From NCBI GenBank assembly GCA_903813345.2, contig CAIIXF020000007.1:13498714-13562713 (forward strand): a DNA stretch of 64,000 bases, read 5' to 3'. Below, one piece after another: positions 1-64,000 of this stretch. The position numbers and the translations under genes are program-made. The notes below the pieces were generated by a model. The model did no database searches. It worked only from the letters and a program-made list of their open reading frames with translations, and had not been told where the DNA came from. Each line of letters opens with the position of its first letter. Within the stretch, counting starts at the first letter, position 1. This DNA comes from Owenia fusiformis. Its lineage: Eukaryota > Annelida > Polychaeta > Sabellida > Oweniidae.

Positions 1-518
1 CGTCTTGCACCAGATTCCCATTTCCAGCATTTTCAGAAGCTCACATTGAATAGAGAAGTGTGCAACTGCTGGACCTATGGACCCCACTCAATGGACAAGA
101 AAAAATTGAATCTCTAATTTTTCAAAATTCCCTTTCACTTGGAAAGGATTCTGATTTAAAAGAAAAGTTTGTTGAATATGTTTCTACTATAACTTAATTC
201 ATTTCTTCCTGATTTACTGTTGGCATCTTAGCTTACTGGCACTTACTCACTCGCCTCCTTAAATGTTGTTTTATGTATAACTTGAAATGCTAGCCTATAA
301 TGCAAAGTGCGCTAGGCAGCAACTACTGTAATTACTGTATACCTTTGAATTGAATAAATATATAATGAAATGAAATTAAACTGCTGGATGGTCTATGTGT
401 AGAGGTATGGATGTTCATAAGAGACAAAGATAAGAGAATTTCATGTCATCATTCATGAGATAAACGTTTTCATGTGCAGTAGAAGGGTATGCTCACAATT
501 TACTGTTATCCTCTGTAG
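1..518 (+). other. Non-coding stretch, possible LINE 3' tail, then intron end
   Basis: No gene is recognised here. Around 330-377 the sequence ends in an A-rich tail with an AATAAA-like signal followed by short ATGAA-type repeats, which resembles the 3' tail of a CR1/L2-type LINE in plus orientation. A short open frame from about position 50 to 200 could be the end of its ORF2, but I cannot confirm similarity. The rest, up to the acceptor AG at 517-518, reads as the end of an intron of gene A. The start exon of gene A must lie here unseen or upstream of the window. Confidence 0.3.
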
Positions 519-662
519 GGTCAGTGCACGATGCGAAGACAGAGAGGAAGCATATCACAGACAAAAGGGGTTTTGAGATATGGTACAAACGGCCGGACTT
601 TCAGATGTGGTTTGGGGGTATCGTCTTCATCATCATTGTGTCTCTCTTGATATTCATTTGCG
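519..662 (+). CDS. Gene A, distal 5' exon (first visible exon)
   Basis: The exon encodes HDAKTERKHITDKRGFEIWY, then KRPDFQMWFGG and a membrane segment ending LLIFICG. It has the same 144-nt length, phase and sequence type as 29995-30138 of gene B. The acceptor AG is at 517-518 and the donor GTAAGT at 663. Its partner exons begin only at 25783, so I join it to gene A because each of the other six exon types occurs exactly once between here and the start of gene B. If it were instead the relic of a third paralogue, gene A would lack this exon. Confidence 0.8.
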
Positions 663-1690
663 GTAAGTTCTACTTAAGAAATATAGACAAAAGATCAGGG
701 GTTTATTCGTCGATATAACACCTGAACTGAGGTCTATATATTACGATCGAATATAAAAACTCACCAAAATATTTTGGATATTCATTATGGTCCGCCATTA
801 CTACGGGCCGCCGTAATGACGTCATCATACATTACTCGCATTACCAGGCGTATTATTCGCTAATATAACCCGGGTGAAATATTGACTAAGTTCACAGTTA
901 AAAGAAGGCGTTAATACACCCATGTTTGAATTCTAATTAGGTCCCTATATAAGCGAATCAAGTGTGAATAGGAGTAAGTATAGGAATATTACACGTTCAC
1001 GTTCATCTACAAGTTGTCTTAAAAGTTTGCAGCTTAACTTCGTCAACAAGCTAATACATATTCGAACATGACTGTATTCACGCCTTCTTTAAACTGTGAA
1101 CAAAGTCAATATTTCACCTGGGCTATATTCGCGAACAATACCCCTAGTAATACGAGTAACGTGTGACGTCTTAACGGTGGCCCGTAGTAATGGCGGACCA
1201 TAATGAATATTCGAAACATTTTGGTGAGTTTTCATGTTCGAATCGTAATATAGACCTGAGATCAGGTGTAATATCGACGATTACATCCCTTAGGGCCAGG
1301 CACAAAAGCTGTCGAACCCCTCACTCTCTTCGGTCGTTCGAGGTGTATTCAACAATATTACCCCTGCCCTTCGGTCTATATATTTCTTAACTATCTTCTT
1401 TTGTACCTTTTAAAGCTCAATCGAACATGTATAAATGAAAACGAAAGGAGAACTAATTCTCAGAGAATCATATATCTACACGTCAACATACGCGTTCTCT
1501 CAAGACGTGTAGCTCAACGCCTCTATTATCTCGTGGTTTTGGGGGGGATGGTGTATTATTATTATTAGACTCCAGATTGAAAATCTGGAGTCTATTGTTT
1601 TTGCCAGTATTCTTATTAGACTCCAGATGAAATCTGGAGTCTATTGTTTTCGTCAGTTTTCTTCTTCTTCTTCTTCTTCTTCTTCTTCTT

Positions 1691-1721
<31 letters not shown>

Positions 1722-4700
1722 TTCTTTTTCTAAACCAGTTTTCTCAATAACCATAAGGTCTTCAGTAAAGTCAATCATTTGGTCAATTTAGGTCCAGTAT
1801 CTAGTTCCTCGGAAATTTGGTCAAATTTTTATCTAGGTCAAAGGTCAAGAACTAGGTCAAATCCAGTACTTTGTCACTTTTTTCGATTTTCTCGGTCGTC
1901 CTTCAATATTTTCGATCTGGGTTTTTTTCATTGTGTTCCTCATAAAAAAGTAGGAAATCTAGGGTCGATTTAGTTTTTTGATATCTCAAACCAATTTCGA
2001 GATATCAGTGTCCGAAAACGAGGTCCAAAAAAAGTTCTCCGAATCAAATGTCTAGGATATTAGTCTTATAGAATATTTTCTCAGGATTCCGAATCTGAAA
2101 ACCAAATTTGGATCGGACTTCCGGTTCGGAAGTTATGGCGTTTTGAAAGCTCAAAAATCGCTAAATTTGGTGCCCATGTTAAGTCAATGGGAAAAAAGAT
2201 TCTTTTGAAATGAAAAATACGAAATATAGACTGAGATCAGCTAAATATAATGAAAGCTTTTAAAAGAATGGGACCTCAAAAGCCATCTAGCTTCAAAATT
2301 TGGACACCAAAATGCCTAGGTCAAAATCTAGGTCAAATTCAAAGTTTTTCCTTATTTTTGCTATTCTGACACTACAGATTAATTATATTCTTCGAAATTT
2401 TGTATACATGTAGCCAAGAGTGCGCTTATAGTGTTAGCCTTTTGCCGTCACAAAGGATTTTGCCCCACTTTTGAGATATGGTGTCCGAAAAGTAGGTCAA
2501 AATAAAAAATTCTCCAAATTTAACGTGTGAGTTATGAACTAAGTATAGAATTTTCTCAGGAATCCGAATCTGCAAACCAAATTTCGATCCGACTACCAGT
2601 TCGGAAGTTATGAGATTTTGAAAACTCAAAAATCGCTAAATTTGGTGTCCCATGTTATGTCAATGGGAAAAAAGATTTTTTTGAAGTGTAAAATACGAGA
2701 TATAGACTAAGTATAGCTTAAAATAATGAAAGCCTATGAAAGAAGGGAACCTCGAAGGCTACCTAACTTCAAAATTTGGACACCAAAATCCCTAGGTCAA
2801 AATCTAGGTCAAATTCATAGTTTATCCTTATTTTTGCGATTCTGACACTACACTTTAATTATATTTCTCGCAATTGTGTATACATGTAGCCAAGAGTGTG
2901 CTTATAGCGTTAGCCTTTTGCCGTCAGAAAGTATTTTGACCCACTTTTGAGATACGGTGTCCGAAAAGTAGGTCAAAAAAAAAAGTTCTCCAAATTTAAC
3001 GTTTCAGTTATGAATTAAGAATAGAATTTTCTCAGAAATCCGAATCTGCAAACTAAATTTCGATTCGACTTCCGGTTGCGAAGTTATGGCGTGTCCGAAA
3101 AGTAGGTCAAAATAAAAATTCGCCAAATTTAACGTATGAGTTATGAATTAGGGGTAGAATTTTGTCAGGAATCTGAATCTGCAAATCAAATTTCGATCCG
3201 ACTTCCGGTTCGGAAGTTATGGCGTTTTGAAATTTCAAGAAAAATCGATCTGATGGTATCCTGATAGAAAGTCAAGAGTAGAGAAGAAAATATTGAAAAA
3301 TGCATCCATCCTTCCTTTCTGATCCTATCCTATCCTTCCTATCTACCCTTGCTTCGTATCCTCTCCTTCCTATCCTTCCTATTCTATCCCTTCTTCCTGT
3401 TCTATTCTATCCTTCTTTTCTATTCTATCCTATCGTTCCTTCCTATTCTATCCTATCCTTCCTTCCTTTTTCATCCATCCATCCATCTTTTGCTGGATGA
3501 CTTAGCTTATTTTGGATGACTTGGCTTATTCTGGATGACTCGGCTAAAAAAAAGTCTAGATCTGGAGTCTGAAATTGAACTCGTTCAATTTCCAAAATCT
3601 AGTTATTATTAGACTCCAGATGAAAATCTGGAGTCTATTGCTTTTGCCAGTTTTCTTATTAGACTCCAGATGAAAATCTGGAGTCTATTGCTTTTGCCAG
3701 TTTTCTTATTATTAGACTCCAGATGTCAATCTGGAGTCTATTGTTTTTGCCAGTATTCTTATTATTATTTTTCTTTAAAAGTTTTTTCAATAACTATAAG
3801 GTATCCAGTAAAGATCATAATACAGTTTATTTAGGTTCAGTATCTAGTTGGTGGGAAATTGGGTCAAATTTTTATCTAGGTCAAAGGTCAAGAACTAGGT
3901 CAAATCCAGTACTTTGTCACTTTTTTCGATTTTCTCAGTCATCCTTCAATATTTTCGATCCGTTTTTTTTTCATTGTGTTCCTCATAAAAAAGTAGAAAA
4001 TCTAGAGTCGATTTAGTTTTTTGGTATCTCAAACCGATTTCGAGATATCAGTGTCCGAAAACGAGGTCCAAAAAGTTGGTTCTCCGAATCCAATGTCTAG
4101 GATATAAGTCTTATAGGAAATTTTCTCAGGATGCCGAATCTGAAAACCAAATTTCGATCTGACTTCCGGTTCAGAAGTTATGGCGTTTTGAAAATTCAAA
4201 AATCGCTAATTTTGGTGCCCCATGTTAATTCAATGGGAAAAAAATATTTTTTTGAAGTGTAAAATACGAGATATAGACTAAGCACAGCTAAACCTAATGG
4301 AAGCCCATAAAAGAAAGGGACCTCAAAACATTCTTTTCATAAATATTTGGACACCAAAATGCCTAGGTCAAAATCTAGGTCAAATTCAAAGTTTTTCCTT
4401 ATTTTGCGATTCTGACACTACAGATTAATTATATTCTTCGAAATTTTGTATACATGTAGCCAAGAGTGTGCTAATAGTGTTAGCCTTTTGCCGTCAGAAA
4501 GTATTTTGACCCACTTTTGAGATATGGTGTCCGAAAAGTAGGTCAAAATAAAAAAATCTCCAAATTTAACGTTTGAGTTATGAATTAAGTATAACATTTT
4601 CTCAGGAATCCGAATCTGCAAATCAAATTTCGATCCGACTTCCGGTTCGGAAGTTATGACATTTTGAAAGCTCAAAAATCGCTCAATTTGGTGCCCCATG

Positions 4701-7700
4701 TTATGTCAATGGGAAAAAAGATTTTTTGAAGTGTAAAATACAAGATATAGACTAAGTACAGCTTAAAATAATGAAAGCCTATGTAAGAAGGTGACCTCGA
4801 AGGCTACCTAACTTCAAAATTTGGACACCAAAATCCCTAGGTCAAAATCTAGGTCAAATTCATAGTTTTTCCTTATTTTTGCGATTCGGACACTATATTT
4901 AAATGATTTGCTTCAAAATTTTGTATACAGGTAGGAAAGAGTGTGCTAATAGTGTTAGCTTTTTGCCGTCAGAAAGTATTTCGACCCGCTTTTGAGATAT
5001 GGTGTCCGAAAAGTAGGTCAAAATAAAAAGTTCTCAAAATTTAACATATGAGTTATGAATTAAGAGTAGAATTTTCTCAGGAATCCGAGTCTGCAAACCA
5101 AATTTCGATCCGACTTCCGATTCAAAAGTTATGGCGTTTTGAAATTTCGAGAAAAATCGATCTGATCGTATCCTGATAGAAAGTCAAGAGTAGAGAAGAA
5201 AATATTGAAAAATGCATCCATCCTTCCTTTGTGATCCTATCGTATCCTTCTTATCTACCTTTCCTTCGTATCCTCTCCTTCCTATCCTTCCTATTCTATT
5301 CCTTCTTCCTATTCTATTCTATCATTCTTTCCTATTCTATCCTATCGTCCCTTCCTATTCTAGGCTATCCTTCCTTCCTTTTTCATCCATCCATCCATCC
5401 ATCTTTTTCTGGATGACTCAGCTTATTTTGGATGACTCGGCTTATTCTGGATGACTCGGCTAAAAAAAAGTCTAGATCTGGAGTCTGAAATTGAACTTTG
5501 TTCAATTTCCAAAGTCTAGTTATTCATTCTTTCTTTCTTTCTTTCTTTCTTTCCGAACACTTTTTCTCAGCAACTAGAAGAACTTACTTTAACCTACTTA
5601 CATGGCTAACATAGCCCATCAACCTAGTTTCTGGGAAATTAGGTCAAATTTTTATCTAGGTCAAAGGTCAAGAACTAGGTCAAATTTAGGTAAAATCAAC
5701 ATTCTGTCAATTATCTTCGTTGCTTATTGTCGTTACTCCTTCATCTTTTTTTCATCATGTAGCTTAGAAAAAAACAAATCGAGAGTGTGCCATCCGTTTT
5801 TTGATTACTCTTAGCGATTTTGAGATATGGCGTCCCGAAAGTAGGTCAAACTAAAAAAGTTCTCCAAATTTAACATATGAGCTATGGAATAAGGGTAGAA
5901 TTTCCTCAGGAATCCGAATCTGCAAACCAAATTTCGATCCGACTTCCCGTTCGAAAGTTATGGCGTTTTGAAATTTCGAAAAAAATCGATCTGATGTTAT
6001 CCTGATAGAAAGTCAAGGAAAAAAGATTTTTTTGAAGTGTAAAATACGAGAGATAGATTGAGTACAGCTTAAGATAATGAATTCCTATAAAAAAAGGGGA
6101 CCTCAAAAGCTACCTAGTTTCAATATTTGGACACCAAAATGCCTAGGTCAAAATCTAGATCAAATTCATAGTTTTTCCTTATTTTTGCGATTCTGGCACT
6201 ACACTTTTAGGATTTGCTTCAAAATTTTGTATACAGGTAGCAAAGAGTGTGCTAATAGTGTTAGCCTTTTGCCGTCAGAGAGTATTTTGACCCACTTTTG
6301 AGATATGGTGTCCGAAAAGTAGGTCAAAATAAAAAATTCTCCAAATTTAACATATGAGTTATGAATGAAGAGTAGAATTTTCTCAGGAATCCGAATCTGC
6401 AAACCAAATTTCGATCCGACTTCCGGTTCCAAAGTTATGGCGTGTCCGAAAAGTAGGTCAAAATAAAAATTCGCCAAATTTAACGTATGAGTTATGAATT
6501 AGGGGAAGAGTTTTGTCAGGAATCCGAATCTTTAAATCAAATTTCGATCCGACTTCCGATTCGGAAGTTATGGCGTTTTGAAATTTCGGAAAATTGATCT
6601 TATGGTATCCTGATAGAAAGTCAAGGAAAAAAGATTTTTTTGAAGTGTAAAATACGAGATATAGATTGAGTACAGCTTAAGATAATGAATTCCTATAAAA
6701 GAAGGGGACCTCAAATGCTACCTAGTTTCAATATTTGGACACCAAAATGCCTAGGTCAAAATCTAGGTCAAATTCATAGTTTTTCCTTATTTTTGCGATT
6801 CTGGCACTACACTTTTAGGATTTGCTTCAACATTTTGTATACAGGTAGCAAAGAGTGTGCTAATAGTGAGAGCCTTTTGCCGTCAGAAAATATTTTGACC
6901 CACTTTTGAGATATGGTGTCAGTAAAGTAGGTCAAAATAAAAAGTTCTCATAATTTAACTTATGAGTTATGAATTAAGGGTAGAATTTTCTCAGGAATCC
7001 AAATCTGCAAACCAAATTTCAATCCGACTTCCGGTCAAAAATTCCTACTTACCTACCTACTCGGCTACCTACTTAGCTACTTACTCAGCTACCTACTCAG
7101 CTACTTACTCAGCTACCTACTCAGCTACTTACTCAGCTACCTGCTCAACTACTTATTCAGCTACTTACTCAATTACTTACTCAATTACTTAATCATCTAC
7201 TTACTCAGCTTCCTACTCAGTTACTTACTCAGCTCTTTACTCAAGTAAATCAATCTGGAGTCTTAAATTGAACTTTGTTCAATTTACCAATCTAGTTATT
7301 ATTATTAGACTCCAGATTGAAAATCTGGAGTCTATTGTTTTTGCCAGTATTCTTCTTATTATTAGACTCCAGATTGAAAATCTGGAGTCTATTGTTCTCG
7401 TCAGTTTTCTTCTTCTTCTTCTTATTAGACTCCAGATGTCAATCTGGAGTCTATTGTTTTTGCCAGTATTCTTCTTATTAGACTCCAGATGTCAATCTGG
7501 AGTCTATTGTTTTTGCCAGTATTCTTATTCTTCTTCTTATTCTTATTCTTATTTTTCTTTTTGAGTTTTCTCAATAACTATAAGGTATCCAGTTAAGACC
7601 ATAATACAGTTTGTTTAGGTTCAGTATCTAGTTGGTGGGAAATTGGGTCAAATTTTTATCTAGGTCAAAGGTCAAGAACTAGGTCAAATCCAGTACTTTG

Positions 7701-10700
7701 TCACTTTTTTTGATTTTCTCGGTCGTCCTTCAATATTTTCGATCCGGTTTTTTTTCATTGTGTTCCTTATAAAAAAGTAGGAAACCTAGGGTCGATTTAG
7801 TTTTTTGATATCTCAAACCGATTTCGAGATATCAGTGTCCGAAAACGAGGTCCAAAAAAAAGTTCTCCGAATCAAATGTCCAGGATATTAGTCTTATAGG
7901 AAATTTTCTCAGGATTCCGAATCTGAAAACGAAATTTGGATCGGACTTCCGGTTCTGAAGTTATGGCGTTTTGAAAGCTCAAAAATCGCTAAATTTGGAG
8001 CCCATGTTAAGTCAATGGGAAAAAAGATTTTATTGAAGTGAAAAATACGAAATATAGACTGAGTTCAGCTAAATATAATGAAAGCTTTTAAAAGAATGGG
8101 ACCTCAAAAGCCATCTAGCTTTAAAATTTGGACACCAAAATGCCTAGGTCAAAATCTAGGTCAAATTCAAAGTTTTTCCTTATTTTTGCGATTCTGACAC
8201 TACAGATTAATTATATTCTTCAAAATTTTGTATACATGTAGCCAAGAGTGTGCTAATAGTGTTAGCCTTTTGCCGTCAGAAAGTATTTCGACCCACTTTT
8301 GAGATATGGTGTCCGAAAAGTACGTCAAAATAAAAAGTTCTCCAAATTTAACGTTTGAGTTATGAATTAAGAATAGAATTTTCTCAGAAATCCGAATCTG
8401 CAAACCAAATTTCGATCCGACTTCCGGTTCCGAAGTTATGGCGTGTCCAAAAAGTAGGTCAAAATAAAAATTTGCCAAATTTAACGTATGAGTTATGAAT
8501 TAGGGGTAGAATTTTGTCAGGAATCCGAATCTTTAAATCAAATTTATATACGACTTCCGGTTCGGAAGTTATGGCGTTTTTAAATTTCGGAAAATCGATC
8601 TGATGGTATCCTGATAGAAAGTCAAGAGTAGAGAAGAAAATGTTGAAAAATTCATCCATCCTTCCTATCTGATCTTATCCTATCCTTCCTTTCTATCCTT
8701 TCTTCGTATCTTTTCCTTCCTATCCTTTCTTCGTATCTTTTCCTTCCTATCCTATCCTATCCTTTCTTCCTATTCTATTCTATCCTATCCTTCTTTCCTA
8801 TTCTATCCTATCCTACCTTCCTATTTTATTAATCCATCTATTTCTAGATGACTCAGCTTATTCTGGATGACTCGGCTTATTCTGGATGACTCGGCTAAAA
8901 AAAGTCTAGATCTGGAGTCTGAAATTGAACTTCGTTCAATTTCCAAAATCTAGTTATTCTTATTCTTATTATTCTTTAGGAGTTTTTTCAATAACTATGA
9001 GGTATCCAGTAAGAACCATAATACAGTTTATTTAGGTTCAGTATCTAGTTGGTGGGAAATTGGGTCAATTTTTTATCTAGGTCAAAGGTCAAGAACTAGG
9101 TCAAATCCAGTACTTTGTCACTTTTTTCGATTTTCTCGGTCGTCCTTCAATATTTTGGATCCGGGTTTTTTTCATTGTGTTCCTCATAAAAAAGTAGAAA
9201 ATCTAGGGTCGATTTAGTTTTTTGGTATCTCAAACCGATTTCGAGATATCAGTGTCCGAAAACGAGGTCCAAAAAAAAGTTCTCCGAATCCAATGTCCAG
9301 GATATCAGTCTTATAGGAAATTTTCGCAGGATTCCGAATCTGAAAACCAAATTTCGATCTGACTTCCGGTTCAGAAGTTATGGCGTTTTGAAAATTCAAA
9401 AATCGCTAAATTTGGTGCCCCATGTTAATTCAATGGGAAAAAATATTTTTTTGAAGTGTGAAATACGAGATATAGACTAAGCACAGCTAAACATAATGGA
9501 AGCCCATAGAAGAAAGGGACCTCAAAACCTTCTTTTCATAAAAATTTGGACACCAAAATGCCTAGGTCAATATCTAGGTCAAATTCAAAGTTTTTCCTTA
9601 TTTTTGCGATTCTGACACTACAGATTAATTATATTCTTCGAAATTTTGTATACATGTAGCCAAGAGTGTGCTAATAGTGTTAGCCTTTTGCCGTCAGAAA
9701 GTATTTTGACCCACTTTTGAGATATGGTGTCCGAAAAGTACGTCAAAATAAAAAATTCTCCAAATTTAACGTTTGAGTTATGAATTAAGTACAGAGTTTT
9801 CTCAGGAATCCGAATCTAAAAACTAAATTTCGATCCGACTTCCGGTTCGGAAGTTATGACATTTTGAAAGCTCAAAAATCGCTAAATTTGGTGCCCCATG
9901 TTATGTCAATGGGATAAAAGATTTTTTTGAAGTGTAAAATACGAGATATAGACTAAGTACAGCTTAAAATGATGAAAGCCTATGAAAGAAGGGACCTCGA
10001 AGGCTACCCAACTTCAAAATTTGGACACCAAAATCCCTAGGTCAAAATCTAGGTCAAATTCATAGTTTTTCCTTATTTTTGCGATTCTGACACTATATTT
10101 AAATGATTTGCTTCAAAATTTTGTATACAGGTAGGAAAGAGTGTGCTAATAGTGTTGGCCTTTTGCCGTCAGAAAGTATTTTGACCCACTTTTGAGATAT
10201 GGTGTCCGAAAAGTAGGTCAAAATAAAAAGTTCTCCAAATTGAATATATGAGTTATGAATTAAGGGTACAATTTTGTCAGGAATCCGAATCTGCAAACCC
10301 GAACTCCAATGCAGTGTCTCGGTATAGACACTGCGGCGGGCAGATTATGGAATCCCCAAAATTTGGGGAAGATAGTCCCCCTTTTTGTCACAGATGTACT
10401 TGATTTTCATACAACTTATAAAATATATGTTCTTTTATGTTCACCAATCATTATTTTGTCAAAATATTTCAAAATTATTGAAATATGAGAAGAAATCACC
10501 GCGGAAGGAATTCTGAGTAAAAGTTTTGTTGATAATAGTTTACCGCACGTGTTGTTTATTAGTTAATACGCGCAATTCAACCAATGAAATTGTCTAAATT
10601 TTACAATCACGCGACCTGAGCATGGGACTAGAACCAATCACGTCAGTTGTTTATCACGAAGTTACCATGCTTACGGTGAGATACCTGCCCGCCGCAGTGA

Positions 10701-13700
10701 TATTATCACTGCACGGGAGTTCGCTGCAAACCAAATTTCGATCCGATTTCCGGTTCGGAAGTTATGGCGTGTCCGAAAAGTAGGTCAAAATAAAAAATCT
10801 CCAAATTTAACGTATGAGTTATGAATTAGGGGTAGAATTTTGTCAGGAATCTGAATCTGCAAACCAAATTTCGATCCGACTTCCGGTTCGGAAGTGATAG
10901 CGTTTTGAAATTTCGAGAAAAATCGATCTGATGGTATCCTGATAGAAAGTCAAGAGTAGAGAAGAAAATATTGAAAAATTCATCCATCCTCCTATCTCAT
11001 CCTACCCTATCCTTCCTATCTATCCTTCCTTCATATCTTTTCCTTCCTATCCTTCCTATCCTATCCTATCCTTTCTTCCTATTCTATTCTATCCTATCCT
11101 TCTTTCTTATTCTATCCTATCGTTCTTTCCTATTCTATCCTACCTTCCTATTTTATTTATCCATCTCTTTCTAGATGACTCAGCTTATTCTGGATGACTC
11201 GGCTTATTCTGGATGACTCGGCTAAAAAAAGTCTAGATCTGGAGTCTGAAATTGAACTTCGTTCAATTTCCAAAATCTAGTTATTATTATTCTAAACCAG
11301 TTTTCTCAATAACCATAAGGTTTTCAGTTAAGTCAGTCATTTGGTCAATTTAGGTCCAGAATCTAGTTCCTCGGAAATTGGGTCAAATTTTTAGCTAGGT
11401 CAAAGGTCAAGAACTAGGTCAAATCCAGTACTTTGTCACTTTTTTCGATTTTCTCGGTCGTCCTTCAATATTTTCGATCCGGGTTTTTTTCATTGTGTTC
11501 CTTATAAAAAAGTAGAAAACCTAGGGTCGATTTAGTTTTTTGATATCTCAAACTGATTTCGAGATATCAGTGTCCGAAAACAAGGTCCAAAAAAAAGTTC
11601 TCCGAATCAAATGTCCAGGATATTAGTCATATAGGAAATTTTCTCAGGATTCCGAATCTGAAAACCAAATTTAGATTGGACTTCCGGTTCAGAAGTTATG
11701 GCGTTTTGAAAGCTCAAAAATCGCTAAATTTGGTGCCCATGTTAAGTCAATGGGAAAAAAGATTATTTTTGAAGTAAAAAATATGAAATATAGACTGAGT
11801 TTAGCTAAATATAATGAAAGCTTTTAAAAGAATGGGACCTCAAAAGCCATCTAGCTTCAAAATTTGGACACCAAAATGCCTAGGTCAAAATCTAGGTCAA
11901 ATTCAAAGTTTTTCCTTATTTTTGCGATTCTGACACTACAGATTATTTATATTCTTCGAAATTTTGTATACATGTAGCCAAGAGTACGCTAATAGTGTTA
12001 GCCTTTTGCCGTCAGAAAGTATTTTGACCCACTTTTGAGATATGGTGTCCGAAAAGTAGGTCAAAATAAAAAGTTCTCCAAATTTAACGTTTGAGTTATG
12101 AATTAAGAATAGAATCTTCTCAGAAATCCGAATCTGCAAACCAAATTTCAATTCGACTTCCGGTTCCGAAGTTATGGCGTGTCCGAAAAGTAGGTCAAAA
12201 TAAAAATTCGCCAAATTTAACGTATGAGTTATGAATTAGGGGTAGAATTTTGTCAGGAATCCGAATCTGCAAATCAAATTTCGATCCGACTTCCGGTTCG
12301 GAAGTTATGGCGTGTCCGAAAAGTAGGTCAAAATAAAAAATCTCCAAATTTAACGTATGAGTTATGAATTAGGGGTAGAATTTTGTCAGGAATCCGAATC
12401 TGCAAACTAAATTTCGATCCGACTTCCGGTTCGGAAGTTATGGCGTTTTTAAATTTCGGAAAATCGATCTGATGGTATCCTGATAGAAAGTCAAGAGTAG
12501 AGAAGAAAATGTTGAAAAATTCATCCATCCTTCCTATCTGATCTTATCCTATCCTTCCTTTCTATCCTTTCTTCGTATCTTTTCCTTCCTATCCTTTCTT
12601 CGTATCTTTTCCTTCCTATCCTATCCTATCCTTTCTTCCTATTCTATTCTATCCTATCCTTCTTTCCTATTCTATCCTATCCTACCTTCCTATTTTATTA
12701 ATCCATCTATTTCTAGATGACTCAGCTTATTCTGGATGACTCGGCTTATTCTGGATGACTCGGCTAAAAAAAGTCTAGATCTGGAGTCTGAAATTGAACT
12801 TCGTTCAATTTCCAAAATCTAGTTATTCTTATTCTTATTATTCTTTAGGAGTTTTTTCAATAACTATGAGGTATCCAGTAAGAACCATAATACAGTTTAT
12901 TTAGGTTCAGTATCTAGTTGGTGGGAAATTGGGTCAATTTTTTATCTAGGTCAAAGGTCAAGAACTAGGTCAAATCCAGTACTTTGTCACTTTTTTCGAT
13001 TTTCTCGGTCGTCCTTCAATATTTTGGATCCGGGTTTTTTTCATTGTGTTCCTCATAAAAAAGTAGAAAATCTAGGGTCGATTTAGTTTTTTGGTATCTC
13101 AAACCGATTTCGAGATATCAGTGTCCGAAAACGAGGTCCAAAAAAAAGTTCTCCGAATCCAATGTCCAGGATATCAGTCTTATAGGAAATTTTCGCAGGA
13201 TTCCGAATCTGAAAACCAAATTTCGATCTGACTTCCGGTTCAGAAGTTATGGCGTTTTGAAAATTCAAAAATCGCTAAATTTGGTGCCCCATGTTAATTC
13301 AATGGGAAAAAATATTTTTTTGAAGTGTGAAATACGAGATATAGACTAAGCACAGCTAAACATAATGGAAGCCCATAGAAGAAAGGGACCTCAAAACCTT
13401 CTTTTCATAAAAATTTGGACACCAAAATGCCTAGGTCAATATCTAGGTCAAATTCAAAGTTTTTCCTTATTTTTGCGATTCTGACACTACAGATTAATTA
13501 TATTCTTCGAAATTTTGTATACATGTAGCCAAGAGTGTGCTAATAGTGTTAGCCTTTTGCCGTCAGAAAGTATTTTGACCCACTTTTGAGATATGGTGTC
13601 CGAAAAGTACGTCAAAATAAAAAATTCTCCAAATTTAACGTTTGAGTTATGAATTAAGTACAGAGTTTTCTCAGGAATCCGAATCTAAAAACTAAATTTC

Positions 13701-16700
13701 GATCCGACTTCCGGTTCGGAAGTTATGACATTTTGAAAGCTCAAAAATCGCTAAATTTGGTGCCCCATGTTATGTCAATGGGATAAAAGATTTTTTTGAA
13801 GTGTAAAATACGAGATATAGACTAAGTACAGCTTAAAATGATGAAAGCCTATGAAAGAAGGGACCTCGAAGGCTACCCAACTTCAAAATTTGGACACCAA
13901 AATCCCTAGGTCAAAATCTAGGTCAAATTCATAGTTTTTCCTTATTTTTGCGATTCTGACACTATATTTAAATGATTTGCTTCAAAATTTTGTATACAGG
14001 TAGGAAAGAGTGTGCTAATAGTGTTGGCCTTTTGCCGTCAGAAAGTATTTTGACCCACTTTTGAGATATGGTGTCCGAAAAGTAGGTCAAAATAAAAAGT
14101 TCTCCAAATTGAATATATGAGTTATGAATTAAGGGTACAATTTTGTCAGGAATCCGAATCTGCAAACCAAATTTCGATCCGATTTCCGGTTCGGAAGTTA
14201 TGGCGTGTCCGAAAAGTAGGTCAAAATAAAAAATCTCCAAATTTAACGTATGAGTTATGAATTAGGGGTAGAATTTTGTCAGGAATCTGAATCTGCAAAC
14301 CAAATTTCGATCCGACTTCCGGTTCGGAAGTGATAGCGTTTTGAAATTTCGAGAAAAATCGATCTGATGGTATCCTGATAGAAAGTCAAGAGTAGAGAAG
14401 AAAATATTGAAAAATTCATCCATCCTCCTATCTCATCCTACCCTATCCTTCCTATCTATCCTTCCTTCATATCTTTTCCTTCCTATCCTTCCTATCCTAT
14501 CCTATCCTTTCTTCCTATTCTATTCTATCCTATCCTTCTTTCTTATTCTATCCTATCGTTCTTTCCTATTCTATCCTACCTTCCTATTTTATTTATCCAT
14601 CTCTTTCTAGATGACTCAGCTTATTCTGGATGACTCGGCTTATTCTGGATGACTCGGCTAAAAAAAGTCTAGATCTGGAGTCTGAAATTGAACTTCGTTC
14701 AATTTCCAAAATCTAGTTATTATTATTCTAAACCAGTTTTCTCAATAACCATAAGGTTTTCAGTTAAGTCAGTCATTTGGTCAATTTAGGTCCAGAATCT
14801 AGTTCCTCGGAAATTGGGTCAAATTTTTAGCTAGGTCAAAGGTCAAGAACTAGGTCAAATCCAGTACTTTGTCACTTTTTTCGATTTTCTCGGTCGTCCT
14901 TCAATATTTTCGATCCGGGTTTTTTTCATTGTGTTCCTTATAAAAAAGTAGAAAACCTAGGGTCGATTTAGTTTTTTGATATCTCAAACTGATTTCGAGA
15001 TATCAGTGTCCGAAAACAAGGTCCAAAAAAAAGTTCTCCGAATCAAATGTCCAGGATATTAGTCATATAGGAAATTTTCTCAGGATTCCGAATCTGAAAA
15101 CCAAATTTAGATTGGACTTCCGGTTCAGAAGTTATGGCGTTTTGAAAGCTCAAAAATCGCTAAATTTGGTGCCCATGTTAAGTCAATGGGAAAAAAGATT
15201 ATTTTTGAAGTAAAAAATATGAAATATAGACTGAGTTTAGCTAAATATAATGAAAGCTTTTAAAAGAATGGGACCTCAAAAGCCATCTAGCTTCAAAATT
15301 TGGACACCAAAATGCCTAGGTCAAAATCTAGGTCAAATTCAAAGTTTTTCCTTATTTTTGCGATTCTGACACTACAGATTATTTATATTCTTCGAAATTT
15401 TGTATACATGTAGCCAAGAGTACGCTAATAGTGTTAGCCTTTTGCCGTCAGAAAGTATTTTGACCCACTTTTGAGATATGGTGTCCGAAAAGTAGGTCAA
15501 AATAAAAAGTTCTCCAAATTTAACGTTTGAGTTATGAATTAAGAATAGAATCTTCTCAGAAATCCGAATCTGCAAACCAAATTTCAATTCGACTTCCGGT
15601 TCCGAAGTTATGGCGTGTCCGAAAAGTAGGTCAAAATAAAAATTCGCCAAATTTAACGTATGAGTTATGAATTAGGGGTAGAATTTTGTCAGGAATCCGA
15701 ATCTGCAAATCAAATTTCGATCCGACTTCCGGTTCGGAAGTTATGGCGTGTCCGAAAAGTAGGTCAAAATAAAAAATCTCCAAATTTAACGTATGAGTTA
15801 TGAATTAGGGGTAGAATTTTGTCAGGAATCCGAATCTGCAAACTAAATTTCGATCCGACTTCCGGTTCGGAAGTTATGGCGTTTTGAAATTTCGAGAAAA
15901 ATCGATCTGATGGTATCCTGATAGAAAGTCAAGAGTAGAGAAGAAAATATTGAAAAATTCATCCATCCTTTCTATCTGATCCTATCCTATCCTTCCTATC
16001 TATCCTTCCTTCGTATCTTTTCCTTCCTATCCTATCCTATCCTTTCTTTCTATTGTATTCTATCCTATCCTTCTTTCTTATTCTATCCTATCGTTCTTTC
16101 CTATTCTATCCTATCCTACCTTCCTATTTTATTTATCCATCTTTTTCTGGATGACTCAGCTTATTCTGGATGACTCGGCTTATTCTGGATGACTCGGCTA
16201 AAAAAAGTCTAGATCTGGAGTCTGAAATTGAACTTCGTTCAATTTCCAAAATCTAGTTATTATTCTTTGGGAGTTTTTTCAGTAACTATGAGGTATCCAG
16301 TAAGAACCATAATACAGTTTATTTAGGTTCAGTATCTAGTTGGTGGGAAATTGGGTCAAATTTTTATCTAGGTCAAAGGTCAAGAACTAGGTCAAATCCA
16401 GTACTTTGTCACTTTTTTCGATTTTCTCAGTCGTCCTTCAATATTTTCGATCCAGGTTTTTTTCATTGTGTTCCTCATAAAAAAGTAGAAAATCTAGGGT
16501 CGATTTAGTTTTCGGTATCTCAAACCGATTTCGAGATATCAGTGTCCGAAAACGAGGTCCAAAAATTTGGTTCTCCGAATCCAATTTCCAGGATATCAGT
16601 CTTATAGAAAATTTTCTCAGGATTCCGAATCTGAAAACCAAATTTCGATTTGACTCCCGGTTCAGAAGTTATGGCGTTTTGAAAATTCAAAAATCGCTAA

Positions 16701-19700
16701 TTTTGGTGCCCCATGTTAATTCAATGGGAAAAAATATTTTTTTGAAGTGTAAAATACGAGATATAGACTAAGCACAGCTAAACATAATGGAAGCCCATAA
16801 AAGAAAGGGACCTCAAAACCTTCTTTTCATAAAAATTTGGACACCAAAATGCCTTGGTCAAAATCTAGGTCAAATTCAAAGTTTTTCCTTATTTTTGCGA
16901 TTCTGACACTACAGATTATTTATATTCTTCGAAATTTTGTATACATGTAGCCAAGAGTGTGCTAATAGTGTTAGCCTTTTGCCGTCAGAAAGTATTTTGA
17001 CCCACTTTTGAGATATGGTGTCCGAAAAGTAGGTCAAAATAAAAAAATCTCCAAATTTAACGTTTGGGTTATGAATTAAGTATAGAATTTTCTCAGGAAT
17101 CCGAATCTGCAAATTAAATTTCGATCCGACTTCCGGTTCGGAAGTTATGACATTTTGAAAGCTCAAAAATCGCTAAATTTGGTGCCCCATGTTATGTCAA
17201 TGGGAAAAAAGATTTTTTTGAAGTGTAAAATACGAGATATAGACTAAGTACAGCTTAAAATAATGAAAGCCTATGAAAGAAGGGGACCTCGAAGGCTACC
17301 GTACTTCAAAATTTGGACACCAAAATCCGTAGGTCAAAATCTAGGTCAATTTCATAGTTTTTCCTTATTTTTATAATTCTGACACTATATATGAATGATT
17401 TGCTTCAAAATTTTGTATACAGGTAGGAAAGAGTGTGCTAATAGTGTTAGCCTTTTGCTGTCAGAAAGTATTTCGACCCACTTTTGAGAAATGGTGTCCG
17501 AAAAGTAGGTCAAAATAAAAAGTTTTCAAATTTAACATATGAGTTATGAATTAAGGGTAGAATTTTCTCAGGAATCCAAGTCTGCAAACCAAATTTCGAT
17601 CCGACTTCCGGTTCGAAAGTGCGTTTTGAAATTTCGATAAAAATCGCCATCTGATGGTATCCTGATTAGATAGAAAGTCAAGAATAGAGAAGAAAATATT
17701 GAAAAATGCATCCATCCTTCCTTTGTGATCCTATCGTATCCTTCTTATCTACCTTTCCTTCGTATCCTCTCCTTCCTATCCTTCCTATTCTATTCCTTCT
17801 TCCTATTCTATTCTATCATTCTTTCCTAATCTATCCTATCGTTCCTTCCTATTTTAGCCTATCCTTCCTTCCTTTTTCATCCATCCATCTTTTTCTGGAT
17901 GACTCAGCTTATTTTGGATGACACAGCTTATTCTGGATGACTCGGCTAAAAAAAAGTCTAGATCTGGAGTCTGAAATTGAACTTCGTTCAATTTCCAAAA
18001 TCTAGTTATTCTTTCTTTCTTTCCGAACACTTTTTCTCAGCAACTAGAAGGACTTTCTTAAATCTGCTAATATAGTCAACTAGGTTATGAAACCTAGTTT
18101 CTGGGAAATTAGGTCAAATGTTTATCTAGGTCAAAGGTCAAGAACTAGGTCAAATCGTGGGTTTTCACTATTTTACAAGTTTATTCAGTCGTCCTTCGGT
18201 ATTTTTGCTCCGGGTTTTTTTCATCATGTTCCTTAGAAAAAAAGCTAATTCCGAAAGGCAAATCGTTTTTTGATTACTCTTACCGATTTTGAGAAATTAC
18301 GTCCGAAATGTAGGTCAGAACATAAAAAGTTCTCCAAATTCAATGTGTAAATTATCAAATAAGTGTAGAATTATCTCAGGAATCCGAATCTGCAAACAAA
18401 ATTTCGATCCGACTACCGGTTCAGAAGTTATAGCGTTTTGAAATCTCAAAATCGCTAAATTTGGTGCCCCATGTTAAGTCAATGGGGAAAAAGACTTCTT
18501 CGAAGTGTAAAATACGAGATATAGGCTGAGTACAGCTTAACATAATGAAAGCCTATAAAAGAAGGGGACCTCTAAGGCTATCTAGCATTAAAATTTGGAC
18601 AGCAAAATGCCTAGGTCAAAATCTAGGTCAAATTCAGAGTTTTTCCTTATTTTTGCGATTCTGGCACTACACTTTTAGGATTTGCTTCAAAATTCTGTAT
18701 ACAGGTAGCAAAGAGTGTGCTAATAGTGTTAGCCTTTTGCCGTCAGAGAGTATTTTGACCCACTTTTGAGATATGGTGTCCGAAAAGTAGGTCAAAATAA
18801 AAAAATCTCCAATTTTAACATATGAGTTATGAATTAAATGTAGAATTTTCTCAGGAATCCGAATCTGCAAACCAAATTTCGATCCGACTTCCGGTTCCAA
18901 AGTTATGGCGTGTCCAAAAATTAGGTCAAAATAAAAATTCGCCAAATTTAACGTATGAATTATGAATTAGGGGTAGAATTTTGTCAGGAATCCGAATCTT
19001 TAAATCAAATTTCGATCCAACTTCCGGTTCGGAAGTTATGGCGTTTTGAAATTTCGGAAAATCGATCTGATGGTATCCTGATTGAAAGTCAAGGAAAAAA
19101 GATTTTTTTGAAGTGTAAAATACGAGATATAGATTAAGTACAGCTTAAGATAATGAATTCTTATAAAAGAAGGGGACCTCAAAAGCTACCTAGTTTCAAT
19201 ATTTGGACACCAAAATGCCTAGGTCAAAATCTAGGTCAAATTCACAGTTTTTCCTTATTTTTGCGATTCTGGCACTATACTTTTAGGATTTGCTTCAAAA
19301 TTTTGTATACAGGTAGCAAAGAGTGTGCTAATAGTGAGAGCCTTTTGCCGTCAGAAAGTATTTTGACCCACTTTTGAGATATGGTGTCCGAAAAGTAGGT
19401 CAAAATAAAAAGTTCTCCAAATTGAACGTATGAGTTTTGAATTAAGGGTAGAATTTTCTCGGGAATCCGGATCTTCAATTAAAATTGCAATCCGACCCCC
19501 AGTTAAGATTCTACGCCATTTTTAAGTTTGAAATTCGCACTTGCCAGTATTCACGATGCATATTGATCAAATATACTTTCAAAAATTCCTACATACCCTA
19601 CTTTACCTCCCTACCTACTCAGCTACTTATTTGACAACTAATTACTCAATTACTTAATCAGTTATTACTTACTTAGCTACTTACTCAGCTACTTACTCAG

Positions 19701-22700
19701 CTACCTACTCAGCTGCTTACTCAGCTACCTACTCAGCTACTTACTCAATTACTTACTCAGCTACTTACTCAGCTACATACTCAGCTACTTACTCAGCTAC
19801 CTACTCATCTACGTACTCAGCTTCCTACTCAGCTCTTTACTCAAGTAAATCAATCTGGAGTCTTAAATTGAACTCTGTTCAATTTACCAATCTAGTTATT
19901 CTTATTATTCCGTAGCCGTTTTTTCAGAAACTATAAGGTATCCAGTAAAGACCATTATACAGTTTATTTAGGTTCAGTATCTAGTTGGTGGGAAATTGGG
20001 TCAAATTTTTATCTAGGTCAAAGGTCAGGAACTGGGTCAAATCCAGTACTTTGTCACTTTTTTCGATTTTCTCAGTCGTCCTTCAATATTTTCGATCCGG
20101 GTTTTTTTCATTGTGTTCCTTATAAAAAAGTAGGAAAGCCAGAGTCGATTTAGTTTTTTGATATCTCAAACCGATTTCGAGATATCAGTGTCCGAAAACG
20201 AGGTCCATAAAAAAGTTCTCCAAATCAAATGTCCAGGATATTAGTCTTATAGGGAATTTTCTCAGGATTCCGAATCTGAAAACAAAATTCGGATCGGCCT
20301 TCCGGTTCGGAAGTTATGGCGTTTTGAAAACTCAAAAATCGCTAAATTTGGTGCCCATGTTAAGTCAATGGGAAAAAAGATTTTTTTGAAGTGAAAAATA
20401 CGAAATATAGACTGAGTTCAGCTTCATATAATTAAAGCCTTTAAAAGAAGGGGACCTCAAAAGCCACATAGCTTCAAAATTTGGACACCAAAATGCCTAG
20501 GTCAAAATCTAGGTCAAATTCCAAGTTTTTTCTTATTTTTGCGATTCTGACACTACACTTTAATTATATTCTTCGAAATTGTGTATACATGTAGCCAAGA
20601 GTATGCTAATAGCGTTAGCCTTTTGCCGTCAGAAAGTATTTTGACCCACTTTTGAGATATGGTGTCCAGAAAGTAGGTCAGAATAGAAAGTTTTCCAAAT
20701 TTAACGTTTGAGTTATGAATTAAGGATAGAATTTTCTCAGAAATCCGAATCTGCAAACCAAATTTGGATCCGACTTCCGGTTCCGAAGTTATGGCGTGTC
20801 AAAAAAGTAGGTCAAAATAAAAATTCGCCAAATTTAATGTATGAGTTGTGAATTAGGGGTAGAATTTTGTCAGGAATCCGAATCTTTAAATCAAATTTAG
20901 ATCCGACTTCCGGTTCGGAAGTTATGGCGTTTTGGAATTTTGGAAAATCGATCTGATGGTATCCTGATAGAAAGTCAAGAGTAGAGAAGAAAATATTGAA
21001 AAATTCATCCATCCTTCCTATCTGATCCTATCCTATCCTATCCTTCCTATCTATCCTTCCTTCGTATCCTTTCCTTCCTATCCTTCCTATCCTCTCCTAT
21101 CATATCCTTTCTTCCTATTCTGTTCTATCCTATCCTTCTTTCTTATTCTATCCTATCGTTCCTTCCCATTCTATCCTATCCTACCTTCCTATTTTATCCA
21201 TCCATCTTATTCTAGATGACTCAGCTTATTCTGGATGACTCGGCTTATTTTAGATGACTGGGCTTAAAAAAGTCTAGATCTGGAGTCTGAAATTGAACTT
21301 CGTTCAATTTCCAAAGTCTAGTTATGTTTATTTTCCCTCCAAGATAGGAGATAAATATATAATAATTAGGATACATAAATTGCATTGAAAGTATATAATA
21401 GTGAATGATATATATGAACATCAAGTATACGTAACTATACTGTATGTACTAATGTTATATAGCCAATATCGCAAATCACTACTCCCATCTGCCCATGTTT
21501 GCGTAAAAAATCTAATAGATGAAATAGATCATATTGATTTTGAGTGATTTATGTGCGTGCCATTATCACCTCGATAAAAAGTTCTAGTTTAAAAGTTTCC
21601 TTCTCTTTGAAGATACATGTCTCGTATGTCACATGCAATTGCTTTTAGTTCATTTGGACTTAAACGGTCATCTCCTCCGAAAATCAACATCATTTTCTCC
21701 TGTGTGGTCATAGGAGGATTCATACTGGAATAAGTGTTAACTATGGCCTCGATGCGTTTCCTATTAACAGCATTATTTGAACAAAATAAAGTGAAGTGTT
21801 CTACTGTTTCGACTTCATCTCCACAGAGCGGGCATAGCCTCTCTTGAAAAGGGATCCCTTCCCATTCACCAGTATTTACTCTCAAATTTCCCTGTCCCGT
21901 TAAAAGACGAACCATCAGCGCACATCTTCTCAAGTATCTTGGATCTTGTCTAGCGACCAACCACCATATAATAGGTTTTACATCCTGCACTATTCCTCTG
22001 TACAGTTTTAACTTTTGATACGTGGTCACTTCTCTCTTCCATCTGTTAAGGTCATAATCTCGGATTTTTGTGCTTACTATGCGTTTCCATAATGTCTTAG
22101 AAGGCATTTCTATAGAGTCCAACATGTCATATATGCAGTTTGTAATCCCGTACCGTTCGGCAAGGTTCATAATGTCATTTATCGGAGAAAGACTATTCAG
22201 CGGTCTAGATCCGACTCTGAATGCAACCATACGTTTAATAGCGATGCTTCTGTAAACAGATCCAAGGGTCATGGATAACACCTGTAGAAGAAACATCATC
22301 TTCATGATAATAATAGTTGTTGTAATGCTATGCCAGCCAAGTTGTGGTAGAATTGCAACATTCGGTGTGCTCACTGGGAGACCCTGTAATTTTTTCGCAA
22401 TATTGCGGTGTCCCTGTTCCAAGACCTCATATTCAACGTCATTAAGGTGGACCAGTTCCATGCCAAAAGTCATCGAGGGGACGCTTACAGCCCAATATAA
22501 TTTGGACGCAGTGAGTGGGTTTGTGGGGTCTGTGCAGCTTGTTGTCGTCCCAACGTATGCGTTAATGGACCTTCGAGCTCTAGAAATCCTGTCATCTACC
22601 AGCTCCCTGTTACTGTTACGGGCAGACAGGGGTAAGCCAACGTGTTGCGTAGACGTCACGACCGGTATCACGCTTTCTCCAATTTTTAGTTCAATGGGTG

Positions 22701-25700
22701 CGGTTGGGGTCTTCTTCTTTGTAAAGACAACCACTTGGCATTTTTTCGGATGGAATTTAATCCTCCAAAGTTTACTATATTTATGCATTGTGTCAAGAAC
22801 AAATTGTACAGAGTTTTTATGGTATCCTATAATGACCATGTCGTCAGCATAGGTCGGACATGTACACACAATGTCACCTATCGTGCAGCCTTTTCCACAG
22901 TTGACAATATCAAGTATTAATCTATTCATGTATAACGAATGCAATTCCATAGAGTAAATACCCCCTTGGTGTACGCCTTGTGATATGTTGAATTTTTCGG
23001 AAAGAACACCATCTGAGCTACATCTAACTGCACATTTATAATCCATATAACATAAACGCAAAAGTCTCCATAGTTTTCCATTGACACCCAAGTTAAACAT
23101 TTTGTACAACAGGCCTGCGTGCCACACACTGTCGAAACTTTTGCGGATGTCAGCTGACACGACAATAACGTCCTCACCATTTTCCAGTCCATGACTAATA
23201 GCTTCTCTTGCTAAGAAGGATGTATGAAGGCAGGATGTATGTTTCTTATTTGCGGCTTGCAAATCTGAGATCTTTTCGGATAACTTAACATTTTCACTTC
23301 TTGTAACCATTAGCTTTTCTAAGATTTTCATGTATGCAACTATCAAGGTGATGCCTCTGTGGTTGTCCTTATCAAGGTTATCTTTGTTTCCTCCTTTAAA
23401 TATAGGAACTAATAGTCCAAGCTTAAAACTCTCAGGAATATATTCTACCTTAATAATTTGGTTAAATAGCTCTGTAAGCAACTGGAGCAGAACCCTACCT
23501 CCATGTTGAATGTGTTCTGCGCTTATTCCATCCCACCCTGTAGCTTTGTTCTTTGTCAGGGTGCTAATTAGCTTCTCCATTTCCTCAACACTTATAGGTT
23601 CAGCAAAAGAATTATCATCATTAAACACGCTCTCAAGTACCATTTCGTCTACTCTCTTGGAAACATACTGCTCATGATCCGAGTCATAGCTGTCATCATT
23701 TGTAGGGGATAAAAGTCGACTGAAATAGTCCATCCACTCACTCCTTATCGCTTGATCCTCAGTTAAAATTTCACCTGTGTCACTTCTAATTGCTGATGAT
23801 GTACCACTTTTCCTTCTGCGTTGCTTAACTAGGTACCAAAATCGTTTCATACTGATATCTGAAGCACCATCAATTTCATTCTGGCATTCAATTTCATACG
23901 CTACTTCAGCTCTTCTTAATTCTCTACGAAAGTCACGCTTTGCTGTCTTATAACATATCCAAGCATCATTTCCTGGATCTCTAGGTCTTCCTTGTTGTTT
24001 CCATATACGGAACGCTGATTTCTTATCATTCGACAAAACTTTCAGAACTTGTGACCAATAAGGTTTAAGATGCTTTCTGTAGCGTGACTTAGGAATAGCT
24101 CGATCTGCTATAGTCTTAAGTAATTCAGTTATTCTATCAAAAATATTGTCTATGTCATTGGGTGCCATTAACCCTTTCATATTATTCACTTGCTCCATCA
24201 AAGGTGTCAAACGGTCATCCACTACACTGGTATAGTTTTCGATCAGGTCCCTCATATCAATCTTGTTCCACGCTGGTTTGGTGATATTGGCACTTACGTT
24301 ACAGGGAGTAGTGATTGGCGTTGTAAGACATGATTCAATAGCAACCTGCAAGGGTAAATGATCTGAATTATTCAAAAAATCTTCTTCTAGAATTTTAGCA
24401 TGCACAACATTACAGTTTTCAGAAATTAAACAATGATCAATGTAAGACTTTCCAACATTTTCTCTATAGTAGGTATACTCTGGGCCTGAGCATTTTTCAG
24501 TTAAATCAGAAATTACTAAATTACATCTCAACGCCATGTTACTTAACATAACACCATTCCTACTTATCACACCAGATCCTCTGACGCCATAATGACGCCC
24601 TAAATTAACATTAAAGTCACCGATGATTACAATATCGCCGTCATCTTTCAATGCTGATACACCTTCAAGCTCATCTAAGACCTCTGAAAAAACATAGTTT
24701 TTACAATTGCGCTGTGGCATATATACAGATATTATGTAAATAGACCGTGCATTTGGTTGTACAAACTTAACAACAAGAAATCTATCACTTGAACTTAGTT
24801 TCTTTTGCGGGAAAATCTGTTTAGAGAGAGATCGCCTCCACATGATGGCGACTCCTCCATTGCCTATCTGATGTCCTTGGTCAAGTGAGTCTAGTGTTTT
24901 ACTGCTCACTGAATAACAGTCAAAAAGTGGATCAAAGTTATTTAGTTTGTCTAGAGCACTTTCGTACAACCAATGTTCACTCAAACACATGATATCAGAA
25001 ATGGACAATAACGTTTTGAGATACGGGGATGAGGCACTTAGACCATTGGCATTCCAAGCTGTAATAGTTAAGGACTTAAGACTCATACTTGTCATTGAAT
25101 ACAAAGTTATTGCCATCCATTTCCCATACAGATTTCCTAAAGTACTCATTTGTAGATTCATATATGTCTTCATAGTCAATACTGTCATTGTTATGAGATA
25201 TTCGGTCATCACTGTCTTGTCCGTCTACGTCTCTCTTGAAAGACCGGTACGATCTCGTATTTTTCTTACGATTATACTCCCACTTCCTGCAATGGATTGG
25301 ATCAGGCCATGTGTTCGGATCGAGTGCTTTGTTTAATGAGGTCACAGGAACAGTAATCTTACACCCGACACGATTATTGTTGAATTTATTTGTTACAACC
25401 CAGCATTTGTTAATACATATGTTATGCGAGGTGGCATGGTCTTTTATTTGTAATATGATGTCGTTATCTGACTCGCATCTATCCTTTGCTATGTTCTCAA
25501 CATAAAGTGTTACATGTTTAACAGCAGAAACACCTCGAAGTGAGCGAGCAGGTTTGTAATGACCTTCGATAGCAAGTCGCTACTACAGTCTCAGCTGTAG
25601 TGGCTAGCCCTTATGGCTCAGGGGTAGAGCGTCTGACACGAGAGCGGGAGGTTCTGGGCTCGATTCCCGTACGGGGCATTGAATTAAGCACATTCTCTTT

Positions 25701-28185
25701 CGGGTCTAGTATCTGGCTCGCTACACTACAGCTCCCCGACGAGCGTGCCCAAGGGTCGTTACAATATATTCATTAACTATAGGTGGCGCTAGAGATTGGG
25801 ACGCTGATTCTTATTTTACACACAACACAAGTAGGACGTCACGTGACCGCTTTTGGCAGAAACCTTTGGTAGACGAGCCAGGGGTTCCTCGTAGGTAAGT
25901 TAGATACTGACAAATGCTAGCATTGACAGACCCTGTATGCCTGGTCTTCCTTTTTGCTTTTGATTTCTAACACATTTTCGTTTTACATCATACTTGACGC
26001 AGACATGGCGAAGACGCTTCCGTTCGTTGGTACTATTGGAAGCTCCCACCCCCTAGAGCAACAGCTTGGACTCGCCTGTTTGTATGGTTCTGCTACGTTA
26101 CACATCAGTTGTTCATCTGGGCTGTTATCTATACCAATCAATTACAGAAGGTATGATATCATAAAATAAACAGGAGGTCAACGAAATAATGAATGGATTC
26201 TTTGTAGGCAACTACAGCTTCTATATGCCAAGGTTAAATGATAAAATGTTTAATTTATTTGTTTCAATATCAACATGTTGTCGGTTCTATATTCAGACCC
26301 ATTTTAAAAATTTTTATTTCCAGTTAAAAGAACCAATGTCAAACAAGTACACATCTTACCTCTCCCCATACAACTGGACTGCGTTTGGCATCAATGCGTT
26401 TTTCCATCTGCTTCACTTGGTCCAGACCCACTCCACATATGATGCCACTGCGCAGGATGTATCTGAGGCTAGCTCACAAGGTACTAATTGCGCGAGTCAC
26501 ACTGCGCATGTTAGTGAAACATATCGAGGCCGAGGGTCATTCCGATTCTGATTTTACCATCCGTTGATTAAATTTACTCTATAATCCCTCGTATTTGCAC
26601 ACTAAATAAAAAATGGCTCTTGTTTTTATACCATTATTTGATATACTTAAGGTTCCGTCATTATGATGTTGGTCTTCATATTGTTTATCGAGTACAAAGA
26701 TAGGGGGCTCTTCATGGGATGGCCGACCGTGCGCAATAAAGACAAGTTCAGCAGCTTCTTACGGTTAAACTACGGCCCTATAAACCTAACTAAGAAGTAT
26801 CATGGCTACGCATTTGCTTGGGCTGCAATCTACACTTTCTGGTACCATCCTATGGAGAATACTATTGGACACGTCTTGGGGTTCGCCCACACTTGGCTCC
26901 TTATGTTGCAAGGTAATCAGCACATGACTAAATGCGTATACAGCAACTGATGACGGTGATTTTAGGCATAGTCGTTCGTTTCTTTGATCAAGAGTATTTC
27001 ATCACCGTACATTTATACATTTTGATTAGAACAATATGTCTTATCCCAAGTCTTGAGGACAATAAAGAATCAATGCGACTTTCCGAAAACCACCAACTCG
27101 ACGCTTTTTGAAATGTTCTAGAAAAAAAGTTTAAAGATTGATATCTGAATATGTCCCGCTACTACCCGAAATATTACTTTTTATTGTTTAGTTAGTATTA
27201 CAGGTTATTAAAAATATTTTTTAACTGTAGGATCTTTGATGTACACAAACTGGCATCTGAACAGATACTGGAAGCTCCTTCTTGAAATTTGGGTTATTCT
27301 TCATGGTGGAGTCGTGGCTGCCCAAACAGGGGGTCCCTCCCAACTCGGCACCAGGCTCTGGCCGCTCTTCGTCTTCGGTTTCTCGATCGTCTTCTTCCTT
27401 ACACAGGTAAAAAATATATACTCCAATGATTCAAACAATCCGATGCAGTTACTAATTTATCATGCGATCAGTTATTTCTGTATATAAGAAAACATCATCC
27501 GTTTAATTCATTGACTATATTATTCTCTCATTTAAAATGACCATAAATTCATGGCCCTTACCTTTAACATAATGCAAAATACTTTCATGTTTGTTTCTAG
27601 ATATTTTCCTTGCCTTTTTGGAGACGCATCCCCTCATGGACGAGACCTATTCCCTTGCTAGTGTTATTTGGAATCATCACATACTGTTATTCATGGATTC
27701 CCGACGCTCAGGGTCGAGTATGGGTGCGATATTCCGAAATCATCTACATACCAATGACGTACTATCTCTTTTTCATCGTCGGCTGGGCATTTATGATGAT
27801 CTTCCTCAAGATAGAAGAAAAATGTACGTCATCCTCGGCCCCACCACCCAGTCGATTGAAGAACGCGTTGTATCTGGTGGGCTCTTTACTCGTCTACGTG
27901 ATTATGGTCGTTATATCTTGGTTGTTTGAGTTCCTCGATGTTCATTTGCATCTCATTGCGTTGATGTTGATTTTGGTCGGCGTCTACTCGCTCGGTGTGT
28001 GTATCTCACAGATGTTTTTCAGGCACAGCTTTCCTCCTAGGTCGTCCAAAATCAATGCCATCACCGATGACTTGGACACTAAGCAAAATGGACAAATCAA
28101 TTCTAAAAGTGATAATGTGTTTACTAACGGTGCTTATTCTCCAGGCGGTGAGCGATACTATGAGGATAAGAAAATACAATACTGA
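519..28185 (+). CDS. Gene A: polytopic membrane protein of unassigned family (5' partial)
   Basis: Seven coding exons are supported by open frame, AG/GT borders, consistent phases and alignment to gene B: 519-662, 25783-25894, 26003-26150, 26324-26480, 26652-26912, 27231-27406 and 27601-28185 (TGA). About 527 residues are visible. The first visible exon starts with two bases of a split codon, so at least one 5' exon is missing. The product has about 11-12 hydrophobic segments. Several carry histidines (FFHLLHLVQTH, YHPMENTIGH, NWHLNRYW, ILHGG), and a short hydrophilic tail ends in KKIQY. It probably resides in a membrane; no function is known to me. The family is not recognised; ligand, metal or heme binding by the His residues is speculation. 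The first visible intron is 25.1 kb and is filled with repeats and a LINE. Confidence 0.85.
678..1386. mobile_element. Foldback DNA element flanked by TTAA
   Basis: A TTAA at 674-677 and another at 1387-1390 flank inverted ends (GAAATATA-GAC left, GTC-TATATATTTC right). Inside is a long imperfect inverted repeat: about 704-930 pairs with about 1065-1290, including the shared block ATTCATTATGGTCCGCCATT and its complement. No transposase is present. A TTAA target duplication fits piggyBac or Kolobok superfamilies. The element sits 12 nt after the splice donor of the gene A exon. The long inner inverted repeat is clear; the exact outer ends are less certain. Confidence 0.6.
1391..1566. other. 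Spacer between foldback element and repeat array
   Basis: This is intronic sequence of gene A with no recognisable feature except a short G run near 1542-1549 and a TTA-rich microsatellite that leads into the array. Confidence 0.5.
1567..3602 (+). mobile_element. Array unit 1 (type 1 end)
   Basis: Two 5' modules start at 1567 and about 1618. A (TTC)n microsatellite occupies about 1663-1720. Core blocks follow, then a TATCC-rich microsatellite (about 3304-3480), triple TGGATGACTCGGCT-type repeats, the 3' hairpin at 3571-3592 and CTAG at 3599-3602. Confidence 0.65.
3603..5519 (+). mobile_element. Array unit 2 (type 1 end)
   Basis: Three stacked copies of the roughly 50-bp 5' module begin at 3611, 3661 and 3714. 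The TATCC-rich block spans about 5217-5400, and the 3' hairpin and CTAG end at 5519. Stacked 5' modules suggest repeated end-to-end insertion or replication slippage. Confidence 0.65.
5520..7295 (+). mobile_element. Array unit 3 (type 2 end)
   Basis: The unit lacks the AGACTCC 5' module and begins with a TTCT microsatellite (about 5526-5556). Instead of TATCC repeats it carries a 12-bp CTACTTACTCAG-type minisatellite (about 7050-7240). Its 3' end is the variant AAATTGAAC-TTT-GTTCAATTT followed by ACCAATCTAG. Confidence 0.6.
7296..8953 (+). mobile_element. Array unit 4 (type 1 end)
   Basis: Four stacked 5' modules begin at 7307, 7364, 7427 and 7480, the most in the array. The TATCC block spans about 8653-8830. 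The left breakpoint of the large tandem duplication lies near 8552 inside this unit. Confidence 0.65.
8954..11280 (+). mobile_element. Array unit 5 (type 1 end), interrupted
   Basis: The unit has no AGACTCC 5' module. The TATCC block is at about 10979-11165. It carries the 424-bp insertion at 10300-10723 and is otherwise the twin of unit 7. Confidence 0.65.
10300..10723. mobile_element. 424-bp MULE-like MITE with 9-bp target duplication
   Basis: The element is flanked on both sides by CTGCAAACC (10291-10299 and 10724-10732), and the duplicate locus near 14160 is the matching empty site. The inverted ends start CGAACTCC and end GGAGTTCG, with about 40 bp of imperfect similarity. Each end contains its own hairpin (GCAGTGTCT...AGACACTGC on the left, GCAGTGATA...TATCACTGC on the right). 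A 9-bp duplication is typical of Mutator-like elements. There is no coding sequence. Confidence 0.85.
11281..12822 (+). mobile_element. Array unit 6 (type 1 end)
   Basis: A short unit that begins directly after the preceding CTAG with no 5' module. The TATCC block is at about 12520-12700. The right breakpoint of the duplicated segment falls near 12421-12450. Confidence 0.6.
12823..14716 (+). mobile_element. Array unit 7 (copy of unit 5 without the insertion)
   Basis: It matches unit 5 throughout the parts compared, including private variants such as GGTCAATATCTAGG. It lacks the 424-bp insertion and so preserves the empty target site. Confidence 0.65.
14717..16256 (+). mobile_element. Array unit 8 (copy of unit 6 up to about 15880)
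   Basis: It matches unit 6 up to the shared GACTTCCGGTTCGGAAGT motif near 15857 and then diverges, which marks the right end of the duplication. The TATCC block is at about 15960-16135. Confidence 0.6.
16257..18005 (+). mobile_element. Array unit 9 (type 1 end)
   Basis: The core blocks resemble units 2 and 5. The TATCC-rich block is at about 17706-17880 and the 3' hairpin and CTAG end at 18005. Confidence 0.6.
18006..19895 (+). mobile_element. Array unit 10 (type 2 end)
   Basis: This is a sister of unit 3: a TTCT start, a CTACTTACTCAG-type minisatellite at about 19590-19840, and the variant 3' end AAATTGAACTCTGTTCAATT then ACCAATCTAG. Confidence 0.6.
19896..21321 (+). mobile_element. Array unit 11 (last unit, type 1 end)
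   Basis: The TATCC-rich block is at about 21010-21195. The final hairpin and CTAG end at 21321, followed by TTATG and non-array sequence, which gives the right border of the array. Confidence 0.65.
21322..21588 (-). other. AT-rich stretch, probable 3' UTR of the LINE
   Basis: No gene is seen. The stretch lies between the array end and the stop codon of LINE ORF2. It is AT-rich and lacks an obvious poly-T run that would mark the LINE 3' end on the minus strand, so that end is not placed. Confidence 0.4.
21589..25086 (-). CDS. LINE ORF2: APE endonuclease / reverse transcriptase
   Basis: A single uninterrupted frame encodes 1165 residues from the chosen ATG. It copies element RNA by target-primed reverse transcription. 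An apurinic-like endonuclease lies at the N-terminus (TAWNANG at the start, GDFNVNLG, YIDH, NSDHLP). The reverse transcriptase follows (KNKATGWDG, DIRKSFDSVW, QGVHQGG, catalytic YADD). A C-terminal CPLC...HFTLFC metal knuckle follows. I chose this ATG because the endonuclease begins immediately after it and it overlaps the ORF1 stop by 11 nt. The same frame stays open to 25212, but there it overlaps ORF1. The domain order fits the CR1/Jockey/I side of non-LTR elements; the exact clade is not resolved. The open frame suggests a recent insertion. Confidence 0.9.
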   Translation of the reverse strand: MSLKSLTITAWNANGLSASSPYLKTLLSISDIMCLSEHWLYESALDKLNNFDPLFDCYSVSSKTLDSLDQGHQIGNGGVAIMWRRSLSKQIFPQKKLSSSDRFLVVKFVQPNARSIYIISVYMPQRNCKNYVFSEVLDELEGVSALKDDGDIVIIGDFNVNLGRHYGVRGSGVISRNGVMLSNMALRCNLVISDLTEKCSGPEYTYYRENVGKSYIDHCLISENCNVVHAKILEEDFLNNSDHLPLQVAIESCLTTPITTPCNVSANITKPAWNKIDMRDLIENYTSVVDDRLTPLMEQVNNMKGLMAPNDIDNIFDRITELLKTIADRAIPKSRYRKHLKPYWSQVLKVLSNDKKSAFRIWKQQGRPRDPGNDAWICYKTAKRDFRRELRRAEVAYEIECQNEIDGASDISMKRFWYLVKQRRRKSGTSSAIRSDTGEILTEDQAIRSEWMDYFSRLLSPTNDDSYDSDHEQYVSKRVDEMVLESVFNDDNSFAEPISVEEMEKLISTLTKNKATGWDGISAEHIQHGGRVLLQLLTELFNQIIKVEYIPESFKLGLLVPIFKGGNKDNLDKDNHRGITLIVAYMKILEKLMVTRSENVKLSEKISDLQAANKKHTSCLHTSFLAREAISHGLENGEDVIVVSADIRKSFDSVWHAGLLYKMFNLGVNGKLWRLLRLCYMDYKCAVRCSSDGVLSEKFNISQGVHQGGIYSMELHSLYMNRLILDIVNCGKGCTIGDIVCTCPTYADDMVIIGYHKNSVQFVLDTMHKYSKLWRIKFHPKKCQVVVFTKKKTPTAPIELKIGESVIPVVTSTQHVGLPLSARNSNRELVDDRISRARRSINAYVGTTTSCTDPTNPLTASKLYWAVSVPSMTFGMELVHLNDVEYEVLEQGHRNIAKKLQGLPVSTPNVAILPQLGWHSITTTIIIMKMMFLLQVLSMTLGSVYRSIAIKRMVAFRVGSRPLNSLSPINDIMNLAERYGITNCIYDMLDSIEMPSKTLWKRIVSTKIRDYDLNRWKREVTTYQKLKLYRGIVQDVKPIIWWLVARQDPRYLRRCALMVRLLTGQGNLRVNTGEWEGIPFQERLCPLCGDEVETVEHFTLFCSNNAVNRKRIEAIVNTYSSMNPPMTTQEKMMLIFGGDDRLSPNELKAIACDIRDMYLQREGNF
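25076..25579 (-). CDS. LINE ORF1, 3' portion (5'-truncated element)
   Basis: The open frame runs from a stop near 25580 to TAA at 25076-25078. It carries features common at the C-terminal part of ORF1 proteins of CR1-like LINEs: LYVENIA, CWVVTN, KITVPV and a proline/tryptophan motif (DPNTWPDPIHCRKW), followed by an acidic tail. No start codon or N-terminal domain remains, so the insertion is probably 5'-truncated here, as is usual for LINEs. The stop codon overlaps the ORF2 ATG (ATGAGTCTTAA), which suggests reinitiation as the coupling mechanism. Confidence 0.65.
   Translation of the reverse strand, partial: RLAIEGHYKPARSLRGVSAVKHVTLYVENIAKDRCESDNDIILQIKDHATSHNICINKCWVVTNKFNNNRVGCKITVPVTSLNKALDPNTWPDPIHCRKWEYNRKKNTRSYRSFKRDVDGQDSDDRISHNNDSIDYEDIYESTNEYFRKSVWEMDGNNFVFNDKYES
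25607..25678 (+). repeat. tRNA-like sequence, probable SINE head
   Basis: A 72-nt stretch has a good A box (TGGCTCAGGGGTAGAGC) and B box (GGCTCGATTCC) at tRNA spacing. The acceptor ends pair only partly (GCCCT with GGGGC) and the anticodon stem is poor, so a working tRNA gene is unlikely. It is preceded by a short hairpin (ACTACAG...CTGTAGT, about 25583-25602) and followed by about 90 nt of unique tail before the next exon of gene A. A tRNA-derived SINE is the best reading. Confidence 0.5.
25783..28185 (+). CDS. Gene A, main exon cluster (exons 2-7 of those visible)
   Basis: The exons are 25783-25894 (soluble loop, GGARDWDADSYFTHNTSRTS), 26003-26150 (RWYYWKLPPPRATAWTRLF, then a membrane segment), 26324-26480 (NKYTSYLSPYNW and FHLLHL), 26652-26912 (two or three membrane segments), 27231-27406 (NWHLNRYW, ILHGG) and 27601-28185 (four membrane segments and the cytosolic-type tail). 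Phases are consistent throughout and the stop is TGA at 28183-28185. No convincing AATAAA was found close downstream. Confidence 0.88.
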
Positions 28186-29994
28186 AATACCTCGAACTAA
28201 CTAATGCGCACACTTACATCTAAGTAGTTTTTACACGACTTTCATTGTGTTCTCAATTGACTGAAAATGCAGGGTATTTATTATATAAGCTTACGATTTG
28301 TTTAAATATCGACGTTCAAATCTTCAAAACATGGACATTTTATACATTAACAAATATATGTTTTTTAAAACTGTGTTGAATTATTGATATTAGTTCTTTT
28401 GGAATAATCACCAATGGAACTTGAATTGGAGAAGATTTTACGTCATGTGATATACATGTACATGTTACTGACTACAGCCCTGTGCTTATTTGGGTGTCCG
28501 AAGCATCTGACAATCAAGTCTTATTCTACTTATATTAATGCACCATTGATACTTACTCCAGCTTATTTTTTTTGTTCTCGCGATATTTTTTAGGTATTTA
28601 CGTACGTCATACCGTCTATAATTCTGTCGAATATTAAATATTTACATGTATATACCAAGTGAAAATCTTTTTAAATGAATTTTTGAACCACATCGCTAAT
28701 TTTCGGATTTTTCAGTAAAAATATTTTCTCTTTTAATGGTTCTAGCATACATACGCCTTTGAAATATTTGCTATGATATCATTTCATGAATGATTCACCA
28801 TTATGACCCCACTCTCTTGGAAACGTATTTTCAGAGCAAGCTGAAATGACAAATATCTAATGTTAGGTCCGTTGCTAGAGAATATGGGCAGCCACCCACT
28901 TTGTTACATAAAGGGTTTAAATCATGGCCACATTTTTTAATTTATTTATTTCCTATTTTCTTCATATAACAATAAGTCAAATTACAAATTATTTACAGTG
29001 GACACCTAATAAAGGTGTATATACTGCTTGATTCAACATACATTGAATATAATAATAGCACAAACAAATAAATAAGTATAAATAAGAGCACATTAATAGT
29101 TGTTATGGAGGAGCAGGAGGAGTGACAGTAAAATGAAGTGTGATAGCATGGTGATAATCTTTTGACAAATACTGCTGGAGATGATAAATTGTGATGAAAT
29201 GCCTTTAAGACCCAGAATGATATCTAAATCGTGCCATCCATTGATTATCGTACATTTCTTGGTTAAACAGTGTCCACTCTATGGTCGTCATGAATATTTC
29301 TCTTTTTTGACACAATGGTGACAATTAAGTAGTACTGATTTAAAAGTACCAGTGAACCCAAAACAAAAGCTGATCCCTTTATGTTAATCATCAACCGTGT
29401 TACATTTCTTAGATCACGTATCATCAACTGTTTTACGTTTTTGGATCATGTATATCAGTTCATTTATGATTTATGAGGTCAATGAAACTTGTACTAATCA
29501 GATGATAGAGATATATTCTAAAATATATTAATATTATACAGTAGAGTAGTTCGGATGGTACAACGTTTAGTGGAACTTGCGTAACAACCTGTGGAAATGG
29601 AACAAAAAGGTACAATAATTTCATTTTATATACCTCGATGTTTTTACTGAGAATTATTAGCACTTTCAGACTTTTTGACTTCATTAAATCCCCGTCTCCT
29701 AGACCTCGACTCATGACGTCATCAGTTCCGACTTCGTGAAAACGTTGTTCGGGTGGAAGGAACGTGGTCAGCGAGGCCGGAACTATCAGTATTTTAGAGG
29801 CCTATGATCTATCTTTGTGATTTTGAAGTTTTACAAATTAAAAGAGCTTTTGTACATTCACTATAGAGAGGTATTCAAAAGTAAGGGCATGTCAGTAAAG
29901 AAAATATAATTTCACAAGAGACACATTAATAGCTTTAGAAAGTTCATACAAGATAGATATTAACATGCACATTTGTTACTGTTTTCCAACGTAG
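28186..29994. other. Intergenic/intronic stretch between genes A and B
   Basis: No exon is recognised, although the missing 5' exon or exons of gene B should lie here. About 28930-29100 looks, on the minus strand, like a LINE 3' end: a small hairpin (ACACC...GGTGT) followed by A-rich sequence with AATAAA-like signals. Nothing else stands out. Confidence 0.35.
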
Positions 29995-32900
29995 AGTTCG
30001 AGCACGATGAGAAGATCGAAAAGAAACGCATAATAGACAAACGAGGGCTAGAGGTTTGGTACAAACGACCAGACTTTCAGTTGTGGTTCGGGGGTATCGT
30101 CTTCATCATTATCTTGTCCCTCTTGATATTCATATGTGGTAAGTTCCAGACAAGTTATTACCGATTAACAGTTTCTTTATCGTTTTTGTCCCAATCTTCT
30201 TGTCCAAGAGAGTTTGGATGGGGTCTCAGGGTTTTATCGACCCCCAGTCGTCCAAGGAGGATTGGCTCCCAGGATCGAAACTCGATATTTTCCAACAATG
30301 AAAACGTCGAAATGTCGTTATTTTCTGAAATTAAAACCGACTATAAATTCAAAATAAACAGTTCAAAAGATTTGAACCAATATCTCGATCGTTTCTTGTG
30401 AGTTTTGGAATTTTTCGTTTGGAAATAAGACCAAAATTCACGATTTAAATGTTGAAGTGAACAAAATGGCGGCTGTTTGAATTCGAATTTTGTATTACGA
30501 CATACCCATATATGGGACAGAATATCGGTGGTGCACTCTGGGAGCCAATCCTCCTTGCAGTCGTCTATATGTTATTTTTATTCTCAAAGTCCTGTAAAAT
30601 TGCAAATGTATCCTTCATAATTAATACTGCGCTGGTTTGATTATTCATATATAGGTGGCGCTAGAAATTGGGAAGCTGATTCTTATTTCACCCATAACAC
30701 AAGTAGGACGTCACGTGACCGCTTTTGGCAGAAACCTTTAGTAGATGAGCCAGGAGTTCATCGCAGGTACCGTATATGTAAATAAGGGTTATGTATTGGA
30801 AGGTTTTGGAGGTTTTTGGTTTTCAGAGAGAGATATGCATAATATCTACCTGAGTGACCGTAGGGACTGAAGGTAGATGTGTATATCTCACGAAGGATAA
30901 ACCATCCAAACCGACCATACATAACTGCTTTATCCTATACCCAGTAGAGTTTTCTAATTTTTTTCGCTTTAACATTTTTATCAATTTTTTGCAAACTTTT
31001 TTTTCACATTTTTTAAAATCTTTTTTTCAACTCAGTTTTAAAAAAAATGGATATGGAAACCTCAAAATCAGGATACGGGATATATCTTACCAACTTATCT
31101 CCCTAAAACTCCACTGGGTATACGATAGATTCTTATTGGGCACTCTCATACGTGATTTTAGAACCCACGGCATGCCTAGACTTAAAATCCTTTTGGATTT
31201 CTTTATTAAATTTGCACCAAACGGAGAGACAGGCGGGATAAAAACGATGCCATGATGGAAGTTTAAAAAATCTTCGTAGATCGAAATCGCTTCAGTCATA
31301 TTTGAAGATTACAGTCATGATTGAATATTGGATTTTGAAGTATAACTATAAATATCCTGCTATTTCCCAGTAAAAAGTCATCCCCGCGTAGCTTTGTTTA
31401 CTTGTTACAGGCATGGTGTTGGTGCTTCCATACGTTGGTACTACTGGCAACTGCCACCCCCTAGGGCCACAGCTTGGACTCGCCTGTTTGTATGGTTCTG
31501 TTACGTTACACATCAGTTGTTCATCTGGGCTGTCATCTATGCCAACCAATTGCAGAAGGTTAATACATTAGTTATCACTGGTAGATGGGTCGACTCAGCC
31601 GAATGAAAATACATTTATGACATGTGATTGAATTCAAGAATATGTATTTTTTTCACAAAGTCAGTGAATTGCATGTACATATACGTTGATTGATACTTCT
31701 GTTACACGGTTAGAGCCCCACTATAAAGTTTAAACCATTATGGCTTATATTATAGTCTTACCCAATGTTATCAAAGTGTGATATGTGAAACTTTTTTTTA
31801 ATTTCAAAAAGTGGTTTTTGAAGGACTTTTTTGCGAAAAAATAGTGGATTTATTTAAAACTAACTTTTAGAACACGTATCTTTTAATAATTCACACCAAT
31901 GCATATAGCATTCATCCACATGTGGATTCGTGGATTTTGCCGAAATAATTAAGAAAATTGGTTCCTAGCGAGAAATTAACTAATCCATGCATGAAAATGG
32001 TGCAGAGAAAAATGCATTTCAAAATTCTAGTTCTTATTGAAGCCAATGGTATAATAGTATTTAAAATATAATATATTCTTCCGTTTAATCTGGTTAGACA
32101 ATCAAAATTGGTTTATTGTTCGATGTTTGGCATATTTAGAAAGGATTTTGTTCAAAATGTTTTGCCACCTAGGACGCATCACTTAGATTGCTAAATATTT
32201 TTGATATGCTAAAACCATGGGCTATCAATTCTAGTTGAAAGCCCATGGCTAAAACATTGTAGCGGCACATAAGATATTACATTTATTATTGAAATAGCGC
32301 GTCCTTTGTTAAATCTTTGCATTGGTGTTAGAAATATTTTTTGAACTGTATATTCGAATATTTAATGATTACAAAATTTGAACTTTTAATTGGAAAATGG
32401 CGGGATATTTGAATATTTGAGAAATAAAAAGGTGACAACTTTCTTAATTTTTTTTCAAAAATCTCTAAAAATAAGTTTTTAAGTCAAAACAATAGTAAAT
32501 GACATTGCATGATAAAAACATATTCTCACACTTTACATAGGGACTTTAAACGATTCCACGGTTATTTATAGTTAAAAGAGCCGGTGTCGAACAAATACAC
32601 ATCTTACCTCTCACCATACAACTGGACTGCGTTTGGCATCAATGCGTTTTTCCATCTGCTTCACCTGATCCAGACCCACTCCACATATGATGCCACTGCG
32701 CAGGATGTGTCTGAGGCTAGTTCACAAGGTAGACAAGTACTACAATTATTTAGGTCACTCTGTACTCGTTGATTGACCAATCAGAGAACATTATTATTAA
32801 GATATGCGGTTTAATATTTAATCTTTGCCTTGTTAAATGTATTATTTCATGTTTGATTCAATAAAAAAAAATAAAAATTAAAAAAAGATATGCGGACTTG

Positions 32901-34701
32901 TACCTTTAGGTTCCGTCATCATGATGCTGGTCTTCATATTATTCATCGAGTACAAAGATAGGGGGCTCTTCATGGGATGGCCGACCGTGCGCAATAAAGA
33001 CAAGTTCAGCAGCTTCTTACGGTTAAACTACGGCCCTACAAACCTAACTAAGAAGTATCATGGCTACGCATTTGCTTGGGCTGCTATTTACACATTCTGG
33101 TACCATCCTATGGAGAATACTTTCGGACACGTCACAGGGTTCGCCCATACGTGGCTAATCATGCTGCAAGGTAAAACCATGGCTTTTTATTGGTTTAAGG
33201 TATGAACAGTTGTAAACGAATGACACCATGTATCAAACCGTTGCATTCTTTACATCTTAACACACTCTTTTATACAGAATCAAGATTTCGAATTTGGCGC
33301 TCTTCTTAGACCATAAATCGTTTACATCATTAGGAAAGATGAATTGAAAAATGTGAAAAGGTAGGCTAACACGTATTTCCACTGCAGGATCGTTGATGTA
33401 CACAAACTGGCATCTGAACAGATACTGGAAGCTCCTCCTTGAGGTTTGGGTTATTCTTCATGGTGGAGTCGTAGCCGCTCAGACAGGGGGCCCCTCCCAA
33501 CTCGGCACCAGGCTCTGGCCGCTTTTTGTCTTTGGTTTCTCCATTGTCTTCGCCCTTACTCAGGTATGAAACGAGACTCCAGGCTTGGGTAATATTATCC
33601 ATGTTATTGTGTCATTCTAGATTTGAACTATTCATTTATTAAATCAAAATGATCTGATGAAATGAAATGATCTTGATTTACGTCTTTAGAAATTCAAAAT
33701 TCAGTCAAAGTGATATCATATTTGAGATAATAATGTATGTAAAATTGAATCTAGAAATGTAGATTGAACAAGTGTTTATCAACTTTGAAAATTGAATTTT
33801 CTTTGAAAATGTGACTTCTAGGTCGGGGAGATTCCCTATAGAACCCATGTTATAAATCACAAAAGGTGAAGTATCTTTATTGTATTGGACAGATAATGTT
33901 TACTTTTACATATTTCAATTTGTAAAAACATATGATCTAGTATCAGGCCAATTGATAATTGCATCATTATAAATACTAAGATATTTTAAACATTATCTCA
34001 GTTCCTTCCAAAGACCTTGAAGAATTTATAAAATCAACAGCTCCATCAATATCCTTTTAAGAGTTTAATTTCTACTATAATATGAGGCTCACAGCACACT
34101 TTCATAATTCCAGATATTTTCCCTGCCTTTTTGGAGACGAATTCCTTTTTGGACGAGACCTATCCCAATACTTGTGTTATTTGGTTTCATCACGTACGCC
34201 TTTTCCTGGATTCCAGACGCCCAGGGTCGAGTATGGGTGCGATATTCCGAGATCATTTACATTCCAATTACTTACTATCTCTACTTCATAGTCGGCTGGG
34301 CATTCATGATGATCTTCCTCAAGATTGAAGAAAAATGTACGTCGCCCACGGCCGCACCACCGAGTCGGTTGGCGAATGCGATGTACCTGATAGGATCATT
34401 CCTAATATACGTGATTATGGTCGTTATATCGTGGCTGATGCAATATCTTGATGTCAAACTCCATCTCATCCCGTTGATGTTGATTCTTGTCGGGATATTC
34501 TCTCTCGGCGTATCCATCTCACAGATGTTTTTCAAGTACAGCTTTCCTCCTAGGTCATCCAAAATCAAGTCTATCACTAATGACATGGATAGCAAGCAAA
34601 GTGGAGATATCAATGCAATGAGTGATGAAGTGTACTCTAACGGAGCTTATTCCCCCATCGACGAACCGTACTATCAAGAAAAGAAGGTTCTATACATGTA
34701 A
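29995..34701 (+). CDS. Gene B: polytopic membrane protein, tandem paralogue of gene A
   Basis: The exons are 29995-30138, 30655-30766, 31411-31558, 32572-32728, 32910-33170, 33388-33563 and 34114-34701 (TAA), about 528 residues visible. The first six match gene A exactly in length; the last is 3 nt longer. The first exon starts with a split codon, so the start exon is missing. The protein has about 11-12 hydrophobic stretches, with histidines clustered in FFHLLHLIQTH, YHPMENTFGHVTGFAHTW, NWHLNRYW and ILHGG. The last exon holds four membrane segments and a variable tail. AATAAA at 34828-34833 is a likely poly(A) signal. Family and function are not recognised; tandem duplication with gene A is clear. 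Confidence 0.88.
30253..30557. mobile_element. 305-bp hAT-like MITE in a gene B intron
   Basis: Perfect 20-bp inverted ends (CAAGGAGGATTGGCTCCCAG and its complement at 30538-30557) are flanked by an 8-bp direct repeat CAGTCGTC (30245-30252 and 30558-30565). An 8-bp duplication with CA...TG ends fits the hAT superfamily. There is no coding capacity. It accounts for most of this 516-bp intron. Confidence 0.85.
33655..33855 (+). repeat. Dispersed repeat, copy 1 (gene B intron)
   Basis: About 190 bp match, in inverted orientation, 43225-43410. The shared text includes AAAATTCAGTCAAAGT and GTGACTTCTAG near GGGGAGATTCCC. The family is unknown. Confidence 0.6.
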
Positions 34702-36474
34702 ATGTGAAATACATGGCAATTCCTTTTGGCTGATTGTGTCTACAGGAACACCCGGGAGGAACACAAAGTTGAAATCTTCAAATATGTGACAGAAATAATT
34801 TTTTAACGTGAAGATTAGGTATGAACAAATAAAGATGATTTTATTAAAATGTCGATGAGCGAATCTTCAAAAGTTTTTAAGTTTTACTGTTGGCACATTT
34901 GGGTGAGATGGGTTTTGTTACGCGGTTAACACGATACAAATGCTAGGTCAATCCAGAAGTTCTGATAAAAATGCTTTAACTTAAAAGTTTATCATCCCCT
35001 TTCCACAATATTTTCAGAGTAACTGGCTGGGTCATTTTTTCCCTCATAGGATATAAAAAATTAAGATGCTGGTAATGAATATTTCTGAAGTTATGGTTGC
35101 TATGGTAACCTCAATAACGCTATAGCGGGACAGGGTAAAAGTGAAGTTTAAAATTGGATTTCTTTTGAACAAATACTCGAAGTCTGTTTTAACAATAACT
35201 GCTGTAAATATCCTCTTCTCATAAGTGTGAAATCATTATAAATCCTGTTTGATACAGAAAACACGAACGCTGCCTGATACATAGACAAGTGATAAACACA
35301 CACATTGCTTTTAGTTCAACAACGTAAAGCAATTCAGAAAAAAGCGATCGAACAGAGCCAAAGATTCAATCATGTTTGCCTCAGACAACACATCATGTCA
35401 CAAATCTGGCATGATCTGCAATGTCATCAGCAACAAGTTAAATATATAGGTATTAGGACAGAAGGATATTAGGGCATTCTCCATACTTCCCAGGTAATGC
35501 CCCTTTGTTTGGATCCCTGTTTGGACTTTGGACTGGCCCTAAAGAAGGGGGATCCGAGTGTTTCATATTTAAGAACATTTGTTGAAATCAAGAATGCTGT
35601 TGACACCTCACTAGAACTGAAAAGGTGTGTACAAACAGTGGATGGATAGATACCAGGGTGTATTAATGTAGTGTATTAATGCCGAAGGACAATATTTTGT
35701 ATATCTTTGTTGAGTTTTACCTCAAATAGGATTGCATAGTTGGATTTAGTTTTTCAGCTTTTCAATATAAGTTATGATGTCAATATGAGCTCAAATCCTG
35801 GACCGAGTGCCCCTACCATGGGGTTTGAAAAGTGTGATTACACGCAGTATTTATTAAGATGATTCTGGTATCGATGCATTTGATTCACAATACGGTGCTG
35901 GATAGGAAAATGAACATAACTGATTATAGCAAATTCTAAACGTAACAAGGCAAAGTCGTTACGCCCAAAGTTAAATATTTTTCCTTGGTAGATAACGTCA
36001 ATATAAAAATGAAATAATGTGAGCCAAACAGGGGGGGGGGGGAGTCAGCAAAGGCCTTTGGTTGTATTACAGCCTTGATTGAACGACATTATAATACAAG
36101 TAAAAGAGATATAATCAACCTCCAAAATTAAGATAGTAATAAAATTATAGACGTGACCGTTCCCAAAGAATGATTTATGACTGTGATATGAAGCTATTGA
36201 TTATACTCCCGGGAAATGTTGATATCCTGTTTCTGTTGTGAAGTAAGATGAAGGCTGATGAAAAATCTGAACTCAGTGGACCATTACATCAACGTTTATG
36301 CGATGTCGTTTCCTTTTGGGACTTAATCTAATCTACAAATGCTAAATTGGTTTTCTCCACAAATAATCACAATTCAGAATGTCATTGTGTTCCAACGTTC
36401 AACTACTGTTTACGTCAATATAACATTTATAGAGAAATCTCAAGAGATAAACGTTGACCATTCGACAACGGCAC
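34702..36474. other. Intergenic stretch after gene B
   Basis: This contains the presumed 3' UTR of gene B (poly(A) signal at 34828), a 14-bp X-box-like site at 35096-35109 and a poly-G tract near 36030. No further gene is recognised. Confidence 0.4.
35096..35109. promoter_or_regulatory. X-box-like (RFX) motif
   Basis: GTTGCTATGGTAAC matches the RFX X-box consensus (RYYNYY, short spacer, RRNRAC). It lies about 400 bp downstream of gene B, so its target is unknown and it may be fortuitous. Confidence 0.25.
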
Positions 36475-37754
36475 AACAAAGGGGGGGGGGGGGTGTATAG
36501 AGGGTCTTGGAAATGCATATACAATATTTTTCAGCTCTCTTATACCATATACAATATTTTTTCACCATATACAATATTTTTCACAGCTCTTATACCATAT
36601 ACAATATTTTAGGTGAAATACAATATACGATAATTTTGAAACTGCCTTTGATTAAAGTTTGGATATTTATAAGGAAATAATATTATATTAGGAGAGAATT
36701 CATGTACTAAAGTAAATGTATTATTATAAGGCAACTAGACTCCACATACATACCACAATGATTTCATTTATTTCATTATGAATTAGACACCATTCGGGTA
36801 CATCAGCATCAGAAAACCTGTGACCACATTTTATTTTCAGGTAAACAAGTTGATTTAAAACACATTTATGATATAAGATTCATGACTTCTCTTTAGTGAT
36901 TTAGCAACCTACTTTGACCAAAAAACTAACCATGACATTGCTGCAATTTGCTAAAGCCATTAGCCCAATACCTGTAAAAGTACCATAAAGATATTCAAAA
37001 TTAGCACAAAACCTGCATCATTGGAATGGGTGGAACCCAGTGACCTACTTTCCCATGACTTATTTAAATGTCCTTCATAGTGAGCCAGGGAAAAAAATTC
37101 TTGAAACATAATTGATGCAAAGTTGAGAATGTTGAATAAAAGATTCATCATGTGTTCTATGAAAATAAAGTCTGCTGAGGAAAATATTTATCAGATAGAT
37201 AATGAAGATTCACAATGCACAATAATTTTGTAAAGCAGTTACCTGGAAAATATTAAGTATTTAAAACAGTTTCAGAAATAAAGGACTTCACAAACTTCCA
37301 TGTAGATAATTCATTTTTGATTGGACTCGAGTCTGGAAACTAGAGTTTGAAATAAAGGCAAGATGAGACTTGATTGTTTAAACATTTGAAACATGAGACA
37401 CTTCGGGGTTTCAGATAAGGCAGCCTCAAAGACAGTATAAGTTAAACAAAGGTGTGTCAAAATTAAGCAAATTTCCATGAAGGTCAAACCACATGTTTCA
37501 CAAATGATTTCAAGGCAAAGATGTATTGATGAGAATGGAAACTACTCTATGTAACTAGAAATAACTTTCTTTTAAAGGACCACGGACGGTATCGCAACAG
37601 ATTTCAGTCATATATTGGATTTTGGCTATTTTCTGAGGATTTGAACAGGTGCATATGTTAGGCCAATGCATTAACTCCAGGACAAGCAGTCATAGAGATT
37701 ATAAAATAATTTGGACTTTAAGACAGGGAAGGTGCAAACACCCCATCAACATGT

Positions 37755-38105
37755 TTTTCTGTAATGTTGTCCTGATTTCCAGCCCTTTCCACACCTGTTT
37801 TTCAATGTTTGTTGCATCGATCACTCTGTTGCGTTTTGAGACATGGTTAAGATCTTTAAATGAAAATATGATTCATGCAGGGGTTTTAAAGATATCAATT
37901 TTGGATGACCAAAATTAAGCTGAAAACAATGGATCACATGAGTTTTCCCAATGGGAAAATAACACGGGAAATACATGTACTGTTTTCCACTTTATCCCAA
38001 ATAAATCATATTTTAGAGGTTAACTGTGTCTCAAAGTGCAACATATTGGTGCATCAAACATTGAAAAAACATATGTGGAAAGGGCTGAAAATAAGGACAA
38101 CATTT
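37755..38105. repeat. Inner foldback repeat
   Basis: Arms at about 37755-37880 and about 37985-38105 pair with each other. CAGCCCTTTCCACA is in the left arm and its complement TGTGGAAAGGGCTG in the right. There is no coding content. Confidence 0.6.
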
Positions 38106-38159
38106 CAGACAAGGCATTAACATGACAAAATGTCACCACCTAGTTGCTCACAATATTAT

Positions 38160-39660
38160 GAGTTCAAACTTAAGTCAGATTTGAATTTCTGAGAACTTGT
38201 AAAGTCAAATTTGAACTTCTGAAATGATGTAGATGATTTTGAAAAAAAAATTTGGTCAATTTGAAGCAAGTTGAAAACAGACCTTTTTGACCTTGAGAAG
38301 GTCATTAAAGGTCAAATGTCAAATCTAAAGTCAGATTTGAATTTCTGAGAACATGTAGATGATTTTGAAAAAAAAGATTAGTCAATTTGAAGCAAGTTGA
38401 AAAAAGACCTTTTTGACCTTTTTTGACCTTGAGAAGGTCATTGAAGGTCAAATGTCAAATCTAAAGTCAAATCTAAAGTCATATTTGAATTTCTGAGAAC
38501 ATGTAGATGATTTTGAAAAAAAATTAGTCAATTTGAAGCAAGATGAAAAAATACCTTTTTGACCTTTTTTGACATTGAGAAGGTCATTGAAGGTCAAATG
38601 TCAAATCTAAAGTCAGATTTGAATTTCTGAGAACATGTAGATGATTTTGAAAAAAAAATTTAGTCAATTTGAAGCAAGTTGAAAAAAGACCTTTTTGACC
38701 TTTTTTGACATTGAGAAGGTCATTGAAGGTCAAATGTCAAATCTAAAGTCAGATTTGAATTTCTGAGAACATGTAGATGATTTTGAAAAAAAAATTTAGT
38801 CAATTTGAAGCAAGTTGAAAAAAGACCTTTTTGACCTTTTTTGACTTTGAGAAGGTCATTGAAGGTCAAATGTCAAATCTTAAGTCAAATCTAAAGTCAG
38901 ATTCGAATTTCTGAGAACACTTAAATTTTGAAAATTTTTTTTAGTCAATTTGGAGCAAGTTGAAAACAGACCTTTTTGACCTTGAGAAGGTCATTGAAGG
39001 TCAAATTTCCAATCTTAAGTCAAATCTTAAGTCAGATTTGAATTTCTGAGAACACATAGATGATTTTGAAAAAAAAATTTAGTCAATTTGAAGCAAGTTG
39101 AAAAAAGACCTTTTTGACCTTTTTTGACCTTGAGAAGGTCATTGAAGGTCAAATGTCAAATCTAAAGTCAGATTTGAATTTCTGAGAACATGTAGATGAT
39201 TTTGAAAAAAAAATCTAGTCAATTTGAAGCAAGTTGAAAAAAGACCTTTTTGACCTTTTTTGACTTTGAGAAGGTCATTGAAGGTCAAATGTCAAATCTT
39301 AAGTCAAATCTAAAGTCAGATTTGAATTTCTGAGAACACGTAGATGATTTTGAAAATTTTTTTTAGTCAATTTGAAGCAAGTTGAAAACAGACCTTTTTG
39401 ACCTTTTTTGACCTTGAGAAGGTCATTGAAGGTCAAATGTCAAATGTAAAGTCAGATTTGAAGGTCAAATGTCAAATCTAAAGTCAGATTTGAATTTCTG
39501 AGAACATGTAGATGATTTTGAAAAAAAATTTAGTCAATGTGAAGCAAGTTGAAAAAAGACCTTTTTTGACCTTGAGAAGGTCATTGAAGGTCAAATGTCA
39601 AATCTAAAGTCAGATTTGAACTTCTGAGAACATGTAGATGATTTAGAAAAAAATTGAAGT
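38160..39660 (+). repeat. Satellite of about 130-165-bp units
   Basis: About ten or eleven units each contain GAATTTCTGAGAACATGTAG, a GAAAAAAAA run, GAAGCAAGTTGAAAA, one or two TTTTTGACC blocks and GAAGGTCATTGAAGGTCAAA. Unit length varies by gain or loss of the GTCAAATCTAAA and TTTTTGACC sub-blocks. Confidence 0.85.
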
Positions 39661-39710
39661 CAGTCTAAACAGTATTTGTTAAGTTATAGGAAGTTGTAAG
39701 AAATTGTTAC

Positions 39711-39857
39711 AGACGCCGGACGCCAAACGCCGGACGCCAAACGCCGGACGCCAACCACCGGACGCCAACCACCGGACGCCAACCACCAACCGCTGGACGC
39801 CAACCACCGGACGCCAACCACCAACCGCTGGACGCCAACCACCAACCGCCGTCGCAA
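39711..39857 (+). repeat. GC-rich minisatellite
   Basis: Short repeats of CCGGACGCCAACCA type, with variants CCGGACGCCAAACG and CAACCGCTGGACGCC, run next to the AT-rich satellite. The local base composition is far from that of the surroundings. A GTCACCAC...GTGGTGAC hairpin follows at about 39881-39902. Confidence 0.8.
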
Positions 39858-40231
39858 AAAAACGGAGACCATAACAATATGTCACCACTTTTGGTGGTGA
39901 CATAAAAAACCTTCCCTGTCTCAAAGTTCAAATTATTTTATTACTTCTATGAGTGCTTGATCTGGAGTTAATGCATTGGCCTAACATATGCACCTGTTCA
40001 AATCCCCAATAAATAGCCGAAATCCAACACATGACGGTTTGAAGACCAAATAAACACCTTTTGCTATATTATGCTATATTAGCATTGTGATGCTTGTATT
40101 AAAACATGCGCTGTATGAACACTTTATACTCAAATATTTTCATGATTTATCCCACATACCCCGAAACACGAGTAGCCATAGTGACCATATTTTTCATCAA
40201 AGTTAAGATGGTCAATGACATTTGGCAGTCT

Positions 40232-40614
40232 CACGCCCGGTGATCTGATGAAATGAACGGAGGGGGAGTAGCTGATTTTCGGTAAATTCAACAAATGTTG
40301 AAGATTTATTTTTTAAAGCAAAAGTTTACAATTGAATGGCTACATGAATAGGTGCAGTGCAAAAAAATGCCATTGGCATTTGCATGTTGGCGACGCTGCA
40401 CTTTTTTAATAGATCTTTTATTTTAGAACTCCACAGTTAAAAAAAAATCCAAAAAGACCTAACATATTCCCCCATCCACTGCGTCTATTCATTTAGCCAT
40501 TCAATTGTAAACTTTCTCTTGAAAAAATAAATCTTCAAGATTTGTTGAATTTTCTACCGAAAATCAGCTAGATCTACTCCCCCCTCCGTTCATTTCTTCT
40601 GATCACCAGGCGTG
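40232..40614. mobile_element. 383-bp inverted-repeat MITE with CAC...GTG ends
   Basis: The ends CACGCCCGGTGATC and GATCACCAGGCGTG continue into arms of about 110-120 bp (AATGAACGGAGGGGG, CAATTGAATGGCT and their complements). The flanks AGTCT and ATTCT agree at four of five bases, a possible decayed 5-bp duplication. Confidence 0.6.
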
Positions 40615-40994
40615 ATTCTTATTTGAGACTGTATTTAACACCTCCTGTGAAAATTTGAATGAAAAGGGCACAAAACTCTTAGTTTGAGAGGGCTTTTCTC
40701 TAAACTAACAGTATCGATTGACCTGGAATTTGAAAACAATTATAGAGACTACTTTTCCATGTTTTTCCAACATGGTTACAGTAAGAGAGTTGGCACAATG
40801 GGGGAACTTTTTCTTCATAATTAGCCTTCTTTAATTCTAGATACCATATACCATATTTTCTAAAATACCATATACCATATTTTTTACACCTCTTATACCA
40901 TATACGATAAATTTTGCCCCCTCTTATACAATATACAATAAATTTTCAGCCTCTTATACGATATACAATATCTCTATACACCCCCCCCAACAAA

Positions 40995-42800
40995 CAGTAG
41001 AGCAAATTGACGCTGAGAGACGCTGAGGTTTCATGCAATATTTCATACACGTGATATAGGTAAGTGACGTCATAAATTTTGAAATGCGTTGTTTCCTTAT
41101 ACGAGATCCATTAATTAATTTGTCACATCTTCTTATTCCAGTTCAAGAAACTATAAGCACTGCATGTTAGGTACATCAAGATGCGAGGTTGGACTCCAAT
41201 TTTAAAGAAAAGATGTTAACTCAACAGATAAATTATAGAACAATTTTAACAAAGAGAAAAATATTTAACATCATACAAAACAATACTTTTACCTAGGATT
41301 ATTAATCTATTAATGGAGTTGCCTACATGAAATTCATGTTTATTAACAAAAGGTCACATAAACATCGCTTTGTGAAACGGATGTCTTTCTACTATAGTTC
41401 CTCGTTTTTGCATGGCAGGGCTGTTTTCAGTATCAGAATAGGGATGTCTATCTAATTTAATTTTACTGCTGAATATTCACAAGCAATTTCATATTGAAAA
41501 ATTGCCAAAAACAATAAAGCGCCGACTGACAGCGGATCGTAATGTTAAAAATCATTTCATAACGGGATGAAATATTAGGAACCTAACCTTTTCGACGCAG
41601 CTAAGTAATTTGCTAAACGCGCATTTGATTGACGGGAAAGTAAGTAGGATTTCAATAACATTAGAAAATCTTTGTTATTGCACAATTCATTACTTGCGGA
41701 ATATTTTTTCTCCATATATCATTGTGTAAATATGCAAGCAATGCTACACTAAATTACCAAGCAACATTTTAGCCTATTGCGATGTAGATTTTTGGAACGA
41801 ATTGACTGGTAGGCCAGCATTGTGTGTACTTCTGATTTATATGTTGGTCGTACTATACAACAATCTTTTCATTATTCATTTTCATTACAATCTAAAATTT
41901 CCGTTTTCGAAAACCGAATCACATTAATTTTTGCCTCTTGATTCTAATTGATCCATTATATGGGTCGAGCTATCGGTATGGCTCTAAGAGCATAAACAAA
42001 CGAGGCGGATATTGAAACTCTTGAACAGTCACCCACGATTGGTAGTCTACCTAAAAATGAAGGTTTAATGGAGGTAGTAATTTGTAAATTGGAACGTCTA
42101 GGATTAGATAAGAACCCCATACAGATTACCCGAGATAACATGGAGCTCATAAGCCTTTAAAGCCTATCAAGGTATTCCGTTTACAAGCTATAAACAACGA
42201 TAGATATCTAAACAGAAATCTTGCCTATTAGTAAAGATAAGATGCGATAGAGCTTGAAGTAGAGGATACACTGTAACATGAATGCCTTTCATTTCTGAAA
42301 TAATTAATTAAAGGAAATTCAAAATGAAAATATTAATCCAGTCGATTAGTTGATGGTTTGTGGATGATGATAGATTTTCTGTTTTGGGGGTTATTGATAA
42401 TTTTGACATATTGTTAGTGTGTTAGTAGATCACGGTTAATGAGAACGGTGTCGAAGATACGGACCACTTACACAGACTAAGAGCAAGCCAAACAAGATAT
42501 GAACCTCTTAGCCTGGAAAACACGAGAACGGAAGCAAAACATGGCTCAATGACTACAAAACTGTACGGCCGATGTTTCAGAGGATTTGATAAGAACCAGA
42601 AACTTACCGATTAATGGAGCATATTATATTTAAGAAATTACGAATAAGGAAATTATGGTTATTCTTTTTAAAATGATGAAATGTGTCTGAAAGGTATGTA
42701 GCTAACCCATTTCCAGACCAGGATCTATGATATTATTAATGTATGTTGTCTATATTACATAAAATCATAAGTTTTGACATGTCTTTTCAAGATCTACAAT
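40995..42800. other. Intergenic stretch without recognisable gene
   Basis: The sequence is AT-rich. No exon-like open frame with splice signals, RNA gene or repeat was recognised. Confidence 0.45.
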
Positions 42801-42805
42801 AAATA

Positions 42806-43944
42806 TTTTTTTTATCAAGATATTTTATTGCCATTAATCATTACAAGTACATATTATACATGAGGGACCCAATCGCCAGTGGCATTATAGGTGTCCCTCA
42901 ATGTAGTTATTATAATTTGTAAACATGGCTTATAGCCTTATACACAGTTCAATATTAGAAGAACAATAAAAAAGAAAGCATCTGCATTTTAATTACCCAA
43001 ATGCGAGTAGGTAGTTACCAGTTTCACCACCAGGTGGCTGATTCGGGTCAATTAACATGGCAGGTATATAAGAAAGTTCCCTTAAACTTGAATATTATCA
43101 ATTTAAGTGGCTCAATTTTCATATAACCCTTATGTGTCTGATACTTATACTAATGAAAATATATCCAGTAAAGCAAAATATTATCTGTCCACTCAAAGAA
43201 AAGATATTTCATTTTTTGTGATTTTATAGCATGGGGTCTATGGGGAATCTCCCCGAGCTAGAAGTCACATTTTCCAAGAAAATTAATTTTTCAAAGTTGA
43301 TAAACACTTTGTAAAACCACATTTCTAGATGTAATTTTACATGTAGATTTCAAATATGATATTACTTTGACTGAATTTTGAATTTTTAATGACGTAAATC
43401 AAGATTATTTCTACTCGCATCTGGGTTATTGGAGTGTGGGGGGGGGGCTGCTGCCTCTGCCTATAGGGTCCTGGAAACAAAGAAATAGTAGTTGGAGTAG
43501 GGAAAAGAGGTTCGCACCATAGTCTCCCATGACTAAAACATGGGACTGATCTGTGCCTTCTATGTGGCACAAAGAAGACTTCATGGTACTACAGTATAAT
43601 GTAAGAGAAGGAAACAAGGGGAGAAGAGCAGTAGAGATAGGAGTGGTAAGACTGAGAACAATAGTAGACAAGCTTCCAAGTACATGTATCTATGCATGCT
43701 CAATAAGAAATAAACTCACCACTGATAAAAGATTGTCAATTTGTTCCTGAGTAAGTGAAGGGTGAGCAAATAAGTAAAGGTTTATTTGATCCATCTGGGT
43801 CCTGAACTGAGATTGGTTTCCAGTGATTAGTTTAATATCTCTATTCAATTTAAGGATTTGTACGGTTTTCAATGGGCATTTAAAAAGATGAGGGAAAGTC
43901 TCAGGGGCTCCACATTCGCAGTTTGGAGAGTCAACACGACTCAA
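42806..43944 (-). pseudogene. LINE remnant: ORF2 C-terminus plus 3' tail
   Basis: On the minus strand, 43690-43944 encodes a fragment with SPNCECGAPETFPHLFKCPL, the cysteine/histidine knuckle typical of the C-terminus of many LINE ORF2 proteins, and ends in a stop. Downstream, near 42840-42900, a GAGGGACC...GTGTCCCTC hairpin is followed by AATAAA and an A-rich end near 42806, as in CR1/L2 3' ends. Other repeats and a poly-G tract (about 43437) lie in between, so the element is a 5'-truncated relic, possibly composite. It is a different family from the LINE near 21.6-25.6 kb. Confidence 0.55.
43225..43410 (-). repeat. Dispersed repeat, copy 2
   Basis: This is the inverted counterpart of about 33655-33855, with GGGGAATCTCCCC next to CTAGAAGTCACATTTTC and ACTTTGACTGAATTTTGAA. 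It sits inside the presumed LINE remnant region. Confidence 0.6.
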
Positions 43945-45461
43945 CAGTTGTCCAGTTGTGTGGGCCTTTAAGTTGTAATTTGAGAATGAGATCTGATCTG
44001 GCGCGATTTAGAATAATTTCTTGTTTCCTTGAGATAAATTATAAAATAAAGATAAATTATGAACTACAACTTTGAAATTAACAAAAGGTACGAGGATCTT
44101 AACTTATCTCCACCATAACATATATATACAAAAGAAGTCTACAATACTCAATATTTCGCACGATTTTCAAGCCTTTTGTTGATCCCAGAGAATGACGGAA
44201 TACAGAATACAGAACTAGATCTGCAAATCTAATAATGATAATACTAAGTAGGTCAACAGGCTGACAACAGCGACACGGACCAATTAAAATGGAGACATTA
44301 AACCAAGTGGACAAAAATTCATACCAGTACCCAGGGGCAGATCTGGGAGCTAACAAGGGGGGGGGGGATTTCAGGTATGAGAAAAAATTATGGGCCCCAA
44401 AAACCAAAAAGTATGCCCACATTTTGAGGCCCATTTTCTAAAATTTGGCCTAAAATTCAAAATAAGGCCCAGTACATGTAATGACCAAAAAGGCCAACTT
44501 TTTGGGGACTTAAGGCCTTTTAGGGCCCAAAATGTTTTTTTGGGCCCAATTTCCACATCCGAATAATTGGTAATACTACAATTTAAATGTTGCTGTTTTA
44601 GCATTTATGCTCATCAGGCGATCGAGAATTCATTTATCGTAGCCCAGAATATTCAAACATGAATGAAGCACAGCTGCTTTTCATGTTGCAGACTAATTTG
44701 GATAAATTATTGTTAAAAAAGCCATTTATTATGTTTGGAGAACCACTTTCCAAACTAGTAATGTACTATAAACGGATGTTCAAAGTGTTCACAAACATCA
44801 TCCGTGCGATATCAGCCGAGTCCGGTTTACATTAATTAATTAGAGGGGGAATCTGAGCCAGTCAACAATTTGTCAATTTTAGGGATTTTTGTCTCATATA
44901 ACATTTCCATTGTATCGATATTTTCCGAATATTCAAAAGGTTCATGCTTCATTTAAAGAAATACATAGATATTTCAAGATATCCATGTCGCTCATATTTC
45001 TATAAATGTGGGCATAGAGGTTTATCCATTTATGTATTTGAAGAACTTACACATTTCTATATATTACGCAAGTGATATACACCATGATTTGATATTAATG
45101 GACTTAAGTACCTGGATGATTACCTAATGATGATTACCTAATGATGATTACCTAATGATGTGACTTAAGTACCTGGATGGTATCTGGATGATTTAAGACA
45201 CGCATCTTTAATTAGTTGGTTTATTGGAAATGTTCTTTATCATTTGAAAGTAGCTAAAACAAATTGCATTCCTTTTTTATTTACAAACACGTCTTTAACT
45301 CATGTATGTTGCATCTGTATTTCAGAAATGATCGGAGTATTCTAATTAACAACTGATGATTGAAGAATCTCATAGAGCCGAGAGAGCACCACTGCAGTTG
45401 TATAAACCAACAGTTACCAGTTACACCTGCGTAAATAAACACAAACTTCTAACATCCAACT
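43945..45461. other. Stretch without recognised gene
   Basis: It contains a poly-G tract near 44357 followed by a GGCCC-rich segment. A small tandem repeat of GATGATTACCTAAT occurs at about 45115-45160. A possible splice acceptor (TTTCAG) ends at 45325, upstream of the small ORF at 45462. Nothing else is supported. Confidence 0.4.
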
Positions 45462-45806
45462 ATGCCTATGTGCCGTCGATTCCTAAAGGTGCTTAAGGAT
45501 AATGCTGATGGAGAAACTACTGACCTTACCACGATGGGCAGCACATCAGAATATCATATACAATTCAATGATTCATCTGGTGATGGAATATTTGGTATAA
45601 ACCGTACGCTAGCGACATCTTTAAATCCTAACAAAACATTTGGAATCGAATCGGAAAAAACAAAATCGTGGATCGTTTCTGAGTTTAATTTGGTGAAAGT
45701 CATCGTTCTTGTTGTGGTTGTTATAGTGCTCCTCCTATCTACATGCAAAATTGTATTTAGAACGTTCTCTTCTTATTCAGGTTCAAAAGATGAAGACAGA
45801 GATTAG
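45462..45806 (+). CDS. Hypothetical 114-aa single-pass membrane protein
   Basis: The ORF starts MPMCRRFLKVLKDN and ends in GSKDEDRD. A strongly hydrophobic stretch near residues 78-97 (VKVIVLVVVVIVLLLSTC) would be one membrane segment. It is preceded by an acidic/serine-rich region with possible N-glycosylation sites (NDS, NRT, NKT) and followed by a short charged tail. There is no recognised family and no clear promoter. A MITE begins 122 bp after the stop. It could be the last exon of a larger gene or a chance ORF. Confidence 0.35.
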   Translation: MPMCRRFLKVLKDNADGETTDLTTMGSTSEYHIQFNDSSGDGIFGINRTLATSLNPNKTFGIESEKTKSWIVSEFNLVKVIVLVVVVIVLLLSTCKIVFRTFSSYSGSKDEDRD

Positions 45807-45928
45807 TTGACCTGAAATTGTATTGACATATTGATTTTTTAATTTTCTCCGAGCACTTCAATAACAAGGCAAGATGACACGATCCCGGATTTCAGGAAAT
45901 GAATACGTTTCGAGTAACTTTTCATCTT

Positions 45929-46441
45929 CACACCGGAATAGCCTGACAACGGTAAAGTCAGATACCGTTGTCACAAATGGCGGACATAACCGTCGCTTCA
46001 ATTTCATGAACTGTATGTTTAATAGAGCACCTAGACTAAATTCCTTAGGAACAACAATCAATCAAAGTGTCTTAATACTCATTGTGCAGTTAATAATGTT
46101 CTACCATCGAAATAAAGTTTAATTTTACCGACCAAAATGAGATACGGGACAACGGACACTGTAATTACCATATACCGTTGTCTTTCTAAATTACTCAAAT
46201 CCAGATTCCGTTGTCATAGACGATATCGAAGACGCTATATTGTAGCGATTCACGACCCAATTTGATCGAAAATGGGATTTCATATTATACATTATCACAA
46301 GAGCTTAATGCATGCACAGAATTAGCGACGATAAAATCCCATGAAATGAAGACCAAGTGATTAGACAGTTGAAGCGACGGTTATGTCCGCCATTTATGAC
46401 AACGGTATCTGACTTTACCGTAGTCAGGCTCTTCCGGTGTG
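45929..46441. mobile_element. 513-bp MITE, intact copy, CACACCGG ends
   Basis: Inverted ends of about 70 bp (CACACCGGAATAGCCTGACA on the left, complement on the right with a few changes) are flanked by a 5-bp direct repeat ATCTT (45924-45928 and 46442-46446). It is the reverse complement of the copy at 61203-63295 without its insert. A 5-bp duplication and CAC...GTG ends would fit Transib, but no protein supports that. Confidence 0.85.
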
Positions 46442-46446
46442 ATCTT

Positions 46447-47875
46447 GGATAAGGCCGATGAGATGTGTTATAAAAAGGTAAATTGATGAAAATAAATATA
46501 TTCTTTGATTCAATGATTCGCAACGCTCGCCCTCAATCGTGTTGAACAACGTTAATAGGTAATTGGCATTCATTTAGTTGTACTAGCTTGAGTTCTGATG
46601 TGAATGCACTCCCATACAAATTTCAAAGATATATCAGTTTATCTATTTCGAAGAGGTTCAGCACACATTTTATAAAAATGTAAGTCAACACTAGGTCAGC
46701 TGATTTGATTGACCCGTTTAAGTTAATTTGCATGAATCGTATGACCCATTTTCAGATAACATGTAGTTGCACTGAACTCAATGATTTCAATTACAAACAG
46801 CCGATTACATCAAATGCAATTGCATCTTCGTGTGTGATTCTTTTTCGACTAACGTTAATCTTGCACCTGTGCTCTGAAATCATTGAGCATCATGAGTGTC
46901 TAGGTTTTCTGAAAATGTACGACTATATGAAATATATTTCCTGAGAAAAATGATACACTAGGAAATCGAAATACTACATCTGTACCTCAATCAGGAGGAC
47001 GTTTGAATTGGAGCCTGGGAATTAATGGTTGATCGATTAATACATTTCTTCAATAGGATCATCGATTGATTTTTTCGATATCTATGGACCCATGGGCTGT
47101 CATTTTCTTCGTCAAAGATACAAACATCATTCACCGACTATTTTATAACAGTGTTCATACAGTATCGCGCATTTATTCAATTAGTTATTGTATATAGGGA
47201 AATGTCACCTGAACCGATATTTACAGGCAGTCTACGAAATATCCATCAATTTCACGTAATAAACCTATGCAAATATAATGAAGCACTACCTATCCATTTC
47301 TACCACTAAAACGTACGCAAATATAATGAAGTGGTAAATTGTCATAATTATTGTAAGCTAGCAGAAGTCTAAGAATTGAGTTTCCCTTGGAACAATTACA
47401 AATCAATATATAACTATGCAATAGTCTGGAAACTAACGTTAACCTCCCGGGAGACTAATGTATGTGTGTAATGTGATAACGAGCACCATTATGTAAAATC
47501 CCAGGTCGACCCTTAAATGAATAAGGGCTAGATATCAGGGTGGAAATCAACGTAGTGGGTAATGAATTTCGTTACATTGGTGTATTAGCTTTGGGGTTTA
47601 TTAGATCCTACTGGTCGTATATCATTTACAGAAACAAGACGTTTAACATTTAACATGCCTTTTACTCATCGTTCTTTTAAAGTTGCAACTTAATTTCTTC
47701 TTCAACTGTAATTTGTGTACGTATAACCTAAATTAAAGAAATTCTTTACTTCATCTTATTCAAAACGCGCCTCGGAGCATTGAGGCTTTTTGCGAGTTAA
47801 AGGAGTAGTATGTTCAAACATTTTCTCAAATCAAACACATTCTGATACTCATCACATCTTTCTGCCTTCAACTAG
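46447..47875. other. Stretch without recognised gene
   Basis: AT-rich unique sequence. The block GCAAATATAATGAAG occurs twice near 47270-47335. No exon or RNA gene was recognised. Confidence 0.45.
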
Positions 47876-48130
47876 AGTGAAGCTAATAGAAGGCCATGAT
47901 TTCTCATGATGAGAATTTTGAACATACTAGTGTGAAGCTAATAGAAGGCCATGATTTCTCATGATGAGAATTTTGAACATACTAGTGTGAAGCTAATAGA
48001 AAGCCATGATTTCTCATGATGAGAATTTTGAACATACTAGTGTGAAGCTAATTATAGAAGGCCATGATTTCTCATGATGAGAATTTTGAACATACTAGTA
48101 TGAATCTAATAGAAGGCCATGATTTCTTAA
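47876..48130 (+). repeat. 55-bp minisatellite, about 4.5 copies
   Basis: The unit reads GAAGCTAATAGAAGGCCATG, then ATTTCTCATGATGAGAAT and TTTGAACATACTAGTGT. Copies start near 47878, 47934, 47989 and 48043, with a partial copy near 48100. Each unit contains the palindrome TCTCATGATGAGA. Confidence 0.85.
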
Positions 48131-48298
48131 TGACTTCATGATGACTTAAACAGCCCATCTACTATTGATTAAATACTAAAACTACATATTTTCTGCTTTT
48201 AAGTTATTTAAAAAATGTAAATAAACCTACTGAGGGTTGCCATTTTGAATTTATAACGTGTTGATTAATGATGTGTTAATATTGCATGCATTCTATAT

Positions 48299-49590
48299 CA
48301 CGGTGTATAACCCAAACGCTCCTACATGCACGACGGAGCGTTTCATTTACGCGGAAACGCTCCGGAGCGAAATAAAATGGCGGCTAATGAAGATTCCACT
48401 ATGACCGTAAGTATTGTTTCTCTCGTTTCTCTTACATACCATATGTTATGGTGAAATATTATGTACCATTCGATGAACAATACCGTGAGGAAAGATCTTA
48501 TTTATTCAACTTCTGGTGGTAAACTGTTATTTGCTTGATCAAAGCTCCGTAGTGTAGATCGAACGAATCTGAAGATGACGATTTGACCACAAATTACGAA
48601 TTAAACTAGTATTTCTATGAAAACGTTAATCTTTCTGTTAAAGTAGTAGATCACAAACTCGTATATTCTCATTTCCTAAAATCCCAGTCCAAATCCATTA
48701 CTTGTTCTCGAGAAATCGCTTGTTTTCCTTAAAACGCTCCGTCGATTTAGAACACAATTTTAGAAACGCTCTTACCATTTTGTTTTGATATCATTTTCAG
48801 ATTATTAGAGAAGAGTTCCGAATCGAATCTATCTCTCAAAAACGTGTTGTACTTGTTAGGCAAATTGAAACATCTGAACCTGGTGGTGCTAAACGTGCAA
48901 CTAGCTGATTTAAGCCTACATTAGATGATGTCATGCCTACATGTGTGCTAAATCATAAAACTATAGAAAAAAACTAAAATTTATATGTGAATTAATCTTT
49001 CTTCTTTTGATGCCAAGGGGTATAATAGATCTTTTCTTTCGCTTCCTGAAAGGGAAAGGCAAGCTATATATTTCCTAAACTGATCTAGACTACCGGAGCG
49101 TTTCCAGTTCACTGTGTTAACCAGATCGGAGGGTTTCTTGAATATGAGAATGTCATCATTTTTAAGACTGGATTTTCGGTCATCAAATCACTATTACGAT
49201 AATGTATGGTGCGTTGAAGCATTGGAATTTGACTAAAATATACGTTGGTGCTCTAATCTTGGCTCAACTAATCACATGTATCGACAAAAGGGGTTTTGAC
49301 CGGTAGAATGACAAATACGTTTTTGAATTTTGATAACTATACTGCTTTGTACAGCTCTTCCTAATTGCTTCAACCGTCAACAGCCAGCCAAGTACAACAT
49401 GAATATCACACCCATCGAATGGTATACTCGAAATATGGAACTCATACCTCTTATTCCCATTATTGGGGAAATCGTCAGATGGCTCATCATTCCCGCCAGC
49501 CAGTTTTCCTACTCCGGAGCGTTTCTTTGTTTAATTTCAGTAATGAAACGCTCCGTCGTGCATGTAGGAGCGTTTGGGTTATACACCGTG
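48299..49590. mobile_element. 1292-bp element with 49-bp perfect inverted ends, CACGGTG
   Basis: The left end starts CACGGTGTATAACCCAAACG and the right end is its exact complement over 49 bp. The flanks share TATAT, consistent with a 5-bp duplication. The motif AACGCTCC or its complement recurs inside. No transposase frame is present, so it is non-autonomous. CAC...GTG ends and a 5-bp duplication resemble Transib/ProtoRAG transposons, whose ends relate to the RAG heptamer CACAGTG; this is an inference. Perfect ends suggest recent movement. Confidence 0.85.
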
Positions 49591-49595
49591 TATAT

Positions 49596-50880
49596 ATAAA
49601 TGTATGTTCGAAGCTCAATATCTGGCATTTTTTCTTATACCTGTTCTGATGAAGTAAGCAGTTCAAACGGCAATTTTAAACTAAAAGTAGGTTCATCTGA
49701 AAATTTCCATTATGACTTTCAGTGTCACAAGCCTGCATTTTGCATATTGGCCTAAAAATTAGTAAGTAGTGTGCCAAAGGTATTGGAACATGAAAAGTAT
49801 TGTGGCATAGTTTTCCTTTAAATGCCTGTTGGCAGTGTCTACCTACAGGTTGTATCAGTCAGCGATAAACTTTATAAAATAATGGTAAAAAACCTAATCT
49901 TTATACAGGCTGGCGCATTCTGTGGACTCGCTTGGCTATTTTGAGGCATATCATTAGACTGGAACATGGTCTTTAGACTCTGATATCTAGTTAATTTTAT
50001 AAGCACAAGGAATCAATGAAGATCGGATTTATATTTTTGTATAATACGCCTGGTGATTGATCACAATAAAATATTTAAAGACATTTAGTTTCACTGTTTT
50101 GTGACATTCATTAAAACTACTTTAGGTCTGGTGTATGTTAAAGTGGTAGTGCTGGACGCGATATTTGATTCAAAGTGTAGGCAAACAATTGCAGAAACAA
50201 TGCGGAAAGACATTTATTCTTGTGAAATTAAGATTATATTTATGTATTTCTCCTGAGCTGGTCAGCATCCTGACTCTTCCCAGAGGTCTCGTTTCAAGAA
50301 CCTCTAATTATTTTAGAGTTACCACATGTATTTCGCTGCTGACGAGAATGCAAAATTACATAGCTATAGTAACAAATGAATTTGCAGTATCTATCACATG
50401 TATAATTACGAAGTTACAGGCCTGAGGATAATTGCAAACTAAGCATAGACATGTAGAACGATGTATGATGGAAAATGACAAGACTGACGTCAATATTGAA
50501 GGGCTTCGTCTCTCAAATACAGCATAACTGTAATTCTACAGAATGAGCTTTGAGGTTTCGTGTGTCGATCTATAGTCCTGTCGTTTCTTACATCGATATA
50601 ATGTTTGCAGCTACTTCCGCACTAACTCAACCTTTCAATGGTACCAGAAAAAGCTTTCAAATCAATCGTTCTTTTAACAATATTTATATCCATTTTTGAT
50701 GAAGGCTCATAATTGGATTACTGTATACGTGGTATTTGTGCATTATACGCAACTTATTGACTGGTTCTGACGACTAATTATCGTACAAGCATCGCTTCAT
50801 AATTTGGTGAATAGCCCTGGGAGTGACGGGAATTGATTTTTGATCTTAGCTTTGGCTCTGGAGGGCTCTGCAGGGAACGC
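49596..50880. other. Upstream region of the Ebony-like gene
   Basis: No gene is recognised. The promoter of the Ebony-like gene is expected near its 3' end, but no TATA element could be assigned. Confidence 0.35.
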
Positions 50881-50936
50881 TATCTTGTGTTCCGTAACGT
50901 TGATACCTCTACAGTGTATTCTTGAAACATTAACTG
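50880..50936 (+). other. Candidate 5' non-coding exon of the Ebony-like gene
   Basis: A strong donor (CTG|GTAAGTAAA) at 50937 could pair with the acceptor TATATTTCAG ending at 51380, 11 nt before the start ATG. The 5' border is arbitrary because no transcription start is visible. A short untranslated first exon is inferred, not shown. Confidence 0.35.
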
Positions 50937-51391
50937 GTAAGTAAATCATTAAATTACATGTACAGTACAACTCATATTTTTTAAGAAACTTTTTTTGCGT
51001 TAGGATTTTAATCCATTTCTTTTTATTGGTCTGCGATTGAAGATGTCCAGAAAAACATTAGATTAAAATAAAAGTCGATTACAATAATATTATAAATATC
51101 AGTAAAAATTAATATAGATGACTGTTGCAATAAAACGTTTTTGTATATATTATCTGATTCATGATGATAATATTATTGAATATAAAATGATTCATACCAA
51201 ATTGAAACCAGAGCTCACAAATAATTGATCAATAGTTACAGGGCACAATACTCTTGACAAGGCGTGTATTAATTTGGAAACAATGAAGATATGCAATATT
51301 AATGAAAGTCAATTGTTATGTACAAGAGCGTTTCTGATTCTCATATAGACTCACTATAACAAACACATTTTATATTTCAGATTGAAGCACC

Positions 51392-54254
51392 ATGAAGAGA
51401 ATGATGAACCAACATGCATATTTTCAAAATGAGAGATTTTCTGCTTTGCTCGAGGGAGACGAACAGGACGTCCTACGTGGATGTTCAATCAGCGATATAT
51501 TTGAATCTCTGTCCGATACAGTGCGAAGCGATGGAAAACCAATGCGAGATGTAGAAGTAGTAAGATTCGCTGATAAATCCATCACATTGAAACGATTAAA
51601 TGAAACTGCGAATCTAGTGGCCAGGAACTTATTCATTAAGTTATGCAAGACAGGGTTCAATGGACATGATAATAACCATGGTGAATTCCTAATAGGAATC
51701 TGCATTCCTCCAAGTATAAAGCGCATTGTGGGTCTGCTAGCTATTATGAAGCTAAACGCTGCTTATGTCCCATTTGAAACAGTGCTTCCGGGAGAAAGAG
51801 TAAGATATATTGTGGAAGAAACTGACCTCCAATGCATCCTCACAGCGGAGACGTGTACTAGTTTCATGCGTGAGACGAACAGCAACGGTGATGTTATGAT
51901 ATTTGATTATGATGACCTCCTTCAAGAAGCAAAGTTTGCCTTTTTACCTTCGGACAATCTTACGGTGGAGAAATTCGGTGAGAAGCATTCTGATGGACTC
52001 GTTTGTGTGCTGTACACATCTGGAAGCACTGGGTCCCCTAAAGGAGTTTGCCTTTATAGCCACAATATTCTCAACCGACTAACGTGGTACTGGAAAGACT
52101 TCCCTTTCACGGATAACGAAATGGGGGTGCATAAAACATCGTTATTGTTCGTGGACTCATTGAGTGAGATATTATCATGTCTTTTGAAAGGGATACCCCT
52201 GCTGGTGCTGCCAAAAGAAGTGGTGGTGAACCCTCAAACCTTTCTTCAAGTGCTCGACCAGCATAAAGTGACCCGTCTTGTCGTTGTACCGTCTCTCTTA
52301 AGGGCAATGTTGCTGTATCTGTCCACACAGACGCAGATTAACCTAAGACGCCTGAAGTTGGTAATATGTAGTGGCGAGGAGCTACCTTTGGATGTTATAG
52401 AAAATTTCTTCAACCAGTTTCCCAGAGGACCATCTTTGCTCAACTTCTATGGAAGCACGGAAACAACAGGGGACGTCACATATGAAACGTATAAGTCCCA
52501 AAGTGATATTTCAAAAAATGTTGTAGAGGGTAGAGCGTCCATTGGAAAACCCATTACCAATTGCAATGTCTATATACTGGATTCTAATTTAAAATTGTTG
52601 CATGAAAACGAGTTGGGAGAAATATACATAAGTGGTCTAAATGTGTCTGGGGGATACTACAAACGGGGTCACATGGCGGGATTTCAAACCAATCATCTGT
52701 TCGATCGACCGGGTCATCAGTTTTTGTACAGAACTGGTGATTTCGCAAGATTGGTAGATGGTAGAATCATTTACGAGGGGAGACAGGATATGCAAGTGAA
52801 AATCCGAGGCTACAGAGTGAACATGGTGGAAATAGAGAAGGCCATCAGACAGAACTCAGCTGTTGACAAAGTTGTGGTCATAACAAATACAAATCAGAAT
52901 ATGTCTGAACTTATAGCATTCTGCACGCCAAATGGCTCTGCAAAACTCGATGCGAATCTAGTTGAGGAAGACTGTAAACGATTGCTTCCAGCGTACATGC
53001 TACCACGTGTTTTCAAAATAGACGAGATACCGTTACAACAACATACTGGTAAGATTGATAGGCAAGCTCTCCGAGAAAAATTTAATGACATGTTCAAAAG
53101 AAGAGAACGTCCAAATCCACCAAACTCACTTTCTTCAGAAAGGAGTGCAAAGGACAAAGTATTAGATATTATTTGCAAGGAATTATTCATCCAGCCTTCA
53201 CAATCAATAATGGGGCAGAACTTTTTTAAGATCGGAGGAAATTCTATCAATGCTATTTCAACCGTTGTGAAGTTGAAAAAACAAGGTTTCAATGTCGCTA
53301 TTGATGATTTTCTACGAGCAAGGGATATGGAACAAATTCTGAATCTGATTGATTCGTCACAGAACTGTGGTATGAACCCATCCTCACGAAAGAAATATCC
53401 ATCAAAATACAAGGTAGAATATCTCACAATGGCGCCAGATAGAGAGGAACTGATCCCCTTATTCACAGAAGCGTTCGTAAAGAAAAACCCGCTTGACCAG
53501 TTAGTAGGCACAACCGAGAGAGAATGGAGGCGTCTGATCGCTAGCTTTTGGCGGGAACTCCTAGCAGACGACCTCTCATTAATCGTACGCGATACTGAAA
53601 CTGGTAGAATTGTAGCTGGAACGATAGTTTTAGATATCAGAACCGAGATTGACCCCGATTTTGCAATGGCTGCTGTTGGCGCTATTAACGATGACGCAGA
53701 AGATCCAGTAAAGCAGCGTTTGCTGAGGTCTGGGGGAAAATACATCGATTCTGTTATGAATGCTGTTGATGTAGGGATCCAGGATCACGAGAGTATGCAG
53801 ATATTACACCTGATGGAAGAAAGTGTAATCAAAGTGGCAAAAGACAGAGGTTATGATGGTATAATCACAGCAAACTCACATCCCGTCACAATGGTAAGTT
53901 ACCCATATGAAATGGTAAAAGGGCAGTTCCCACGAGTAGTATTATAATTTCGATGTGAACATCTTTTTAAAGACAATGTTAGTGTCTTAATTTGTCAAAT
54001 TGCAATCAACTATTAGTACTTGTAATTCTCAATACCAAATGTAATATTTCAAAGAATATGTAATAGTAGCCTAGAATTCATTAAACAATACAATAAAATG
54101 TCTTCAATTTCAGAATCTTGATGAACATTATTTCGGCTACAAAATAGAGAATTCGCTGCATGTGAAAAGTTACGTGTACCACGGCGAACGACCATTTTAC
54201 AGGGCACCCGAGGACTACTATATCAAGGTTATGGTGAAATACCTACATCATTAG
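51392..54254 (+). CDS. ebony: Ebony-like beta-alanyl amine synthetase (NRPS-type)
   Basis: Coding exons 51392-53893 and 54114-54254 give 880 residues, close to fly Ebony as I recall it (879). The family activates beta-alanine with ATP, loads it on a carrier protein and joins it to biogenic amines such as dopamine or histamine in the cytosol. Seen here: an adenylation domain (about 25-565) with YTSGSTGSPKG (208-218), NFYGSTETTG, YRTGD and GKIDR with the expected catalytic Lys554; a carrier domain with FFKIGGNSINAI, Ser618 being the phosphopantetheine site; and a C-terminal region (about 672-880) resembling the acetyltransferase-like amine-selecting domain. The first ATG after the acceptor at 51380 was chosen. 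Exon 2 encodes NLDEHYFGYKIENSLHV onward to TAG. AATAAA at 54726-54731 is a likely poly(A) signal. Substrates are inferred from the family. Confidence 0.9.
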
Positions 54255-55812
54255 GTCCTAATAATGTCGCCGGAATGATGCGCTTGAGGATCATATAATG
54301 TGTTCAGACTATATTAAAAAAAGTCTCATCTTCTGGTGATAAAACAACTGTAATTTGATTATTTTCTACCATATTGACCTTAAAAAATTATGATTTAGAT
54401 GTTGCTTTTATGTTAGCAACCCTTGCAAATTTGAACTCAAGGATTGGTGCTCTCCCTCCCAGGTGGCATATTTGTACGAAGATCCTATATATCATATAGG
54501 AGGTTCATTCATTTAAAAAATGTCAGAGCGTTGGATTATGTATTTACTTATTCTGGAAGCGAAAGGAAATGGTGAAATCGTCATTGATCCTTTTGAATGA
54601 TAGCGAATGATAGCGTATAGCCAAGCAAAAGTGCAATTGGTGAATAGGTAGATATGTCCAGATTTATTAACTATTTTATTCGTCTATAGGCATGTTACAT
54701 CACATGTATCTTACATTTAATGGTCAATAAAAGTAATTAAATAATTTTGTCAAATATGAACTGACTCGTTTATTGGGAAATCTTATGAAAGACAGAAAAT
54801 GAGATATCTCTAATTTCCAAGTTCTTGATGCTTAGCAAGCATAGAAATCTTCTCCATTGAACACTATCTACACAAACATATTATGAAGATTCCTCAGTTA
54901 TTGAGAAAGTTGTTCCAAAATTAGTGAGTGGCATTTTAGTGCCACCCGGTATAATGAGTAAGTTCCACCTTCACGAGGAGACGAAAACTTAAGATAATCT
55001 TTTGTGGCAAGTAAATAATCTAGTTGCATTTTTAGATACAATTGTGATATAACAAATCATTGCTGCCATCTATATATCTGCCTTAAACTTTTTCTCCTTT
55101 CTTGGTCCGGCGCAGCGCCATCTAGTGTTTAATAAACGAATCGAAGTTTATTCCCGATATTGTACAGCTGAAATAATGTTCATATAGGGGGTGTCTTTGC
55201 AGATAACAGAAATATATGATAGTCTTTATGAAAAATCCAAACTTAAATATATTTTTACACCGGTCCATGACCGTTGATTGTTGATTGCACTTATTGTTGC
55301 ACCTTTAATATGGCGGTCATAAAGAGGAAAAATACATCGCTTTTCCATTTAGATTTTTTTTTCCTATTTCTAGAAATGGATTCAAATTTTCAATTTTCAT
55401 TTGAAACAATATATTGGGAACATTTTCTGAAAAACTCAAAATGTTCTGTTCGGTGACCTTTCCGAAGTACAACTTTTAACTATTTTCAGTTAGAGAGCTG
55501 AGAAAACTATTTCATCATGTTTAGGGTCATTCTTTACCTTGAGACCTTAATAAGTTTATTGACGTACACTATTAAGCACAGTATTAAATATTTATCAATA
55601 ACTTGATATTTCTATAAACCTATGTTAAGTTGACCCACGTTATCGTATTAGCAACTAGAAACACTTAAAATATCCTTATTACTGCGTTTACTTGCCAAAT
55701 ATACAAAGGTGTATGATAGAAACGACCCGAGTGACAATTAACTGGCATTGGACCCGAACGAAATGAAAATATGACAGCCAAATGAGACCAATTATAATGT
55801 ATGAAAAGGGAC
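54255..55812. other. 3' UTR and intergenic stretch before the P450
   Basis: This holds the presumed 3' UTR of the Ebony-like gene (poly(A) signal near 54726) and then AT-rich sequence. No other gene was recognised. Confidence 0.45.
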
Positions 55813-55819
55813 TATATAT
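55813..55819 (+). promoter_or_regulatory. Candidate TATA box of the P450 gene
   Basis: TATATAT lies about 105-110 nt upstream of the start ATG at 55924, a sensible place for a TATA box with a short 5' UTR. AT-rich surroundings make it tentative. Confidence 0.4.
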
Positions 55820-55923
55820 TCAAGCGTTGAAACAAGACTGTTCGATGTTAAACAGCATACATGTACAAGTCGTAAACAAGTACTCATCATATTACATTGA
55901 TTTTAATATTTAAACTGAACAGC

Positions 55924-56441
55924 ATGGGGATAACATCGTATATCATTGCGACTGCTTGTCTTGCGATTCTTGTCAATTATGTCGTGAAACTATTGCAACT
56001 AATGCGTAAGAGGCAGAGAGATGAAATTGGCCTGAAGGACTTTCCTGGTCCGAAAGCCCATTGGCTTTATGGAAATCTTCACCAGGTAAGAATTAGTGTC
56101 TTTGATGGACACATATATAAGTTTTTATGTTTTTTTATTAAGTTCACATCAACGACATACAGGTTTTAAGTTAAAGAAAAAGTCAACGCAACTTTATGTA
56201 ACATTCATAAGATATATAGTATGTACGATTTTATGTCATAATATCACAACTCATTACACCCCTCACTTTGCACTGTCACATAACCTTGATTTTCAGATGG
56301 TCGACATAACTAAGATTTTGCCTCTAATCAATGAATGGACAACAAAATATGGTGGGATGTTACGCATTAAAATTGGCCCATTCCTCACAGCGTTACGATT
56401 TGCAGCTCCAGATTCCCTTAAAAAAATCTTGGCTACTGCAG
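55924..56441 (+). CDS. Cytochrome P450, probably clan 4 (first two exons only)
   Basis: Exon 1 (55924-56085) encodes MGITSYIIATACLAILVNYV, a microsomal membrane anchor, then a basic stretch (MRKRQRDE) and the proline-rich hinge FPGPKAHWLYGNLHQ. Exon 2 (56297-56441) continues in frame with MVDITKILPLINEWTTKYGG, MLRIKIGPFLTALRF and SLKKILATA, matching the beta-1 region of P450s. The intron has GTAAG and TTTTCAG borders. P450s are heme monooxygenases of the ER. The heme-binding Cys, I-helix and K-helix exons are absent from the window, so the gene continues beyond 64000 or is broken. The donor after exon 2 (AG|GTTCAC) is weak, and a transposon starts 22 nt after it. The start is the ATG just before the anchor. 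Confidence 0.8.
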
Positions 56442-56463
56442 GTTCACACATAGTTTAGACATA

Positions 56464-59400
56464 CACTCCCCTCCATAAGTTTGGCAACCTTTTTTCCCCA
56501 TTGAACAACGTGTTAAAGCCTCTTTACGTTTGAATTTTTATTTACTTAACCGGCGATGAAATAACTTAAAATATTGATGGAAACGTAACTTGACTTTATT
56601 TCCAATACCTCCAAATTTTCTCAATTTTTTTCCTCAATTACAATAGGACGAAAATTGAAGATAAATTTGATGAATTTTTGAAAATCGTCATTCCCATGTA
56701 ATCCAATGGGAAATGGAGGGTTCGGGGCAAATCAGAAATCAGTTTATCTTTTCAGTAAAAGATTCAGCAAAAAATATTTTTATATAGAAAATTGAATTGT
56801 CTAACTTTTATGAACACTAAGTGTTTAGTTTATTTGATGAATATTAAAGTTACAGCGCTTCAAAGTCATTTTTGAAAATAATTTTCGCCTCCTGTGTTAT
56901 TTCAATGGGAGAGGTTTTTTGAAAAACAATTTTGACTTTAAGGTGGGACCTGGTCCGTCAGCCAAAAAAAATCCTCGATAGATTTTCCTGAAAATCGCAC
57001 AGTGTATGTAAATAAGTGGTGTACATATGCTGTAGAAATTTTAAACAGAAAAAAATAAGTTGAGATATAGTAAGTAAGGTTCAAAAATCGTATTTTTGAG
57101 GAGTCTATGCTGCTTAAATTGTCATATTTAACATGTAATCCTATGGGAAAACCATACACTTACTTTACCCTCGGGAGATCCGAATTTACAGAAAAACGGC
57201 TCGATAGATTTTTTTAAAATTTCAACATTTCTTTATTTGGAATATGATTATGCTTATGTTAGTTTTTTGTAAAAACATTACAAAAACTGTAGTCACAGTA
57301 TTCAGTCAAAGTACCTTGTATTTTGAGAAAAGACCGGCATCTAATTCTATCCGTTGGCGGAGAGAACAATTGAATTACGTCATAAATTTCTCACCTGAAT
57401 GATCCGACAAAGATAAAGACGATTCCCATGATAAATGGGGTTTAGCCTTGCTAAATCAAATGTAGTTAGTTGATTTTGAATATAAGTCAATCGGTATGAA
57501 TTACTTCCACTAAAGTTAGCGTCCCACAGTCTTTGAGAATCAAGGACGTCTATAGGCCTAGTACAAAGACCGTGAATAACGTGCTAAATCAACGGCGGCT
57601 GATCGCAAAATAACCAAATATTAATTAAATTATCGCCTCATGTACCTGCTATTTTAAGTATTGATGTAAGTTAAAAGTAAACTTTTGTTTTTGCGTGCCG
57701 AGATTTAATTACGTATACGTTGTGTCAAATCATAGCATCGAATCATATCGTCTTTTTATCTTCAGGTAAGTATTGCCCATTATTATGGCTTTTCTTTATT
57801 TTGGTTGTTTTTCATGATGTGCTAACAGACGCTCCGCCGATCGCGCACGTTGGCAATTCATTCAAGTAAAGGTGATCATCAAACGTTTGCAATCACCGGT
57901 TAATATTAAAATCAGAAAGGCTTCTTTGTCGAATAAACTGTGCACGCCTGACTTGATTACGATAAGGCTCGAGTACTATTGATGTACGTACAAGTTAATA
58001 AACATTGGTATGTTGTTCTCGCTTGTTGATATCTAAGCCTAATATCGTTTTGTCAACTCACGTTTCATCAGCAAAAAGTCAGTAGTTGGGTACATAAAAA
58101 ATTCAAGCATATCATATGTGATATGATCGTCATTAATGACAAAATAAATAGTGCGATCGGGATGTACCCAATGTCTGCGGCAACAAGTACGATGGTTGAG
58201 TTCACTGAATGAGTACACAAGTTACATTGAAGTGTACAAAACAAAAGATCCTATTCTTCTTACTCTCTACTCTGAGGGCTGGGAAACAGAAAAACGGCTT
58301 GATATTTTTTTAATTTCAACATTTATACGCCACGATAATGCCAATTTATCTCAGATTAATTGTAAAAAAATAAAAATCGTAGTCTTAATATCTTGTTTTA
58401 AAGTACCTTATATTGTAAGCTATTTGCATTTCTTTTATTTCCTTCAAAATTGGTGATAAGAAATATTTTGCAAAACAAAATCACCATATGGGCGTTAACA
58501 TCAATTTACATACTAATTTATTCAACTCATCTAATTTGATAGAACATCTTTTCATAAACTTTTCCTAAATATTTTGATTCTAGAAAAGTACAGTGGATAC
58601 AAATACGATGGGGTGAATTGCCGTAGAATATTTCATGTTAGGTACCTTTACCATCGCCAGCCATGATTCTCTAATCTCGTCACTACAAGTTTTTCATTCG
58701 GAATAATGAAGTCGAGCAGACCGAGATCTGTTTATATAGCGATACGCGCGGCCTTGACAGAACTAACCTATTAACCTAAATATGCGACCTACTAACCCAG
58801 AGTGGACTAGCTAATTTGCATAACGTTTTTGCAGTCTGAATCCACTATTCTTGCACTAAACTGGCTGTTTAGAAATTGCATTTATCTGTTTATTGCTCTG
58901 CTGTTTATTGACTGATTTCTAAATAAATAAAACCATGGTTAAGATAGGAACGATAGCTTCCATGTGGTGCCATTTTTGTGATGATCAACTTGCTGAGAAA
59001 ACGAAGGAAATCGAGGGTAGAGCCGATTTCTTGAACTCCAAGTTTCACATAAGAAATGTTGCGTTCTGATTGGTCGGATTGGTCCGAATCCACTTTTAGG
59101 TTTTCAAACTCGACGTTTTATAATGGCACTTAACGATAGTTTTCTTCTCTATTTCTCGGTCGATTTCTAAAAGAATAATGTCATCGTGAAGCTGACCAAA
59201 CACGTTTCTCGATGGTATCACTTTTAAAGCGATCCACTAGTGATAGGTAGGTGAAATTCGAGCGTGGAGACGTTTCTCGAGAATCAAAGAGTATGCACTT
59301 TTAGGATACTGATAAATCAGGCATTCTGAATTTGATTGGTCGGCTTTTCTGCAGTCTCAGCCACTTTCCGCCTGTTGTCCTGGCACTTTATTTTGAAGGA

Positions 59401-60803
59401 CTCACAGACGTAACTTGCCTATGTTTTTCATTTTAATAATAATTCTAAGTACACACCTTCATAACGCCTTCATTAGCGACGACCAGTCGCCGTAAACCTC
59501 TACAGCATTGATCTCAACCCCGGGGTCTCAACTGGAGACATGTAACACGCCTGGGGACACGCCCCTTCGCACTCCCGACATTGGGTATTGTTGTGTTGCT
59601 ATTTGGCCAGTTGGACTCAGTTTTAAAAATTCTCGGGTGTTAAGATATCTCATCAAATATTTTACCATGACGAATGAACAATTATGAAAACTAGACGAAG
59701 CTCATACGAAAGCGAAAGTGACAACAACTGAACTAGGACGAAAGTCGTGCCAATAAAAAGGATAATCTAAACGGCCTAATCTAAAACGTTTTACATATAA
59801 GAGAATATACAATTTTACGAAGTAATAAAACGAACAAAAGTGATTTTTGAATTTATTAAACATAAACACAGAGTAATATGTATTTACAAATATAAATAGT
59901 GCGACGAGAAACATAATATTATTTTGAGCAACATTAAATGTGACGTGTCGGTAACCATGTACACAGTGATCAGGACTCAACTAGTGTTTATATCACATCA
60001 TATATTTCATATGCTGTACATGTAGATCAAACAAACTATGTGCTTTAGATTAATTAGTTTTACTATATTTTGAAAGAATTAAAATAATATGACTTAGAAA
60101 AATTCAATCATTCATCGCCATATACTTCACGATGCTGCACGTAAAATTTGAGCGCCATTGTTTTCCCATGTCATAGAAACCATGACGTTACTAGCGCTCA
60201 AATATTTCAAATGCAATACGCTAGATCTCCCAACTATAAATGCCCGAAGATGCAAATATTTCTTCGTACATGAAATTTTAAATACATTGGTATTATTATC
60301 ACATCATAATTATTTGTATGGATGGGTGTCTTTGAGTTTGAAAAACTACATTAATAATTGAGCAATAGTATCGTGCTGGGTATGCTGACGGACCGGGTCC
60401 CACCTTAAAGCCTTATAACTTTGTTGAACCTGAAGAAACATATCAATTTTTTGTTAAATAAAGTTAGCAAATTCAATTGCCTGCCTAACTCGTATTTTTT
60501 GCAAGGACTCAGATGGATGATTATTCTGTCATATGACTTGCGGCAAACCTACCATTTCCCATTGGTTAACATGGGAATGTCGATTTTCAAAAATTCATCA
60601 AATTCATCATCAACTTTCGACCTATTGTAATTGAGGAAAAAAATTGAGAAAATTTGGAGGTATTGGAATTAAAGTCAAATTACGTTTCCATCAATAGTAT
60701 AAGTATTTTCATCGCAGGTTAAGTAAATAAAATTCAAAGGTAAAGAGGCTTTAACACGTAGTTCAATGGGGGAAAAAGGTTGCCAAACTTATGGAGGAGA
60801 GTG
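56464..60803. mobile_element. 4.3-kb TA-flanked element with long inverted ends
   Basis: The left end CACTCCCCTCCATAAGTTTG and right end CAAACTTATGGAGGAGAGTG are complementary apart from one or two bases and are flanked by TA on both sides. The inverted arms continue for about 400-500 bp (to about 56965 and back to about 60385, where GGTGGGACC-GGTCCGTCAGC is shared). TA flanks point to Tc1/mariner or a related TA-specific superfamily. No transposase frame was found. A decayed direct repeat links about 57170-57340 with about 58255-58440. It sits in P450 intron 2. Confidence 0.8.
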
Positions 60804-61197
60804 TAAGCGTATTTTAAGAGCTTCAGAATTGTATGTCAAGTTGAATACATTCATATGATTGTTCACGATGCACTGTTAATTTAAGGACCCTTTTTATTTA
60901 GTATAGTTTCATAAATTTCAGAATTTAGTGTCTGTCGACATATTGATAACTTAAGTCCAATGTGATTTATACTTCATTATATGCGAATCATGCGAATGTT
61001 TTTGTCTGTTTCACCATGTACTATTATATGTATTATAACCATCAATGTATCGCTTTGACACAGTACAGTTCTGTCTAAACCGAGAGGATTTTCCCGAAAC
61101 AAAGTACAGTGTTGAAGAACATTTTGTACTGTAAGAAAATTCTAGAAACTCTGTATGTAACACAATATATACTTGGTTATCTTGACCGAGTATTTCT
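60804..61197. other. Short unique stretch between two transposons
   Basis: Presumed P450 intron or flanking sequence. No exon was recognised. Confidence 0.4.
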
Positions 61198-61944
61198 ACA
61201 TTCACACCGGAATAGCCTGATAACGGTAACGTCAGATACCGTTGTCACAAATGGCGGACATCACCGTCGCTTCAACTGTTTAATCATCACTTGGTCCTCA
61301 TTTCATGGGATTTTATCGTCGATAATTCTGTGCATGTACCTGTATTAAGCTCTTGTGATGATGTTTCAGATGAAATCCCAATGTCGATCAAATTGGGTCG
61401 TGAATCGCAACAATATAGCGTCTTCGATATCGTCAATGTCAACGGAATCTGAATTTGAGTAATTTAGAAAGACAACGGCATATGGTAATTACAGTGTCCG
61501 TTGTCCCGTATCTCATTTTGATCTGTTAAATTAAGGATGCAGTACCGGGTCTATTTTCACCTCTGTTTGCGCAGGTTTTACTTCCGGTTTGAGTAGAGCT
61601 AGCTCCAAAGAATGTCAGTTTCGCATATTTAGATTGTCCCATAGTTCTGCTTCAAATGCTTTCAAAATATATAAAGAGAGCAATGTATACTTAATAAAAT
61701 GATTTTTGTTTCTTCCTACGGTCATAATTGATGATCTTATAGCTAGAATTGTGCAAAAACTTCTCTAAATTATAGCCGGTGGTTTTCATACAAGCACAGC
61801 TAAGACTGTTGTTAATTAACTCGCTATAGCTAGTTTTGTTCCAGTCAGCACCATCTATCTATATTATAAGTCTTATAACTAATTTTGGCTACTCACTAAA
61901 TAACACAGGCACTGTCATGGTACTCTCATATATCGTGGACTACT

Positions 61945-62290
61945 CTCTCTAGTGAACACCTGTATCTAGTGAACACCTGTGTCTAGAGAACACCTGTATC
62001 TAGTGAACACCTGTGACTAGTGAACACCAATTCTTAGCACATTATCAACTTATTGCAGCGCAGCAAATCTAGTGTATCTAGTGAACACTTTTTTCTTGTG
62101 AACACATGTGTCTAGTAGTTGTGAACACCCGTGTCTCAAGAACACCTTTTTCTAGTGAACACCAATACTCGGCACATAATCCACTGACTGCAGTGCAATA
62201 AAACCTGTCTCTAGTGAGCACCTTTCTAATGTGAACACCTGTATCTAGTGAACACCTTTGTCTAGTGAACGCCTATGTCTGGTGAATACC
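61945..62290 (+). repeat. Degenerate 16-17-bp minisatellite
   Basis: About fifteen or more copies of TCTAGTGAACACCTGTG-type units occur in two or three runs separated by a TGCAGTGCAATAAA-like spacer that itself recurs. It lies inside the TTAA element. Confidence 0.8.
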
Positions 62291-62421
62291 AATTCTTATA
62301 TTTCTGTCTGTAGTATAGATGAAATTACTTTTGAACTTAGTCAATATTTGTGAAGAAACTGCGACCCGCAAATGAAAAATTCCAAGATTTATTTAAAAAA
62401 ATGATGTTGATGTGTTACTAA

Positions 62422-62443
62422 GGGGGGGGGGGGGGGGGGGGGG
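62422..62443 (+). repeat. Poly-G tract (22 G)
   Basis: An uninterrupted run of 22 G, the longest in the window. A shorter one lies at about 62581-62590. Length polymorphism or sequencing error is likely here. Confidence 0.9.
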
Positions 62444-62751
62444 TCAGGATCCCTATTTATCTAAAAGGGCTTGAATACACAAAAAGCATAATTTTTCATT
62501 TAGTCAAAAGTATATGTCTAACAAAAATAATGAGAAAATTAAAAAAGATAAATTAATGATTTTGAAAAGATTCCAGCATGGGGGGGGGGTCCGATAATCC
62601 CCACCCAGCTACGCATCTGTGATGTTTTCTATAATACTTTTCTTTATTATTTACCATGTCACCACCCAATAGGTGACATATTTTGATCATCACAGATTTG
62701 AAATGGCGTTTTTATCTGCCTGTCGGTCTGACCAGGTTTTGGTATACCTCA

Positions 62752-62765
62752 GTTACCATGGCAAC
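62752..62765. promoter_or_regulatory. X-box-like (RFX) motif in the TTAA element
   Basis: GTTACCATGGCAAC is an excellent match to the X-box palindrome. It lies inside a transposable element, so any regulatory role is conjecture. Confidence 0.25.
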
Positions 62766-63300
62766 GGTACTCACATCTTTGAAAAATGGTAACAAAAAAA
62801 TAGGACAAGAAAAGACTTATTGTTAACTTTAATCTTGTGTAACAAATTATATTTATAAAATGTCCAAATGGGAGGATTTTCGTATTAGGGTAGCAGATTG
62901 TTACTTTCTGATAGATTTACATGTAAAAAGGAACATTTTGGGTGGGTAAAAGAAAATTTTATATTGAAATAACCAGATGGTCAATTCTCTTCATATTGCA
63001 CTTGGATGATGATAATATTATAGTGATACATTGTACAAAATATGAGCAAAATCTAATGTCTCAAACTTGAGTTACGCTGACCCGGTACTGCATCCTTAAA
63101 GACTTTATTTCGATGGGAGAACATTATTAACTGTACAATGAGTATTAAGAAACTTTGATTGATTGTTGTTCCAAAGGAATTCAGTTAAGGCTCTATTAAA
63201 CATACACTTCATGAAAATCTAATTGAAGTGACGGTTATGTCCGCCATTTGTGACAACGGTATCTGATTTTACCGTTGTCAGGCTATTCCGGTGTGACATT

Positions 63301-64000
63301 GTCATCGTCCTGGTTATTGACTCTGAACACTTATCGTAGATAAGAGTGACACAAATCAATGTCGTGAATAAATACTTAAGTTAACACCTATATTTAAACT
63401 TGTTTAAAAATCATATACATTGTGTCCCCCTATTGCATCTACTCGTTATGATATCAGTATGTGATTCACAATTAAACCTCTTTCTTAAATTAAATCGCCA
63501 CATTTAGATACTATTCTAGTACATCTGAGAAGATATGCTGTATCTACAGAGTCTAGTAGGTAGCGGGATTGTGTAGCCTCTTTGTTTGAGATGTATAAAG
63601 ATTATCCTGTATGACGTTTAGGATATTGGGATTATCCCGAGGCAAATATAATATATCTGCCCGAGGTCCCGAGGGTAGACATATCATATTTGCCAAGGGA
63701 TAATCCCAATATCCTTAACCGACTATAGGATGATCTGTTTATCCCTTCACGTCTAACCTTCAGCGTCAAAAAATAGCGGAGTACAGTTTTTTGTACGGTG
63801 ACGCAAATCGACTGCTTTGAAGCAAAAACTATGACAAGGAACAAGTGAAAAAGATTGTTTTTATGTCCCCACCACATAGTGTGGGGCCATATTGTCGGCC
63901 TAGGCGCGTCCGTCTGTTTGTCTGTCCGTCTGTCTGTCCGTCCGTACGTCCGGCAGTTTTCTTCAAAACCGCTACAGATATCACCTTCAAATTTTCAGGG
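63301..64000. repeat. Terminal stretch with a hairpin and a dispersed repeat
   Basis: No gene is seen. Arms at about 63619-63650 and 63687-63718 (GGATATTGGGATTATCCC, complement GGGATAATCCCAATATCC) form a strong hairpin. From about 63864 a CCCCACCACATAGTGTGGGG hairpin leads into a GTCCGTCTGTCTGTCCGTCC-type segment that runs to the window edge, a repeat style common in molluscan genomes. Confidence 0.55.

Follow-up and report, generated by a model that had tools for sequence, protein, structure and literature searches.

Organization of the array and its host intron

The window, that is, the whole stretch of 64,000 nucleotides of Owenia fusiformis DNA that was analysed (contig CAIIXF020000007.1, positions 13,498,714–13,562,713), contains an array of repeated elements at 1567–21321. 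The array-bearing intron is flanked by an exon at about 519–662 and by matches from about 25.78 kb onwards. Both flanking exon regions have tandem paralogues at 30.0–34.1 kb in the window, where the corresponding intron (about 30.14–30.65 kb) measures about 0.5 kb, compared with about 20 kb of array here, and the placement of the array within one intron, as proposed in the initial annotation, is thus supported by matches to both exons. Nothing in the paralogue matches the left part of the array-bearing intron, and empty sites are therefore shown only within nests. On the opposite strand, a LINE-like reverse transcriptase frame lies immediately beyond the right edge of the array.

Scanning the window for ATCTGGAGTCT gave 29 exact matches on both strands, all within 1567–21288, and one further match with one mismatch at 36737, the chance expectation for the window being 1.02 when up to one mismatch is allowed. 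Eleven of the exact matches are 3' ends (3560, 5476, 7253, 8910, 11237, 12779, 14673, 16213, 17962, 19853 and 21278), and each of these runs from the ATCTGGAGTCT subterminal inverted repeat (subTIR) through an inverted repeat to CTAG and then TT, so that the eleven units with a common 3' architecture described previously were all recovered. The three 3' ends that were folded as single-stranded DNA formed hairpins with z values of −2.7 to −3.4. The remaining 18 matches are the paired arms of nine perfect palindromic 5' cassettes with the layout AGACTCCAGAT–loop–ATCTGGAGTCT–ATTG followed by a short tail, for example TTTTTGCCAGTATTC; since each palindrome also matches when read in reverse, the cassette matches from the other strand were disregarded. 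The cassettes are strong hairpins, with a z value of about −7 for the one cassette folded, at two lengths. They stand in three groups (two from 1567, three from 3611 and four from 7307), and consequently only three of the eleven units start with cassettes; the earlier statement that some units open with the inverted subterminal sequence holds for these three, with nine cassettes in all. The parts of the window are as follows, with the element assignments explained below.

519–662 (approximate), + strand: host exon upstream of the array-bearing intron, from translation; paralogous exon at about 30.0–30.14 kb
1567–1597, + strand: 5' palindromic cassette 1 of the outermost element (folded, z about −7); body at 19896–21321
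1618–3602, + strand: complete uninterrupted element; cassette 1618–1646 with a class B tail; 3' end 3560–3602
3611–3640, + strand: 5' cassette (class C) of an interrupted element; body 18006–19895 (class b5, end ACCAATCTAG)
3661–3690, + strand: 5' cassette (class C) of an interrupted element; body 5520–7295 (class b5)
3714–5519, + strand: complete uninterrupted element; 3' end 5476–5519
5520–7295, + strand: body and 3' end (7253–7295) of the cassette-3661 element
7307–7337, + strand: 5' cassette; body 16257–18005
7364–7394, + strand: 5' cassette with a CGTCAG tail; body 11281–12822, second copy 14717–16256
7427–7456, + strand: 5' cassette; body 8954–11280, second copy 12823–14716
7480–8953, + strand: complete uninterrupted element, innermost in its group; 3' end 8910–8953
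8954–11280, + strand: body and 3' end (11237–11280) of the cassette-7427 element
11281–12822, + strand: body and 3' end (12779–12822) assigned to cassette 7364; hybrid at the duplication junction
12823–16256, + strand: second copy of the two preceding bodies, from one tandem duplication; 3' ends 14673–14716 and 16213–16256
16257–18005, + strand: body and 3' end (17962–18005) of the cassette-7307 element
18006–19895, + strand: body and 3' end (19853–19895) of the cassette-3611 element
19896–21321, + strand: body and 3' end (21278–21321) of the outermost element (cassette 1567)
25778–25897, + strand: probable next host exon, 91.7% identical to 30650–30769 in the tandem paralogue

The element bodies contain core repeats with TRF periods of about 133 and 475 bp. 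A pyrimidine-rich microsatellite of the (ATCCT)n type precedes nine of the eleven 3' ends and a (CTACTTACTCAG)n microsatellite precedes the other two (7253 and 19853), which bears out the initial observation of a microsatellite in each unit. No stop-to-stop frame of at least 150 amino acids was found inside 1567–21321.

The earlier assignment of the ends to Helentrons or to their non-autonomous derivatives (HINEs) agrees with these features. At least 11 identical subTIR bases are expected at both ends, and the elements parsed carry the 11-bp pair AGACTCCAGAT/ATCTGGAGTCT; the corresponding repeats in mite families are of 12–15 bp. The 5' subTIR, expected 2–4 nt from the 5' terminus, starts directly after TTATT, where terminal Ts belonging to the element are indistinguishable from those of the site. 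At the 3' side, a subTIR about 38–60 bp and a palindrome 8–35 bp from the terminus are expected; in the end at 3560–3602 the subTIR covers the positions 43 to 33 nt before the CTAG end and comes, at its inner edge, slightly nearer the terminus than the cited range, and the hairpin stops about 10 nt before the CTAG end. The insertions have TT on both sides with no longer target duplication, and the elements have no coding capacity. 'Pearl' elements are non-autonomous Helentrons with central tandem repeats and T-rich targets, and the array elements, by description only, presumably resemble them in their central repeats and microsatellite.

Order of the ends and a single tandem duplication

When a 5' cassette is written as '(' and a 3' end as ')', the order of ends in the window is (()((())(((()))))))), with nine opening and eleven closing ends. 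Two of the 3' ends were added by a tandem duplication that spans about 3.9 kb (offset, 3869 bp), and once these are removed the word closes 9/9, exactly at the right edge. The duplicated body of the cassette-7427 element is identical at 1894 of 1894 aligned bases with one 433-bp gap, and the exact runs are 8832–10299 = 12701–14168 and 10724–12449 = 14160–15885; the slice compared starts at 12701, which limits the placing of the left edge. This event is what satellite-style growth by unequal crossing-over of a cassette-plus-body unit would produce. However, it accounts for only two of the eleven 3' ends; the other same-class body pairs compared in the window are 88–95% identical, the units differ in class and most of them have no cassette, and such growth is improbable as the origin of the array.

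The balance of ends recurs at other loci. The array at C1:3412001–3432000 reads ((()(((()))))()) and closes 8/8. The loci on C1 were taken from the first 100 listed 11-mer matches (to 7.2 Mb), together with one array picked as the largest; loci with 11-mer matches unrelated to the family, among them L013–L015, L020, L021, L024, L037 and L038, were unused. Sixteen loci were scanned, with mismatches of up to 28% allowed: ten were balanced unaltered and the window was balanced once the duplication was removed; the rest comprised one locus with 17 cassettes and 11 3' ends, which was partly covered, locus L016 with two cassettes and one 3' end, and three loci with cassettes only. With exact patterns, 21 of 47 clusters on C1 balance among the matches listed (14 single elements and seven larger clusters), and the unbalanced ones are nine larger clusters and 17 one-ended ones; of the two among these nine that were rescanned with a mismatch allowed, L022 balances and L016 stays at 2/1. 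These exact-pattern analyses used 88 of 100 listed cassettes and 95 of 100 listed 3' ends, the latter list reaching 24.6 Mb. A 53-kb array on C1 is balanced at 23/23 by exact patterns, and its first 20 kb hold an extra mismatched cassette, giving at least 24/23; at least one 3' end must therefore be missing or altered, and the exact balance of this array is partly luck.

Locus L016 is also what would be expected if the extra cassettes were local duplications of 5' ends with no nested insertion, and elements with several 5' termini and only one 3' end are known in Fusarium (Chellapan 2016, PMC5148889). Against this, adjacent cassettes often differ in class and each has a matching body to its right, and the counts balance in 10 of the 16 scanned loci, or in 11 when the window duplication is removed, with one locus only partly covered. 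We regard local duplication as the least credible of the alternatives discussed here.

Cassettes and bodies are paired by nesting

The order of ends can be read as a nest by assigning each closing end to the most recently opened cassette. Most internal units have no 5' cassette of their own because this cassette stands further to the left, as the nest pairing indicates. A class was given to both sides of each pair, cassettes being classed by tail and bodies by start motif, and with these class sets, both of which were made after viewing the sequences, nest pairing of 42 elements in 12 loci gave a mutual information of 1.85 bits, compared with 0.92 bits when the same 42 elements were paired first-in-first-out. 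Shuffling the cassettes within arrays gave a mean of 0.85 and a maximum of 1.39 bits, and none of 10000 shuffles reached 1.85 bits. Cassette and body are adjacent in 20 of the 42 elements, since these are uninterrupted; the other 22 are interrupted, and 21 of their 22 bracket pairs show cassette–body combinations known from uninterrupted elements (within-array shuffles: mean 11.5, maximum 20, with 0 of 20000 reaching 21). In an independent test, pairs were labelled solely from the loop and 3'-end letters of the matches listed (44 pairs from seven C1 arrays); this gave 1.04 bits, with shuffles at a mean of 0.35 and a maximum of 0.79 bits, none of 5000 reaching 1.04.

The pairing tests exclude the window 3' ends at 14673 and 16213 as second copies, and the 42 pairs exclude seven partnerless cassettes, six in the partly covered array at C1:22.59 Mb and one in L016. 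Also outside the tests are L009, L011 and L036 (cassettes only), L012 and L018 (3' end only), L030 (the pattern gives no 3' end) and L033 (degenerate, 1/1). Depth in the nest did not correlate with divergence (rho 0.19, p 0.27, n = 35, from a noisy 450-bp alignment), and the expected age order is therefore not shown.

These pairings bear on two further explanations. In the first, the terminator would be bypassed during rolling-circle transposition, and the resulting multimers would be inserted as one array. This is the account given for the bat and silkworm Helitron arrays, which were ascribed to a bypassed termination signal (Thomas 2014, PMC4067079), and tandem arrays have been cited in support of rolling-circle transposition in the Helraiser paper (PMC5876387); the precise 3'-to-5' junctions observed here are also in its favour. 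Concatemers nevertheless predict identical two-ended units, or multiple 5' ends sharing one 3' end, whereas the units here are of different classes and their ends are nested and balanced; the partner of a cassette is given by the nest rather than by the order of the bodies, and an array can include an element of another family. The formation of the array from concatemers is accordingly very unlikely. In the second explanation, circular copies would have recombined homologously into residents via the TTA tract, circular intermediates having been reported for Helraiser (PMC5876387) and suggested for Fusarium Helitrons (PMC5148889). An exchange in the spacer would, however, join the cassette of the resident to the body of the newcomer and produce a class mismatch, which is contrary to the matching of the nest partners, and we consider homologous recombination of circles to be just as unlikely. 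Insertion of circles mediated by a transposase is compatible with nested insertion.

Satellite growth and concatemers were both rejected for the bulk of the array, as the class pairing follows nesting and only one duplication is present. The head-to-tail, satellite-like arrangement of the initial annotation is hence replaced by a nest in which cassettes and 3' ends balance, apart from the one tandem duplication.

Insertion sites and restoration of the spacer

The inner cassettes occupy the (TTA)n/(TTC)n spacer that separates an older cassette from its body, and all 37 of those examined are preceded by TTATT. Of these sites, 28 lie within 60 bp behind another cassette, eight lie behind the 3' end of a sibling and one lies behind an element of another family. 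One orientation is found throughout the parsed arrays. When the outer flanks of a nest were joined and one TT was kept, TTATTATT was restored in 20 of 21 cases, the sole unrestored case having a TTC-rich spacer, and this restoration is a further point against unequal crossing-over. The alternative motif TTATTTTATT, expected if both TTs were kept, occurs in none of 20 uninterrupted spacers. A filled site thus has one TT more than the in-genome empty site, and in this comparison a 2-bp TT duplication and element-borne Ts are indistinguishable. In 44 units, TTATTATT occurs 77 times in spacers and once in bodies, and the choice of the spacer over the body follows from this distribution of the motif.

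The element of another family has an unrelated subTIR, AGAATGCC..., and lies inside one nest with both of its own ends; more cassettes come directly after it. This second family has 61 exact cassettes in the genome, with 11 neighbouring pairs 53–68 bp apart.

The balance of the brackets, the class matching of partners, the TTATT sites and the restoration of the spacer together lead to the conclusion that the array grew mainly by self-insertion into a target borne by the elements themselves. Nested insertion into the spacer was followed by one tandem duplication.

Copies in the genome and the autonomous partner

Exact cassettes number 2567 and exact 3' ends 2818 in the 498-Mb assembly, and the reversed patterns gave none. 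Many copies elsewhere also stop at this CTAG, next to unrelated flanking sequence; TT is present on both sides, in the context W-ATT/TT-R-T. The genome search proposed in the initial annotation therefore returned copies that end at the CTAG hairpin, and no target duplication longer than TT was seen in the copies elsewhere or in the joined flanks of nests, in keeping with its reading of the ends.

Genome-wide, 1006 cassette-to-cassette and 393 3'-end-to-cassette junctions were counted, corresponding to 54% of the 2567 exact cassettes; the counts are for exact patterns, with only the first arm of the second cassette required, and the cassette-to-cassette count misses the shortest spacing of 15 nt. 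The genome contains 114,673 TTATTATT sites, of which the spacers hold about 4% (estimated as 1.75 per unit × 2567).

The genome has 58 matches to the Rep domain, 57 of them above the cut-off, and the Helentron-type Rep motif FYRVEFQMRGSPHV/IH, the S form, which is diagnostic of Helentrons according to Thomas 2014 (PMC4067079), is present in 19 of 20 Rep loci examined. No such subTIR was found with up to one mismatch in about 4.7 kb beside two Rep loci, no such ends were present in the sequence read next to the Rep open frames of C5 and C6 (a weak search, as the end positions were guessed from frame lengths), and two Rep matches on C1 have no exact cassette nearby among the matches listed. As regards the autonomous element with the same ends that the initial annotation proposed to look for, Rep-domain matches are present and none could be linked to these ends in the stretches searched.

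Discussion

We interpret the array as a nest of non-autonomous Helentron-type elements that inserted themselves into a target spacer carried by the elements, and assign a probability of about 0.9 to this reading. Each element consists of a 5' palindrome (AGACTCCAGAT–loop–ATCTGGAGTCT), a tail of about 20 nt, a (TTC/TTA)n spacer, a body, the 3' subTIR, a hairpin and CTAG, the body being of roughly 1.3–2.7 kb with core repeats and a microsatellite. The target is TT in a TTATT/ATTAT context. Because the spacer is a run of such targets, a new copy would often enter the spacer of a resident, and because the TT is on that strand only, it would always be inserted in the same orientation. The newcomer would separate the cassette of the resident from its body, and in repeated rounds the cassettes would pile up on the left and the bodies with their 3' ends on the right, while siblings would land beside the 3' end of an earlier child, in the remainder of the same spacer. 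We infer that a Helentron Rep/helicase moved the elements by single-strand transfer.

The target motif alone appears to be insufficient when the whole genome is considered, since the spacers hold only a small fraction of the sites and yet more than half of the exact cassettes adjoin ends of the family. Judging from these counts, the 5' palindromes of residents may attract insertion beyond the bare TTA motif. Copying of whole nests, the length of the TTA tracts and selection could each explain part of the excess adjacency. It is possible, although doubtful, that the 5' palindrome acts as a landing pad, where a bound transposase would steer insertions to a TT some 20–40 nt downstream and the family would home into itself, sparing the rest of the genome.

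The elements resemble known HINEs and Helentrons in their palindromic subTIRs, 3' hairpin, insertion at TT flanked by TT with no longer duplication, lack of coding capacity, internal repeats and microsatellites, and differ from those described in the available text of Thomas 2014 (PMC4067079) in also carrying a TTA-rich spacer behind the 5' palindrome, a target for more copies. The Cg_HINE elements of the Pacific oyster (Vojvoda Zeljko 2020, PMC7492417) are likewise non-autonomous Helentrons with central tandem repeats and T-rich targets, a likeness in description, and are presented in the accessible part of that work as dispersed carriers of internal repeats. Arrays of Helitron copies also occur in plant centromeres (Xiong 2016, via PMC12628747); as summarized there, these consist of truncated copies with multiple 5' ends and a single 3' end attributed to rolling-circle amplification, whereas here the ends balance in nests. 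A 2025 review, in the portion available, gives rolling-circle amplification for the plant arrays and insertion-site preference for dimers of Drosophila transposons.

The closest precedent is Helitron2 of Fusarium and Metarhizium, in which several 5' termini were ascribed to self-insertion: multiple termini in Fusarium were explained by a proposed self-insertion, and one Metarhizium triple was left as either nested insertion or rolling-circle replication (Chellapan 2016, PMC5148889). In the accessible text these are single cases in which the options were not tested apart, whereas here nests of up to at least eight elements were fully parsed and the options were separated by class matching. The literature searched, limited to open-licence PMC papers, yielded no report of nests this long, of this bracket test or of a carried target spacer. 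Self-insertion has thus already been suggested for isolated fungal cases, as far as the available text of these sources extends, and what appears to be new here is the scale, the test and the carried landing site.

The bracket test is simple and needs no data beyond the sequence; it distinguishes nested self-insertion from concatemers and from unequal exchange and could be applied to published arrays. An element that bears its own supply of targets has a route by which to grow in an intron with little new damage to genes. Homing directed by the palindrome, if true, would add a mode of target selection that is new to Helentrons.

Sequence context of the array in the window

The array of HINE elements lies within a single host intron, and the following features were located around it and elsewhere in the window.

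519-28185 and about 29990-34701: tandem pair of paralogous genes, the exons of which are membrane-protein-like
697-1290: imperfect inverted repeats around a short centre, in the same intron, to the left of the array
21589-25579 (-): LINE-like element with an open frame containing RVT_1 and endonuclease domains
51386-53947 (+): intron-free frame of 853 aa with AMP-binding and PP-binding domains

The inverted repeats, with arms of 43, 78 and 116 nt that are 83-90% complementary, are a fold-back or MITE-like element. The LINE-like element is situated about 270 bp to the right of the array; its RVT_1 and endonuclease domains are contained in a frame of 1211 aa, and a second open frame is found upstream of this. 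No Pfam match was obtained for the two long last-exon frames of the tandem paralogues, and the 853-aa frame may resemble ebony-like amine-conjugating enzymes.

Similar and unrelated repeats in the genome

A second family, found at L026 and at places in G000, has the same architecture as the array family with an unrelated subTIR, AGAATGCC...GGCATTCT. It is represented by 61 exact cassettes (palindromic 5' ends), some of which occur in runs with a spacing of 53-68 bp, and one of its elements is nested within the array family. At seven places on contig C1 (L013, L014, L015, L020, L021, L037 and L038) the 11-bp subTIR of the array family is surrounded by identical flanks, caactgaacactgggcacattcaga...gttgccattcgcc; these places represent a different repeat, which has the 11-mer in common by chance. 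Within the 53-kb nest on C1, a stretch of 11 kb without exact ends (C1:22611571-22622792, G000) is flanked by two cassettes and may be either inserted foreign DNA or an element that has been altered.

Many Helitron Rep matches (loci L039-L058) are carried by small contigs; C13, C515 and further contigs have several apiece. These matches are situated in open frames of up to 3377 aa and, in the single Rep frame among them that was scanned with Pfam, the Rep domain is preceded by DUF6570.
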